64,000 nt of DNA from Mermis nigrescens (lineage: Eukaryota; Nematoda; Enoplea; Mermithida; Mermithidae). Where the stretch lies: NCBI GenBank assembly GCA_036768485.1, contig JAVLUZ010000154.1, positions 41,757,646 to 41,821,645 on the forward strand. Reading direction: 5' to 3'. The notes beneath the pieces are model-generated. The model did not search any database. It was not told the origin of the DNA and saw nothing but the letters and a program-made list of their open reading frames with translations. A program made the translations under genes and the position numbers. Positions 1-64,000 of this stretch are shown here, piece after piece. Each line of letters begins with the position of its first letter. Positions within the stretch are counted from its first letter, which is position 1.

Positions 1-139
1 TATCCATTGGCATCAAAGGACTGCGAAAAAACAAAAGAAATTCAAAAATTGAATTCTGAGGGGGTATTTTGGTTTCTGGGGGGGGGGTATTCAGCCATCT
101 GTAGTGTGCATACCCCCAAAACCCCCACGCCCATGTGTG
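1..139 (+). repeat. MITE family C, copy 1 (cut by window edge)
   Basis: This is the 3' part of a ~240-bp non-autonomous element (family C) that recurs about a dozen times in the window. Diagnostic blocks are the 'CCATTGGCATCAAA' stretch, a poly-A/T segment, 'GAATTCTGAGGGGGTATTTT', and the terminal 'CACGCCCATGTGTG'. It abuts the carboxypeptidase Q exon boundary, so it sits in the intron just after the exon. Confidence 0.75.
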
Positions 140-152
140 GTGGAGACGCGAC

Positions 153-632
153 CTATAAGCCACTGATTGACCGTAATTCTTCCACGATTGATTGTAAACG
201 ACGATTTTGCCCCGAACCGCGTCGCCCAATCGGATCAGTTGATCGAACGAATCGACGACGATCGCCGAGGCGCACAACCCGCTTTGGGGAGTGGCCACGG
301 TGCCCCCGAGTCCCAAAATTTTCAATCCTGTCCTGCGAGGGCTAATCAACGCGGCGCTTTCGTGACCTCTGACCCAGTACGGCAAATCTTTCACTATTTC
401 TTTGTGCACGTTGTCCAGTCCTTCCGCCTTCATAGCGTCCAGCAGATATTCGATCGTTTTGACCAACGATTTCGATCCGACCATTCGATGACCGAATGTA
501 TCGGTCAAATAGGCCAATCGGTCGTACGCTTGACCTTTGCCCTCGTCGGATGTTAAATATTGGATGATCTTGGCTGCCGGAGCTGCGTATTTTGACAACT
601 TTAGTTTGTCGCAAGTTCCCGTGTCTGTATTG
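153..632 (-). CDS. CPQ: Carboxypeptidase Q-like M28 metallopeptidase, one internal exon
   Basis: Read on the minus strand, this exon is open for 480 nt (phase: 1 base, 159 codons, 2 bases). It matches the N-terminal part of carboxypeptidase Q (plasma glutamate carboxypeptidase, family M28), a secreted or lysosomal di-zinc enzyme that trims dipeptides. Recognisable blocks are YDRLAYLTDTFGHRMVGSKS, then W-RGHESA, then GLGGTVATP, and near the end GKIVVYNQSWKNYGQSVAYR; they follow the family order and spacing. The acceptor is a normal TTTCTTAG (rc of 633-640). The donor at 151-152 is weak (GTCGCG). The zinc ligands lie in downstream exons left of the window. The signal-peptide exon should lie at higher coordinates but I could not identify it. 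A C-family MITE ends only about 12 bases beyond the donor. Confidence 0.85.
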
Positions 633-639
633 CTAAGAA

Positions 640-2155
640 ATAAAATGATTAAAAAGTGACTTGGTATCGATTTTAATGTTAATTATTAAAACAAACAGGT
701 ACTTGCCGTTGAATTAAATGATCGCAGAAAGTAAAGTAAATGACTATAAAAAGCGATCAAAATAAAGACAATAGGAAATTTTTTGGAATTTTAGCCGAAA
801 ATTTGAGGAATTGAGTAATAGAATTTCCGAGGAGATTTTCAACTTGAAGATGACAGTAGAAAAAACGCGACATATTAGAGCCAGATCGAGGAGAAAATTT
901 AGAGAAATTTTAGAAAAGAGAATTTTTTTATAAAATGGCACAGTCAGAGCAAGGCCAAAAAATTTTTCACACGAAGGTGAATAAGTTTGCTAAAAATTAT
1001 GGTAGTCTGATACACTGCAAATTAAAATCTTCTTCACTCCACTGGAAGTCAAAAGTCAACTATAGCCGTGGTAGTTAGCTGCACGCGAAAACCACAAATT
1101 TTTGCTGAAAAATTTCTAAAAAATCAACACAAAGGTGTGTATTATAATTCTTTCACGCTAGTCGGTTTATGGCTATGAAGCTCATTACTGATCGATTAAG
1201 TCAACTAATAAATTCATCTAGCTTGGATTAGAAAGACTTGAATTTAGACGTTTGTATAACGACCTTACTCTAGCTTTTTTATTACATTAGGCACCAAATT
1301 CTGTCTTTTGACAATTTCTTGAAATTGAATATAAAATTAAATCGAGCATTACAATCGTACAGACTGTTTGCTAAGCGAGCAAATACAAAAGGCAGAAAGT
1401 TTGACTTTTGTAATCGCGTTTGGAATTCCAACCTTAACAAGTTATAAGAGTGCACCTAATATGCATATTTTTCTAGATAGATTAAATTTTCAATTCACGT
1501 ATTGTTTTTTATTGTTATTTTTTACGTATTATTGCCTTATCCCGCTTTCGGTAATAAAAATCGGTAATAAACAATTTATAAATCTATTAGTTATATTATA
1601 TTATAATTATAATATAATTATAATTATGATAAATTATGACTAGATTTTATGATAAACAGCTTCACATCTGATTTCTCTGACGGATGACCCTATATCGACC
1701 ATTCTGTGAAATGCACTACAAGAAAAAATTTAGTTATAAGTCGTATTCGATAACATGTCCAACTAAGATAAAACAAGTAGATATCGATCTTGTGCGTAGG
1801 ACGATTCTGGGACATCTCAAAATTTTATTTCAGCTATCAGACGATCAGATTAAGCTAATGCCCTTAGCAAGCTGTTCTTATCAGTAGAAAAACGTAACTC
1901 ATTTTGACTCTTTATGCTTGCTTAGATATTCGTAAATCCATTCATTTTATCATGAGCATATATGCACAGCATGGCCGATCTGGGGGGTCAGCCGGTCCAG
2001 GGGTCAAAAACTGAGCTTTGTTTGGGCCAAAATGACCTCAAAAACTGGTATGTGCGCTAAAACAGCATCAAAAGTACGTTATTACACAGTTTCTGGTCAA
2101 TTTGAAGCAATTTGAAGAGAATCTACAATTTTTATCCGTTTTCGGATACAAATCG
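640..2155. other. AT-rich intron/intergenic DNA, no feature recognised
   Basis: This stretch upstream of the carboxypeptidase Q exon has only short ORFs with no recognisable motif. It includes a low-complexity TA-rich run around 1590-1640 (alternating ATAATTATAAT). I see no exon-like codon pattern. Confidence 0.5.
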
Positions 2156-2645
2156 CACGTGGGCGTGGGGGTTTGGGGGATATGCACCATAGGTGGGCGG
2201 CACCGAAATTCTGGGGGGTGCAAGATTTTTCAAAGGTCTAAAAATGGCCTTAAAAATGGCGGTATGGCAAAAAAACACCATTATTTAACGTTTCTCATCG
2301 AGCACTATTCATTGGCATCAAAAAATTGCAAAAAACAAAAAAAATTTCAAAAATTGAATTCTGGGGGTATTTTGATTTCTCGGGGGTTCATACCCCTAAA
2401 CCTACCCCTCCACCCCACGCCCAGGTGTGATATGCACCCCTAGATGGCCGAATAACCCCCAGAAACCAAAATACCCCCATAATTCAATTTTTGAAATTCA
2501 TTTTGTTTTTTCGCAATTTTTTGATGCCAATGGATAGTGCTCAGATGATAAACGTTGAAAAATGGTCTTTTTTCGCCATACCACCATTTTTAAGACTATT
2601 TTTGACGTTTGAAACCCCCCAGACTTTTAGTGCTGCCCACCTATG
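2156..2645 (-). repeat. MITE family C, copy 2, split by copy 3
   Basis: A family C copy in minus orientation starts CACGTGGGCGTGGGGG at 2156. It is interrupted at 2187 and resumes at 2430 with CCCCAGAAACC, ending CCACCTATG at 2645. The interruption is itself a C element (2188-2429) in the opposite orientation, flanked by a perfect 8-bp duplication, so one family member jumped into another. The outer copy has no clear target duplication of its own. Confidence 0.75.
2188..2429 (+). repeat. MITE family C, copy 3 (hAT-type, 8-bp TSD)
   Basis: A complete 242-bp copy runs from CATAGGTGGGCGG to CACGCCCAGGTGTG. It is flanked by the identical 8-mer ATATGCAC at 2180-2187 and 2430-2437. An 8-bp target duplication and short, imperfect terminal inverted repeats (CATAGGTGGGCG / CATACATGGGCG type) point to the hAT superfamily. 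It has no coding capacity. Confidence 0.85.
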
Positions 2646-3922
2646 GTCTAGATCCCCAAACTCCCCCTGGGCATTTCTCATCACGATCATACGTAGTACA
2701 CAGCATAGCCGGTCTGGGGTCAGCCAGCCTGGGTGTCGAATAATGAGCTTTTTCGGGCCAATGACGTCAAAAACTGGTATAAACGCTGAACTAGTGTTTA
2801 AAACATGTTAATCTGGTCGATGTCAGGCACTTTTAAAGACAAATGTTTGATTTTCAGTCGTTTCTAGACTTCGTTTTACATTTTTGTTCCTAAAAAGTTC
2901 CCAATTTTCCATTCATTGGGATCTCTACCCCGCCAGCCCCCCACGTGCATGTTTCACCTCGACCGACTAATTAGCACATTATCTCAATTATTCGTTTTAT
3001 TTCTCAAATAAATTTCTCTTTCATTACCGGGCTGAATTTGGCGCTAGACGATGAATCTGACGCAAGTTTAGACTGGAATCGATCGATATTTGCGATTGAA
3101 CAAAATAAAACGTAGAGGAAAAATCCACTCGAACCCATAATTCCTTAAACTGATGTGTACACGCTTCAAATATGGTGAAAAAAACCAGAAAACGATCAAA
3201 TGCAGCAATAAAAATGGCAAAATTTCACACAACGCGTTAGTTTTCCTATCTTTCAGAGGAATATGGCAGAATTATCAGTAGGTATATTTGTGTACTCTAC
3301 ATAGTACCTAAATGAAGAAGGAGAACAAAGACAAAAAGGCTGCCGTTATATGCTGCACAACTGATAAGATTCATAGTACACCTTCCTATCTATTTATATA
3401 GCATTCGGGATCCGGGTTTGATCCGCATCAATTCAAGTAAAGTCGTACTAAGCTAGTCAATTTGACGTCTAAATTTATTTAGGTAGGTACTATAAAAAGG
3501 TAACAAAAGATTCCTTGATTAGTACATCCGGTAATAAGAAAGACGAGCAAAAACTTCCGCCAAATGCACGGATACGTATGTGTGTTGAAACCAGGAGACA
3601 ATTATTATGTAGGTATCTACGTATTGTTTATCTTTAGAAGAGTGTATTATTTGCCGAATAAAGTTTAATTACTTTTTTATTTCGAAACTGCACCGTCCAA
3701 TAAGAAATCTGGAATAAATGGGATTATTTTTATCATTTTGTTTCATTTATTTTGGTCATTTTCATTATCTTAATTATCAGCGAAATATTAATAAAAATAA
3801 TAAAGCATTCAAACCAGTTTTATCTAATCAAGATAAAGGGTGAAAAAATCGGATCTGATTCAAATCCGATCTCCCAAAATTCACGTCCCGTGTAACAAAT
3901 CGGCGGAAACCAACGACTTTTC
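2646..3922. other. Intergenic DNA, no feature recognised
   Basis: This is AT-rich sequence with no motif-bearing ORF. A second 'GGTCTGGGGTCAGCC' stretch at 2711-2725 resembles one near 1978-1995, hinting at a further decayed repeat flanking the C copies. Nothing else is supported. Confidence 0.4.
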
Positions 3923-4199
3923 GGGTAGGGGACACTTGGCCAGCATATTCAGATGGCCAGCGCATTCAGATGGCCAGCCTAGTTCAGATAGGCCAGCATA
4001 TTCAGATGGCCAGTGTATTCAGATGGCCAGCGTATTCAGATGGCCAGCCTACTAGTTCAGAAGGCCAGCATATTCAGATGGCCAGCATAAGGCCAATAAA
4101 GATTAAGAAAAAAGGTTAAAGATTGGCTTTCCATCCAATACAGCATTACCAACACACCGAGGTGTGATTCTCGCTGAGATACCGGAAGTGGTCGCAACC

Positions 4200-4386
4200 T
4201 ACTAAATGTGCAGTGGCCTTAAAAATGGTGTTGTGGCGAAAAAACACCATTTTTCGACGTTTCTCATCGAGCACCATCCATTGGCATCGAAAAATTGCGA
4301 AAAAAACGGAAAAAAATTTTCAAAATTTGAATTCTAGGGGGGAGGGTATTTTGATTTCTGGGGGTGCATACCCCACACCCGGTGTG
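4200..4386 (+). repeat. MITE family C, copy 4 (5'-deleted)
   Basis: This 187-bp copy lies inside the foldback-like element and lacks the first ~50 bp of the family. It ends CACACCCGGTGTG. Flanking 8-mers TCGCAACC (4192-4199) and TCGCAACT (4387-4394) match at seven of eight positions. Confidence 0.65.
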
Positions 4387-4539
4387 TCGCAACTCCTAAA
4401 GGCTGTAACCTTCGCCACACAAGTCTAGCTTCCCATTTATTAACCCCGGGGGATCAAAGGCTTGGTGCTCTATTGGATTTAAGAGCGTTAAGGTCCTTAA
4501 ATAAGAATCCCAGGCATAATTTTAGTCAATGTATAAAAA

Positions 4540-4625
4540 TTCAAAAATGGTGTTTTTTCGCCATACCACTATTTATTGACCATAGAAAAAACTTGCACCC
4601 TCTGGAATTTGGGTGTTGTCCACGT
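4540..4625 (-). repeat. MITE family C fragment (copy 5)
   Basis: A short fragment in minus orientation (TTTTTTCGCCATACCACTATTT, then a CTTGCACCCTCTGGAATTTG-like block). It is truncated on both sides and lies in the interior of the foldback-like element. Confidence 0.5.
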
Positions 4626-4869
4626 ACTGCACCAAACCGCCAAGCCTTAAGCTGGCCATCTGACTATGCTGGTCATGTGAATATGCTGGCCATCTGAATA
4701 CGCTGGCCATCTGAATACGCTGGCCATCTGAATTCGCTGGCCATCTGAATACGCTGGCCATGTTAACACAATGGGCATCGGAAATAGATCATTTTGGCTG
4801 GCCATCTGAATACGCTGGCCATCTGAATGTGCTGGTCAAGTGAACCCGGCTGGACATGTGAATCCTAAC

Positions 4870-5872
4870 CGACTTTTCTGGATAAAAAATTGGATGGCTT
4901 TGTGAGGACACGCAACAATAAAAAAATTTTAAGAAAAATGAGATATTTAGATAAAATTTGTGTTAGAAGCCCGCCCGCGTTCGAGTCAGATTTTTTGTCT
5001 ACATAATTTTTTATATCAATTCTCGTCCGCTGAAGCAGCCAACGACTTCTTGCCACACAAGATGAAGAATTTAGATGCGCTTTGTCCCCGAAATTTTTTT
5101 CTCGCGGCACTGTATTGAACGCAGGAAGTTCTGCAAAAGTAAACTTTACAAAACTTTTCAGCCCATTCGTTTCGTTGCCACTTGCCATGCTTTCACACCT
5201 TAAAAAATGCTTCGTCTGCACGAACTTTCATGGACTACAATTCTAATTCATTATCCTTATAGCATGGAGCCTATTTATTATTTACTTTTCTGGTATTAAA
5301 CACGCGTTTCAATTTGTTGTGACACTCAAATTGATTTGATGCACTATCTGCAATTTTTTATGCGTTAAATTTAAAAACAGCAATAGTGCATAAATTACGT
5401 ATAACAGAATCACGGTTGTTTATAATGCGAAGTGAATGCCAGACACGGCACGACACGAAGCGATTGGAAGGGTCTAAATCTATAGAAATTTGTAGTGTGA
5501 GAGAAAATTGAAAATTAAAAATTAAAAAGTACTCAAGAAAAAATATAAAAAAATATCTTTGTTAAAAAAATTTACGGGATAATTATTAGAGTAAAATGGA
5601 ATAAAAATCGTATTTTTCCAATGAAAAGTTGAACGAATTAAGCTTTATTTAATTTAGTTCCTCGCAAATGGCCATATGTGCATTTAATGATGGAGTTGAG
5701 AAAAAATAATGTTTGAAATTTAATACAATGGCCTTATAATTACAGAAACTTGCTTTAAGGAGCAGACACTATACGTGTTTCTGGAGGTTCGGGCGCTTTG
5801 GAACCTGTTAGGCTGATAAATGCTCACCCAATGCAAAATGACTGCGACCACACTTGAGCACGAGCGTCTTGA
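4870..5872. other. Intergenic DNA with one unassigned minus-strand ORF
   Basis: A 118-codon minus-strand ORF spans 4865-5221, but it runs into the foldback-like element and its duplicated target. Its 5' half (5000-5221) is less AT-rich than the surroundings and starts MASGNETNG after an internal ATG. I do not recognise the protein. It could be a 5' exon of the minus-strand gene to the left, or chance. The rest of the stretch is AT-rich with no feature. Confidence 0.3.
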
Positions 5873-6153
5873 CCATGGGCAACAGCCAAATTTTATTAGT
5901 CCGATGACGCCAAATCGCCAAAAATTGCATCAAAAATTCAATCCTTGGAGATCTATTGATTTGGAGAGGGGTTGATTTAGAGAGGGGTTCCCTCAGACCT
6001 CTCCAGGCCCATACATGTGAACCGGAATCCCTTTCCCGAGAATCTGAGAGACTCGTCTACAAATCAATAGACCCCAGAATTGAATTTTTGGTGCTATTTT
6101 TAGCGATTTTGGCCCATCAGAACCCCTAGAACTTAGTTGCTGCCCATATATGG
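5873..6153. repeat. Palindromic MITE (family P)
   Basis: The two halves are imperfect inverted repeats. CCATGGGCAACAGCCAAATT at the left pairs with the reverse complement of the right end (TTGCTGCCCATATATGG). The inner CAAATCGCCAAAAATTGCAT and GGAGATCTATTGATTTGG blocks pair with GCTATTTTTAGCGATTTTGG and CAAATCAATAGACC. There is no ORF and no clear target duplication. Confidence 0.65.
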
Positions 6154-9100
6154 CTCGGATCTTCCAGAATTGTCAAGTCCTCTAAAATAATTGTAGAAAG
6201 TGTCCTATTCAAACTTTACAAGCTAAGTTTCGGCTAAAATGAATCAAATTCTAGGGCCCATTTTTTACTGTTTTCTTGTCAATTTTACTCAAATTTTTAG
6301 TAAGTTTTTACGTTTTCATGTTGAACGATCATTGCAATAAACGTCAAAAACTATGTTTTTAGAACATATACTTACCCATTCTTTGTTGACCTAAAAAAGC
6401 AGGCTCCTAGCTATTGGGGGATGAGGGGGCTAAAGCGCATTTGGAAGACTGCCAAAATAAATTTGAGCAAGCTCTCTGGGCTGATGAACCCAAAATTTTC
6501 GGGCGCTTTGCGTCGAATATACTGTTTTTGTCTAATTTTTTCTGCTGGACAGCGATTAATACATGGTGAATATGTCAAAATTTTATAGAGTTCCGCGCAG
6601 AATTATTTATTTACCGTATTGTTTTTTTACAATGTACCGATTGAGTTACAAAACAGGTTGAAGACAGGGTCAAGCTAGATCAATTGTGAAGCCATTTTAT
6701 ACAACTTATTTTTTGAACATGATTAAAGTCAACTTGACTTTGTTGAAAAAATTTTAAAATTATCATTATCCTTCAATGCGTAAAATTAATTAGGGCAGAC
6801 CACATCCAGAATTCCCATGATATATTTATAGTAGGCCACTTGGCGCTAGGCACCTATATAATTGTTTCACATATGTTTGGGAATAAATGTCAAAAATTCT
6901 TACCAATAATAATCAGACGGTTATTATTAATCACGAATTAAATCTTTGCAATAATTGTGATCTGACAAGTTGTTGTCCAATTCGTATATGTCAAAACTTG
7001 TATGAAACACCATATAAATTTCGATATGCAGGGTGGTTGAAAATAACGAATGGTTCTTATAACTTTTCTAACATTTGACCTGAGTGAATGCAGCTGGCTG
7101 GATCTAAGGACCTATTATCCTTATGAGGAGGTGTCGAAGTTTCATCCATGCTGGTTGAGCTCAAGGTGGGCGGAACCCTGACTCTGGACGGTAAAAATGT
7201 GAAGCCATTTTCAAAGGTCACGAAAATCGTCTTAAAAGTGGTCGCATGGCGGAAAAAATGCTTAATTTTGCGCACGTATCTCATCGGGCACAATGGAGGT
7301 GGCATCGCACCCTCCGCTCCCCAAAATGCAAGCTCCTGCCTGATGTGAATGCTGGCTGGGTGTTTTGATTTCTGGGGAAGAGCCTATTTATCTTCTGTGG
7401 GGGTACGTATCGTAAGTTTCGTGTATGCGTGGATGAGCTGCTCTTTGTTTACGCAATATTTGGCAGAAGTCGTTGGGTCATGAAACATCTGTTAGAAGCA
7501 TTATTTATCTTTATAACGCTATAACTTTGTAATACTTTACGATATTTAAATGCAACTTCTTTTATTTTAAAATCCAGTCAATTGCCTATTTCATTTTATT
7601 TGTTTTTTGTGTTTTAAGTTAGACCAAAATAATTGAAGTTTAATCAAAAGTTGTACGTTTTGGCAACAGCTAGCAAAGTAAAAAACGTTCATGTATGAAT
7701 GCAACAACCCATGATACAAGTGCAGCGCTTTTGCACAGGAAAAACCCATCAAAGTAAAAATAGATAGAGTAGTACACATATAATTTGACATTATATAAAA
7801 GAAACCGCGTTGAATTATCTTTTTCTGTCGGAGAATTAAACTGTTGTAAAGAGACTTCTTTTAGACGAAAAATCTGCAAAAAAAGTCGAAATAATGACTT
7901 GAGCTCAATTTAGCGTAAACTAGAAGTAGAATCATAATCAGTATGATTGAAACTCCATCACGTACTTTTAAAGGTATAAGGCTCTTAGAAAAAGCAGAAC
8001 CGCATTTAATTTGGTCGAGTAGTAGAGAAGTTATATATGGAACTATATGTCATTCGTTTTTTAGCCACCCTGTGCAAATTTTTCGTCGTCCAATTAATTT
8101 GCCAAGAAGTATGCTTGCGAAAGTCGATCAAAATTTGATTTTTTTCTGCAAAAAGCAGAATAAATAAATAAAAAATAAAATAAAATCAGTACTCAATAAA
8201 AGAAACTACTAGAAGATTCGAAAGACACTTGAAATTAAGTGCTTGACGATGGCTTTACACATATAGCTTAAAAATGGTAAAACAACAAAAGCATTTATTC
8301 AGAAAAATTCATTGTCTTTCGAGCTTCCAAATTTTTATAGCTACAGTAAACCACATAGCAAAAACAGCTGAAATTGCAATATGGCCGCATTTTTACTAGT
8401 CTGTGAAAATACGCTTAAATCTGACAAAATAGTATCGTCTTAACATCCTCTCTAAAACGTTGATTTTTTAGTTTTTATTCTAAAGGTCGCCTTCATTCTG
8501 CTACCGCAATTTAAATCTTTCCCATTATGGCCGCCACCATAAACTAAGCATATAACACGCTACAGATTGTACATATATTATTAAACGTTTGAGCACATTT
8601 TGGGAATTGCAAAAAGGCGCTTTCGAATGGTTACTCAATCGTATGTAGGCAGCCATATTTGCAAAAATACTGCAATGTTAGACGTTTCATCCATAATTTG
8701 TCGCGGGTTCAACATATACCTAAATTTTTTGACTAAATAACTAGAAAATTACTATTTTCTTGTCATATGAGCTGTATCGAAGTCTGAAATTCCTTTTAGT
8801 GTACCCATATACAAAGGTAATAATGTAGGTACAATGTTGAAGACCTCGTTTTTGGCCTATCTCATCAAACTTCTTTGATTAGATGTCCGCAAAGGACCAG
8901 CAATTTTTTTAAATTGTAGCACCTAAAAGCTCTATTTTTCGGAGATTTTTTCACGGTTTCTGACAGTTTGACCTGCTTCGCACCTAATTTGATTCTTGAA
9001 ACGGCTATTCTTCGTACATAGTACCTATCGACTGTTTGCACCTAATCGGCCGATGCTTGGCAACTATTTGGCTCAATTTCACGCCAAAATTCCGGTCTCT

Positions 9101-10294
9101 AATAATTATACATTTAAATATGGTTTTTAATTGCATTAGAAACGCACATTTTGATTCAGCATTTGAATCAAAATAAATTATAATTATAATTAATTATATT
9201 GTAATTAATTAATTGCTCAACATAATTTAAGCTTATGTAAATAACACGATTTCGTATACATGCATGTAAATATTTTAGATCTGTCTAATTAGCAGACCTT
9301 ATTTAATAAAGTAAATAAAGCTCAAATAATAAATAAATAAATTATGAGCTCTGAAATTCTACCCGCACATTATCGTATTACAGGATACTTACACAGATAT
9401 GTACTTAGATACGTATGTCCCAGGTTAGCGATTCAGGAAGGTTAAATTAGAACATTTATTACTTGTTATAAGATCGTAAAGCCGTAAAAATCTAATAATA
9501 GGTAGGTACCTAAGTACGATAAGGTTACAGTAAGCTGAGCTTTCGCTTACAGTAATTACAAGCCTTGAATAGGTTACATGCGAAGCTTGTTTTTATTTCC
9601 TACGTACATTATGTTAATTATATAGAGAAAATAATGCATTATTGAACAATTTATGCATTTTCTGTTGAAATTCTACGAATTACTGTAGCTCTGCTGATTA
9701 GCTATTGTGTTTGAGAGTGTTCGCGTCCAAGCGATAAAATTCAATATTCATAGCGAACTCGCCGGATCGAAATCCCTTTTTTCGATTATTTTTACGACTG
9801 AATAAGCAATTAAATATTTTTATGGAATAAACCAGTTTTTGTTTCAAAATCTAAAACCATGACCTTGCGAGCAAAGAAAAAGATAAGGAATCAGTAAAAT
9901 TAAACGCAATTTATGATCAGAAATTGCAACAATAATATTTCAAGGCGATAAAAAGATCGCCTAAAAATATGGCGTCCATTGAACCGCGTTTGTATCATGC
10001 TTCAGCGATTATAACACGCTTTTGTGCTCCGAAATATGCACTTATGAATTATAAATGCTCGATTAGATACTCTTTATCAGTATGAATAAAATTAAAAATA
10101 TCCTATGTACAAACTTTTTTCGAGTTTTTATTGCGCGGCTCATTTGACGTGAATCATCATACAAAATCACATATTCTAAAAGCAATAAATTATTAATTAA
10201 AGTACATTTATACGAAATTAGTGCAAAAGACGAAGGTAGTGCGCGCAGGCTAAATAAATTATGCACTTAGAACACGCCCCCTACAGATACCCCG
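6154..10294. other. Intergenic DNA, no gene recognised
   Basis: This 4.1-kb stretch has no motif-bearing ORF. A strongly decayed C-family copy seems present at about 7160-7300 (GGTGGGCGGAACC, AAAGGTCACGAAAATCGTC). A TA-rich low-complexity tract lies at 9177-9215, and short TAGGTAGGTACCTAAGTA-type tracts at 9500-9520. A minus-strand ORF at 7591-7791 begins with a hydrophobic, signal-peptide-like stretch but has no supporting splice site or homology. Confidence 0.4.
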
Positions 10295-11911
10295 TTAGAT
10301 CAACTTTTTCAACTTTTCACAGAGGGAAGCAACACTAGGAGATCTTACAACAGCTTCAGGGAGGGAATTCTATATGTGAATCCACCTATTGGATGAATCA
10401 TACCCACAAACATCAAGCCGAAAAGGAGTGCATTCACATTTCATTGAATTTTGAGCACGCGTGTTGTTTTCACAAAAAGTAAAAAAGTCGGCTTGCTGCA
10501 AAACACATCTACCACTCAATATCCGATACATCATACACAGATCACTACGCAATCTGCGAATCTCCAGGCTATCCAATTCTAAGGAACTGAGTCTTTCAGC
10601 ATAAGAAAGTCCCCGAAATTGAATAATTTTACGTGTAAATTTCCTTTGAACATTTTCGATCATTGGAGCATGGGTCTTACGGTATGGATTCCAAAAAGTG
10701 CTACAATACTCAAGAAGCGGTCTGACGTAAACAGTAAAAGCCCTAGACATATTTGGTTTATTTTTAGAAGCAAATGATTTCGATATTAGCATAGCCCTAG
10801 CATAAGCTCTACGCATTAAATCATTATAGTGGAAATTAAAATCAAGTTTGCTTGATACGTAAGCACCCATATCCTTTACAGAATTTACACTGTTCTACAG
10901 TCAGGTCAGAAATTCTATAAGAATGCTCGGGATTTCCAAAACCTATATATAACGCGTAGCATTTTTCAGTAGTTATTTTCAACTGCCAATCCTTGGACCA
11001 GACTACGAGTTTAAGCGATATCATCTTGAAGTTGGGTGTGATTGCTAGATAAATATAAAGCTTGAGCTTGACGTCATTGGCAAAAAGGCAAACTTTGCTA
11101 TTTAAGCGGTCACTAATGTCATTTATGAATAAAACGAAAAGAATTGGGCCAAGTATACTGCCCTGAGGGACACCGCTAGTGACAGATTTTTCGCTCAAAA
11201 ACTGACCGTTAATAACAACCCTTTGATTCCTATCGCTCAAAAAACAAGTTAACCAACTCAATAAATCTCCAGAAAATCCAAAAGTTTCCAATTTATAAAT
11301 TAATTTACGGTGAACTACAAAGTCGAAAGCTTTAGAAAAATAAATGTAGATAACATCAACAGTGTTTTTTCATCAATTAATTTAGTCCATTCATTTTTGC
11401 ACTTTAGTAATTGCAATTCACACGATTTAACCCTTTTGAAAACCAAACTGACCGGAGATCAAATTATTCTCACGTAAATGTGCTTGCATCGAACTGTTAA
11501 TTATTGATTCCATGATCTTACACGTAACACAACATAACGATATCAGCCTGCAATTTTTAGCATCACTTTGGTCGCCCTTTTTATACACAGGAACAACATT
11601 AGCGGTGCGCCACAGTACAGGAATACAATGGGTTCTGAAAGATATTTCAAAAATAAAGGGTCAAGGGCTGGGTAAGTACAAAAGCAAGTTTTTCACAAAA
11701 ATGCGCAAAGTCCGTCAGGGCCAATCGATAATGATGGTTTAATTTTCCGTACAGCAGAAAAAACGACATCATCAGAAAAACGAACGTTTGATATTTTTGG
11801 CTGTGCACAAGCATTAATAAGACCAAAATTTGTTTGCATAGGAACACTAAAGACTGAAGCAAAAAGTGTGCTAAAAACGTTTGCCTTATCTTTGTCAGTA
11901 GAAGCAATCAC
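10295..11911 (-). pseudogene. LINE reverse transcriptase and C-terminal region, frameshifted
   Basis: The order is: RT start with KPSLSIGPDGL (11693-11911), a frame-broken stretch, motif TSGVPQGSILGPILFVLFIN (within 11291-10842), then the catalytic box read as FANDVKL. The expected FADD has Asn in place of the first catalytic Asp, so the enzyme would be dead even if frames were restored. The C-terminal part (10870-10295) has YVRPLLEYCSTFWNP and the SPSVASL tail typical of CR1-like elements. Confidence 0.85.
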
Positions 11912-12109
11912 ACGATCGCCATCAGTTAAGATTGGAATAGTTCTTTCACCACTAATACGAGAATTAACAAAATTATAAAGGAATTCAAATTTCCAGATTT
12001 AATAAGTTTATCCTCCTTGGAAGAGTGAAATTTATAGATTTCGGCCTTTAATAACTTTGCACACTTATTATAAACAGCTTTAGATTCAGGTGTTTTTCTG
12101 TTTATAAAC

Positions 12110-12732
12110 ATGCCACAGCCTCACTTTTTTAGCAACCAGCTTTCTTATGTTCATTGGGTATCTTTTCAAAGTTGCAGGTTTAGCTTCAATTTTTGGAACA
12201 TGCTGGGGAATTAAAGGATTTATAACAGACAAAAATTTGTTGTAAAAATCATCACAAGTAACGCAATTCGAAAAAATGTCAGGCCACGAAATTGCGGACA
12301 AAAATAATTCAATCTGATCATAATTCGCTCTGCAAAAATTGAGTTTAGCTGAACTTTTTTCTTCCAAGATAGAACATTTAAGAGAAAAAGTAACAACCGA
12401 GTGGTCACTAGTAGAAAAAGGTGGGTTGACTTCAACGTTTTTGACAGAATGGGCATCAAAAATAACATCTAAAATATGCATACCGTGTGTTGGTTCAGAA
12501 ACTTTTTGACTAAAAGACAGAGAAAGCATGCACTCGCAAAAAGATCGGTTAATAGGATTCGAAGGTAAAATAAAACTAGACCAGTCTACATTAGGATAAT
12601 TTAAATCACCTATATGACAAAAGGATACTGTATCTGAGAGGCCCATTCTATAACATGGCAAAGCATTCTCATGTGGGAGGAATCATAATCCGGCGCCCTG
12701 TAAAAAAGTAGCACACAAATCTTGGAGCTTAC
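12110..12732 (-). pseudogene. LINE endonuclease, C-terminal part and linker
   Basis: This continues the endonuclease on the far side of hAT A1. Motifs GDLNYPNVDW and TSDHSVVTF are the standard APE-type LINE endonuclease signatures. The sequence then runs into the linker before the reverse transcriptase, where frameshifts occur near 12100. Confidence 0.8.
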
Positions 12733-13904
12733 CAGAGGCGTAGCCGGGATTTTGGTTCGGGGGGGGGGGCATACACAAAAATTTTTTAAGACTACTTTAG
12801 CATTGAATGCCAGTAACGTAATGTACCTGAGTTTTTCGACCTTTAGTAATGTAGCCTAGCTAATTTATTAGTTTCTGGCAATCAAAAATACAAAAATGTT
12901 AATCAGCGCGAAAGGCCGAAAATTTTTGAAATTTTTACTGTTTTCATGTAGAATTTACGGTCTTTTGATTGACACACATTTCGGAAATCATAAGTGACGC
13001 AAAGCATCAAGGAATTTAGTAATCTTTTACCGCCCTTAACATTTTGTAGCCTGTGAATACTAATATTCTGTCAGAGCAGAAAATTATCAATTTTATACAG
13101 AAACGATTTTGACAATTTTAGCTTCTAAGCTGCGAATTACTAACTTAGTATAAAGATATTTTCCTGATTTAGGCTATTAAACGCAGTGCAGCAGCGTTAA
13201 AAAAGAAAGAATAATAACCAGCGCACGCTATGCGCCAGAAAATTTTGACGTTTTAGCTCTTCAAAGTCAATTATTACCGCTTAAATTATACAGAACAGAC
13301 AAATTAATTCCGGTGCGAAGCGCCGGAAAGTTTCAGAAATTCCTAACCGTTTTTCCTTTTAGTCCTCGCCAAAAATCTCATTGCCAGACCCGGTCTTAGG
13401 CATTTGGGGGCCCTGTGCGAGGTACCTGCCCCGAGTATTTAACAGTGTAAAACCTTTAAATTTAAGGTACGAGTATATATGTACGTACCTACCACACATG
13501 CACATGGGGGGCGGGTGTGAGGGCCGAGGAAGTATTGCTCCCACTGAAGAGTCAGCCAGCCAGGTACTATCCAGCGATTTTGACTTGATGGAACCATTTT
13601 TTTGCATCATTTTTGACGGCAAGGCAAAAGCACTGATAATGTCAAAAAATTTTCCGGCACTTCGCGCCGGATTACACATATTAATGACTTTTATTCATTT
13701 TCTAGCTGGCCTGAAAGAAATTAACCAATATTTTGCATGAAATGTCAAAAATTCTCACAAAAATTTTGCAGTAAAAGTGATTTTGAATGAAAGTCGACTA
13801 TATGAAACGTCGAAAAAAACCATTTTGCGCGTGAGCAGCGAGATTTTTGGACCTATTTTTCGACTGTTTTTGGAAAAGTTGGGGAATCGCCCATAGGCAG
13901 GCAG

Positions 13905-14773
13905 TGCAGAGCTGTGCCGGGGCCGCCTTTTTTGCCGGGGCCGGGGTCGGGGCCTAGGCCCGGTGCAGGCGGGGCCGGGCCTGGCCGGGGCCAATAATAG
14001 CGTGCTTTACTATGCTTATAGTACGACCCTGCCCTACCCCTTAAATGAACCTATGCATATATTCTTGCTTGTAGATATGCACGTCAAGCGTTAATATTTG
14101 TTGGGATTACAAGATATAACAGAACATGGGCATCGGGGGATCCTATACCCCCAGAATTCACTTTCTCCCCCAAAGAATTCGCTAGACCCCCCAGAAATTG
14201 ATTTTCAGAATTTTTTCTGTTTTTCTGCAGTTTTTTGATGCTAATGGATAGCTCTCATTGAGAAACGCGAGAAAAAGGTGTTTTTTTCGCTCTACCATAT
14301 ATTATCAGGCACTTGTTCACTTTGAAAAATTTTGGACCCCCTAGAATTTTTGAGCTGCCCATGTATGGATTTAACTCCTCTGACTTGGATGCGTTTCTCA
14401 ATGTGCTTTACTTTGCACTTTTTTTAGGCTTATCATTCTATTTGTTCTGATAGACGTAGCTGTCTGCTACCAAGCAAGCTGGAAATGCTCGTCTATATGA
14501 ATTGCAATCTAAAATATGTCAATTTTGATTATTAACTAGAAATTTTCACCAATCTGACATAGTGAAATAAAGATTTGAATCAGCAAGATCTGTGGTTTGC
14601 TTGAAATTGAGTTTGAAGGTAAATCTGCCCAAAACATTATCAATTTTCTACATTATAATCAACTCTAACATTGGCCCCGGCCCCGGTGCCGGGGCCAGCC
14701 TGGCCCCGGCCGGGGACAAGGCCTAGGCCCCGGCGCCGGGGCCGGGGCGAGGCCCTGGCCCGGCACAGCTCTA
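13905..14773. mobile_element. hAT element B with GGCCGGGG-rich ends, inserted in MITE C
   Basis: The ends TGCAGAGCTGTGCCGGG and (reverse complement) TAGAGCTGTGCCGGG are inverted repeats. A perfect 8-bp duplication GCAGGCAG is at 13897-13904 and 14774-14781. Subterminal regions are GC-rich direct and inverted GGCCCCGG runs. The interior is AT-rich and holds another C copy. Confidence 0.85.
14125..14367 (-). repeat. MITE family C, copy 7, inside element B
   Basis: A diverged copy in minus orientation (CATGGGCATCGGGGG, then CCCCAGAAATTG, TTTTTTGATGCTAATGG, and ending GAGCTGCCCATGTATG). It is the innermost of a five-insertion stack. Its target duplication is no longer recognisable. Confidence 0.65.
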
Positions 14774-16416
14774 GCAGGCAGCACAGAAATTCAAGTGATA
14801 GTAGAGGCGAAAAAGCATTTTTTTGACGTTTCTCATTGAGCTCTATCACTTGGCATCAAAAAATCGCGAAAAAATTTTTAAAATCGAATTCTGATGGGTA
14901 TTTCGATTTCTGAAGTATTTGGCCTGCTGGGGGGTGTATACCCTCAACCCCCACACGCGCCCACGTGTGGAACATCCCCTTTACCAAAATCCCAGATCCG
15001 TCACTGTGCCCACGTATATATGTCTCAGGTTGAAACAAATAGTTTTATCTTGAACTGATCCCCAGATAGGGCAGGCCCCTTTAACGCGAGTAACGCTGAG
15101 ATCGGAATATTAATTAAATGCTCTGTCCATTATCAACAGAGTAATATGCAGAAAGACAAAACGAAAAATAATAATGAAAAATGTGGATATATTCCATTTT
15201 GAACAAAGTCGCATATGAATGAGGCAAAAATGGGAAATGCTCACTGATATTTCAAGTGTACATTGTACTTCAGCAAAGCACATATTCGTAAATATAGTTT
15301 GAAACATAAAACGATACGTGTAGGTATTCAAATTATAATGTACAAAAGTACGAGTTATGTATGAGGTAAAGGTACCTATGTACTTAAAGAACACTTCTCG
15401 GTTCTTTACCTTTGATATGAATATCGCATAGAAGCTGACTACAATTTTTAATAATTTAAGCAAGCCAATAAGCTTATTTTTCATAATCACAGTCAAAATC
15501 CCGCATTAAAAGAATGTTAGAAGCACTTGTGTAGTGCATGTGGCGGGGCCCCTGGGGGTCCTTCGGTGCCCCGGGGCTCTGTGCAGTCGCACACTCTGCA
15601 CATGGCTGAGACCGGACCTGCTCGTTGCACATGTACACCGAGATTTTACGACTGAGGGTCTGCGGTGGCGCGCTTAAGCACCCCCGCCCAGCAAGATCCG
15701 GGGCAGTGCCTAAGAAATTTTGTAAAAAAAACACTTTAATGTTAAATACTATTGCTAAAATTTTCGCAAAATCGGCCAAATCTCGAAACACTTAAAATTG
15801 ATGAACTCCTACATTGTACAAAATTTCCGAGCTAAATACGTTTTTCGACCTATGCCAAGTATAAAGCGCAGAAACGGGTCGCTGCCAATTAGATATAAAA
15901 AAGATGTATCGATGATAATTTTGTTCTTATCGTTTTCAGGCCCATTTGTGGCCTTCTTATTAACAAGATGTAGTTCAGAAAAAAAGGAAATGTGCAGAAA
16001 ACAAGAAAATTTGGCCATTCCTTTCATTTAAAATAGGATTATGTGTCCCTGTAAAGAAAGACAAGCATTGCAAAGAATCGACAAACTGGTACCCAATCAT
16101 TTTCGCACTTTTACTATTATGCTCAACAAGCATGCCCAGGTTCATTCAACGAACAAATAGAGCAAAAAAATCACTAAAGTGATGTGAAATGATCAATTAT
16201 TTTAGCTAATTCAAGCTTTTAAACTCATTAGATCTATTTAACAATAAATATAATAAAGACTCGGCGCGAAGCGCCGAAAAATTTATGACGTTTTTGCCTT
16301 TTTGAACTCAATTTTCTGGACACAATTATTACACTAGAAAAATCAACAAAATTTCTGAAAAATTTCGGGGGGGGGCATGTGCCCCAATGCCCCCTGGCTA
16401 CGCCTATGGAGCTTAC

Positions 16417-16814
16417 GCCAATGAAATCAACAATAACTATTTCTTCACTGGAAAGATTTTCCGATACTTTCGGCAAGTAGGATTTTAAAGTACTTTTTGA
16501 AAGAATGAAAACACCTCCACCTTTTTGATTGATCCTATTGGAACAATACACATTAAAACCGTTTAAATTGCAAAGTAAGCCGTTAGATACACTAGGAGTT
16601 AACCAGGATTCACACCACACACGATATCGAAATCATTTGCTGTTAAAAATGCATCAAACTCATTTACTTTATCTAGTATACTATGTGCATTAAATAAACA
16701 ACAATGCAAAACTGATTGCCGTCCGCCAGAGGCCCGCATCCTCAAACTATGCACGAATTTTTCCTCCCACAACAATCGACGCTTGTTAGCATCAGCGCTG
16801 GACGTTCGACGCAA
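16417..16814 (-). pseudogene. LINE endonuclease, N-terminal part
   Basis: The minus strand reads an exonuclease-endonuclease-phosphatase start (CLFNAHSILDKVNEFDAF, then DFDIVC, a damaged TESWL-type motif, then INQKGGGVFI). A frame break near 16610 divides it. Coding stops exactly at the hAT A1 insertion, whose 8-bp duplication is at 16409-16416, and resumes at 12732. Confidence 0.8.
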
Positions 16815-16969
16815 CTGACGCTCCTCGTAAGCGTCCTGGCCGCTCCTGATCGGACAAATCAGCGTCGAAACCAGATTTGCGTAGGATCCTGTCTGTCGCC
16901 CGCCGCATGTTTAGGCGACTGGAAAGCTCGCAACCACAAGTTGTGGGCGTGTGCTGAGGAAAATTGTAT

Positions 16970-17407
16970 TTAGAGCAAGCAAGACGATTGAGCGAAATCC
17001 ACAGGCTCAGCGGGCAAAGGGGCAAAGTTCGGCTTCTGCAGCAATTGATAGGAGTTTAGAGCGAGTGTAGGAACGCTGCAAATGTAGCACTGCATGCAAG
17101 AATAAATGAATAGTTTAGAGGCATCAGACGACAAGGCGGCGAATTTGTTATGAAAGTTGTCCGAGATGGAAGCACACACAACGTGCTCCCACAAACCACA
17201 ATAACCGCACTGAAAAGCCAAGTCGCCGTCGCCGACGTTCGAACGACAACAAACGCAGGGTGCCGTAATGGGTTGACTCTTGTCAATGTCTTTCAACTGC
17301 AAACTAGTCGAATCTTTTGTCTGACGTTTAGGACCAGGGTTTGTTTTGACGTTGCCACTTAGCAATAATAAACGAAAGTTCAAAAAGACCATAATTTTCA
17401 CTACCAT
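16970..17407 (-). pseudogene. LINE N-terminal ORF: 2A-like motif and PHD finger
   Basis: A 145-codon ORF. Residues 13-26 read LLLLSGNVKTNPGP, closely resembling the 2A-like ribosome-skipping peptides known at the N-termini of some CR1/L2-type LINEs. The canonical consensus has D(V/I)E before xNPGP. Here Asp is replaced by Asn (residue 19) and Glu by Lys (residue 21), so activity is doubtful. Downstream, paired cysteines with a His (CVCC...CGYCGLWEHVVC) form a PHD-type zinc finger, as in CR1 ORF1/ORF2 N-termini. The frame then breaks before the endonuclease. Confidence 0.7.
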
Positions 17408-17798
17408 ACGCGAAAAAATTTGTTGGGGCTAAAGTCGTTTCACATCGAACATCTTCCGCAATGGACACTGTATAAATGGCAAAATTTTGAGCACAGTTCA
17501 TCCGGTAGTATGACGTCAACTCGCATTGATCCAATTAGTAATGCGAAGACGATCAATTGCATGCCGCCAAACATCAGCATTTTCCTCGTTGACTGCCAAA
17601 TTATACGAAGAACTGCAAAAATTATAAATTTTCTGAACCACTTCAACAAAGTAACCGCAACACAAAAGGTAGGTAAGTACCAGGCACAATAATACCGCGT
17701 TCTGCAATACCAAAATATTCCATTCCGTCCTATAATTCCACTATTTTATTCCGGAATAGAGCCATTCCGCGTTCCGTCACATGATCCTACCTTTCCAC
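17408..17798. other. LINE 5' flank and intergenic DNA
   Basis: Minus-strand ORFs between 17328 and 17713 may be the LINE 5' region but carry no motif. The stretch 17700-17790 contains ATTCCATTCCG / CGGAATAGAGCCATTCCGCG-type sequence, possibly another decayed element end. Confidence 0.3.
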
Positions 17799-20535
17799 TA
17801 GTGATTGACCAATGCCCCGGCCCCAGCAATCCCCGGCCATTTTTCAGCATCCCCAGCCCTGGCCGGGGCAAGGTTAAAAAATGGCCGGGGCTGGGGAAAA
17901 ATTTAGTGTAATTCGTATTTTGTACAGGCTGTGATACTGACACTTATTTATCAATGAGCAAGTGTTAATTTTGAGAACTGTACTGATTAGACCATATGTA
18001 TACTTACTTAGTCCTTGTTATAACTTTGCTACTGTGTATAAATGAGCTTTTAATGAATAAATGTTCAGGAAAATCTGCATGTTTTCGATTCCTCCACTTG
18101 ACTCATTTAAACTAAATGCTGCTTTTAACTCATTCATTCATAGCTATGGCTAAAAGATTTAGAGTTAACAAATACGTTCTATTTCTAGTTGGAAATTGTA
18201 CGTTTTCAACAAACTATTTCTACAAAAAACACTTTTACATTCAATTGAATGGGAACCGCGTGCTTTGAGACGCGTTTCTTGTGTAATAATTATAAGGACG
18301 GAGCTTAATCATAAGCGAATGTAAACTACGCTGCAGAATTGCGTCCGATCCGATAAACTAAATATGTCTCAAATAGTTTCCTAAGGTCCAGAGTTGAGGG
18401 AGGGGTGAAATCCCAAATTGGAGGACCAGAAAATTAAGTGGTGGACTATTATTAGCCGACTCTATTTTGTTGTACGAGCTTCTTGTGCTTGTACAAAGAT
18501 CTCCGAAAAGGTCTTTTGTATGAGCTAACAAATTTTTGTAGCTATATTATATAAATATATTTTTAAACATACACATTTTCACATACTATCAGTATGTGAC
18601 AGTGTTTTTGTACAATGTACCTTTGTATATACATGAACAAAGATGGTACCCAAAAGTCTTTCTACATTTTGTACCAGTGTTTTTTTTGTACACGGTCCGT
18701 TTGTGCATGTACAGGGATGGTCCCCAAAAGTCTTTGTACAGTTTGTACACACAAATTTTTGGTTACTATAATATGGTACAGTAGCGATTTTAGTGTGGTA
18801 AAACAGGGTCTTTTGACTTTTGATTGTATATTTTAGCTAATTTCTGGGTTTCTAACGCCAAAAATTACTAAAATTGTCTCAAAACGGCGCGAAGCGCCTA
18901 AAAATTTGACATTTTTCCATTCTAAATACAAATTTTGCCATTTTAAAGATATATAGGACAGATAATTTTTCATATCGGAGCGAAGCGCCGAAAATTTTTT
19001 GGAATTTTACAGATTTTATTTTCCCAAAAATCTTTGTACGTGTACAAAGATAGTCCTGAAAAGTCTTTGTACATCGGGAAAAATCTTTGGCGAATACAAA
19101 AAAACACTGTTTTGCACATGCAAACTTTTGTATACTTTAATATGGTACAGTAACGATTTCAGTGTGGTAGAACAGTTTTTCGACCTATAGTAGTGTATTT
19201 GGCTAATTTTTGGGTTTCTGAATATTTGTCATTTTTCCATTTTTCCATTCTAAGCGCAGTGTTGCTCATTACCAGATTTAATTCGCATATTACAATTTTT
19301 GTAATACTTCTGATTTTGTAGTACAAGTTGTTTTAGCTTTCTTAGTCGAGTTTTATGTGAGAATTCCATCAAAAGCTCATAAAAATTTCGGCATTTCGCG
19401 CCGAACTAATATTATCAACTAAATTCAGGCCGAATTATCACATTTAGAAGCACGGTCTTTCTGTATTCGGCGAAGATTTTTGCTGATGTACAAAGACGTT
19501 TCAGGACCATCTTTGTACATGTACAAAGATTTTTGAAGAACAAAAATTGTAAATAGGTGTAGAATTCCTTATTGCAAATTCTACCATTTTAAAGATTTTC
19601 AGGGGGTAAGCAGCTGCAAAAATGGAGCCGCTTACCACCCTTCCCCTGAAAATGGCCGAGAAATATACATGTGACAGGGGTTTGGGCCATCCCCCATCCA
19701 CGCTTTGAAGCCCCGAACTTCCTTGAAAGTCAGAAAATATTTCACCACCCTCCCCCATTTTTTGGCGAAAACCTGCGCTTTTTGGCTATTTTTATGTGTT
19801 TTTACCATTTTTGATCTAGTCGCTAACCTCCTCCTTCTAAAAATGGCGAAGGACCCCTACCCTAGATTTCCAGCTGTTACATGCATACTGAGGGACCCTC
19901 ATAAAATTTTGAGCGATTACATGCATGTTTTATAGTGATAGTTTATCTATTTACTCTAGCTCACATTCTAAAATAATGTATCACTTCGTGAAATTCTAAT
20001 AGTTAGGTACACTTTTGCCATACTAAAAAATTAAGTTCAAAAAATTCAAAGGGTTTTCACCAAAAATCGTCTGACAGTGACTTGTGTCTTGGACCCTGAG
20101 GGGGGTAATACCCCTCCCCTCTATGGGAATATGTGATGTCTCATTTATTACATCCAATACCTATTGCATCCAATCGCTACAGCAGCAGTAGCAGTAGCGA
20201 CAGATTCAAATGATATAGAGTGTGCTAATAGCAGCGACATGGACTTGATTGATGATTCAGACAATGAAAAACTGGACTAAATTTGTTTCTTGTGACATAA
20301 ATAGTAATAAAACTTGATATGAAAAGGCGCACCTAACTTTGCGCTTGCCATTGACTACTGAATCGAGCAGTTGCTCATTATTACTTTTCCTATGCCCACC
20401 CCAAATATGTGTCATGCAATAATATTTTCCTTGTCTGACCCCGGCCAGCCCCGGCCCCCGGCCCCGGCCGGGAATTTTTTCCAGCCCCGGTACCGCCCCG
20501 GCCCCGGCCAAAAAAGTCGCCCCGGTCGATCACTA
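17799..20535 (+). mobile_element. hAT element I, copy 1
   Basis: The ends TAGTGATTGACC and GGTCGATCACTA are inverted repeats, followed inward by GC-rich GGCCCCGG runs at both ends. Flanking 8-mers CTTTCCAC (17791-17798) and CTTTACAC (20536-20543) match at seven of eight. The interior contains repeated palindromic ATCTTTGTACATGTACAAAGAT-type motifs and several GGCGCGAAGCGCC hairpins. I found no transposase. A second copy (I2) in opposite orientation is at 29560-33066. Confidence 0.88.
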
Positions 20536-20812
20536 CTTTACACTGTGTATTGCCTGCAGTCTAGGCCGCTGGTTTTAATGACTGCATATAATTTTACATT
20601 ATGTGCTATTTTACCTGCAGTTTAGGCCGCTGGTTTTTGACTGCATATAATTTTACATTGTGTGCTATATTACTTGCAGTTGACTGCAAATAATTACTAC
20701 CATGGTCCCCCAAAAACAGGACGGCGAGCTACGTGCCTGCTAAATTTGGATGAATTGAAGCAATCTTCAACATTTTAATTTCTCCAAAGCATGACTTTTG
20801 GTTATTTGGAGT
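20536..20812. other. Short flank between I1 and K
   Basis: This is about 270 bp of DNA with a local direct repeat: the block 'TGCAGT(C/T)TAGGCCGCTGGTTTT...GACTGCATATAATTTTACATT' occurs twice (20555-20600 and 20615-20660). No coding signal. Confidence 0.5.
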
Positions 20813-21238
20813 TAGAGCTGCACACTTTGCAAATTTCACTACCCGGTACCCAGTTATTTCATTACCCGGGTACCTGGGTATACCGGGTATCCGGTATACC
20901 CGGGTAGGACCTTAGATAAAAGAGAATGCAATGAACATCGTTTATTTACGGTTGACAGTGAGGTCTAGGGCAAAGTGATATTTAAGCAGTAAAATTATTG
21001 AAAAATTAATGCAAGATTAAATAGAATCAAGGCTTTAATCTGAAGAATTTGTATGCATTTAATGAAATTCAAGTCATTTTCATAATTCAAAGCAAAAAAT
21101 TGTGAAGCAGGTTTTGTATCTTCATAGCGTCATTAAAACATTTGAAGCAGGAAAACACATTGACGAAAAGCAATTTTGAAATCAAGCGGAAATGAAAATT
21201 TATTCAAAAACAAGTCCAAGTCAATCTGGAGCTGACTG

Positions 21239-22536
21239 CAGAGACGTAGTCAGAATTTTGGTTCGGGGAGGCGGCATAAACGTTTTCGTGTAGAATTTAC
21301 GGCCTTTATATTGACAAACAGTTCGGAATTCATAAGTGGCGCAATGTGCCAAGAAATTTAGTCATTTTTCCACCCTTAACAGTTTGTAGCTCTGTGAATA
21401 CTAATAATCTGATAGAGCAGAAAATTATCAAATTTGTACAGAACAATTTTGACAATACAAGCTTCTAACAAGAAAACTGCGAATTACTAACTTTGACTGA
21501 AGATATTTTGAGTGATTCAGGCTTTTAAACGCAATGCTGGAGCTTTACAAAAAGAAAGAACAGTAACTGGCGGCGCTATGCGCCGAAAAATTTTGACGTT
21601 TTTGCACATTAAACTCAATTTATACCACTTAAATCATATAAAGCAGACAAATTAATGCCGGTGCGAAACGCCGGAAATTTTTAGAAATTCCTAACCCTTT
21701 TACCTGGCTTGTTCTCCCTAAAATCTCGTTGCACATGTACAACGAGATTTTGTGGCTGCGGGACGTCTGAGGTGGCGAGCGGGATCCGAGGCAGAGTCCC
21801 GGAAAATTTTGTTAAAAAACATTTTAATGTTAAATAGTAACGTTAAAATTTTCGCAAAATCGGCCAAATCTCGGTTCGGAAGCAAGCCCAAAAACACTTA
21901 AAATTGATGAAATCCTACATTGCTCAAACTGATCTGAAATGCGCTTTTCGACCTCTGCTAGGCATAGCGCAGCAACGGGTCGCTGCCAATAAGATATAGA
22001 AAGATGTATCCATGAAAATTTTGTTCTTACCGTTTTCAGGCTCATTTGTGGCCTTCTAATTAACAAAATGCAGTTCATAGAACAAGAAATGCGCAAAAAC
22101 ATAAGAAAATTTGGCCATTCCTTCCAATTAAAATAGGATTATGTGTCCTTGTAAAGAAAGTATAAACGAAACAAAGAATAGACAAACTGGTACACAAAAG
22201 ACAAACAAAGCAGAGAATAGACAAACTGGTTCACAATCATTTTCACACTTTTACTATCATGCTCAACAAGCATGCGCAGTTTCATTCAACGAACAAATAG
22301 TGCATTAAATTACTAAAGTGATGTGGAGTGCTGGATTATTTTAGCTGATTCAAGCTTTTAAATTTGTTGGATCTATATAGCAATAAATAATAATGACTCG
22401 GCGCGGAAAATTCTGACGTTTTTGCCTTTTTGAACTCAGTTTTCTGGACATACATTATTGCAACAAAAAGATCAACAATATTTTCTGAAAAATTTCGGGG
22501 GCAGGTACTCCCAATGCCCCCCTAGCTACGCCTATG
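21239..22536. mobile_element. hAT element A2 (non-autonomous), inserted in K
   Basis: The ends CAGAGACGTAGTC and GCTACGCCTATG resemble those of A1. A perfect 8-bp duplication GCTGACTG is at 21231-21238 and 22537-22544. Length is 1298 bp. It is present only in the left part of K, so it arrived after K was formed. Confidence 0.92.
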
Positions 22537-23059
22537 GCTGACTGCATTTGGAACATCGATAGGCTTTGAATCAGGTCTAACTAAAACAGTTGCGCGCACG
22601 ATGTGAATAAAAGTTGCAGTTTAAATTTATATAATGGTCACAGAAATTGAATGCATTATGAAAAAAGCGTCGCTAACAGATAATTTCTTGTTTAAATTTG
22701 TTTACAATGAAGAATAAGAAAAATTTGGCACAAATAAAATAATGTAAATGAAGAGCTGAATAATGGAATATGCCTAGACGGTATGCGCGATACATTGTGA
22801 TAATAGGAAATATTAACAGACTCGCTTATTTAACATTTTATGGTTGATTATATCAAATCACATTTACATTGTGATTCAGTCATACTTTAGAAGCAATATG
22901 TTTCTAGGTTTCTAATTCAATTTTTAGCACATATTGCGTATGCAGTGCTAATTTTCCATTTTATATTAGGGGATTCGGGTACCCGGGTAGTAAAAATTAT
23001 TTTCTACCCGGGTACCAAAACTCCTCTAGTGCGCGGTACTCGGGTACCCGTTTGGGGGG

Positions 23060-23545
23060 CGATGGGTAAGGTGGCGCTGGCGCTGGCGCTGGCCCTGGCG
23101 CACATGGAGTAAGGCGGCGCTGGCAATGGCCTTGGCCTTGGCCATGGCCAAGTGGAGTAAGTGGCGCTGGCCCTCGCCAGCTGGGTAAGGTGGCGCTGGC
23201 GCTGGCGCTGGCCCTGCCCTCGCCAACTGGAGTGAGAGCCAGCGCTGGCAGCAGCCCTGGCCCTCGCCAACTGGGTAAAAGGTGGCGCTGGCGCTGGCCC
23301 TGGCCCTCGCCAACTGGGTAAAAGGTGGCGCTGGCACTGGCGCTGAAAGCCTAGCCAACTCGGGGTAGGGGAGTAGCGCTGGCGCTGGCCCTCGCCAAGT
23401 GGGTAAAAGGTGGCGCTGGCGCTGGCCTGGCCCTCGCCAACTGGGTAGGGGTGGCGCTGGCGCTGGCCCTGGCCCTCGCCAACTGGGTAAAGGTGGCGCT
23501 GGCCCTGCGCCAACTGGAGGCAAGGGTGGCTCTGGCGCTGGCCCT
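23060..23545. repeat. GC-rich tandem array, left arm of K
   Basis: Imperfect ~43-bp units with the core GGTGGCGCTGGCGCTGG followed by CCCTCGCCAACTGGGTAAA. It is much more GC-rich than its surroundings. It is open in several frames only because the unit lacks stops. The inverted counterpart is at 28890-29510. Confidence 0.9.
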
Positions 23546-24019
23546 CTCCCCTCCAGTGTTATAACGTACATAACGTTGAAGGACAGGAAGCCAGTTCCAC
23601 TCATAGTCAGCCCCTAATGTTATAACATATACAGTGTTGTAGTATAGGAGGTTGGCCCAAAGTCTGGCCCCAAAGTTATAACATACACTGCATAAGGATC
23701 TGCAATGGTTTAGGATAGAGCATAGTATGAGGAGTGGAAGCGTGAAAATTGGCTTAGTGTCAGTTTAGGTCTAAGATTAAACTACGATTAAAGCTAAAGT
23801 AAGTGTAAAGTGTAAAGTGCTATATTATTCATAGTTAAACTATAGCTAACCAGTGGCGACTTTTTGGAGGAGGGGGAGTTCCAACCACCCCTAACACAAG
23901 CCCTACAATACTTATAGCGGTGGTCCACCCTTGCTACCACTGCCAATCAGTCTTAAATGACAGGGCCATCCCAGGAAAAAATTCCTGGGGGGAGAAACTT
24001 TTCAGGGGATAATTCAAGA

Positions 24020-25320
24020 GTCTATATCTCAAGAGCAAACAGTCAGATTGGGCTCAAATTTTCAGGGCTTGATGAACATATGCCAGGCATGTCATGCATA
24101 CAATATGTACGACGAATCTACAGTATGCCGTTTTAGTTTACTTTCTCATACAGCACTGTAACTCAAGAAATAATAGTCGGATTTTGACAAAACATGCTAT
24201 GTACAGAATTTTAGCGCACAGCCTACAGTACACCAATTTACATTACACTCTCATATAGCACTATATTTCAAGAACTAGTGGGCGGATTTAGCACAAATTT
24301 TCAGAGTAGGGTGGGAATATGTTGCATTTTTTATCTTATTGATGTAAGCATGTAATTCACAGTATGCTAGTTTTGGTTTACACTATCTCAAAAAGCACTT
24401 TAACTCAAGAACCAATGGTCAGTTAGGCTCAAATTTTCAGGGTAGAGTAGGTATACCTTAGGCATGCTATGTAAAAAATTTTAAGCGCCAAGCTACAGTC
24501 TGCCGATTCTAGTTTACACTGTTTTAAATGTAGCTATAACTTAAGAATCAATGATCAGATCAGGCTCAAGTTTTAGGTTAGGGTGGATGTACATTCAACA
24601 TGCTGTGTACAGAATTTTAGCGCGCAGCCTACAGTATACCAATTTACTTTACACTTTCTCATATTGCACTATATTTCAAGAAATGAAATTGAAATTTAGT
24701 TTAGATTTTCAGAGCAGAGGGAGTATATGTTGCATGTGTTATTTTATTGATGTAAACATGTAATCTACAGTATACTAGTGTTGGTTTACACTTCCTCATA
24801 TAGCACTATATTTCAAGAACTAGAGGGCGGACTTTTATTTTCAGAGTAGGGTGGGTACATATTGCACGTGTTATCCCATTGACATGAACATGAAATTTAC
24901 AGTATGCTAGTTTTTGTTTACACTTTCGCATATAGCACTATAAGTCAAGAACTAGAGGTTGGATTGGGCTTAAACTTTCAGTGCAGGATAAAGATATGCC
25001 AGGCATGGTATGTATACAACGTGTACGACCAACCTACAGTACGCGATTTAACTTTTACACTTTCTCATATAGTACTGTAATATAAGAACCAATTTTTTCG
25101 GATTTTGTTCAAATTTTCAGGATATGATGTAGTCATATAGGCAAGGCATTCTATGTACAGAGTTTTAGTGCATATAGTGTGCCGATTTTAGTTCACACTT
25201 TCAGGTATAGCTATAACTCAAGAGCCAATGATCAGATTAAGCTCAAATTTCCAGGTAGGATACAAATCTTAGCTGTGCTATGTACAAAATTTTAGAAGTA
25301 CCTACCTACAGTATTTTTGA
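24020..25320. repeat. Degenerate ~135-bp tandem repeat, left arm of K
   Basis: About ten diverged units, each with 'TTTACACTTTCTCATATAGCACTATA', 'TCAAGAAC', a G/C-containing box, 'GCTCAAATTTTCAG', and 'CTACAGTATGC'. Spacing is roughly 130-140 bp. The inverted counterpart is at about 26700-28400. Confidence 0.8.
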
Positions 25321-25888
25321 TTTTGGTTTATTCTGCTTGATTTTTCAGCAGTTAAAGATTAATTTTGCCAAATATTGGTCTCCCAGAGAAAAATTGTCTG
25401 CACGCACTTAGTTAAGAAACGGGGGTCAGAGTCAGTGCCATGGGAACACTACCGCCACCAGGGTCACTACTGCTACTTTAGATAGGCACTTGGCTCACTA
25501 TATAGCAAAGTATATGCTCATTGATTGATTGTTCATGAAAGTATGCATAATATTCTTTTGCTTGCTCGCTAAAATATGTAACAGATAAGCTGGAGTGGGG
25601 CAAATCACAAAGAGTGAAACATTTAAAGCCGCTGCTATTGCAAATAATGGACTGATTGAGCTGAAATCTTGGATTTAATTCGAATTAAACATGTGCTGAA
25701 AAAATGCACCTAAAATGCTGTAAGTTTGTTGACTAATTTAACTGAAAATTTGTCAAGAAAGTCTAGTATTTTTACTATTTTTGACTATTTTTACATCAAA
25801 ATACACTTTTTGCCTCATGAGATGCAAATGCCCTCAGTATATCATAAACATTAATAATTATCTTATAGATTAATGGTGTGATGGAGTG

Positions 25889-26070
25889 AAATTTTAGCAT
25901 TTCCACTTATGTCAATGCGCTCTCTAATGTACATAAGTGCTATGTCTATATTGATCATCATCAATGTGAAATTTGACCTTGATCCCCTTTGCAAGACAGA
26001 GGTTTATATGGTAAAACAACCTTGGACAGAGTGCATTCAGCCTAAATGTGCGGAGATGCTGAGGCCCAAG
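25889..26070. other. Unique loop between the arms of K
   Basis: About 180 bp with no inverted partner. It holds a 61-codon plus-strand ORF (25909-26094) that overlaps the loop. I recognise no protein and consider it chance. Confidence 0.6.
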
Positions 26071-26699
26071 CTCAATCGCACCACTAATCTCTAAGATAAT
26101 TATAAATGTTTATGATAACTGAGGGCATTTGTATCTCGTAGTTAGCATGCTAAGCCCACATTTTATGTACATGCATAACCTACCATTGAGGTATTTGAGC
26201 AAACAAACGTGCCATTTTGACGCAAAAATCGTCAAGAGTGAAAATACTAGATTTTATTGACTATGACTACAATCAACGAATTTTCAACTAAATTAGTTCT
26301 CAAACTTACAGGATTTTAGGTGCGTCTTCCCCAGCACATGTTTGATTCGAATTAAATCCAGATTTTTAGCTCAGTTATTGTCCATTATTTTTAGCTTGAT
26401 TTTAAATGTTTCCTTCTTGTGATTTGCCCTTCCAACATGTATTTACATATTTTAGCGAGCAAGCAAGTATTATGCATACAACAAATGAACAATCAATCAA
26501 TGAGCATATATACTTTGCTATATATTGAGCAAGTGCCTATCACAAAGTGGCAGTAGTATTTTTTGGTGGCGATAGCCATGGCATGACTCTGGACCCCTGC
26601 TCTTAACTAAGTGCGTGCAGACAATTTTTCTTGGGAGACTTGGCAAAATTAATCCTTAAACTGCTGAAATCAAGCAGAATAAACTAAAATCAAAATACT

Positions 26700-28400
26700 G
26701 TATGTGGACATCTAAGAACAACTAAGATTAGCCATCTACGCTGAGGTGAGCCCAATTGATCATTGGTTTTTATTGAGTTATAGCTATACCTGAAAGGTGT
26801 AAACTAAAATCGGCACACTTTATATACGCACTAAAACTCTATTTGCATATAATACCTTTTCTATATACATCATATCCTGAAAATTTGAACAAAAATCCGA
26901 CAAGACTAGCGTATTTTTGAAGTGCTATATGAGAAAGTGTAAATTAAGTGGCGTACTGTAGGTTGGTCGTACACATTAACATACATACCGTAACGCCACG
27001 TTCATCTACACTGAAAGTTTAGCTTAATCCGAACGTTCTTGACTTATAATGCCTTATATGCGAAATGCTAAACAAACTAGCATACTGTAATTTGAAAATG
27101 TTCGTAGATAGATAACACGTGCAACCTGCCTACTCTGAAAATATAAGCCAAGTCCGCCCTCTAGTTCTTGAAAATAGTGCTATATGACAAAAAAGTAAAC
27201 TAACACTGGCATGCTGTAGATTATATGTTTACATCCAATAAAAATAATACATGCACATATACTCCCTCTGCTCTGAAAATCTAAGCCAAATTCGCCCTCT
27301 GAAATTCGTGAAATATAGTGCAATATGAAAGTGTAAGTAAAATTGGTATACTGTAAACTGCGCCGCTAAATCAACACATAGCATACTGAATGTATATTCA
27401 CTTCAAGCTAAAATTTGACTTGATCTAATCATTGATTCTTTAAGTTATAGCTACATTTAAAACATTTAGTAAACTAGAATCATACTATAGGTTGCACTAA
27501 AATTTTTTACGCCTTAGCATGCCTAAAATTATACCCACTCTACCCTGAAAATTTGAGCTAACTTCAATGGTTCTTAATTAAAGGTGCTTCATGGATAGTG
27601 TAAACCAAAAACTAGCATACTATTAGTTATGTTTACATCAGTAAAATAACACATGCAACATATACTCCATCTGCTCTGAAAATATAAGCCAAATTCGCCC
27701 TCTGAATTCTTGAAATAGTGCAATATGAAAAAGTGTAAAGTAAATTGGTATACTGTAAACTGCGCGCTAAAATTCTGTACATATACATGCTGAATGTATA
27801 TTTACCCTAACCCACAAAAATTTGAGCCCGATCTGATCATTGATTCTTAAGCTTAGCTACATTTAAAACAGTGTAAACTGAATCGGCATACTGTAGGTTA
27901 AGCTAAAATTTTTACATAGCATGCCTTAGGTATAACCACTCTATCTAGAAATTTGAGCCTAACCCGACCATTGGTTCTTGAGTTAAAGTGCTTTATGAGA
28001 TAGAGTAAACAAAACTAGCATATTGTGGATTACATGCTTACATCAATATGATAAAGATGCAACATATTCCCACCCTACTCTGAAAATTTGTATAAAATCC
28101 GCCCACTAGTTCTTGAAATATAGTGCTATATGAGAGTGTGTAAAGTAAATTGGTGTACTGTAAGGCTTCGCTAAAATTCTGTTCATAGCATGATTTTGCC
28201 CATATAACTACATCATATCCTGGAAATTTGAGCAAAATCCGACTATTATTTCTTGAGTACAGTGCTGTATGAAAGTAAAAAGTAAACACGGCATACTGTA
28301 GATTCGTCATACATATTGTATGCGACATGCCTGGCATATCTTCATCAAACCCTGAAAATTTGAGCCCAATCCGACTGTTGGCTCTTGAGATATAGATAGA
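26700..28400. repeat. Degenerate ~135-bp tandem repeat, right arm of K
   Basis: The inverted counterpart of 24020-25320. Units carry CTGAAAATTTGAGC, GTTCTTGA, TATAGTGCTATATGA, AAGTGTAAA and CATACTGTAG in the reverse order. It is clearly diverged from the left arm by scattered substitutions and small indels. Confidence 0.8.
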
Positions 28401-28889
28401 CCTTTGAATTATCCTGAAAAGTTTCTCCCCCCCCGGGAATTTTTTTTCCTGGGATGGCCCCTGTCATTTAAGACTGATTGGCAGTGATAGCAAGAATTGG
28501 ACCACTGCTTATAAGTATTGTAGGGCTTGTGTTAGGGGTGGGTGCTCCCCCTCCTCCAAAAAGTTGCCGCTAGTTAGCTATAGTTCAACTATGAATACTA
28601 TAGCACTTTACACTTTACACTTACTTTAGCTTTAATCGTAGTTTAATCTTAGACCTAAACTGACACTGTGCCAACTTTCACGCTTCCACTCCTCATACTA
28701 TGTTCTATCCTTAACCATTGCAGATCCTTTTGTATTGTATGTCATAACTTTGGGGCCGAGACTCTTGGGCCAACCTCCTATACTAAAACACTGTATATGT
28801 TATAACATTAGGGCCGACTATGGGTGAAACCGGCTTCCTATCCCTTCAACGTTATGTACGTTATAACACTGGAGGAGAGAGCCAGCGTC

Positions 28890-29510
28890 AACGCCACCTT
28901 TTACTCAGTTGGCGAGGCCAGCGCCACCTTTTACCCAGTTGGTGAGGGCCAGTGCCACCTTTTGCAGTTGGTGAGGCCAGGGCCAGCGCCAGCGCATCTT
29001 TACCCAGTTGGCCGGGCCGCGCCACCTTTTACCCAGTTGGCGAGGGCCAGGGCCAGCGCCAGCACCACCTTTTACCTAGTTGGTGAGGGTCAGGGCCAGC
29101 GCCAGCGCCACTACCCAGTTGGCGAGGGCCAGGGCCAGCGCCACCTTGTGCCAGTTGGCGAGGGCCAAGCCACCTTCATCCACTTGGCGAGGGCCCAGGG
29201 CCAGCGCCAGCGCCACCTTTACCTAGTTGGGCGAGGGCCAGGGCCTGCGCCAGCGCCACCTTTTACCTAGTTGGCCAGGGACAGCGCCAGCGCCACCTTT
29301 TTACCCAGTTGAAGGCCAGGAGCCGCGCCAGCTCTGCAGTTGGCGGCCAGCGCCAGCGCCTCTGCACAGTTGGCGGGAGCCAGGGCCAGCGGCAGCGCTA
29401 CCTTTGCCTTGGCCATGGCCAAGGCCAGCGCCAGCGCCAGCGCCAAGCGCCATTGCCAGCGCCACCTTTTACCCATGCACGCCAGGGCCAGCACCAGCGC
29501 CAGCGCCACC
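28890..29510. repeat. GC-rich tandem array, right arm of K
   Basis: The inverted counterpart of 23060-23545, with units of CACCTTTTACCCAGTTGGCG followed by AGGGCCAGGGCCAGCGCCAG. It produces several long overlapping ORFs that are artefacts of a stop-free unit. Confidence 0.9.
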
Positions 29511-29559
29511 TTTTACTTATGCCCCCGGTGGGGCCACCAGCGCGCAGCTCTATTTGGAG

Positions 29560-32500
29560 TAGCGGATCGGCCGGGCGACTCTTGCGGCCGGGGCGGGGAG
29601 CCGGCGAAGGGCTTCTTGAGGGTCAGACAAGGAAAAATATTGTTGCACTGACGCACACTTGGCAGAGTGGAGCATAGGAAAAGAAATAATGAGCGACTGC
29701 TCCATTCAGTAGTAAATGGCACAGCGCAAAGTTAGGTGCGCCTTTTCATATCAAGTTTTATTGCTATTTATGTCACAAGAAACAAATTTAGTTCAGTGTT
29801 TCATTGTCTGAATCATCAACAAGGTCATGTCGCTACTATTAGCACACTCATATCATTTGAATCTTCGCTACTGCTACTGCTGCTGTGGCGATTGGATGCA
29901 ATAGGTATTGGATGTAATAAATGAGACATCAGACATTCCCATAAGGGGAGAGGGGTATAACGCCCTCAGGGTCCAAGACACAAGTCACCGTCCGACGATT
30001 TTTGGTGAAAACCTTTTGAATTTTTTTGAACTTAATTTTTAGTATGGCAAAAGTGTACCTATCTATTAGAATTTCACGAAGTGGTACATTATTTTAAATG
30101 TGAGCTAGAGTAAATTGAGAAACTATCACAATAAAACATGCATGTAATCGCTTAAAATTTTATGAGGGTCCCTCAGTATACATGTAACGGCTGGAAATCT
30201 AGGATAGGGGTCCCTCGCCATTTTTAGAAGGAGGGGTTAGTGACTAAATCAAAAATGGTAAAAACACATAAAAATAGCAAAAAAAGCACAGGTTTTTGCC
30301 AAAAAATGGGGGAGGGTGATTAAATATTTTCTGACTTTCAAGGAAGTTCGGGGCTTCAAAGCGTCGATGGGGGATGGCCCAAACCCCCGTAACTTGTATA
30401 TTTCTCGGCCATTTTCAGGGGAAGGGGGGCTACGCGGCTCCATTTTCGCAGCCGCTTACCCCCCTGAAAATCTTTAAAATTGTAGAATTTGCAATAAGGA
30501 ATTTTACACCTTTTTACAGTTTCTCCAAAAATCTTGTACATAAGTACAAAGATGGTCCTGAAAACGTCTTTGTACATCAGCAAAAATCTTCACCAAATAC
30601 AAAAAAATTGTGATTCTAAATGTGATAATTCGGCCTGAATTTAGTTGATATATTAGTTTGGCTCGAAGTGCCGAAATTTTTATGAGCTTTTGATGGAATT
30701 CACACATAAACACTCGACTGAAAAGCTAAAACAACTTGTACTACAAAATCAGAAATATAACAAAAATTGTAATATGCGAATTAAATCTTGTAATAAGCAA
30801 CACTGCGCATAGAATGGAAAAATGGAAAAATGTCAAATATTCAGAAACCCAAAAATTAGCCAAACTACTAAAGGCCGAATATGTTCTACCACATCGAAAT
30901 CGTTACTGTACCATATTAAAGTATACAAAAATTTGCATGTACAAAACAAGTGTTTTTTTGTATCCGCCAAGATTTTTCCGATGTGCAAAGACTTCAGGAC
31001 AATCTTTGTACATGTACAAAGATTTTTAGAGAAGATAAAAACTGTAAAAAGGTGGTAAATTCGAAAAAATTTTCGGCGCTTTGCTCCGATTTGAAAAACT
31101 TGTCTGTCCTATATATCTTTAAAAAGGGCAAAATTTGTACAGTCGAACTTCCGATAATGCGTACATGGGATAATGCGTTTTCTCGCATAATGAGTACAGT
31201 ATAGCTAGGTCCGGACCGAAAGGCCATGTAAAACATAAGGCAATAGCATGGGATAATGCGTACTCGGTTAATGCGTAATGCGTACAGCCGATTTCATCCA
31301 TGGGCCCATGCCTGCATGTTAAACTGCCCGGCTTAATGCATACAACATGTATTTTTTCACCTCAGATAATGCGATCAGCCTCGAAATGTTTGCGTCTCTC
31401 TGCTATCTTTGGATGTGCATCATTTTAAATTTTGATACATTTTCTTTTTCTACTAAAGTTCCTTGTTTATACGAGTGCTTTGGTCAAATTGGACTTATGT
31501 GTTGTGCGAGCCTGTTTTCTCAAATGTGTATAATTTTTAGTCTGGATCTTTAGCTTTCTTTGAAAAGCTTAGAATTCTAAAAGTTTTAGGGGAATTAAGC
31601 CTTAAACGAATTGTTATTTTTGATTGAGTCGTGGCGTTTTTCAAAAAACGAAGTTTCTCTGGGGACAAATTTAAAAATGTTGACAAATCACACGCGGAGT
31701 TCTGTGGTTATGCGAAAACTTTAGGCACATCCCGAGATGAGTGTTGCGCCTATTTGTTTTTAAAATGTGCATAATATTTAGTTTCGTGACCTGGACGATC
31801 TAGGAGAAACAGAAACGGTTCCGACTTCCGAGCTATCAGGATTAAAAACTGAGTATATCGAACATACGAATTTAATGGCACAGGACAATTGTGACACATA
31901 AAGTTGGTTCAGCGCAAATGAATGATATCGAAAATTTTTGTGACTTTAAGCGTGAAAATATGTTAAAGCAGACTTGTATTGCTATATTTTTTTCCTAAAA
32001 AAAATGATTTTATCGCATAATAGTGTATTCGCTTGTTAAAAATCCGGGGTATTCGGATAATGCGTGCACTCGGATAATGCATACAGAAGGGCTTGGTCCC
32101 TTGGGTGTACGCATTAAGCAAGTTCGACTGTATTTAGAATGGAAAAATGTCAAATTTTTAGGGCGCTTTGCGCCGTTTCTTTGTGAGACAATTTTAGTAA
32201 TTTTTGGCGTTAAAAACCCAGAAATTAGCTAAAATATACAATCAAAAATCAGAAGACCCTGTTTTACCACACTAAAATCGCTACTGTACCATATTATAGT
32301 AAGCAAAAATGTTTGAAAATATATTTATATAATATAGCTGCAAAAAATTTGTTAGCTCATACAAAGACCTTTTCGGAGATCTTTGTACAAGCACAGAGAG
32401 GCTCGTACAACAAAATAGAGTCGGCTAATAATATTCCACCACTTGATTTTCTGGTCCTCCAATTTGGAATTTCGTCCCCCTCAACATTGGACCTTAGGAA

Positions 32501-33066
32501 ACTATTTGAGACATATTAAGTTTATCGGATCGGACGCAATTCTGTAGCGTAGTTTACATTCGCCTATAATTAACTCCTCCATCCTAATAACTATTACAAA
32601 AGAAACGCGTTTTAAAAGCCCGTGGTTCCCATTCCAATTGAATGTAAAAGTGTTTTTTGTAAAAATAGTTTGTCGAAAACGCACAATTTCCAACTAGAAA
32701 TAGAACGCATTTGTCAACTCTAAATTTTTTTAGCCATGGGTATGAATGAATGAGTTAAAAGTAGCATTTAGTTTAAATAAGTTAAGTGGAGGAATTAAAA
32801 ACATGCAGATTTTCCTGAACATTTTTTCAGTAGAGGATTAGGTAAGTATACATATGGTCTAATCCAAGTACAGTTCTCAAAATTAATACTTGCTCATTGA
32901 TAAATAAGTGCCAGTATCACAGCCTGTATCAAAATACGAATTACACTAAATTTTTCCCCGGCCCCGGCCATTTTTTGACCTTGCCCCGGCCGGGGCCGGG
33001 GATGCTCAAAAATGGCCGGGGATTGCCGGGGCACGGGGCCGGGGCCGGGGCCCCGGTCGATCACTA
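29560..33066 (-). mobile_element. hAT element I, copy 2
   Basis: The ends TAGCGGATCGGCCGG and GGTCGATCACTA are inverted repeats matching I1. A perfect 8-bp duplication ATTTGGAG is at 29552-29559 and 33067-33074. Its target is the right-hand TTTGGAGT duplication of K: the TTTGGAGT 8-mer recurs at 33068-33075. So I2 jumped next to K after K inserted. It is interrupted by a pogo-like element at 31140-32130; without that insert its length is close to I1. Confidence 0.9.
31140..32130. mobile_element. pogo/Tigger-like element (TA target), inserted in I2
   Basis: The ends CAGTCGAACTTCCGATAATGCG and GCATTAAGCAAGTTCGACTG are inverted repeats, flanked by TA at 31138-31139 and 32131-32132. The CAGTCGAAC start and 'ATAATGCGTAC' subterminal repeats are typical of pogo-type Tc1/mariner relatives. 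It is 991 bp with no intact transposase seen. It is absent from I1, giving an empty-site comparison. Confidence 0.85.
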
Positions 33067-33261
33067 ATTTGGAGTAAAGATTTTTAACAAAGATGTTTAA
33101 AAGCCGCCAAAAATAAAAAATTTATATCTTTATAAATTTGTTTTTTAAATATCTAGGTATTACCGGCATTCGTGTAGCTGGTTCACATATGTATTAACAT
33201 AGTCATATTATAGGGGCGTATGTGTGCGGTCGATAGCATCTGAGGAAACGAGAGAAAGTTG

Positions 33262-33331
33262 CTGGCAGTCGGATTCGAAACGTGGACCCCCTTGCTCTAA
33301 AGTCAGAACCATAACCAATCGACTAACGCTG
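33262..33331 (-). other. tRNA-like (SINE-type) pol III promoter segment
   Basis: On the minus strand a degenerate A-box (TTAGTCGATTGGTTATGG) is followed at tRNA-like spacing by a B-box (GTTTCGAATCC). The acceptor and T-stem do not pair, so it is not a functional tRNA. It is most easily explained as a tRNA-derived SINE remnant carried inside MITE N. Confidence 0.4.
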
Positions 33332-33410
33332 GTTAATTTCGATAAAAATTGCAAGGTATTCGTGATGTTTTGCTGGTTTACCAGCTGATTAGGCTTAGGC
33401 TTAGTATCAT

Positions 33411-33541
33411 GGACTGACCAAAATGTTGGTGCCAGCGTTTAAAATAAACCTGAGTAATGGGATTGCGACGAGCGGAGCGAGCAGCAGTGCATCCCAATGC
33501 TTAGGCTTATTTTAAACTCTGGCCCACATTTTGGTCAGTCC
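33411..33541. repeat. Palindromic MITE O, nested in N
   Basis: GGACTGACCAAAATGTTGG at the left pairs with the reverse complement of CCACATTTTGGTCAGTCC at the right. Inner TTTAAAATAAACC pairs with GGCTTATTTTAAA. About 131 bp, no ORF. Confidence 0.75.
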
Positions 33542-34426
33542 ACGGATCTACTGGAAAAATCTGATGACTGCCTTATTTGTTATATACTTGACTCAAATCA
33601 AACCAGTTAGGTGGCAGCTTTCACTGGATACTACTTGCTGTATACGTACCTATAACGTGGCTATCTTAATACATATGTGAACCAGCTACACCAACGCCGG
33701 TATTTCCTATTTTTAATCATCATTTTCATGATTGTGGCCCCATTCAGCTTTAGACTCGGCTCATACATTGGCACCAATCTGACTGCACATAACTACTGTG
33801 CCTAAGCCTAAACCTGTTATTTATAATATGTTTAGTTTTTTTATTTTTTATTTATTTTTTAACAAATTATTTCAGTTCAATTCAGTTAGAGGTCATGGCT
33901 AGCAACAGTAAATCATCTAAAGTCTTATATTATCTAGCAGATAACCCTAGCTCATCATTTCATACCTTACTATCACTGAATTGTAGGTTACTTCACAGAA
34001 CCTCATAGTTTTCCTTTAGGAATTTTGACCCAGACGTACAAAAATCAGCAGCTTACGGAAAATATGGATAAATTCAATGCACTCAGATAGATTGCTCCTT
34101 TGTATCAAAGGAAATTGTAAAGAGGCATTAGAATAAGTTAATCTCCTTGCGTAATAGAATTATTGTAGCTTGGTTTTAATTTGTTTCTGTAGCCTGTAGA
34201 TTTTTTCTGCGACTAGCAATAATATATATCGTTTGGAATGGAACAGCCTAAAGATACAGAGGCGGATTAGGATCAAACCCGTATCCAGGATTTTGTTTCG
34301 AGGAGGGGAGGCATGACTTCAAAATTTTTAAAAAACATAAGAGCTTGACCAAAGGATGAATAAAAAAGACATGCGACTTCTAGAGCTGTACACTTTGTAA
34401 ATTTTGCCACCCAGATGCCTTAAAAG

Positions 34427-35471
34427 TGTAACTGCGAGAGTTACACGTATAGGCGAACTTGCCTTAGCAGTTCGCGGTAGCCATCACATAGCCAATACTA
34501 GTAGCTATCTACGATAGTGTACTGTGGGCTATGCCTTCGGTCTTCCCACTTTTTCCCCAATTTTCAATAATAAAAAACAATAAGATACTTGTCCGGTAGC
34601 ATAGAGTTAAGTGTATGATAATAGTAATTGTTTCATGCATACCGCTTGTGTAATCGATAACATTCGATCTGAGATAAAAGTGTATCAGTATTACGTTAAT
34701 TTGATCTTTGTTTATTTTACTGTAATGGTCTCTTGAGGCCAATGTAGTTAGTGTTGTTGGCAGTCTTGTTGGCCACCGTACGATTGTATAGTCGCGTACG
34801 TTTTCGTTTTTCTTTTGCATTATTTTGTTGTCCGGCTATAGGCCGTGGATTCTTCGTTCGAAATAAATTAGAGAAAACCTACCCAGGGGTTTTTGGATAT
34901 ACCGAGGGTTAGGTCGGCTATTCCCACGTCGAGGATTTCAACTCATCAGAGTGGACGGATAGGTAAATCCCATATGTTTGCTTATTCTATTTGGAAATCT
35001 TAATTCTTTTCTCAAACCAAAAATTGATCAAAAATATTATCTAATCTTTAAGGATGATTGATCAGTGTAGAGCTCGTTGTTGTTGTTTTCATAGTCTATT
35101 GTGCTACACGTATTAGGAACCAAAAACATTTCGAATCAGGCACTGATTAGAAAATAAGTTAAATATTCAACTTGAGCTTTGAGATAGGTCAACTGACCTC
35201 CGCGGCAAATTCCGAGATTAGGTAGGTAGCCTTAGGTCTTAGGGCGTAGCTGCTGAGATCACCCGACCAGAAGCAGCCAGCAATATTAGGGCTGAGGGGA
35301 TCGAAGCCGTAAGGTCTGTAAGGGTCCAAAGATCGAAAGCTATCCAGGGCTGCGCGATCGGGGCCAGCGCTAAGTGCAGACTTAAGTACCTACGTACCTA
35401 AGTAACTCTCGAAGGCAAATACACCCGTCCTATGTCGATTCATGTATACATAGGGCGGCTCTGTATTTACA
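34427..35471 (+). repeat. LTR1 of Ty3/Gypsy element
   Basis: It starts TGTAACTGCGAGAGTTACAC and ends TGTATTTACA (TG...CA, 1045 bp). By eye it differs from LTR2 at about five positions, so the element is young. An AATAAA at about 34862 could be the poly-A signal. A TGG at 35473-35475, two bases inside the internal region, is the likely start of a tRNA primer-binding site. The left flank is a truncated K-type end. Confidence 0.92.
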
Positions 35472-36040
35472 CTGGATGTTCCCTCTTTTAGGCTGCTAGC
35501 TACAGCCGAACTGATCAATCATCGTAAAATTATTTTTCGATCCAAAAATTATTATTTTGGCCATCTAAAAATGTGTAACATTTCGTTCACCTTTGTTGTT
35601 GTATCGACCGCGATCGTGGCAGTGCGCAATTTAAGTAAGCGTCCGTGGTAAAGATTTTGTGTATCGTGGTAAAGTCATTGTTATTTTTCTATTTCCGTCG
35701 GATCTCTATCGACGAAGGCAGCTCTCACGCTTGCATTTTTCTATAAACGTCGACCCTCAGGCGACGATTCATCATTTTTCTCTCTCGGTAAAGACCTAGG
35801 TGACAAAAGTCTTTACCTACCTGTTTTTCTAACCACGTACACTTTCTTGCGCTTTAGGCTTAGTCCTACCTGTTTTCGATCATTTCACGTCAGGTATATC
35901 TTACTTCACGTAAGCAAATACTATTCACGTGAAAAAACCTGTTTTTCGGATCGACAAAGGCCAAATTCGAAACATTTATTTTAGGCAAAATTTCGACGTA
36001 CTGAAATTTATTTTACCCAAGGTCATATTTTTCGACATTT
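35472..36040 (+). promoter_or_regulatory. Retroelement leader with candidate splice donors
   Basis: About 570 bp of leader lie between LTR1 and the gag frame. Two good splice-donor-like sites are CAG|GTATAT (GT at 35894) and CAC|GTAAGC (GT at 35910). Either could pair with the strong acceptor before ORF3. This role is inference from sequence only. Confidence 0.35.
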
Positions 36041-38522
36041 TTGATACCTAAAAATGGCAGGAAAAAGGTTTTGCGGACACCGCCCGCCAAATTGAAAAAA
36101 CCTTCTACGCCACCTACGTCATCTCGCCAATTACCCACCGCGCCTGTTGACTCTAATAGCGCGAGTAATTCTGCGAGTAATGACACAAATACGAAAGACG
36201 TAACTAGTAAGGTGAATAATGATAAATTACCCGCGTCACTAAATGCCGCGAGCAATACACAGTCTGAAGATGAACTGTTATTGACTACCGTGCGATCACG
36301 CATTAATCAAACTTCGATAACTAGATCGGACCCTAATATCGATAATTCATCAAGTCATACAATGATTGATAATACGACTACTCTTAATACGGCAAATAAT
36401 CCTGAAACCAGTTCGGAGCGCAAAAATCCCGATTCTGACGTAGAAAGTAATCATAGTCATAGCATAAATGCCGACAAAGAGCGTGCTAATGCTAATGTGA
36501 CTAATGATCTTATTTTAAAAGCGCTACAAGCTATTCATTTGCAATTTTCGGACCTTTCTACGCGCGTTGATCAAGATAAAAAGGAAAATGCGGATGAAAT
36601 GCGTAAACTGCGTCTGGAGCTAAGCACTATGCTTAAACCCCAACCAGTTTTGAATCGCATAGAGAATAATTCATCTGAGCGCGTTAACCACTCAATCGAC
36701 AGCGCAAATTTTTCTGAATTTAATGCGCAAAGTGCGAATCGTGCGCAAAGTACGCATCGTGCATCTTCACTGTTGTCCACTGGCAACAGCGCATCAAATT
36801 CACGCTCACCTTCGGAAACTGTTCCTGAAAATATCGCTCAAAATTGTACGAATCGCGCGCCTGAGATATCTAATTTGTCACAGAATCCTTTAAACACGGG
36901 TTTGCAACCAGTGCAAAACTCGGGTTTTTCGGATAACATACCTACGATTTCGCAGCCGTCGGTACCGATTTTGCAGACGTCGCGATCTCGGCCTTCGCTG
37001 TCCTTAAATCGTAATGCGCCTTCTTTCGTACCTAATTCTTTGAATGTGAACTCGCAGCAGCAATTAAATCCACCACCGCTGCAATACTTTCCACCACAAG
37101 GAGAAATTCTTCCAAATAATTACGTACCTAATCCCATAAATGTGGAAATACCACCTAATAATCCTATTTTGCATTCTTCTAATATCGAAATGCAACCTGT
37201 TGAGATAAATTTATCTGGCATTAACAACGAACCTACAAATTTACAAAATGAATCTGCGCCTCTACCTGAATCATCTAGTAGGAGAAGACATGTCAAATTT
37301 TCTGATGAAAGCTCATCTAATAGTTATGATCGCCCGCGCAGCCGTCGCTCGCGTCGCAAAAGTAGATCGCGCAGACGTCGTCATCGCTATAGTTCAGATT
37401 CTTCATCTGAAGGCTCGCGTGGTGGATCGCGTCTCGCTGATTCCTTGAATCGCGGACCATTTTTGACACAAATGCAAATTGCAATTGCTAACAAAAAATT
37501 TTTTGATGGAGATAAAACGGATATAAAAGCATATTTTGCAGAATTTGAATCGCTTGCCGATACCTATGATATCGACAAAGCTGATCGTTTAAAATTTCGC
37601 AACTGGATTTCTTGATCCCTATGCTATGCGTTTATACCGTTCGTTACCTGCTGATATACAACAATCTTATTCGAAAATGAAACAAGCGCTAATAACCGAA
37701 TTTTGTCCAATGGACACCGGTGCGCTCTTTAATCGTTTTTTGAATCATAAACAGCAGCCTAACAAATCGGTTAAAGCTTATTATCTCTCGCTTCGCGAAG
37801 AGTTAATTAAATCTGATCCTTATCTTGAAGTTGATTCGCATCATTTCAATAATTTAATGCGACATCAATTAAAGGAAGGTTTATTACCACACATTTCGAA
37901 AGAGGCATATCATAAAAAACCTAGAGCATCATTAGCTGAATTTTTGGACAATGCGCTAAGCGCTGAATTTGCTAATAAAGAATTTGAGGATAAAAAGGCA
38001 GTAACACCTTATGTATCGGTAACAGCTGCTCCCGTAGGCAGCGCAGTACCTAAAGATACTCCTCGCGCATCTAACCAAAATGATTCAAATCGTTCGCGTC
38101 ATAGAACGTTTCATCGCTCGTCGCGTGCTGAAAAGCCAGAAAGTTCCTCTCGTAAATATTGCACCTTTTGCAAACGCATAGGTCACATTTATGAGGAATG
38201 TTTTACGCGTCAGAGGCAAGAAGCGTCTAATAATGCTAATCATAATACCCAACCTGATCGAAGTAATAATTCTATGGCTCGCAATCGCAGCCAGTCGCGT
38301 TCTTTTTCGCGTCGAAATCGTTCGCCATCGCGTTCGAATTCGCAAAGTAGACATCGATCTCAATCACGATATCGTAACTCTAGTCAACATCGTTCATCTA
38401 GCTATGCGAATAATGATAATCACTTGGAATCTAAGCAAACACGATCGAATTTTAGGCAAAATCGTAATGATTATTACCAAAATTCGCGTGCTAATTATCA
38501 AAATTCGCGTTACGATAATCAT
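36041..38522 (+). pseudogene. Retroelement gag, one frameshift
   Basis: The first frame (36041-37615, 524 codons) is rich in Ser, Asn and Thr. It has a coiled-coil-like piece near residues 160-200, and then a basic Arg-Ser stretch. It breaks at 37613-37615 and continues one frame over (37611-38522). The second part has a gag capsid-like segment (LPADIQQSYSKMKQALITEF, then VKAYYLSLREEL) and a single CCHC zinc knuckle (CTFCKRIGHIYEEC), ending in an Arg/Ser/Asn-rich tail. No in-frame ATG exists near 36041 (the frame opens with TTG; the first ATG is 36361), so the true start is unclear. Gag is cut at 38522 by the large insertion; reading resumes at 42389. Confidence 0.85.
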
Positions 38523-38689
38523 AGGTAGCGCGTTAGCGCGTACCTATAATATACTTGGGTACCCCCAACACCTGGGCACCCCCTACAGCTATAACGGGAC
38601 ACTTCTGGAAGGTGCGGTTTTTTTAGAAGAAAGATAATAAAAAAATTCGCTGCCTGTGTTTTTTTGTTTTTCTTGAAACTCAAAATTGA

Positions 38690-40930
38690 CTGTGTAAAGA
38701 AGGTGTAAAGTTTTTGTGTAACGTTATAACATAGGACAAATTTTGGGACCTTTTTACTGCGGCATGTGGACAACTGAGTATTGATGACTCGAAGGATTGA
38801 ACAGAATAGGATAATAGAGGGATGAATTCTACAGATGACACTTTTTTTGTTTTTTGAAATTCGCATTATTTATCGAACGGCAGTGTAAAGAGTGCGAAAA
38901 TCTGGGAGTGAAAAAGCACTTTTTGGTCGAGTTTTCAACCTTCCTATGTCCGATACTAACTCCGGTTATGAGGTTTTTAAAATGTTTTCTGACAGAAATG
39001 TAGAGCGGATCAAGGGCTACATTCTGCATATAAGCAAAGTCTTCTATGCTCTATGGTGAGTTAGATCCTGGGGTTTAAAGTTTACACTCTAGTGGATGGT
39101 GTAAAAAAACAGATTTTAACTAAGATTTCTCTGCCAAATTTTTCCGCTCATGAGTCAGTGCAAATCGAAGACAGCATTAATAAAGTGCCTTACAGGGGCT
39201 AAACATCGCAGCAAACCGCATTTAAAAAAACGCAATATTGAGTTATTTATGGGGGTGTAAAGTTCGAAATCAGAGGTAAAAAATGGGCTAAAAAACACGT
39301 TTTTTCCGAAGTTTGATTGATAAATCATGCCAAATAATTTTTGCAACAGAATTTTGGCACACAGGAATGTACTACGATTTAAAAGCTACAAATTGTACCA
39401 AACTGAATTTCTTTAAACTCAATGGGGAGTTCGGTACGGAATTTTAAAGTTTACAGTGTTCTAAATGATGGAAAATACGTTTTTGTTGCGTTTTTTGTTC
39501 GCCACTTTCTCCGTCCAGAAGTCGGGATAAGTCTAATAGAATAAAAATAAAGTGCTTAATATCGGATGCATGTCAAAGCAAATTGTCTATACATTAATAT
39601 TTAGCGAGTGTAAAGTCAAAAATTTGGAGTCTAAAATGCGTTTCTGTCTTGTTTTTTCTGCCTGCTTCTCCGGTTGCGAGTCAGGGACACGTTTATCAAG
39701 TCTAGAAATGAACCAGGAACCAAATTTGATATGCCAGTCTGGCACATATGTTTACACTCTACGGTGTTGTAAAGTAGTTTACACCAATTGTTAGTTTGCC
39801 CATAGAACATTATGCAGACTTAATTTTTTCATAAATATTAATCGTAATATCGGAACAATATCAAAATTACGAATCTGACTAAAATCTTCTTTACACTAGG
39901 TGTTTACATGAAGTTTACACTACATATGTATTTATCTTCGTTTTTGAGCATTCCAGAAACCTAATTTTTTCCTGGAGTCTAGAAGTTTTCAAAGGATCAT
40001 ATGTGAGACGTCACGTAGGTGCGTTTGTTTACATCCAACAGTGATTTAAAGTAGTTTACACTCATTGTTTATATGTCCTCAGACCATTGTAGAGACATAA
40101 TTTTTTCATGAATGTTGATCATAATATCCGAGTAATTTTTTACACTGCATGTTAGCCTTTGTTCTAGAGCATTGCAAAAATCCGAAATTTTTTCCTGAGA
40201 TATAAAAATTTACAGGGAATGAAATATATACGTCAGTTGGGCGCGCTTGCTTACACTCAGCAGTATTGCAAAGTGGTTTAAACCTAATGTTTATTGTCTT
40301 TAAAACATTATGGACTCATTTTTAAATAAATGTTGAAAGTAATATGGGAGCAATATCAAAATTACGAATCCGACTAAAATATTCTTTACGCTATGTGTTT
40401 GTGTAAAGTTTACATTACGTGTTAACCTTAATTCGATAGACTTGCAGAGACTTTGTAACTGAAGTCAAGAAATTTTCAAGGATTCATATGTGAGACATCA
40501 ATTAAGTGAGTTTGTTTACCCTCAAAAGTAATCTAAAGTGATTTAAAAATTATGTTCAAGTGTCCTTAGATCATTGAAGAGATGTAATTTTGTCTTAAAT
40601 GGGTTGCATTAAAGTTAAATCCTTCTTAGCCGTGTTTATAATATGTTTCACAAAATCTTGCACATGGAGAGCTATCGTTTAATTGATGTAAATTGCCTGC
40701 AAAAGTGGTTTAAAATGAACCAGCAATCACACTACTGTGCACAGAAGTCGACAAAGATATGCAGCTTTATTGTAATCATGTACATTAATAAGCCGTAAAC
40801 TGTTAGTATTCTCTACACCTAGTAGTTGTGTAAAGTTTGCACTATTCATTTGTTGTTAATATGTAGTCTATACTACAAATTTATTTTACTACCAAATTGA
40901 AGCGTTAGTGTTCCTTACATTTGATATTTG
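38690..40930. repeat. Dispersed GTGTAAAGTTTACAC motif array
   Basis: A palindrome-like motif (GTGTAAA(G)TTTACAC and half-sites TTTACACT, GTGTAAAG) recurs many times. Examples lie near 38693, 39078, 39095, 39253, 39449, 39609, 39751, 39770, 39892, 39902, 39913, 40048, 40059, 40382 and 40830. Several lie in ~200-250-bp units that also share 'CATATGTGAGACRTCA'. It is a degenerate tandem organisation without coding capacity. Confidence 0.6.
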
Positions 40931-41232
40931 CGTGAAGTTTTTGAATTTTTGCCGAAAAACTTTGCCTTCTAATTTACCAACATCCCGCCTTTTCCATTTT
41001 CTTAAAGTTTAAAATCTTTTATAAGTCTCTTAATAATTTAATAGTAGGTTTTAACTTTAAGTTTCTCTTGGTTTACAACTCTCGCTTAGCAAGCTCATTT
41101 TTCAAAACTTTTTTCATAGTGATCAGATTAGTCGCGTTTAGTTTGGAATTGGTGGACCGTCGTTATTTTATTACTCGGCTTAAATAAACCAAGTGACTAT
41201 CTTTTGATTATTTTCTTCATCGCAAATTCAAA

Positions 41233-41318
41233 CACCCAATTTTCAATTTGAAAATTGACCCAATTTTAAAATTGATCCAATTTTCAATTTGAAAATTGAA
41301 AATTGGGTGTTTTCAATT
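41233..41318. repeat. AT-rich hairpin
   Basis: CACCCAATTTTCAATTTGAAAATTG near the left pairs with CAATTTTCAATTTGAAAATTG...GGGTG on the right, around a short AATTTTAAAATT centre. It would fold into a long hairpin. Confidence 0.7.
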
Positions 41319-41616
41319 TCAAAAGTCACAACACATTGTGCTTGTGTATTGATTGAGTGCGGATTTGCAATGTGAATTCGTTGGTTAAATTTTTGTGCTT
41401 GATTATAAGTGAACTGCACATTAAGAAGAAATAACTTAATGCAGTTTTAATTTGAAAATGGATGGTGTCAATAAGGTTGTCTTGTTTAAAAAGGATAATG
41501 CTGATGTTAAGAACAATATTGTTTTCCGCGTTCTTGGACTGTTGTCATTATTGTGGCATGTTACTGATTGTGTTTACTGACTGATGTACTGAAATCACGC
41601 TAATTAAAAGTAGTGT

Positions 41617-42384
41617 ACTAGCAAAGAAAAATGCTCCGATGGAACAAAAAAGATGAATATACTTGGAATTGTGGATTATTATGGATGTAAAAGGAGGGGA
41701 CTAGGAAAAATCTACCTAAAGTCGGAAAATCTGCTAAAAATCACACTTTCTCTAAGCAACGCAAAAAATCGAAGTATATTCTGCGGCCTCTAAAAAAGTG
41801 TCTTTTTTAAATAATGTTCGAAGTTTCAGATAAGAGTGTATAAACGTAATCTATCAAGGTTACTTTTTTAAATTGCTGGCACCTGATTGATAGAAAACTA
41901 AGAGGTATTGTATTTAAAGTTCTTTTATTTTGTTATGAGCATTATAGCAAGCAAAGCAGGAGCCGATTGATTAGTGCATACAATCGTTTCGGGCATGCTA
42001 GTGTATCTACATTTAGTCTGTTTCAAGTCAACAACTTACGCGTTTCCTACTGTTTTAAACCAACCATGTCTTCAATTGTCTTCGATGTTTGCTATTTCAT
42101 TCAATTGGCTTGGAAGACTGTTAGTTTACTTAATATCATTTCCCATAGCTACTGCATAGCTAACGTGCTGCTGTTTCAATCATTGTTATGGTTGAATATT
42201 TATTTTAATCTGTTGGCCGCAGAATATACATCGATTTTTTGCGTTGCTTAGAGAAAGTGTGATTTTTAGCAGATTTTCCGACTTTAGGTAGATTTTTCCT
42301 AGTCCCTCCTTTTACATCCATAATAATCCACAATTCCAAGTATATTCATCTTTTTTGTTCCATCGGAGCATTTTTCTTTGCTAG
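41617..42384. mobile_element. Element L with ~170-bp near-perfect inverted ends
   Basis: From CTAGCAAAGAAAAATGCTCC at the left to GGAGCATTTTTCTTTGCTAG at the right. The ends are reverse complements for about 170 bp with almost no mismatch, ending near TATATTCTGCGGCC. The ~420-bp centre has a 94-codon ORF (41967-42251) of no recognised kind. It forms the right end of the insertion in gag-pol; no separate target duplication was seen. Confidence 0.75.
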
Positions 42385-42388
42385 TCAT

Positions 42389-43615
42389 TATAATAATCAA
42401 CCGCGACAAAATACACCTTTTGTGCAATTCCCAAATGAACAGCGTGGTACATACTATAACTCAAATTACCGCAGCGACAACAATTTTAATCGCCCGTATG
42501 TCACATACACTGCGGATAACCAACCCACCATGAATGTGCCCCCACCGCAGCCAACCCTTACATCTCCTCATGATGTAAACACGGTTACTGCGAAAGGGCC
42601 AGAATCTAGCGCGCGTCCTAACTTATTCGCGTCGCAAGAATTTCTCGAAGAGTACGAACGTTTACAACGTCGTCTCGCAACTTATGAAAAAATCAATCTA
42701 CCTGCATCTAAGACTTTAGATCCTAATATTCCTATTGTAAGCCATGCTGGGACAAATTTACCCACCATTCTCGTTAAAGTTCATGGCGTTGACGTACCTG
42801 CTCTCATAGATACGGGTTCACAGGTCACCATGATGACCACGTCAGCATTCTTACGTCTTGGTTTTAATTTACCACCTAAACAAGTCTCACAAGTCGTACA
42901 TGGTGTAGGCGAAATCACCGCAGTAGTTCGGTATAAAGTAAACATGACTTTAACTATCGCGGAACAATCTATCTCTACCTCAGTATCTATAATTGATCAT
43001 TTGCCGGAAGACATGCTCTTAGGATATGATTTTTGCGAATCCGCACTCATGTGGGTTAATCCTATTGAGCGCTGTGCTTTTATAAACGGCATAAAGATTA
43101 ATTTACTCTCATCTCACGAAAAATTGCAATTTCGCGCGAAACCCAACACAACTACCTCTGGTGTTGTGTGTGTGCATGTTTCGTTACCTGAGCCTGTTAT
43201 AATACAACCTAGACATGAAGTAATTACACCTGGCTATATAAGTCATGGTTCTTGCAATTTTGATTTCGCATTATTCGAACCAAATCCCGATTTTATGGAA
43301 AAAACCTCACTTTTTGTTGCTCCGTCTATAGTCGATGCTTCACAACCTCTAATACCTGTTCGCGTTTGTAACATCTCTAAAGCGCCAATTCGCATTGACT
43401 CTGGTGAAATAATAGGTTCTTTAACCTCTGATGCCGAAGTTGTGTCACATGTTTCATCTTTTGATGATAGGACACCAGAACTTTTTGCATCAATAAATAA
43501 AGCTTTAAACGGCTCCGCCGTTGATTCTAGACAACAGCAACAAATTCGTGAACTTTGTTTAAAATACGACTCAATTTTTGCATTAAAAAACGAACCTCTC
43601 GGACGTACCCCTTGA
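42389..43615 (+). pseudogene. Retroelement pol, aspartic protease part
   Basis: The frame continues from gag across the insertion. The protease active site is ALIDTGSQVTMM, with a later VSIIDHLPEDMLLGYDF block that fits the retropepsin fold. The frame closes at 43615 (GRTP then stop) in an ACCCC run, and the natural continuation is one frame over. It therefore looks like a one-base indel and not a programmed site. Confidence 0.85.
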
Positions 43616-46185
43616 TGAAACATCATATTGATACAGGGGATAATCCGCCCGTTGTTGGAAAAACTTATCGTGTTGAACATTCTAGAAGAGAATCTATGCA
43701 GAAAATTATAAATGAAATGCTTGCGGATAAAATTATTCGACCTACAACCAGCCCATGGGCAAGTCCACTATTTCTCATAGGAAAAAAGGACGGTTCCCTT
43801 AGGCCGGTCGTCGATTATCGACGGTTAAATGACGTTACTAAAACGCAAGTCTACCCTCTTCCACAATTAGACGATTATTTCGATACCTTAGGCAATGCCG
43901 CATATTTTAGCACATTAGATTTAAAATCTGGATACTGGCAAATTCCACTAGATAATAAATCTCGCGAAAAAACTGCGTTTATATGCCCTGTTGGTCATTA
44001 CGAATTTGAAGTTTTACCTTTTGGTTTAAAAAATGCGCCCGCAGATTTCCAAAGGCTAATGGAGCTCGTGCTCGCAGGTCTAAATTGGAAATCTTGTCTC
44101 GTTTACATCGATGACATAATTATTTTTTCACGCACTTTCAAAGAACATTTAAAAGATCTTGAGAATGTCTTTATTGCTCTTAAAAAGGCAAACTTACGTG
44201 TAAAGCCGGATAAATGCCATCTTGCGCATGCAGAGGTAAAATTTCTTGGCCACAGCATAAGTGCAATGGGCATCGCTCCTGATATGTCCAAAGTCGCAGA
44301 TTTAATGTCGTTTCCTGTACCAAAAACCGTGAAATCCTTGCAGAAATTCCTTGGCTTAGTCCAATGGTTTAAGAAATTCGTTAAAGATCTCGCTAAAATC
44401 GCTAAACCGTTATTCCATCTTCTTCGTAAAGATGTCGAATTTTGCTGGAAGGCCGAACACCAAACCGCCTTTGAGCTTCTGAAGAAAGCATTTACGTCCC
44501 CACCTATTTTGCAACTACCAAAATTCGATGATGAGCACCAATTTATTTTAACAACTGACGCAAGTAATTATGCGTTAGGTGCTATTTTGACGCAAAAACA
44601 TTTACCATCCAAAAATCGTTTTATTCTTAGCTACGCTAGTCGCGTGCTAAATTCTGCCAAATGTAACTATGCTACTTCGGAAAAAGAAGCGTTAGCGGTA
44701 GTGTGGGCCATCAAGCATTATCGACATTATCTTTACGGTAAAAAATTTATTGTCGAAACTGATCATCAAGCATTAACTTGGCTAGTAAACGTTAAAGACC
44801 CATCGAGTCGTTTACGCCGTTGGGGTCTCAAATTACAAGAATATGAATATGATATCGTTTATGTTCCTGGTGCATATAACTGCGCAGCTGATCTTCTTTC
44901 ACGACATCCTAAATATGATCATGCAGAACGCAAATATAAATTAGAGCGCAAAAATGTTGTTAACATCGCAAATTTAGAATCGGAAGATTCTGAGTCAGAT
45001 GATGAATCGGTTCCACCTGACCGATCGCGCGATAATGCGCCTACTGCACCAATTAATCATCCAAATGCGCAAAATAATAATCCTACTGCGCAAATCGATC
45101 CTACCAATACAAAACCACCTACATTTTGCGAACGACTATTGCTTACCGATGCTGAAAAAGCTGAAATGCTAACACCTGCGCGTTTACTCGCTGAGCAACG
45201 TGCAGATGACGAATTACATAAAATTCGCATCGCATTAAATGACTTAACAACGAAAAAATACCGTGACGAATTTTTTCTCGTAAACGATGTACTTTTTCGT
45301 AGATTCCAACCTAAGCGTTCACCAACTGTCGTTCATCAAATAGTCATACCCAAATCTTTACGTCGCTTCATATTAACCGAATTTCATGACTCTATTTTCG
45401 GAGCTCATTTTTCATCGCGCAAAATCTTGCCCGCCATACAAATGCGTTATTGGTGGCCGCGCATGGAAAATGATGTGATCGCGTGGTGTAGGAATTGTGA
45501 TGTGTGCTTACAACGTAAGGTCGCATTAAATTCCACATCCGTTCCATTGCAACCAATCGAAGTATCCGCGCCCTTTGAACTTATTGCGTGTGATTGTTTG
45601 CATATGCCGCGATCTCCCTCCGGAAATGACCAAATTGTAGTTTTTATGGATTATTTTACCAAATACGTGGAAGCTTTTGCTGTTTCTGACATAAAAGCAA
45701 CAACAATTGCAAATTTGTTATTACGAGAAATTATTCCACGTTATGGAGTTCCCAAGAAATTTTTGACAGATCAGGGGTCAAACTTTACATCTACCCTAAT
45801 TTCGGAAGTTTGTAAACTATTAAACGTTCAAAAAATATTTACAACCCCATATCACCCCCAGTGTGATGGGTTGGTGGAACGTTATAATCGCACATTGATT
45901 GATGGTTTGTCTAAGCTGAGTGCGCGATCCCAGTATGATTGGGAGCAATTTCTACCTTTCGCGTTATTTGCATATCGCGCGACTCCGCAATCATCAACTA
46001 ATATATCTCCTTTTGAAATGCTTTATGGTCGCGAACCAGCATTTCCACTTGACACTTTACTCATAAATGACTTTGTAATAAATCCGAATTTACCATCTGT
46101 TGCGGAAAAATACGTCATTGATTTAAAGCTGACTTTACAAGATCTACACGAAATTGCGTCTCAAAACTCTAGCTCAAGCGCGTAA
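43555..46185 (+). pseudogene. Retroelement pol: reverse transcriptase, RNase H, integrase
   Basis: RT motifs in order are SPWASPLFLIGKKDGSLRPV, YPLPQLDD, STLDLKSGYWQIPL, LPFGLKNAP and the catalytic YIDDIIIFS. RNase H follows (LTTDASNYALGAIL, SEKEALAVVWAIKHYRHYLY, ETDHQALTWL). Integrase has an HHCC finger (FHDSIFGAH ... CRNCDVC). Its D,D-35-E core follows, with ACDCLHMP, FLTDQGSNF, and YHPQCDGLVERYNRTL carrying the Glu. All catalytic residues are present. The frame breaks near 46165 and the integrase tail continues in another frame. Over its 876 codons this is a normal Ty3/Gypsy polyprotein. Confidence 0.93.
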
Positions 46186-46739
46186 GCAGCAAAAATCTCA
46201 ATATGACAAGTCCGTAACTCAAACAAATTTTTCTCTCTCGGATATAGTTTACCTTAATAATACATCAGTAATTCAACCTGAAATTGGTAAACTATCACCC
46301 AAACGTGTTGGTCCATATCAGAATTATCGACTTACCTACTCCTGAAACTGCGAAAATCGCGTATGTCTATAACCCTCTAATCACTCATCTCGTTCACCGG
46401 AATAGACTTCTGCCTGAGCCCAAATTACCGTACTCCGATTTAATTGTGGAAAAACACGCGTATGTCCCTGGCGATTTTGTTTTGGTAAAATTACCACATC
46501 GCCCTCTCGCCCCGGCAGTAGTCATAAGTTTTGAGGATTTACCGGGCAGGGAGCAAAAAGCTAAGGACTGCGCGCCTATACGTTTATTAAATGGCTCTAA
46601 AACAGCACATGCCGTACCATTATCTAATGTTTTCCCTTTTGCAGACCCATGGCTGCTGAAGGTACCCCAAACAAGGAGGCATTGCTGGAAGCAGCTGGTC
46701 GCCGATTCAAATTTGAGGGGCGTGATCCCGCGTCCCTAG
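46154..46739 (+). pseudogene. Retroelement integrase C-terminal tail, frameshifted
   Basis: After a frame change near 46165 the sequence reads KQQKSQYDKS...FSLSDIVYLNN and a GPY/F-type module (SPKRVGPYQ). A further break near 46318 moves to the frame with VHRNRLLPEPKL and VPGDFVLVKLPHRPLAPAVV. The pol frame closes at 46739, overlapping the ORF3 start by 91 bases in a different frame. Confidence 0.8.
46629..46653 (+). promoter_or_regulatory. Splice acceptor and start context of ORF3
   Basis: A pyrimidine tract TGTTTTCCCTTTTGCAG ends at 46644, and the ORF3 ATG begins at 46649 (context GACCCATGG). A polypyrimidine-GCAG acceptor four bases before a downstream ORF is the arrangement expected for a spliced subgenomic mRNA, as used for env in Gypsy-type errantiviruses. 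Function is inferred. Confidence 0.6.
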
Positions 46740-49700
46740 ATGAGTTTCGTTCGGCTTTGACTAATATGGCTTTGGAGCGGGGGTTGGTTCTACCAGACCC
46801 GCTGCCACAAAATGATGACAGTCGTGTTGGCGGTTTAGACGCACTTACCGCAAAAATGATAGAGCATAAAACATCACATATAGCTACAAATCATAGTAAA
46901 CGTATAAATGACCAAGAGCTCTGGTGGGAGAACAGGTTTGATAGATTCCCTTTGGCTACCCTTCGTGTGCCAAAGAAGAGACTTCTATCCACTGTTTTAA
47001 TCACCAATGACCAAGAGTCTTTTGGGGCTATTTTGGCTTTGATTCAGCCATCAAACATGACTAATGGCACGTTATTCTTAGGCTATGATTCAGAATTTGT
47101 GAATGACAGAAAAGGCAGAACCTATAAGACCTGGGATTTGCGTTTTAAGCAGCTATGTCCCACCTATCAGGACCTCCATGGCCCATTCGTTCGCTATGTC
47201 CAAGTTGCTAGCGCGAACGGTCATGTGTTCTGCTGGGACATCGCTAAGTTCCCAAAACCTCCGTTTGGGCTTCATCAGCTGCTCGAAACGCGTCTACCGA
47301 ACGTATATATGGTCTGTTACGACCCCACGCAAGACAGACTTGCGTATTTTCATGTTTACGGTCCAACTTTCGAAGAAATTTTGGCAATTCCTGATGCCGA
47401 GATTCGAAATCAACGGCATTGGAAAGATCCGTTTAGTGCAAATTTTATCGATATTCAGCCTTTGGCGAGATCGTTTACTCGCCGTCTCCATATTACAGCG
47501 CATTCACACACTTTAAAGCGCTTGGCTGAATTTTTCTTTGACATGGCTATTGATCCTAACGCGCCTGATAATTTTGGACAGGCGTGGAGTTTACCACTAA
47601 CTCGGGATATGCAACATTATTTAGCAATGGATGCCCTGATAACTATCGATGTTTTCATATTGATAGAAGGCTGCTCGCAAAATAATCGCATTACCGACGA
47701 TAGAAAGCCTATGCCAATTTCGTTTAAAGGCGACGAATCGCACGTTAAAGCTAACGAATCGAAAACTAGACGGCGTATACCGTTGTCATCTCGCAAGCCA
47801 TCACGGGGCCAGTCGACCAGCACGGCGACTGATGTCTCCGTTGATTCCGATGGCGGAGAGTTAGTCACAGTAGAGGACTTTTATGGTCCAGCTCCGCAAC
47901 CACCAGCGGCCATAGCCGCAGCCACCACCGTTGCCTCTGTAACGGAAGCGTTGGCTCATACTAATGTTTTTGATAATCCTGATCTAAAAGTTCAAGGATC
48001 GCAGGCCGTTGCCGACTCAGTTTTGGGCCCGGCTAATGCACCTGACACCGAACCTAAGTCCAAACCAACCAGCTCAAGTACCCCAGCTTCTGCGATTTCT
48101 TCGCAAACTGATATTCCTTACGATTCTCCTATGGTTGGAATAGAACCATCTATCTCCACTGAGGACGACGATTTGTCTCCTAAACGCTTAGTGATGGCGT
48201 TATCCGACGCTGAGGCGGAAAGGCAAGCAAACTTGTCGCCACCGCGTACCACACGCGCGGCACTGGCTCGAAAAGGGGCTACTACCGTTTCGCAACCGAT
48301 TGTTTCACAATCGCTTGCGGCGGACCAGCAGGCACCCTTGGGCATCGGTTCGCTCCTACCTTTACCGACTTCTCAGCCGGATTGGGTAGAGCGTCAACCT
48401 GAACCCGACGTTATCATGACAGAAATTATAGGCTTCCCACCGCCACCACAACGCTCATTACCCGCACAGGAAATCCAACAAGCAGCGTTGTCCACGCAAA
48501 TCGCGTCCCAATCCGCGCCACAAGGCGTGTCGAGCTCAGTGGCACTTACTACTCGTTTTACGGCTCCTATGGCCATGACGGGAGTGTCGAATACTGTGGC
48601 GAATATTCAACCACAGGTTATTCAAAATCCACCGTCGAATCTAGAAGTCGCAGTACCTGCGCATATTCAAGCCATACGCGAACGCATATCCGCAGAAGAG
48701 AACGCGAGAGTTCAAAATCGCTCGCGTTATGTGCAACATTTTTTCAACATGATGGAAACCATGACGCGTGAAGCGCCGTGCTATATTGCGCCTGACGTAT
48801 TGCACGAGTTACGCTCTTATCTGGGTGAAGTCGCAGGAACGCGTCTGTACGACCAGTTGGTCGAGTGTGCCCAAGTGCACTTCGACCGGGTGTACGCAGC
48901 ACATCTGCATTACGCGGCTACGACTGACACACCCTCGCGTCCTTTAGTTTGGTCTACAATCGCACAACCTTTGGCTGATGTCGATCGTGCGCCGGCACCT
49001 CGATTTATCAGCAAAATGAGCGTTTTTAACCGATTATTTTACCCTGACCAATATTTTGTGCGCACACGGTTTTTCATTACAACCGGAATGATGCTGTACG
49101 AAGTTCCTTTACAGTATCTGGTAGTGCACCCACACCTTGACGCACCGAGTGTGGTAACTGATGGCGTTGCGCACCAGATTCTTCCAGAATTTTTACCGCA
49201 CAGAATGTCACCAGCGCCAGATCATTTAGCGCCGATCTTAATATTGACGCGTCAAATGGTCGATATTTTTGATACCTTCCGAGAGTTTCAATCGTTATAC
49301 GATTCGGAGTATCGACTCTTGACGATCTTCTCAACAATAGACGTCATGCGCGCTAAAGTGCTTTTGGAATTTTTGGACAGAAAGTTCCACTTTTATGCGT
49401 ATGCCTACGGCAATGCCGCGATAGGCTGGCGCATGGTGGAGCAGCTACGTCGTATGTTGCGCGTAGCTTTCCTTGGTGAATCTTACACACCTTCGCCAAG
49501 AGAGGCCTTCCCGGAATTCCCGGAGTTAACGAGGCGAATCGAAAGTCCAACCGTTTTACATAACATGATTTGGCAAATTCGGTTAGCAACCGATCCGCCA
49601 CTTGAAGTTCCCGTTCAATTTGACCGTTTCCGAGGTCAACAAAAATCTGTGTTTTACCTTAAACACCGAATTCAAGGTGATCTAGAGAAAATTCGAAAAG

Positions 49701-50806
49701 AGAGACGGCAGGCATCCTTGCAGGACCCAAGTGGATCCTCAGCAAGCCTTGATATGCCCGAAGTCGATCTATCTCTGGAGGCACAAATTGAAATGCGTAG
49801 AGCACGCATGACGATCGAACAACGCGATCGTGAAAATCTTGCTACAGAGATGCCAAGGCGTGCGACAAAATTACGCGCCGCCGGTTCTCTCGCTGAATCC
49901 TCAGAAGTTCGTCATATGTCGGAAGACAAACATAAGGCTAAATTGAATCGATTTTATGATACGAAATCCGAGCATACCTTGCGTCGGTTAAAGAATTTGG
50001 AAAAGCAACGAGTCAGAAGACTTGTTCAAGCTGAAGTCGCAGCTAAATTAAGAGCTCGTTTAGGCCAAAAGGGATCTAAGCGGCAAGAACCGCAGTCATC
50101 CCGGCAACGTTATGCTCAAATGCATCATCGCTCACAATCACAAGTACAACCACAGGCACAAGTAAAACCACATATACAGCAACATACACGACCGCAGACC
50201 CAACCGCGGCAGCAGCAATTCACGGAATCGCGTCAGCGTTCCGAGGCATATTCACAGGCCGATGCTGGTCATCTGTTGCGCCCGCGACAGCAGCAGCCTT
50301 ATGAATATTGCCGTCAGCCACAGTCAAACCGCGGAACTCATCCGGGCCGGTCACAATCCCTTCAACGTCCGCAATGGGATCAATCGTATCGTTCACCGTT
50401 GGAACAAGATCAATCAGCCACCGGGGTCTATCAACCACAACCTCGACCGGGTCCACTATTGCCTAAACCGTGGCCTGTTACGCAATCACAACAGCGTCCA
50501 CGCGAATCTTCACGTGAACAAACGTTTGGTTTTACTCCGGAGCAATTATTCACTCCGGTGCAATCTATACCGCGTCGTTACGCGGACGACTACGAGGACG
50601 ACGACAATTACGAGGACGACGATCGACCAGTCGATCCACATCGACGCTTACGCCAACATATGTACGGGCGTAGGCAATCGCCATACCAGTATCGCGAGCG
50701 TTCGAATACGCGTCGCGAACCTGAATCGGATCGTGATTATTTTCAACGTCAACGACGTCGCGGAAAACCGCGTGGCTCGAAGGCCTATTATCAGGATCAA
50801 TATTAA
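46649..50806 (+). CDS. Retroelement ORF3 with DEDDy 3'-5' exonuclease domain
   Basis: An intact 1385-codon ORF occupying the env position. Residues ~140-340 read as an RNase D/EXD/WRN-type exonuclease. Exo I is LGYDSEF (D147, E149). After VQVASANGHVFCWDI comes Exo II with D229 (TQDRLAYFHVYG), then D268 (NFIDIQPLA), HTLKRLAEFFF, and Exo III Y324-x3-D328 (PLTRDMQHYLAMDAL). The four acidic residues and the Tyr are all present. Residues ~350-690 are Pro/Ser/Thr/Gln-rich and probably disordered. Residues ~700-1040 form an unrecognised, probably globular, aromatic-rich domain. The rest is Gln/Arg/Pro-rich with an acidic patch and a basic end (RRRGKPRGSK). There is no signal peptide or membrane anchor, so it is not an envelope protein. 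The biological substrate is unknown. Confidence 0.8.
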   Translation: MAAEGTPNKEALLEAAGRRFKFEGRDPASLDEFRSALTNMALERGLVLPDPLPQNDDSRVGGLDALTAKMIEHKTSHIATNHSKRINDQELWWENRFDRFPLATLRVPKKRLLSTVLITNDQESFGAILALIQPSNMTNGTLFLGYDSEFVNDRKGRTYKTWDLRFKQLCPTYQDLHGPFVRYVQVASANGHVFCWDIAKFPKPPFGLHQLLETRLPNVYMVCYDPTQDRLAYFHVYGPTFEEILAIPDAEIRNQRHWKDPFSANFIDIQPLARSFTRRLHITAHSHTLKRLAEFFFDMAIDPNAPDNFGQAWSLPLTRDMQHYLAMDALITIDVFILIEGCSQNNRITDDRKPMPISFKGDESHVKANESKTRRRIPLSSRKPSRGQSTSTATDVSVDSDGGELVTVEDFYGPAPQPPAAIAAATTVASVTEALAHTNVFDNPDLKVQGSQAVADSVLGPANAPDTEPKSKPTSSSTPASAISSQTDIPYDSPMVGIEPSISTEDDDLSPKRLVMALSDAEAERQANLSPPRTTRAALARKGATTVSQPIVSQSLAADQQAPLGIGSLLPLPTSQPDWVERQPEPDVIMTEIIGFPPPPQRSLPAQEIQQAALSTQIASQSAPQGVSSSVALTTRFTAPMAMTGVSNTVANIQPQVIQNPPSNLEVAVPAHIQAIRERISAEENARVQNRSRYVQHFFNMMETMTREAPCYIAPDVLHELRSYLGEVAGTRLYDQLVECAQVHFDRVYAAHLHYAATTDTPSRPLVWSTIAQPLADVDRAPAPRFISKMSVFNRLFYPDQYFVRTRFFITTGMMLYEVPLQYLVVHPHLDAPSVVTDGVAHQILPEFLPHRMSPAPDHLAPILILTRQMVDIFDTFREFQSLYDSEYRLLTIFSTIDVMRAKVLLEFLDRKFHFYAYAYGNAAIGWRMVEQLRRMLRVAFLGESYTPSPREAFPEFPELTRRIESPTVLHNMIWQIRLATDPPLEVPVQFDRFRGQQKSVFYLKHRIQGDLEKIRKERRQASLQDPSGSSASLDMPEVDLSLEAQIEMRRARMTIEQRDRENLATEMPRRATKLRAAGSLAESSEVRHMSEDKHKAKLNRFYDTKSEHTLRRLKNLEKQRVRRLVQAEVAAKLRARLGQKGSKRQEPQSSRQRYAQMHHRSQSQVQPQAQVKPHIQQHTRPQTQPRQQQFTESRQRSEAYSQADAGHLLRPRQQQPYEYCRQPQSNRGTHPGRSQSLQRPQWDQSYRSPLEQDQSATGVYQPQPRPGPLLPKPWPVTQSQQRPRESSREQTFGFTPEQLFTPVQSIPRRYADDYEDDDNYEDDDRPVDPHRRLRQHMYGRRQSPYQYRERSNTRREPESDRDYFQRQRRRGKPRGSKAYYQDQY

Positions 50807-51607
50807 TTCATAAGTTCGACGTACAGAACTTTTTGGAACTCTGCGAACGGCGTCGAATTCGACCAGCAGCTTTTTTGTCATTTTTCGTTTTTTGTCCTGA
50901 TGTGGATTCCAGGACTTCACGTATCGTTTATTTTCTGTGTAATTTTTCTCTTGTCATTTTTTCTCTTGCTGTAAAAATTTTTCTTTGACGGTGCTCTTAT
51001 TTTTCCCAGTTATCTCGCATAATTTGCCATTTTTCGTTTTTATCATTACCTCTTGTTTTAATTCGTCAGTGTCTTTAATTTTGCTCAGCATAATTTTGCC
51101 TAATCATTCCGTGTCTTAATTTTTCTTTTTGCTCAAATAGCGGTGTTACTATTATGGTATCTTAACTCTTTAACGGACAAGGGGTTAATTTACACCCAAT
51201 CTTAAAACTTTTTCAATTCAAAAATTTTTCTCATTACCCGGGGACTGAAGGAGGCTAATTGGGCAGCGAGATCGAATATTATGCAATGCTGTCCAAGACC
51301 GGAGTTCATCATTACTCGGGCAACAATATAGTTATACCTAGCGCCATTGAGAGTGTTGCTCGAGAGTTTCCTGAGTGCGAACGAGGTCATGCGTTGACCG
51401 TTATTTGTTATCGCTATTTGTTATTTTTTTGTTCTTTTATTTTCGTTTTTCACGTTTGCTCAGGATGAGGCGTTGCGGACGCCAGAGTAGAGGCGTTGCG
51501 AACGCCAGAGTGCCGAGTTATAGAAGCGTTGCAGACGCTAGCGTTGATGGTTTACCCCCGAAAAAATTCTCCACTTCGTTTCAAATTTTTTTCTATACGT
51601 GGGGGAG
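50807..51607 (+). other. Retroelement 3' region and polypurine tract
   Basis: Non-coding, T-rich region between the ORF3 stop and LTR2. It ends in a purine-rich GTGGGGGAG at 51599-51607 directly before TGTAAC, the expected plus-strand primer. Short direct repeats of GGCGTTGCGGACGCCAGAG type lie at 51471-51545 and also in the second copy. Confidence 0.7.
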
Positions 51608-52647
51608 TGTAACTGCGAGAGTTACACGTATAGGCGAACTTGCCTTAGCAGTTCGCGGTAGCCATCACATAGCCAATACTAGTAGCTATCTACGATAGTG
51701 CACTGTGGGCTATGCCTTCGGTCTTCCCACTTTTTCCCCAATTTTCAATAATAAAAAACAATAAGATACTTGTCCGGTAGCATAGAGTTAAGTGTATGAT
51801 AATAGTAATTGTTTCATGCATACCGCTTGTGTAATCGATAACATTCGATCTGAGATAAAAGTGTATCAGTATTACGTTAATTTGATCTTTGTTTATTTTA
51901 CTGTAATGGTCTCTTGAGGCCAATGTAGTTAGTGTTGTTGGCAGTCTTGTTGGCCACCGTACGATTGTATAGTCGCGTACGTTTTCGTTTTTCTTTTGCA
52001 TTATTTTGTTGTCCGGCTATAGGCCGTGGATTCTTCGTTCGAAATAAATTAGAGAAAACCTACCCAGGGGTTTTTGGATATACCGAGGGTTAGGTCGGCT
52101 ATTCCCACGTCGAGGATATCGACTCATCAGAGTGGACGGATAGGTAAATCCCATATGTTTGCTTATTCTATTTGGAAATCTTAATTCTTTTCTCAAACCA
52201 AAAATTGATCAAAAATATTATCTAATCTTTAAGGATGATTGATCAGAGTAGAGCTCGTTGTTGTTGTTTTCATAGTCTATTGTGCTACACGTATTAGGAA
52301 CCAAAAACATTTCGGATCAGGCACTGATTAGAAAATAAGTTAAATATTCAACTTGAGCTTTGAGATAGGTCAACTGACCTCCGCGGCAAATTCCGAGATT
52401 AGGTAGGTAGCCTTAGGTCTTAGGGCGTAGCTGCTGAGATCACCCGACCAGAAGCAGCCAGCAATATTAGGGCTGAGGGGATCGAAGCCGTAAGGTCTGT
52501 AAGGGTCCAAAGATCGAAAGCTATCCAGGGCTGCGCGATCGGGGCCAGCGCTAAGTGCAGACTTAAGTACCTACGTACCTAAGTAACTCTCGAAGGCAAA
52601 TACACCCGTCCTATGTCGATTCATGTATACATAGGGCGGCTCTGTAT
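51608..52647 (+). repeat. LTR2, lacking its last bases
   Basis: Nearly identical to LTR1 (about five differences by eye). It runs to ...GGCTCTGTA at 52647, where the expected TTTACA end is missing and sequence homologous to the middle of ORF3 begins. It is shared between the complete copy and the partial second copy. Confidence 0.9.
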
Positions 52648-54854
52648 AATATACAAACCACAGGAATATTCAAAATATTCCGTCAAATTTAGAAGTTGCA
52701 GTCCCTGCGCATTTACAAGCCATTTGTGAGCGCGTATCTGCAGAAGAAAGCTCGCGAGTCCAGAATCGTTCGCGTTATGTTCAACATTTCTTTAATATGA
52801 TGGAAACGATGACGCGTGAAGCGCCATGCTACATTGTCCCTGACGTTTTGCACGACTTGCGCTCATACTTAGGTGAAGTCGCAGGAACGCGCTTGTACGA
52901 CCAGTTGGTCGAAATTGCCCAAGTGCATTTTGATCGGGTGTACGCAGCACATTTGCATTACGCGTCCACGACTGACACACCTTCGCGTCCCATAGTCTGG
53001 ACTACAATTGCACAGCCTTTGACTGATGTCGATTGTGCGCCTGCACCTCAATTTATCAGCGAAATGAGCGTTTTTAACCGATTATTTTATCCTGACCAAT
53101 TTTTTGTGCGCAACCGGTTTTTTATCACAACCGGAATGATGCTGTACAAAGTTCCGTTACAGTATTTGGTAGTTCACCAACACCTCAAACCACCGAGTGT
53201 GGTGATTGATGGAATTGCGCACCAGATTCGACCTGAGTTCTTGCCGCACCGAATGAGCCCGGCGCCTGATCATTTAGCGCCGATATTAATATTGACGCGC
53301 CAAATGGTCGATATTTTTGATACCTTCCGAGAATTTCAATCTGAATACGAATCGGAGTATCGATTTTTGACAATCTTCTCAACGATAGACATCATGCACG
53401 CTAGAGTGCTGTTGGAATTTTTGGACAGAAAGTTCCACTTTTATGCGTATGCTTACGGCCATGCTGCGATAGGCTGGCGCATGGTGGAACAGCTACGTCG
53501 TATGTTGCGCGTAGCTTTCCTTGGCGAATCATACACACCTTCGCCAAGTGAGGCTTTCCCGGAATTCCCGGAATTGACCAGGCGAATCGAAAATCCAACC
53601 GTTTTGCACAATATGATTCGCCAAATTCGGTTAGCAACCGATCCGGCACTTGAAGTACCGGTTCAATTTGACCGTTTTCGAGGTCGCCAAAAATCCGTCT
53701 TTTACCTTAAACACCGTATTGAAGGCGAATTGGAGAAAATCCGTAAAGAGAGACGACAGGCATCCTCGCAAGATCCTAGTGGGTCCTCGGCGAGCCTTGA
53801 AATGCCCGAAGTCGATCTATCTCTGGATGCTCAAATTGAAATGCGTAGAGCCCGCATGATGATCAAACAACGCGATCGTGCAAATCTTGCTTCTGAGATG
53901 CCCAGGCGTGCGTCAAAATTACGCGCCGCCGGCTCTCTCGCTGAAACCTCAGGCGTTCTCCACATGTCTGAGGATGAGCATAAGGAAAGATTGAACAGAT
54001 TTTATGACACGAAATCCGAGCATACTTTGCGTCGGTTGAAAAATCTGGAGAAAGAACGAGTTAAAAGACTTGTTTGCGCTGAAGTCGCAGCAAAATTAAG
54101 AGCTCGTTTAGGCAAAAGGGGATCTGGGCGGCAAGAACCGCAATCATCCCGGCAACGATATGCACAAATGCATCATCGCTCACAATCACAGGTACAACCA
54201 CAGGCACCAGTAAAACCACACGTACAAACACACACACGACCGCAGACCCAACCGCGGCAGCAGCAATTTACGGAATCGCGTCAGCGTTCCGAGGCATATT
54301 CACAGGCCGATGCTGGTCATCTGTTGCGCCCGCAACAGCAGCAGCCTTATGAATATCGCCGTCAGCCACAGTCGAACCGCGGAGCTCATCAGGGCCGGTC
54401 GCAATCCCGTCAACGACCGCAATGGGATCAATCGTATCGTTCACCGTTGGAGCAAGATCAATCAGCCATCGGGGTCTATCAACCACAACCTCGACCGGGT
54501 CCACTATTGCCCAAACCGTGGCCTGTTACGCAATCACAACAGCGTCCACGCGACACTTCACGCGAACAATTGTTTGGTTTTACACCGGAACAATTATTCA
54601 CTCCGGTGCCACCCACACCGCGTCGTTACGCAGATGACTACGAGGAAGACGACGACGATGAGGACGATAATCGACCAGTTGACCCACATCAATGCTTACG
54701 CCAACATATGTACGGGCGTAGGCATTCGCCATACCAGTATCGCGAGCGTTCAAATACGCGTCGCGAACCTGAATCGGATCGTGATTATTTTCAACGTCAA
54801 CGACGTCGTGGAAAACCACGTGGCTCGAAGGCCAATTATCAGGATCGCTATTAA
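52648..54854 (+). pseudogene. Second ORF3 copy, 5'-truncated
   Basis: Homologous to the C-terminal half of ORF3 (from about 48602 onward). It is open from the LTR2 junction to 54854; the first internal ATG is at 52797, leaving 685 codons. It retains the globular domain (MMETMTREAPCYI..., ILTRQMVDIFDTFREFQ) and the basic tail, but the exonuclease domain is absent. Amino-acid differences are scattered (roughly one in ten). Both copies stay open, so the domain appears under coding constraint or the copies are recent. Confidence 0.85.
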
Positions 54855-55643
54855 TTTACAAGTTCGACGTACAGAACTTTTGGAACTCTGCGTTAGGCGT
54901 CGAATTCGACCAGCAGCTTTTTCGTCATTTTTCGTTTTTCGTCCTGATGTGGATCCCAGGACATCACGTATCGTTTATTTTCTGTGTAATTTTTCTCTTG
55001 TCATTTTTTTCTTGCTGTAAATTTTTCTCTGACGGTGCTCTTATTTTCCCCGTTATCTCGCATAATTTGCCATTTTTCGTTTTTAATCGTTACCTCGTGT
55101 TTTAACTCGTCAGTGTCTTTAATTTTTGCTCAGCATAATTTTGCCTTATCATTCCGTGTCTTAATTTTTGCTCAATAGCGGTGTTACTATTATGGTATCT
55201 TAACTCTTTAACGGACAAGGGGTTAATTTATACCCAATCTTAAAACCTTTTCAATTCAAAATTTTTCTCATTACCCGGGGACTGAAGGAGGCTAATTGGG
55301 CAGCGAGATCGAATATTATGCTATGCTGTCCAAGACTGGAGTTCATCATTACTCGGGCAACAATATAGTTATACCTAGCGCCATTCAGAGTGTTGCTCGA
55401 GAGGTTCCTGAGTGCGAACGAGGTCATGCGTTGACCGTTATTTGTTATCGCTATTTGTTATTTTTTCGTTCTTTTATTTTCGTTTTTCACGTTTGCTCAG
55501 GATGAGGCGTTGCGGACGCCAGAGTAGAGGCGTTGCAAACGCCGGAGTGCCGAGTTGTAGAAGCGTTGCAGACGCTAGTGTTGATGGTGTACCCCCGAAA
55601 AATTCTCCACTTCGTGTCAAATTTTTTTCTATATGTGGGGGAG
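54855..55643 (+). other. 3' region of the second retroelement copy
   Basis: Homologous to 50807-51607, with small indels. It ends in the same purine tract ATGTGGGGGAG before LTR3. Confidence 0.8.
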
Positions 55644-56852
55644 TGTAACTACGAGAGTTACACGTTTGGCGAACTTGCCTTAGCAGTTCGCGGTAGCCAC
55701 TCACATAGCCAATACTAGTAGCTATCTACGATAGTGTACTGTGGGCTATGCCTTCGGTCTTCCCACTTTTTCCCAATTTTCAATAATAAAAAACAATAAG
55801 ATACTTGTCCGGTAACATAGAGTTAAGTATATGATAATAGTAATTGTTTAATGCATACCGCTCGTATTAGCTTAGAATAATTGATCTGAGATAAAAGTGT
55901 TCCAGTATTACGTTAATTTGACGTTTGTTTATTTTACTGTAATGGTCCCTTGAGGCCAGTGTAGTTAGAGTTGTTGGCATTCTTGTTGGCAATCGTACGA
56001 GTGTATAGTTGCGTACGTTTTGTTTTTCTTTTGCATTATTTTTGTTGTCCGGCAGTTAGGCCGTGTATTCAGCGTTTGAAATAAATTGGAGAAAACCTAC
56101 CCAGGGGTTTCGGATATACCGAGGGTAAGGTCGGAAATTCCCACGTCGAGGACTTCGACTCTTCTGAGTGGACGGATAGGTAAATTCCATATGATTGCTT
56201 ATTTTGTTCGAAAACCTTAATTCTTTTCTCAAACCCAAAATTGATTAAAAATATTATTTAATCTTTAAGGATGATTGATCAGTATAGAGCTCGTTGTTGT
56301 TGTTTTCTAAGTCTATTGTGCTACACATATTAGGAACCAAAAACATTTCGGATCGAGCCTAACCAGAAAATAAGTTAAATAATCAACTTGAGGTTTGAGA
56401 TAGGTCAACTGACCTCCGCGGCAATTCCGAGATTAGGTAGGTAGCCTTAGGTCTTAGGGCGTAGCTGCTGAGATCACCCGACCAGAAGCGGTCAGCAAAT
56501 TAGGACCGAGGGGATCGAAGCCGTAAGGTTTGTGAGGGTCCAAGGATCGAAGCGATCCCAGGCTAAGCGATCGGGGCCAGCGCTAAGTGCAGATCTAAGT
56601 ACCTACGTACCTACTATTGTCTGTTTCACTCAACTCGGTCATAATTTTGAATTTATCTCTGACAATAAGCTGACAGATTGTGATTATAGCATTGATCTGA
56701 TATATAATTATCGTAACCCTCGGCTTACCGCCGATAAAAATTCTTGAAATTTATGCACGAAGTTATGTGAAAGAGACTATAAGTAAGTCTCGAAGGCAAA
56801 TACATTCGGTTCCTACGTCGATTCTGTAGACGCTAGGGGCCATGTATTTACA
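55644..56852 (+). repeat. LTR3, more diverged, with MITE insertion
   Basis: Starts TGTAACTACGAGAGTTACAC and ends CATGTATTTACA (TG...CA). It is clearly more diverged from LTR1 and LTR2 than they are from each other. It contains a 166-bp MITE (56614-56779) in a TA target within the 3' part. The right flank is a LINE RT fragment. Confidence 0.9.
56614..56779. repeat. MITE M, copy 1 (TA target), in LTR3
   Basis: The ends CTATTGTCTGTTTCACTCAA and (reverse complement) TAGTCTCTTTCACATAACTT are inverted repeats flanked by TA (56612-56613 and 56780-56781). Comparison with LTR1 shows the clean empty site CCTAAGTAA. Tc1/mariner-type by target. Confidence 0.88.
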
Positions 56853-56879
56853 TGAAGTATTTGATGATTACAGGAAAGA

Positions 56880-57415
56880 TTAAATATTTTAAGGTCATCC
56901 GCGGACATAAAAGTCGAACTTGACAAGTTATAAGATATCATTTATAAAAATCAAAAACAACGTAGGTCCAAGAATGGACCCTTCAATAACTCCACTTGTA
57001 ACAGTGGCATAATCTGAAAAACACTGATTAACGCGAACACACTCAATACAATAGAAAAGCCTTTAACCAATCAAACAGGCGTTGTTTAATACCGTAACTA
57101 TAGTCTGTTTCACATAACTTCGTGCACAAATTCTAAGAATTTTCAAGGACTGTAAGCCGGGGGTTACGAATTACGATACTTATACATCAGATCAATGCTA
57201 TAATCGCAATCTGTCAGCTTATTGTCGATGATTTTAAAATTTATGACCGAAGTTGTGTGAAACAGACTATAGTTAATTTAACAAGTTTAGATTTATCGAA
57301 TTTAATGCTTCAGCGCGGTTTCCTTACATTCCAGTAATTTAACCCAAGAATATTTACTATTTAATAATTGCAAGATTTATTTTTTGGAAACCATATTGAA
57401 AAGGTGATATTAAAT
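56880..57415 (-). pseudogene. LINE reverse transcriptase fragment
   Basis: The minus strand reads broken RT motifs in order: SPFQYGF (57395 region), [42 protein letters not shown], and a SADDLKIF box near 56905. MITE M2 interrupts it between NLLN and YGIK. It is a CR1/Jockey-like fragment of a different LINE from the one at 10.3-17.4 kb. It directly follows LTR3. Confidence 0.75.
57097..57272. repeat. MITE M, copy 2, in the RT fragment
   Basis: The ends CTATAGTCTGTTTCACATAA and (reverse complement) CTATAGTCTGTTTCACACAA are near-perfect inverted repeats, in opposite orientation to copy 1. The internal part shares ATTGATCTGATATATAATTATCG-type sequence with copy 1. It interrupts the LINE RT reading. 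Confidence 0.85.
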
Positions 57416-57875
57416 TATTAGTAACTAGCATGCCTCCGTATGGCTAGATATAGTGTAGAATATCACACTTACTGAATTAGTTTAAACACTTTTGTAGTCG
57501 CTTTAGATTTTTTCAAAAACCCTGAAACTTAATGAAACGGACGGTAACTTACCTGAACGCTTGCATGTAGGTGCAACACGCTTACATAGCTAAGTTGCAC
57601 CTATGTAATTCCATAAGTCTGGGTCATGTAAGAATTTTTACCGGCAATCAATCAATTACCTATCTATCTTACCTATATGAAAGAATTAAGAAAATGGCAG
57701 TAAATCCTTTCATATATCTATCGAATTTTAAGAATTCAATTTCTGTACAATTTAAAGTGGAAATAATATTTTCGTCAAGATATAGGTATGTATATCGGTC
57801 GATTTTTTTATTAATAAGGGTGCCTATGTACAGTACACAAAAAAGTTTATCAAATGTACACATAACAAATATTAA
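57416..57875. other. 3' flank of SNW1
   Basis: AT-rich sequence downstream of the SNW1 stop. A minus-strand AATAAA (rc of 57807-57812) lies about 65 bases past the stop codon and is the likely polyadenylation signal. Nothing else recognised. Confidence 0.6.
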
Positions 57876-58062
57876 TTATTTCTTTCGCTTTGATGATTCT
57901 TGCTGCGCTTCTGGTTCTGCTCCCCTCTTCTTGCCTTCTTTAGCAGTTTTCAAAAGCTGACCCAAGCCGAACGGATCATCGCCTTCAGATTTTTCGAACA
58001 TCACTGGACCTTCTCTCCTTGCGCCCGCATCAGCTCCAGAAAAGCCCTTGTCCGGCGCAAAT
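57876..58062 (-). CDS. SNW1: SNW1/SKIP last coding exon
   Basis: The final exon with stop codon. It encodes FAPDKGFSGAD, then REGPVMFE and DDPFGLGQLLKTAKEG, followed by a Lys/Arg-rich end (SSKRKK). These are the conserved C-terminal features of SNW1 (PDKxFSG, REGPVxFE, DPFGLxxFL, basic nuclear-localisation-like tail). The acceptor is TTTTTTCAG (rc of 58063-58071), and phase joins the preceding exon (CG|A gives Arg). Confidence 0.93.
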
Positions 58063-59081
58063 CTGAAAAAAGAAAAAATTATAACATTAAAAATAGGCGC
58101 CTTAAAATGTATTTTATCTGTTTCCATTATCTCTGCAATAAACATTGACTTGACTTGACTGAAAAAAGTAAATATTACGCAAAGACTAGGAAAAATTTTT
58201 TTAAAATAACTTAAAAGTGAAAAATACCTACTTTAAATATACTTTGGAGAACTTTTTAATCTTATTATCCTTTACAAACTTTAAACTCATGTAGGATAGC
58301 AACTAACGATGCAGGCCACAACAAACTTCTCTTTGAATTAAAAATCACAACCGTTCGAGGATCTTCTTTGCAAAGTTTGCACGCACGTTGTATGCATACA
58401 TGATTTGGGGGAGGGCTGGGTGGGTTTAACCAAAATTGTTATACGTAACAATAAGCTACGAAAAGTGAAGTTTTTCGGTCGCACGCACTCAAGGCAAATT
58501 ATAGAAAATACGCACATACATGCTTCACATAAAGTCCAAAAATTTGAACATTTTATGCAATTTTTTCATTTTTCCTTAAATTATATAAATATTAAACGGA
58601 TTTTTCGGCCAAACTGGAGCGACGGACGACCATACGTGTTCCTGGGGGTTGACCCCCGGAATGGCAACTGACCCCCCTCCGCGATACGGCTGCGACCCCC
58701 AGAAAAGTCGATTTTTCGGAAAAATTGTAAAAAGTGTGCCTTTTTGGGCGTTTCTTTAGATCATGTTTGGCTCAAACGTCTCAAATTTTCGGCGCTTCGC
58801 GCCATGTACAAAGTTTTTGACTATGTTTGGTACAATTTTCTCTATTTTTTTCGGAATTTTTTTCCAGAATTTTTTTGTTTTTGTGTTCTAGAAAGAATGA
58901 GCATTGTCCGAAACGTCTAAAAACCGTGTTTTTGATGGGTACCCGTCGTTTTTAAGCCCAAAAAGACACTTTTTTCAAATTTTTGGGCCTTTTCCCCAAA
59001 ATTCCCATGCTGTACATGTGCGGCGGCGACTGAAGCTTAAATACGGCCCACTGTGCATAAACGTACGTAAAGTGCTCTCAC
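58063..59081 (-). other. SNW1 intron, ~1.0 kb
   Basis: Bounded by a GTGAGA donor (rc of 59076-59081) and a TTTTCAG acceptor. It contains a CGGCGCTTCGCGCC hairpin motif at about 58791 and G/C-run-rich sequence at 58640-58700, probably TE debris. Confidence 0.7.
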
Positions 59082-59242
59082 CGATTCGTATTAATAATTT
59101 TATCCAAATCATCGCCATAAATATCCTTGTCTAAGTTTTTGCCTGGTCTATAAATCGATTGAGATATGCCTTCATTAGCGAGCCAGGGTTTAGTGTAAAC
59201 TGCGTACGTTTCGTCATCAAAACCGCCTCCGGAATCGAGCCC
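59082..59242 (-). CDS. SNW1: SNW1/SKIP exon
   Basis: A 161-nt exon reading GLDSGGGFDDETYAVYTKPW, then SQSIYRPGKNLDKDIYGDDL and KIINTNR. This is the strongly conserved SNW1 block (SxSIYRPxKNLDKDxYGDDL). The acceptor is CTTTAG and the donor GTGAGA. It joins the next exon in frame. Confidence 0.93.
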
Positions 59243-59697
59243 CTAAAGCAGAATATAAAACTGAACTGACTAATACGATCAATCAATACTTTGCTAATTA
59301 TGTACGTATTTATTTATGTTAAAGTAAATCCAGCGATCAGAGTTCGGCTTTGAATTGTAAAAGTGAACAATAGTAGTGTTCAAGACGGCAATGTAAGGAA
59401 GTTAATCTACAAAAATTTCAATTGCCCTTCCGGAACGTACGATGAGTAAACCTTATTAACGCACTTTAAAGCCAAAAAATCGCTAAAAACGCAAAGAAAA
59501 ACATATTTCCTAATAAAGACATCCTATGTTATAAGTATATGTTGCAAGGGCCAAACAATCCTTAAGGATTGTTAAGTGTTCAAATTTCTTAGCGACAACT
59601 GACAATCCAAAAACAATATTAGTGCAATCTAGGAAATCCTTTTGTTTCGCATAGTTGTAAATGATACCAGAACAAATAACAGCAAAAGTCGACTAAC

Positions 59698-59818
59698 TTT
59701 CGATTGGTTGAAAAGCCGTTGATCAAACTGCGTTTCATCCGATCGAATTTTCGCGTCAGGCAAACCAAGAGCAATCTGCTCACTAATATCTCGCTCTTTA
59801 TCGCGTCGTAATTTGGCC
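59698..59818 (-). CDS. SNW1: SNW1/SKIP exon
   Basis: A 121-nt exon reading AKLRRDKERDISEQIALGLP, then DETQFDQRLFNQSK. It matches the conserved RDISExIALG and QFDQRLFNQ-K motifs of SNW1. The acceptor is TTATTTTAG and the donor GTTAGT. The first base completes the Gln codon left open by the microexon. Confidence 0.93.
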
Positions 59819-60493
59819 CTAAAATAAAGCGGCTATACAAGCAAAGACGAACATCAGTAATATGTACTGAGCTTTTGATAGGCGGGGGACACATTATTCT
59901 ATAGCGAGACCACAGCTCATAGCCTAGCCACTCGTGGGCGGGGGAGGGGGTTTGGGGGCATGCATTCCCCAGAAGGTTGGATAACCCTCAGAAACCAAAA
60001 TACCCCCAGAATTCAATTTTTAAATTTTTTTCTTTTTTTCGCAATTTTTGATACCAATTGATAGTGCTCAATGAGAAACGTTTAAAAATGGTATTTTTTC
60101 GCCATACCATCAGTTTTAAGACCATTTTTTGACCTTTCGAAACATCTTGCACACACATACCCCCAGAATTTTGGTGCTGCCCATTAGAAATGCAACAGAT
60201 CCGGGTTTTCCAATAATATTGGATCCGGATCATGATCCGTACAATTCAAAATAACGGATCCGGATCCATAATTTATAATGGATCCGGATCTTTTAAAATC
60301 AGTAACGGATAATGATGGATCCGGATCCATGAATATACATTATGAACGCGTACGGTTTTTAGGCTCATTAGTTTCAGAAGCAGAATTACTGGAGGAGGAT
60401 GAAATAAGTAAAGCTGCATGAGCTTGGTTCAGTGGTCCTTCGGCTCTAGCTTGAAAAACTGCGAATCTGGTGTCTTTCTCTCATTAATCGGAA

Positions 60494-60721
60494 ATGCCAA
60501 AAAGCATTTCTAGTCCTATCTGGAACTATTTTACGCTAGCTGATGACGAAACTAAATCGCAATGTAATCTCTGCGCAACAAAACTTTCCAGAAGCGGTGG
60601 AGGGGTACCACCTGTGTGAAAAAGCATCTGCAAACTAAGCATGTGGCGGATTATAAAAAGTTCAAAGCAGAGGAGTCCCAGCAGATCGAAGAAAAGGAAA
60701 AATATATTTTTGTTAAGCACA
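60494..60721 (+). pseudogene. hAT transposase BED zinc finger remnant
   Basis: Reads PIWNYFTLADDETKSQCNLC, then KLSRSGGG, a frame break, and KKHLQTKH. The W/F, CxxC and HxxxxH pattern is a BED-type zinc finger, the DNA-binding N-terminus of hAT transposases. It is broken by a stop at about 60617. Confidence 0.75.
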
Positions 60722-60904
60722 GATTGTAGAAGATTCGCGTCAGGCATGTCTACTTTCCTTTGCAGAAAAACGCGCAGATTGCGAAAAGACTGCTTTGAAA
60801 CAGGAACAACAAAAAGAGCAAATGACAATGGAAGCATGCTTACTTGCTGTATGACACATTTTATTTTCAAGAGAGGATTCCTAATTAACTTATGCACGAT
60901 TTAA

Positions 60905-61081
60905 GGGCAAAAATGGACTAACGATGATGCAAGATCAATTGATATAGATAAGCGCTTATTTAGTGTGGCTGGTTTGATATATGAGCCTTTGCGAAATAGG
61001 CTTAAGGGAGCAACTGCAGAAAAGCTGCTGTTTCTTAAATACAATTTGCCTGTCATTGAATTTGAGTATTATGTAAATCAG
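60905..61081 (+). pseudogene. hAT transposase C-terminal dimerisation remnant
   Basis: Reads KRLFSVAGLIYEPLRNRLKG, then ATAEKLLFLKYNL. This is the conserved hATC dimerisation motif (xRxFSxAG ... RNRLK ... AEKLLFLKxNL). The catalytic DDE region normally between this and the BED finger is missing. Confidence 0.8.
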
Positions 61082-61439
61082 TCAAAGTAAAGCTTTTGTC
61101 TCATAGTGATGTTGTTTCTTCAATACAATTCAAGGTTTAATGATCTTTCATCATAATCTTTTGGATCCGTTTTAAACTGTAAAAATACCGGATTCGGATC
61201 TTATTTCTTAATACGAATACCGGATCCGGATCCTAACTTTTAAAAATATCGGATCCGGATCCAAAATAATACCGGATAATAACGGATCCGGATCCGGATA
61301 TCCGTTGCATCCCTACTGCCCACTGCCCATCTATGCTCATAACCAGAGATCAAATTAAAATGTCTGACAGACGCCTATGCTCCCTATGATCACGCAACTT
61401 TGCTTTGCTATAGCATGGGTTTATGGATATCCCTTACCC

Positions 61440-61610
61440 AAAGTTGTACGTCCCCCATCCCCCAAATTCAGAAAATTTTTTGACCCTTCCCCATTTTTCG
61501 ACGAAAACATACGTTTTTTTGGCTATTTTTAGGTGGTTTCTCAGCAATTTTTGAACAAAAATTGAAGTAATTCACCCCTCCGCTCTAAAAATGGCCGGGG
61601 ACTCCCCTCC
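61440..61610 (-). repeat. Fragment related to the interior of hAT I
   Basis: The stretch with CCCCATCCCCCAAATTC, CCATTTTTCGACGAAAAC, TTTTTTTGGCTATTTTTAGG and CTCTAAAAATGGCCGGGG resembles I1 at 19735-19870. A loose match with no ends seen. Confidence 0.35.
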
Positions 61611-61910
61611 ACCACTAAACTTTCAAACCTTTAAATGCACGGGTGAGAATGAAGTCAAGAACAAGGAGACGTCAAAAAGAGAAAATGAAGCTCGGAAAAG
61701 CTTAATTTCATCACATTAAATTTTCATGAATACGTGTTTCAAAGCTACTTAAATGATTATATCGGCCTAAGCCACAGAATTTCAATAGCCCTAAAATTAA
61801 GTGAAGCTGCAATCACATATATATGAGTACGGATTATGTGGGAGGGGTTGGATCCTCATAATTCGAAAGACTCTCGCAAAAGCCGGTTGCTGTCCATAAA
61901 TGGTAGCAAT

Positions 61911-62152
61911 CATACCTGGGTGTGGGAGTTTTTAGGGTATGCAGCCCCCAGAAACCAAAATAATACTCCCAAAATTCAATTTAATTTTTGAAATTCTTTT
62001 TGTTTTTTCGCAATTTTTTGATGCCAATGGATAGTGCTCGACGAGAAGCTTTGAAAAATGGTGTTTTTTCGCCATACCACCATTTTTAAGGTCATTTTTT
62101 TACCTTGAAAAAAATCTTGCATCCCCTAGGGCTCTATTGCTGCCCACCTATG
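61911..62152 (-). repeat. MITE family C, copy 9, in SNW1 intron
   Basis: CATACCTGGGTGTGGGAG to CTGCCCACCTATG, 242 bp. Perfect 8-bp duplication GTAGCAAT at 61903-61910 and 62153-62160. Confidence 0.92.
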
Positions 62153-62434
62153 GTAGCAATGCATAAGTTACACAATAGGCGATGATAGATTTGCACCACG
62201 AATCGGCATTTTCTTACGAGTTTTTTCCATTTAATATCTCGTCAATATTCAATCAAAGATTGAGCAATTTACTTCTGTCCTTCATCGTTAATAAAAATTT
62301 AGGCATCGTCCCTAATTTTAGTCAACAACCGAAAGTTTGGCTAACTGATTCCCATAAAATTTCCGGTATCTGTTCCCTTCCTTTCCTATAATTTCTACAC
62401 TTATACGATTATACAAAAATGTAAAGATAGTAGG

Positions 62435-62672
62435 CATACCTGGGCGTGGGGGGTTTGGGGGTACGCACTCCCTGAGAAACCAAAATACCCCCCAGAATTC
62501 AATTTTTGAATTTTTTTGTTGCTTTTTCCGCAATTTTTGATGAAAATGGATAGTGCTAGATGAGAAACGTTGAAAAATGGTGTTTTTTCGCCATATCACC
62601 ATTTTTAAGGCCATTTTTTCACCTTTGAAAAATCTTGCATCCCCCTCAGAATTTTGGTGCCACCCACCTATG
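62435..62672 (-). repeat. MITE family C, copy 10, in SNW1 intron
   Basis: CATACCTGGGCGTGGGGGG to CCACCCACCTATG, 238 bp. Flanking 8-mers ATAGTAGG (62427-62434) and ATAATAGG (62673-62680) match at seven of eight. Confidence 0.9.
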
Positions 62673-62954
62673 ATAATAGGTATCAGTTAGGCTCAAAATA
62701 TCTCAATAAAAGTATTTTAATTATTTTAAAAATTTTTTTAATAAGAATGGTTTACGAGACCTTTAAATCAGCGCTAAGGCGAAACAACGAATATATGCAT
62801 TGAGATTGAACGGTATCCTTTAACATACAAACTTATCAGGCGAAAAAAACAAGCTGCACGCAGTTTTGGGCAAACCTTTGTTAATGGGCTCAAGGAAAAG
62901 TGAACTTTTAAAAATATACAAAATAAAAGAAAATACAGTAAAAATAACACTCAC

Positions 62955-62990
62955 TGTTTTTCTGGCGCAGCGCGAGCGATATTTCGATCC
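62955..62990 (-). CDS. SNW1: SNW1/SKIP 36-nt microexon
   Basis: A 36-nt exon (DRNIARAAPEK) between a GTTTTTCAG acceptor and a GTGAGT donor. It matches the DRNLSRAAPDK-type segment of SNW1, and phase fits on both sides (AG|G for Arg, CA|G for Gln). It would be missed by ORF-based annotation. Confidence 0.9.
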
Positions 62991-63230
62991 CTGAAAAACA
63001 AATAAATACCTTTAAGAAGATATGTAGAGCGCAATGGTCCACTAACTTAAACAGAGGGCAAATATGTAACAATGAAAATTTTGAATTGAAATTTAATAAA
63101 CTTAGCCAAATTCCGCAGAAACAATCTACAAAATAATTCACTACTTTTCGAATTAAATGCTTTTTATGAACCCGATACTGATATGATTGATAAAAAATGT
63201 AAACAAAGGAAAGTACACATACATATTAAG

Positions 63231-63469
63231 CATAGGTGGGCGCCACCAAAATTCTTGGGGGATGCAAGATTTTTTCAAAGGTCAAAAAATGGCCTTAAAA
63301 ATGGTAGATATGGCGAAAAACACTATTTTTCAACGTTTCTCATCGAGCACTATCCATTGGCATCAAAAAATTGCGAAAAAAACGAAAAACAATTTCAAAA
63401 ATTGAATTCTAGGGGGTATTATGGTTTCTGAGGGGGTGCATACCCCCAAACCCCCCACGCCCATGTATG
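63231..63469 (+). repeat. MITE family C, copy 11, in SNW1 intron
   Basis: CATAGGTGGGCGCCACC to CACGCCCATGTATG, 239 bp. Flanking 8-mers ATATTAAG (63223-63230) and ATATTAAC (63470-63477) match at seven of eight. It lies about 90 bases from the adjacent SNW1 exon's donor. Confidence 0.9.
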
Positions 63470-63562
63470 ATATTAACTTATGATTTTCTTTCAATGAAGA
63501 CAGCGTTTTAGGTGATTGAAGCAACATAAACACATTGAAAATTTTCAAACAAAAAGTCTGAC

Positions 63563-63768
63563 CTCCTTCTCTCTTCCATTTTATCCCGCCTCAATTGATC
63601 CCTTTCCGCCACTTCGTCTTCAGCATCGATTTTGGCTTCGCGGCGAATTCCGGCTCTTTCTTCCCTGGCTTTCTGAGCCATCAAACGCATCTTTTGTTCT
63701 TTCTCTTCTTTTTCCTTTTGGGCTAATTTGCGCTCGAGGGTCGCCCGCATTTCCACCGCTTCCCTGGC
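63563..63768 (-). CDS. SNW1: SNW1/SKIP exon, central coiled region
   Basis: A 206-nt exon reading AREAVEMRATLERKLAQKEK, then MRLMAQKAREERAG and ERDQLRRDKMEER. It is the charged helical region that follows the SNW domain. SNW1 (SKIP, yeast Prp45) is a nuclear protein joined to the spliceosome around the NTC/Prp19 step, and a transcriptional coregulator. The five exons here sum to 711 nt (236 residues plus stop) in frame; the SNW domain itself is encoded right of the window. The donor is GTCAGA. The acceptor ATTAAG (63769-63774 rc) has a poor pyrimidine tract, so the exon's 5' edge is slightly less certain. Confidence 0.92.
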
Positions 63769-63774
63769 CTTAAT

Positions 63775-64000
63775 ACCGTAAGTGCACGTACGATAAGGAA
63801 ATTCTGGGGATCAGCCCAAAAAAATTTTCTAAAAAGCCGTTTTTTAGCTTAAAAATGACATCCTGGTACCATAAATGCACATAGGAGGGTAAAGAGGGTA
63901 TTGCCATACATTATCTTAAAGGGTTAGGGGTTTTCATCCCCCCCGAAATATATTCACCCCCACCCATGAAGAATTTTCAATTTCAGAAAAATTTTCACAC
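63775..64000. other. Right edge, probable SNW1 intron
   Basis: Non-coding sequence upstream of the SNW1 exon, with runs of C (CCCCCCCGAAATATATTCACCCCC). No exon or element end recognised before the window closes. Confidence 0.4.

Follow-up and report, generated by a model that had tools for sequence, protein, structure and literature searches.

Results

An 18.2-kb Ty3/Gypsy Element With a Third Open Reading Frame

The window, i.e., the complete stretch of 64,000 nucleotides of the Mermis nigrescens genome that was analyzed, contains a Ty3/Gypsy element of 18.2 kb on the + strand, which extends from LTR to LTR (34425–52647). The 5′ LTR (34425–35466) and the 3′ LTR (51606–52647) are both 1042 bp long as aligned, and they are 99.52% identical in a gap-free alignment. 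The LTRs have the ends TGTAAC...CTCTGTA(T), and a polypurine tract (GGGGGAG, 51601–51607), which was recognized by eye, abuts the TGTAAC start of the 3′ LTR. A clear target-site duplication of the element was not seen by eye.

The gag region (36041–38528) consists of two open stretches in different frames (36041–37615 and 37626–38528). It has a weak similarity to Retrotrans_gag (PF03732, E-value 0.0025), and a CCHC zinc knuckle was found by eye. It is followed by about 3.8 kb devoid of any ORF of at least 150 aa (38529–42385, approximate boundaries), which is probably a later insertion; inverted repeats are present inside its part 41617–42385. Downstream of it, pol encodes an aspartic protease (42422–43615; PF13650, E-value 4e-12), followed by the reverse transcriptase, the RNase H and the integrase with H2C2 and rve domains (43555–46185; PF00078, PF17917, PF17921, and PF00665). 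The C-terminal tail of the integrase (46186–46739), the frame of which is broken in this copy, contains a GPY motif. The tail also includes a stretch resembling a PWWP domain (about 46470–46643), which matched the PWWP family PF00855 below the cut-off (E-value 0.0069, 17.3 bits versus 25.6). The LTRs, a gag region (with a match under the cut-off) and the order protease, reverse transcriptase, RNase H, integrase are those of a Ty3/Gypsy element. Because of the frame breaks in gag and pol and the 3.8 kb without long ORFs between them, the copy in the window is not intact, although its third open reading frame (ORF3) is open.

ORF3 comprises 1385 codons on the + strand (46649–50806) and is located between the integrase and the 3′ LTR, as had been given in a preliminary description of this DNA. 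A polypyrimidine tract followed by AG, which resembles a 3′ splice site (46630–46644), ends 5 nt before its ATG, and it is the only match to this pattern within positions 46001–46800. Scans of the window for Rfam families and tRNAs found none.

The encoded protein can be divided into several parts. A DEDDy exonuclease domain with D147, E149, D229, Y324, and D328 (residues 141–345, 47069–47683) is followed by a linker that is rich in Ala, Ser, and Pro (residues 351–690, 47699–48718). The next part is conserved and has no assigned fold (residues 691–1035, 48719–49753); it yielded no Pfam match and no sequence relative in the PDB at an E-value below 0.9. The C-terminus is formed by a basic tail rich in Arg and Gln (residues 1036–1385, 49754–50803), with 54 Arg and 49 Gln in residues 1035–1385. 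In the whole ORF3 neither a hydrophobic segment of transmembrane strength nor an env family of Pfam was found, unlike in env-bearing errantiviruses with their membrane anchor and fusion protein, and the number of cysteines is only 7 in 1385 residues.

The 3′ LTR is directly followed by remnants of an older relative on the same strand, namely the tail of its ORF3 (residues about 652–1385; 52650–54854; 88.6% protein identity), which lacks the exonuclease part, and an LTR-like sequence (55642–56613; 91% identical). Over the tail, the two ORF3 copies of the window differ by a dN of 0.062 and a dS of 0.396. A simple nested insertion was considered for this arrangement and was rejected, because the missing upstream half of the older ORF3 has no match to the left of the element.

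The N-Terminal Part of ORF3 Is a Divergent DEDDy Exonuclease Domain

The preliminary description had assigned ORF3 to the DEDDy exonucleases of the RNase D/EXD/WRN group, based on the order and the spacing of the motifs Exo I (D147 and E149), Exo II (D229), and Exo III (Y324 and D328). The residues are at these positions, and the motifs D-x-E, D, and Y-x3-D also occur in this order in an HMM-based alignment. The spacing by itself turned out to be too weak as evidence, since the bare pattern DxE..D..YxxxD with loose spacing was present in 15% of the shuffles of residues 1–420. The Exo I context, a hydrophobic residue followed by DxE and one of F, T, W, M, or C, was found in 0.3% of the shuffles of an 80-residue stretch. 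PF01612 was the only Pfam family that was reported for the excised domain, and it stayed below the cut-off on ORF3 (E-value 0.058–0.076, 13.2–13.6 bits versus 23.6).

As neither Pfam nor the motifs gave strong evidence within the window, DEDDy profiles were built from public sequences. A first profile contained 16 bacterial sequences, the RNase D of E. coli and 15 plasmid-borne relatives. For a second profile viral sequences were added, and the resulting 72 sequences were reduced to 55 by the removal of near-duplicates and of fragments shorter than 90 aa. With the 16-sequence profile, hhalign gave a probability of 30 and a score of 31.1, which was reached by none of 300 shuffles (best 27.9), and the best of 22 decoy tiles scored 16.8. 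With the 55-sequence profile, the probability rose to 71 and the score to 37.7, again reached by none of 300 shuffles (best 21.5), and the reversed ORF3 sequence had a probability of 0.3. When all 86 tiles of the window were compared (six-frame open stretches of at least 100 aa), the exonuclease tile of ORF3 ranked first with 76, followed by two overlapping ORF3 tiles (10 and 6) and the next tile at 2.6. Eight genuine DEDDy sequences that had been held out reached 98.8–100, far above ORF3, and thus the ORF3 exonuclease is a very divergent member of the group. Exo I could not be placed by hhalign alone; it was placed by MAFFT and by an HMM of seven other ORF3s (see below).

A profile of residues 91–365 from 30 genomic copies had a probability of 81.6 against the DEDDy profile, with none of 200 column shuffles as good. 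The 30-copy profiles of residues 351–690, 691–1035, and 1036–1385 gave only 0.1–0.2, and that of residues 1–275, which cuts the domain, gave 6.8.

An AlphaFold prediction from the single sequence had a pLDDT of 34 and was discarded. A model with an RNase H-like exonuclease fold was obtained with an alignment of 38 of 39 viral sequences; as this alignment consists of DEDDy relatives, the good model is partly circular. The fold matches of the predicted model, which included Egalitarian and EXD1, had identities of 11–21% in the alignments listed, with the highest values (20–21%) for Egalitarian, and Z differences below 1 were not used to assign a subfamily. Protein searches with residues 1–400 (5932 candidates) and with the domain alone (548 candidates) found nothing. 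No relatives were found in viral contigs (searched with ORF3, its tail, and pol), in genome contigs (ORF3 and pol), and in plasmids (ORF3), and searches of the PDB with the single sequence, of NCBIfam, and of PHROGs gave nothing useful.

ORF3 Is a Multi-Copy Gene Under Purifying Selection

According to the preliminary description, multiple genomic copies at the same position of the element would support the assignment, and these were indeed found. The genome (524 Mb, 860 contigs) contains the ORF3 family at no fewer than 34 places on many contigs, including that in the window (34 of 3701 candidates were scored; two of the 35 rows were pieces of one place). Most places match over residues 1–1385, and the identities are 82–98%, the window itself aside. 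For a comparison, 30 loci were used, the window's own included, which were the best-scoring, mutually related copies. An integrase was located upstream on the same strand and at nearly equal spacing at 29 of the 30 loci, the remaining one (L074) having none in its stretch. The integrase pieces are 89–100% identical to that of the window, and the other ORF3s are 82–97% identical.

The residues D147, E149, D229, W313, L317, Y324, and D328 are identical in all 30 copies. The proposal of D268 as a supporting residue did not find support, as this position is less well conserved (28 D and 2 N). Of the 221 sites of the exonuclease part, 152 are invariant (a fraction of 0.69), compared with fractions of 0.46–0.56 in the other parts of ORF3; with so many invariant sites in the domain, the invariance of the five catalytic residues is by itself modest evidence.

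In-frame stops occur in 11 of the 30 copies. These and one truncated match were left out, and dN/dS values were determined by the Nei-Gojobori method for the 153 pairs of the remaining 18 copies, which are full-length and free of stops. The value of the exonuclease part was 0.050, very similar to that of the integrase (0.056), followed by residues 691–1035 (0.107), the basic tail (0.156), residues 1–129 (0.215), and the linker, the fastest-evolving part (0.28); the whole ORF3 had a value of 0.155. These figures are descriptive, because the pairs share history and the copies were the best-scoring ones, yet the contrast between the parts of ORF3 is still clear. The exonuclease part is under purifying selection as strong as that on the integrase.

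Further Exonuclease-Bearing Gypsy Lineages Are Present in the Same Genome

A search of the same genome with PF01612 yielded 41 matches, all above the cut-off, and 37 of them are located in open frames of 226–547 aa. Eight matches were examined, which were selected by choice and not at random, i.e., seven long open frames and a multi-exon gene (L107). The tested exon of the latter matched EXOSC10/Rrp6. All seven ORFs are downstream of Gypsy integrases, which are 38–49% identical to that of the window, and all four of these ORF3s that were scanned separately with Pfam passed the PF01612 cut-off (28.9–40.4 bits).

An HMM of the seven domains detected the window ORF3 at residues 143–340 with 56.2 bits, while 500 shuffles did not exceed 4.3 bits. 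The seven domains had been cut by motif, so that the HMM presupposes the motifs in its seeds, albeit not in the window ORF3. The preliminary description had inferred the capture of a host exonuclease. ORF3 reached 56 bits with the HMM of retroelement ORF3s and only 13 bits with PF01612, and these scores argue against a recent acquisition from a cellular member of the PF01612 family.

The seven ORF3s fall into group A (L103, L104, and L106) and group B (L105, L108, L109, and L110). The domain identities are 51–95% within the groups (95% for L108 and L109) and 24–33% between them, and the domain of the window family is 21–22% identical to group A and 24–25% to group B. The integrase of the window is 38–39% identical to the integrases of group A and 46–49% to those of group B. 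Hence integrase and ORF3 are both nearer to group B, and there was no sign of an exchange of DEDDy ORFs between lineages among these seven loci, with integrases compared only with that of the window.

Five representatives of the three lineages, chosen from eight (the window and L103–L106), share 22 invariant columns, which include the catalytic residues and do not include D268. A profile of these five retroelement ORF3s, devoid of any cellular seed, matched the WRN exonuclease as the first PDB hit (E-value 9.9e-12), followed by NrnC, Nibbler, Egalitarian, and EXD2. These matches place the ORF3 domain in the WRN/EXD2/MUT-7/RNase D set. The proposed group assignment was thus borne out by the profiles, the fold, the HMM (56 bits), and the WRN match.

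At the end of the L105 integrase there is a PWWP domain that exceeds the Pfam cut-off (E-value 1.6e-10), and the weak PWWP match of the window integrase is at the same place. PWWP domains read methylated histones, and therefore the elements may choose their targets through this domain.

Discussion

ORF3 as an Accessory Gene and Its Possible Function

The data establish the position of ORF3, its multi-copy state, the homology and fold of the exonuclease, and the unchanged catalytic residues. Several Ty3/Gypsy lineages in this genome appear to have carried ORF3 as an accessory gene for a long time, and, judged from the sequences, it is probably an active exonuclease that is used by the element. 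Either the exonuclease domain predates the divergence of the integrases of these Gypsy elements, or the elements acquired it at least twice from a shared source.

Four other explanations have to be weighed against this. ORF3 could be a recent capture or a chimeric artefact, in which a host exonuclease exon was joined to one copy or misassembled. The older neighboring copy in the window without the exonuclease part and the lack of a clear target-site duplication by eye would fit, but with at least 34 places on many contigs, an integrase upstream at 29 of 30 loci, and homologous ORF3s behind integrases that are only 38–49% identical, this explanation has a negligible probability, and for the ORF3 family of the window it was refuted by the multi-copy and other-lineage evidence. 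An envelope-type protein with roles in entry and egress would be expected at just this position between integrase and 3′ LTR, and the splice-site-like sequence directly before the ATG would also be in line with it. ORF3 has no transmembrane segment, which makes an env role unlikely, only 7 cysteines in 1385 residues, no Pfam env match, and an enzyme domain instead, so that an envelope protein is highly improbable.

It is also very unlikely that ORF3 is a passenger that hitch-hikes without any benefit. For bdelloid ORF3s the authors state, in the accessible part of their paper, that within a genome no departure from neutrality was observed; here, the dN/dS of 0.05 of the exonuclease part and the presence of ORF3 behind integrases that have diverged to 38–49% identity speak against a passenger. 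A better, albeit still rather improbable, explanation is that the DEDDy fold has been kept mainly as an RNA-binding adaptor, e.g., for the carriage or export of genomic RNA, comparable to Egalitarian and EXD1. Egalitarian is an inactive relative of the exonucleases. EXD1 is also inactive according to the text available of PMC5408684. Both proteins are among the fold matches, with Egalitarian at the highest identity (20–21%), and the basic Arg/Gln-rich tail would suit an adaptor. The unrelated CERV protein of Cer1, which is encoded at the same gene position and expressed from a spliced RNA, is needed for the export of genomic RNA, as described in the available text of PMC10309623. However, ORF3 differs from the inactive relatives in this respect, as its five catalytic residues do not vary among the 30 copies or across three lineages.

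An active exonuclease thus remains the preferred explanation. ORF3 would be made from a spliced mRNA, with the putative 3′ splice site located 5 nt upstream of the start codon; the splice-site-like sequence at this place fits such an expression, which has been reported for ORF3s and for env genes. The protein would remove nucleotides from nucleic-acid ends in 3′–5′ direction by a two-metal-ion mechanism, and its substrate might be RNA that belongs to the cycle of the element itself or to host small-RNA silencing. The conservation of catalytic residues names no substrate. The closest relatives in cells work at the 3′ ends of RNA or DNA, and several of them, Nibbler and MUT-7, are part of small-RNA pathways. 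Based on the roles of these relatives and the Arg/Gln-rich C-terminal part, RNA 3′ ends are favored. The two leading roles would be to interfere with silencing by small RNAs or to process the element's RNA, with clean-up during reverse transcription as a close third. Protection of the element by trimming of RNA or small-RNA 3′ ends is a serious possibility, though it falls somewhat short of an even chance, and clean-up of RNA or cDNA ends during reverse transcription or integration is a less probable one. It is tempting to speculate, with still more reservation, that ORF3 could be a dedicated silencing-suppressor nuclease, a WRN/MUT-7-like enzyme that attacks host small RNAs or their precursors by trimming or destroying their 3′ ends and is combined with a faster-evolving targeting region and, in at least one sister lineage, with a PWWP chromatin reader on the integrase.

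New results of this study are another element lineage with a DEDDy ORF3, the occurrence of several diverged lineages in one genome, the strong constraint on the catalytic domain, the extension of 1,000 aa, and the PWWP-tailed integrase in a sister lineage. A DEDDy exonuclease at the env position is therefore not the curiosity of one element, but is strongly selected in several old Gypsy lineages of one genome. The role of a 3′–5′ exonuclease in a retrotransposon has become testable, with many copies, an active-site conservation that can be compared with copy number and small-RNA levels, and a domain that can be assayed. Should ORF3 act against silencing by small RNAs, it would represent a novel type of counter-defense among transposons.

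Comparison With Known Systems

The preliminary description knew of no Gypsy-type element with such an exonuclease, and this has to be corrected. The LTR elements Juno1/2 and Vesta2/5 of bdelloid rotifers carry RNase D-like DEDDy ORF3s (Rodriguez, Kenefick & Arkhipova 2017, PMC5408684). According to the accessible text of that paper, DEDDy ORF3s were gained at least twice by bdelloid LTR elements and are also present in Athena/Terminons; 3′-end processing or silencing were suggested as their roles. A swapping of DEDDy ORFs between lineages has been proposed for bdelloids. In the literature searched, mainly openly accessible papers, a DEDDy ORF3 was not found in LTR elements beyond those of bdelloids, and the other hits were papers citing the bdelloid work (e.g., PMC6338049).

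The element of the window resembles Juno and Vesta in having LTRs, gag-pol, and a DEDDy exonuclease ORF3 downstream of pol, and in both cases more than one element lineage is involved (PMC5408684, available text). The ORF3s of Juno and Vesta are said there to come from spliced messages. By the same text, Juno and Vesta have a dUTPase between protease and reverse transcriptase, whereas the protease and RT-integrase ORFs of the window gave no dUTPase match at an E-value of 1 or below, and their LTRs are 159–551 bp long with TG..CA ends, in contrast to 1042 bp and TGTAAC...CTCTGTA(T) in the window. As far as the bdelloid elements are described in that text, further differences are that the DEDD residues are intact here and not changed to DEED, that ORF3, at 1385 aa, includes a large additional region, that a PWWP domain is present in or near the integrase tail, and that dN/dS is far below 1. 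The window family thus differs from Juno and Vesta in these compared features.

Terminons/Athena, giant elements of bdelloids, also contain DEDDy exonuclease ORFs, but they are Penelope-like and not LTR elements (PMC6431247, available text). Cer1 of Caenorhabditis elegans is a Gypsy/Ty3 element with a non-env ORF at the env position, CERV, that is expressed from a spliced RNA; H, M, and G domains are described for CERV, and the word "exonuclease" is absent from the main text of that paper (PMC10309623). With the cellular PF01612 proteins, i.e., the WRN exonuclease domain, EXD2, Nibbler/MUT-7, RNase D, and NrnC, ORF3 shares the fold, the motif order, and the catalytic residues. In contrast to them, at identities of 11–21%, ORF3 is part of a retroelement and not a host gene, and by eye a stretch of about 20 additional residues lies after Exo I and ahead of the following strand, as it also does in the other ORF3s.

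Sequence divergence and domain content of the Gypsy family

The integrase pieces found among the 30 fetched genomic loci of the ORF3 family (L073-L102, the window's own copy included) were 89-100% identical to that of the window, whereas the other ORF3s at these loci, which encode the DEDDy exonuclease domain, showed only 82-97% identity to the window's ORF3. Either ORF3 has diverged faster than the integrase, or ORF3s have been exchanged among nearly identical elements.

At a locus of a diverged sister Gypsy lineage of the same genome, a PWWP domain was found at the end of the integrase (L105:308-2206; PF00855, E 1.6e-10), and the pol tail of the window element contained a weak PWWP match (46470-46643; PF00855, E 0.007). 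A PWWP domain in place of a chromodomain could possibly mediate chromatin targeting by the Gypsy integrase.

Structure of the element and its surroundings

In the window element, gag and pol are separated by about 3.8 kb without long ORFs (38529-42385), in which GTGTAAA/TTTACAC-like words were numerous by eye. Two arms of 82 bp within the same stretch form a perfect inverted repeat (41617-41698 and 42304-42385).

An older ORF3 tail and LTR (52648-56613) lie immediately downstream of the 3′ LTR of the element. An upstream half matching this tail was found nowhere else in the window and no target-site duplication was visible by eye; the arrangement may be a rearrangement or an assembly join.

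Pfam searches also revealed non-LTR retrotransposon pieces on the minus strand (10845-12682 and 16973-17428), comprising a reverse transcriptase above the cut-off (PF00078) and two sub-threshold matches, one to an endonuclease and one resembling a PHD finger. Also on the minus strand, a partial homologue of the splicing factor SNW1/SKIP was located at 57882-63810, with PF02731 at 63511-63810; its end near 58 kb, where Pfam gave no match, was assigned by eye only. According to PDB scores, this piece resembles the human protein more closely than its C. elegans counterpart.
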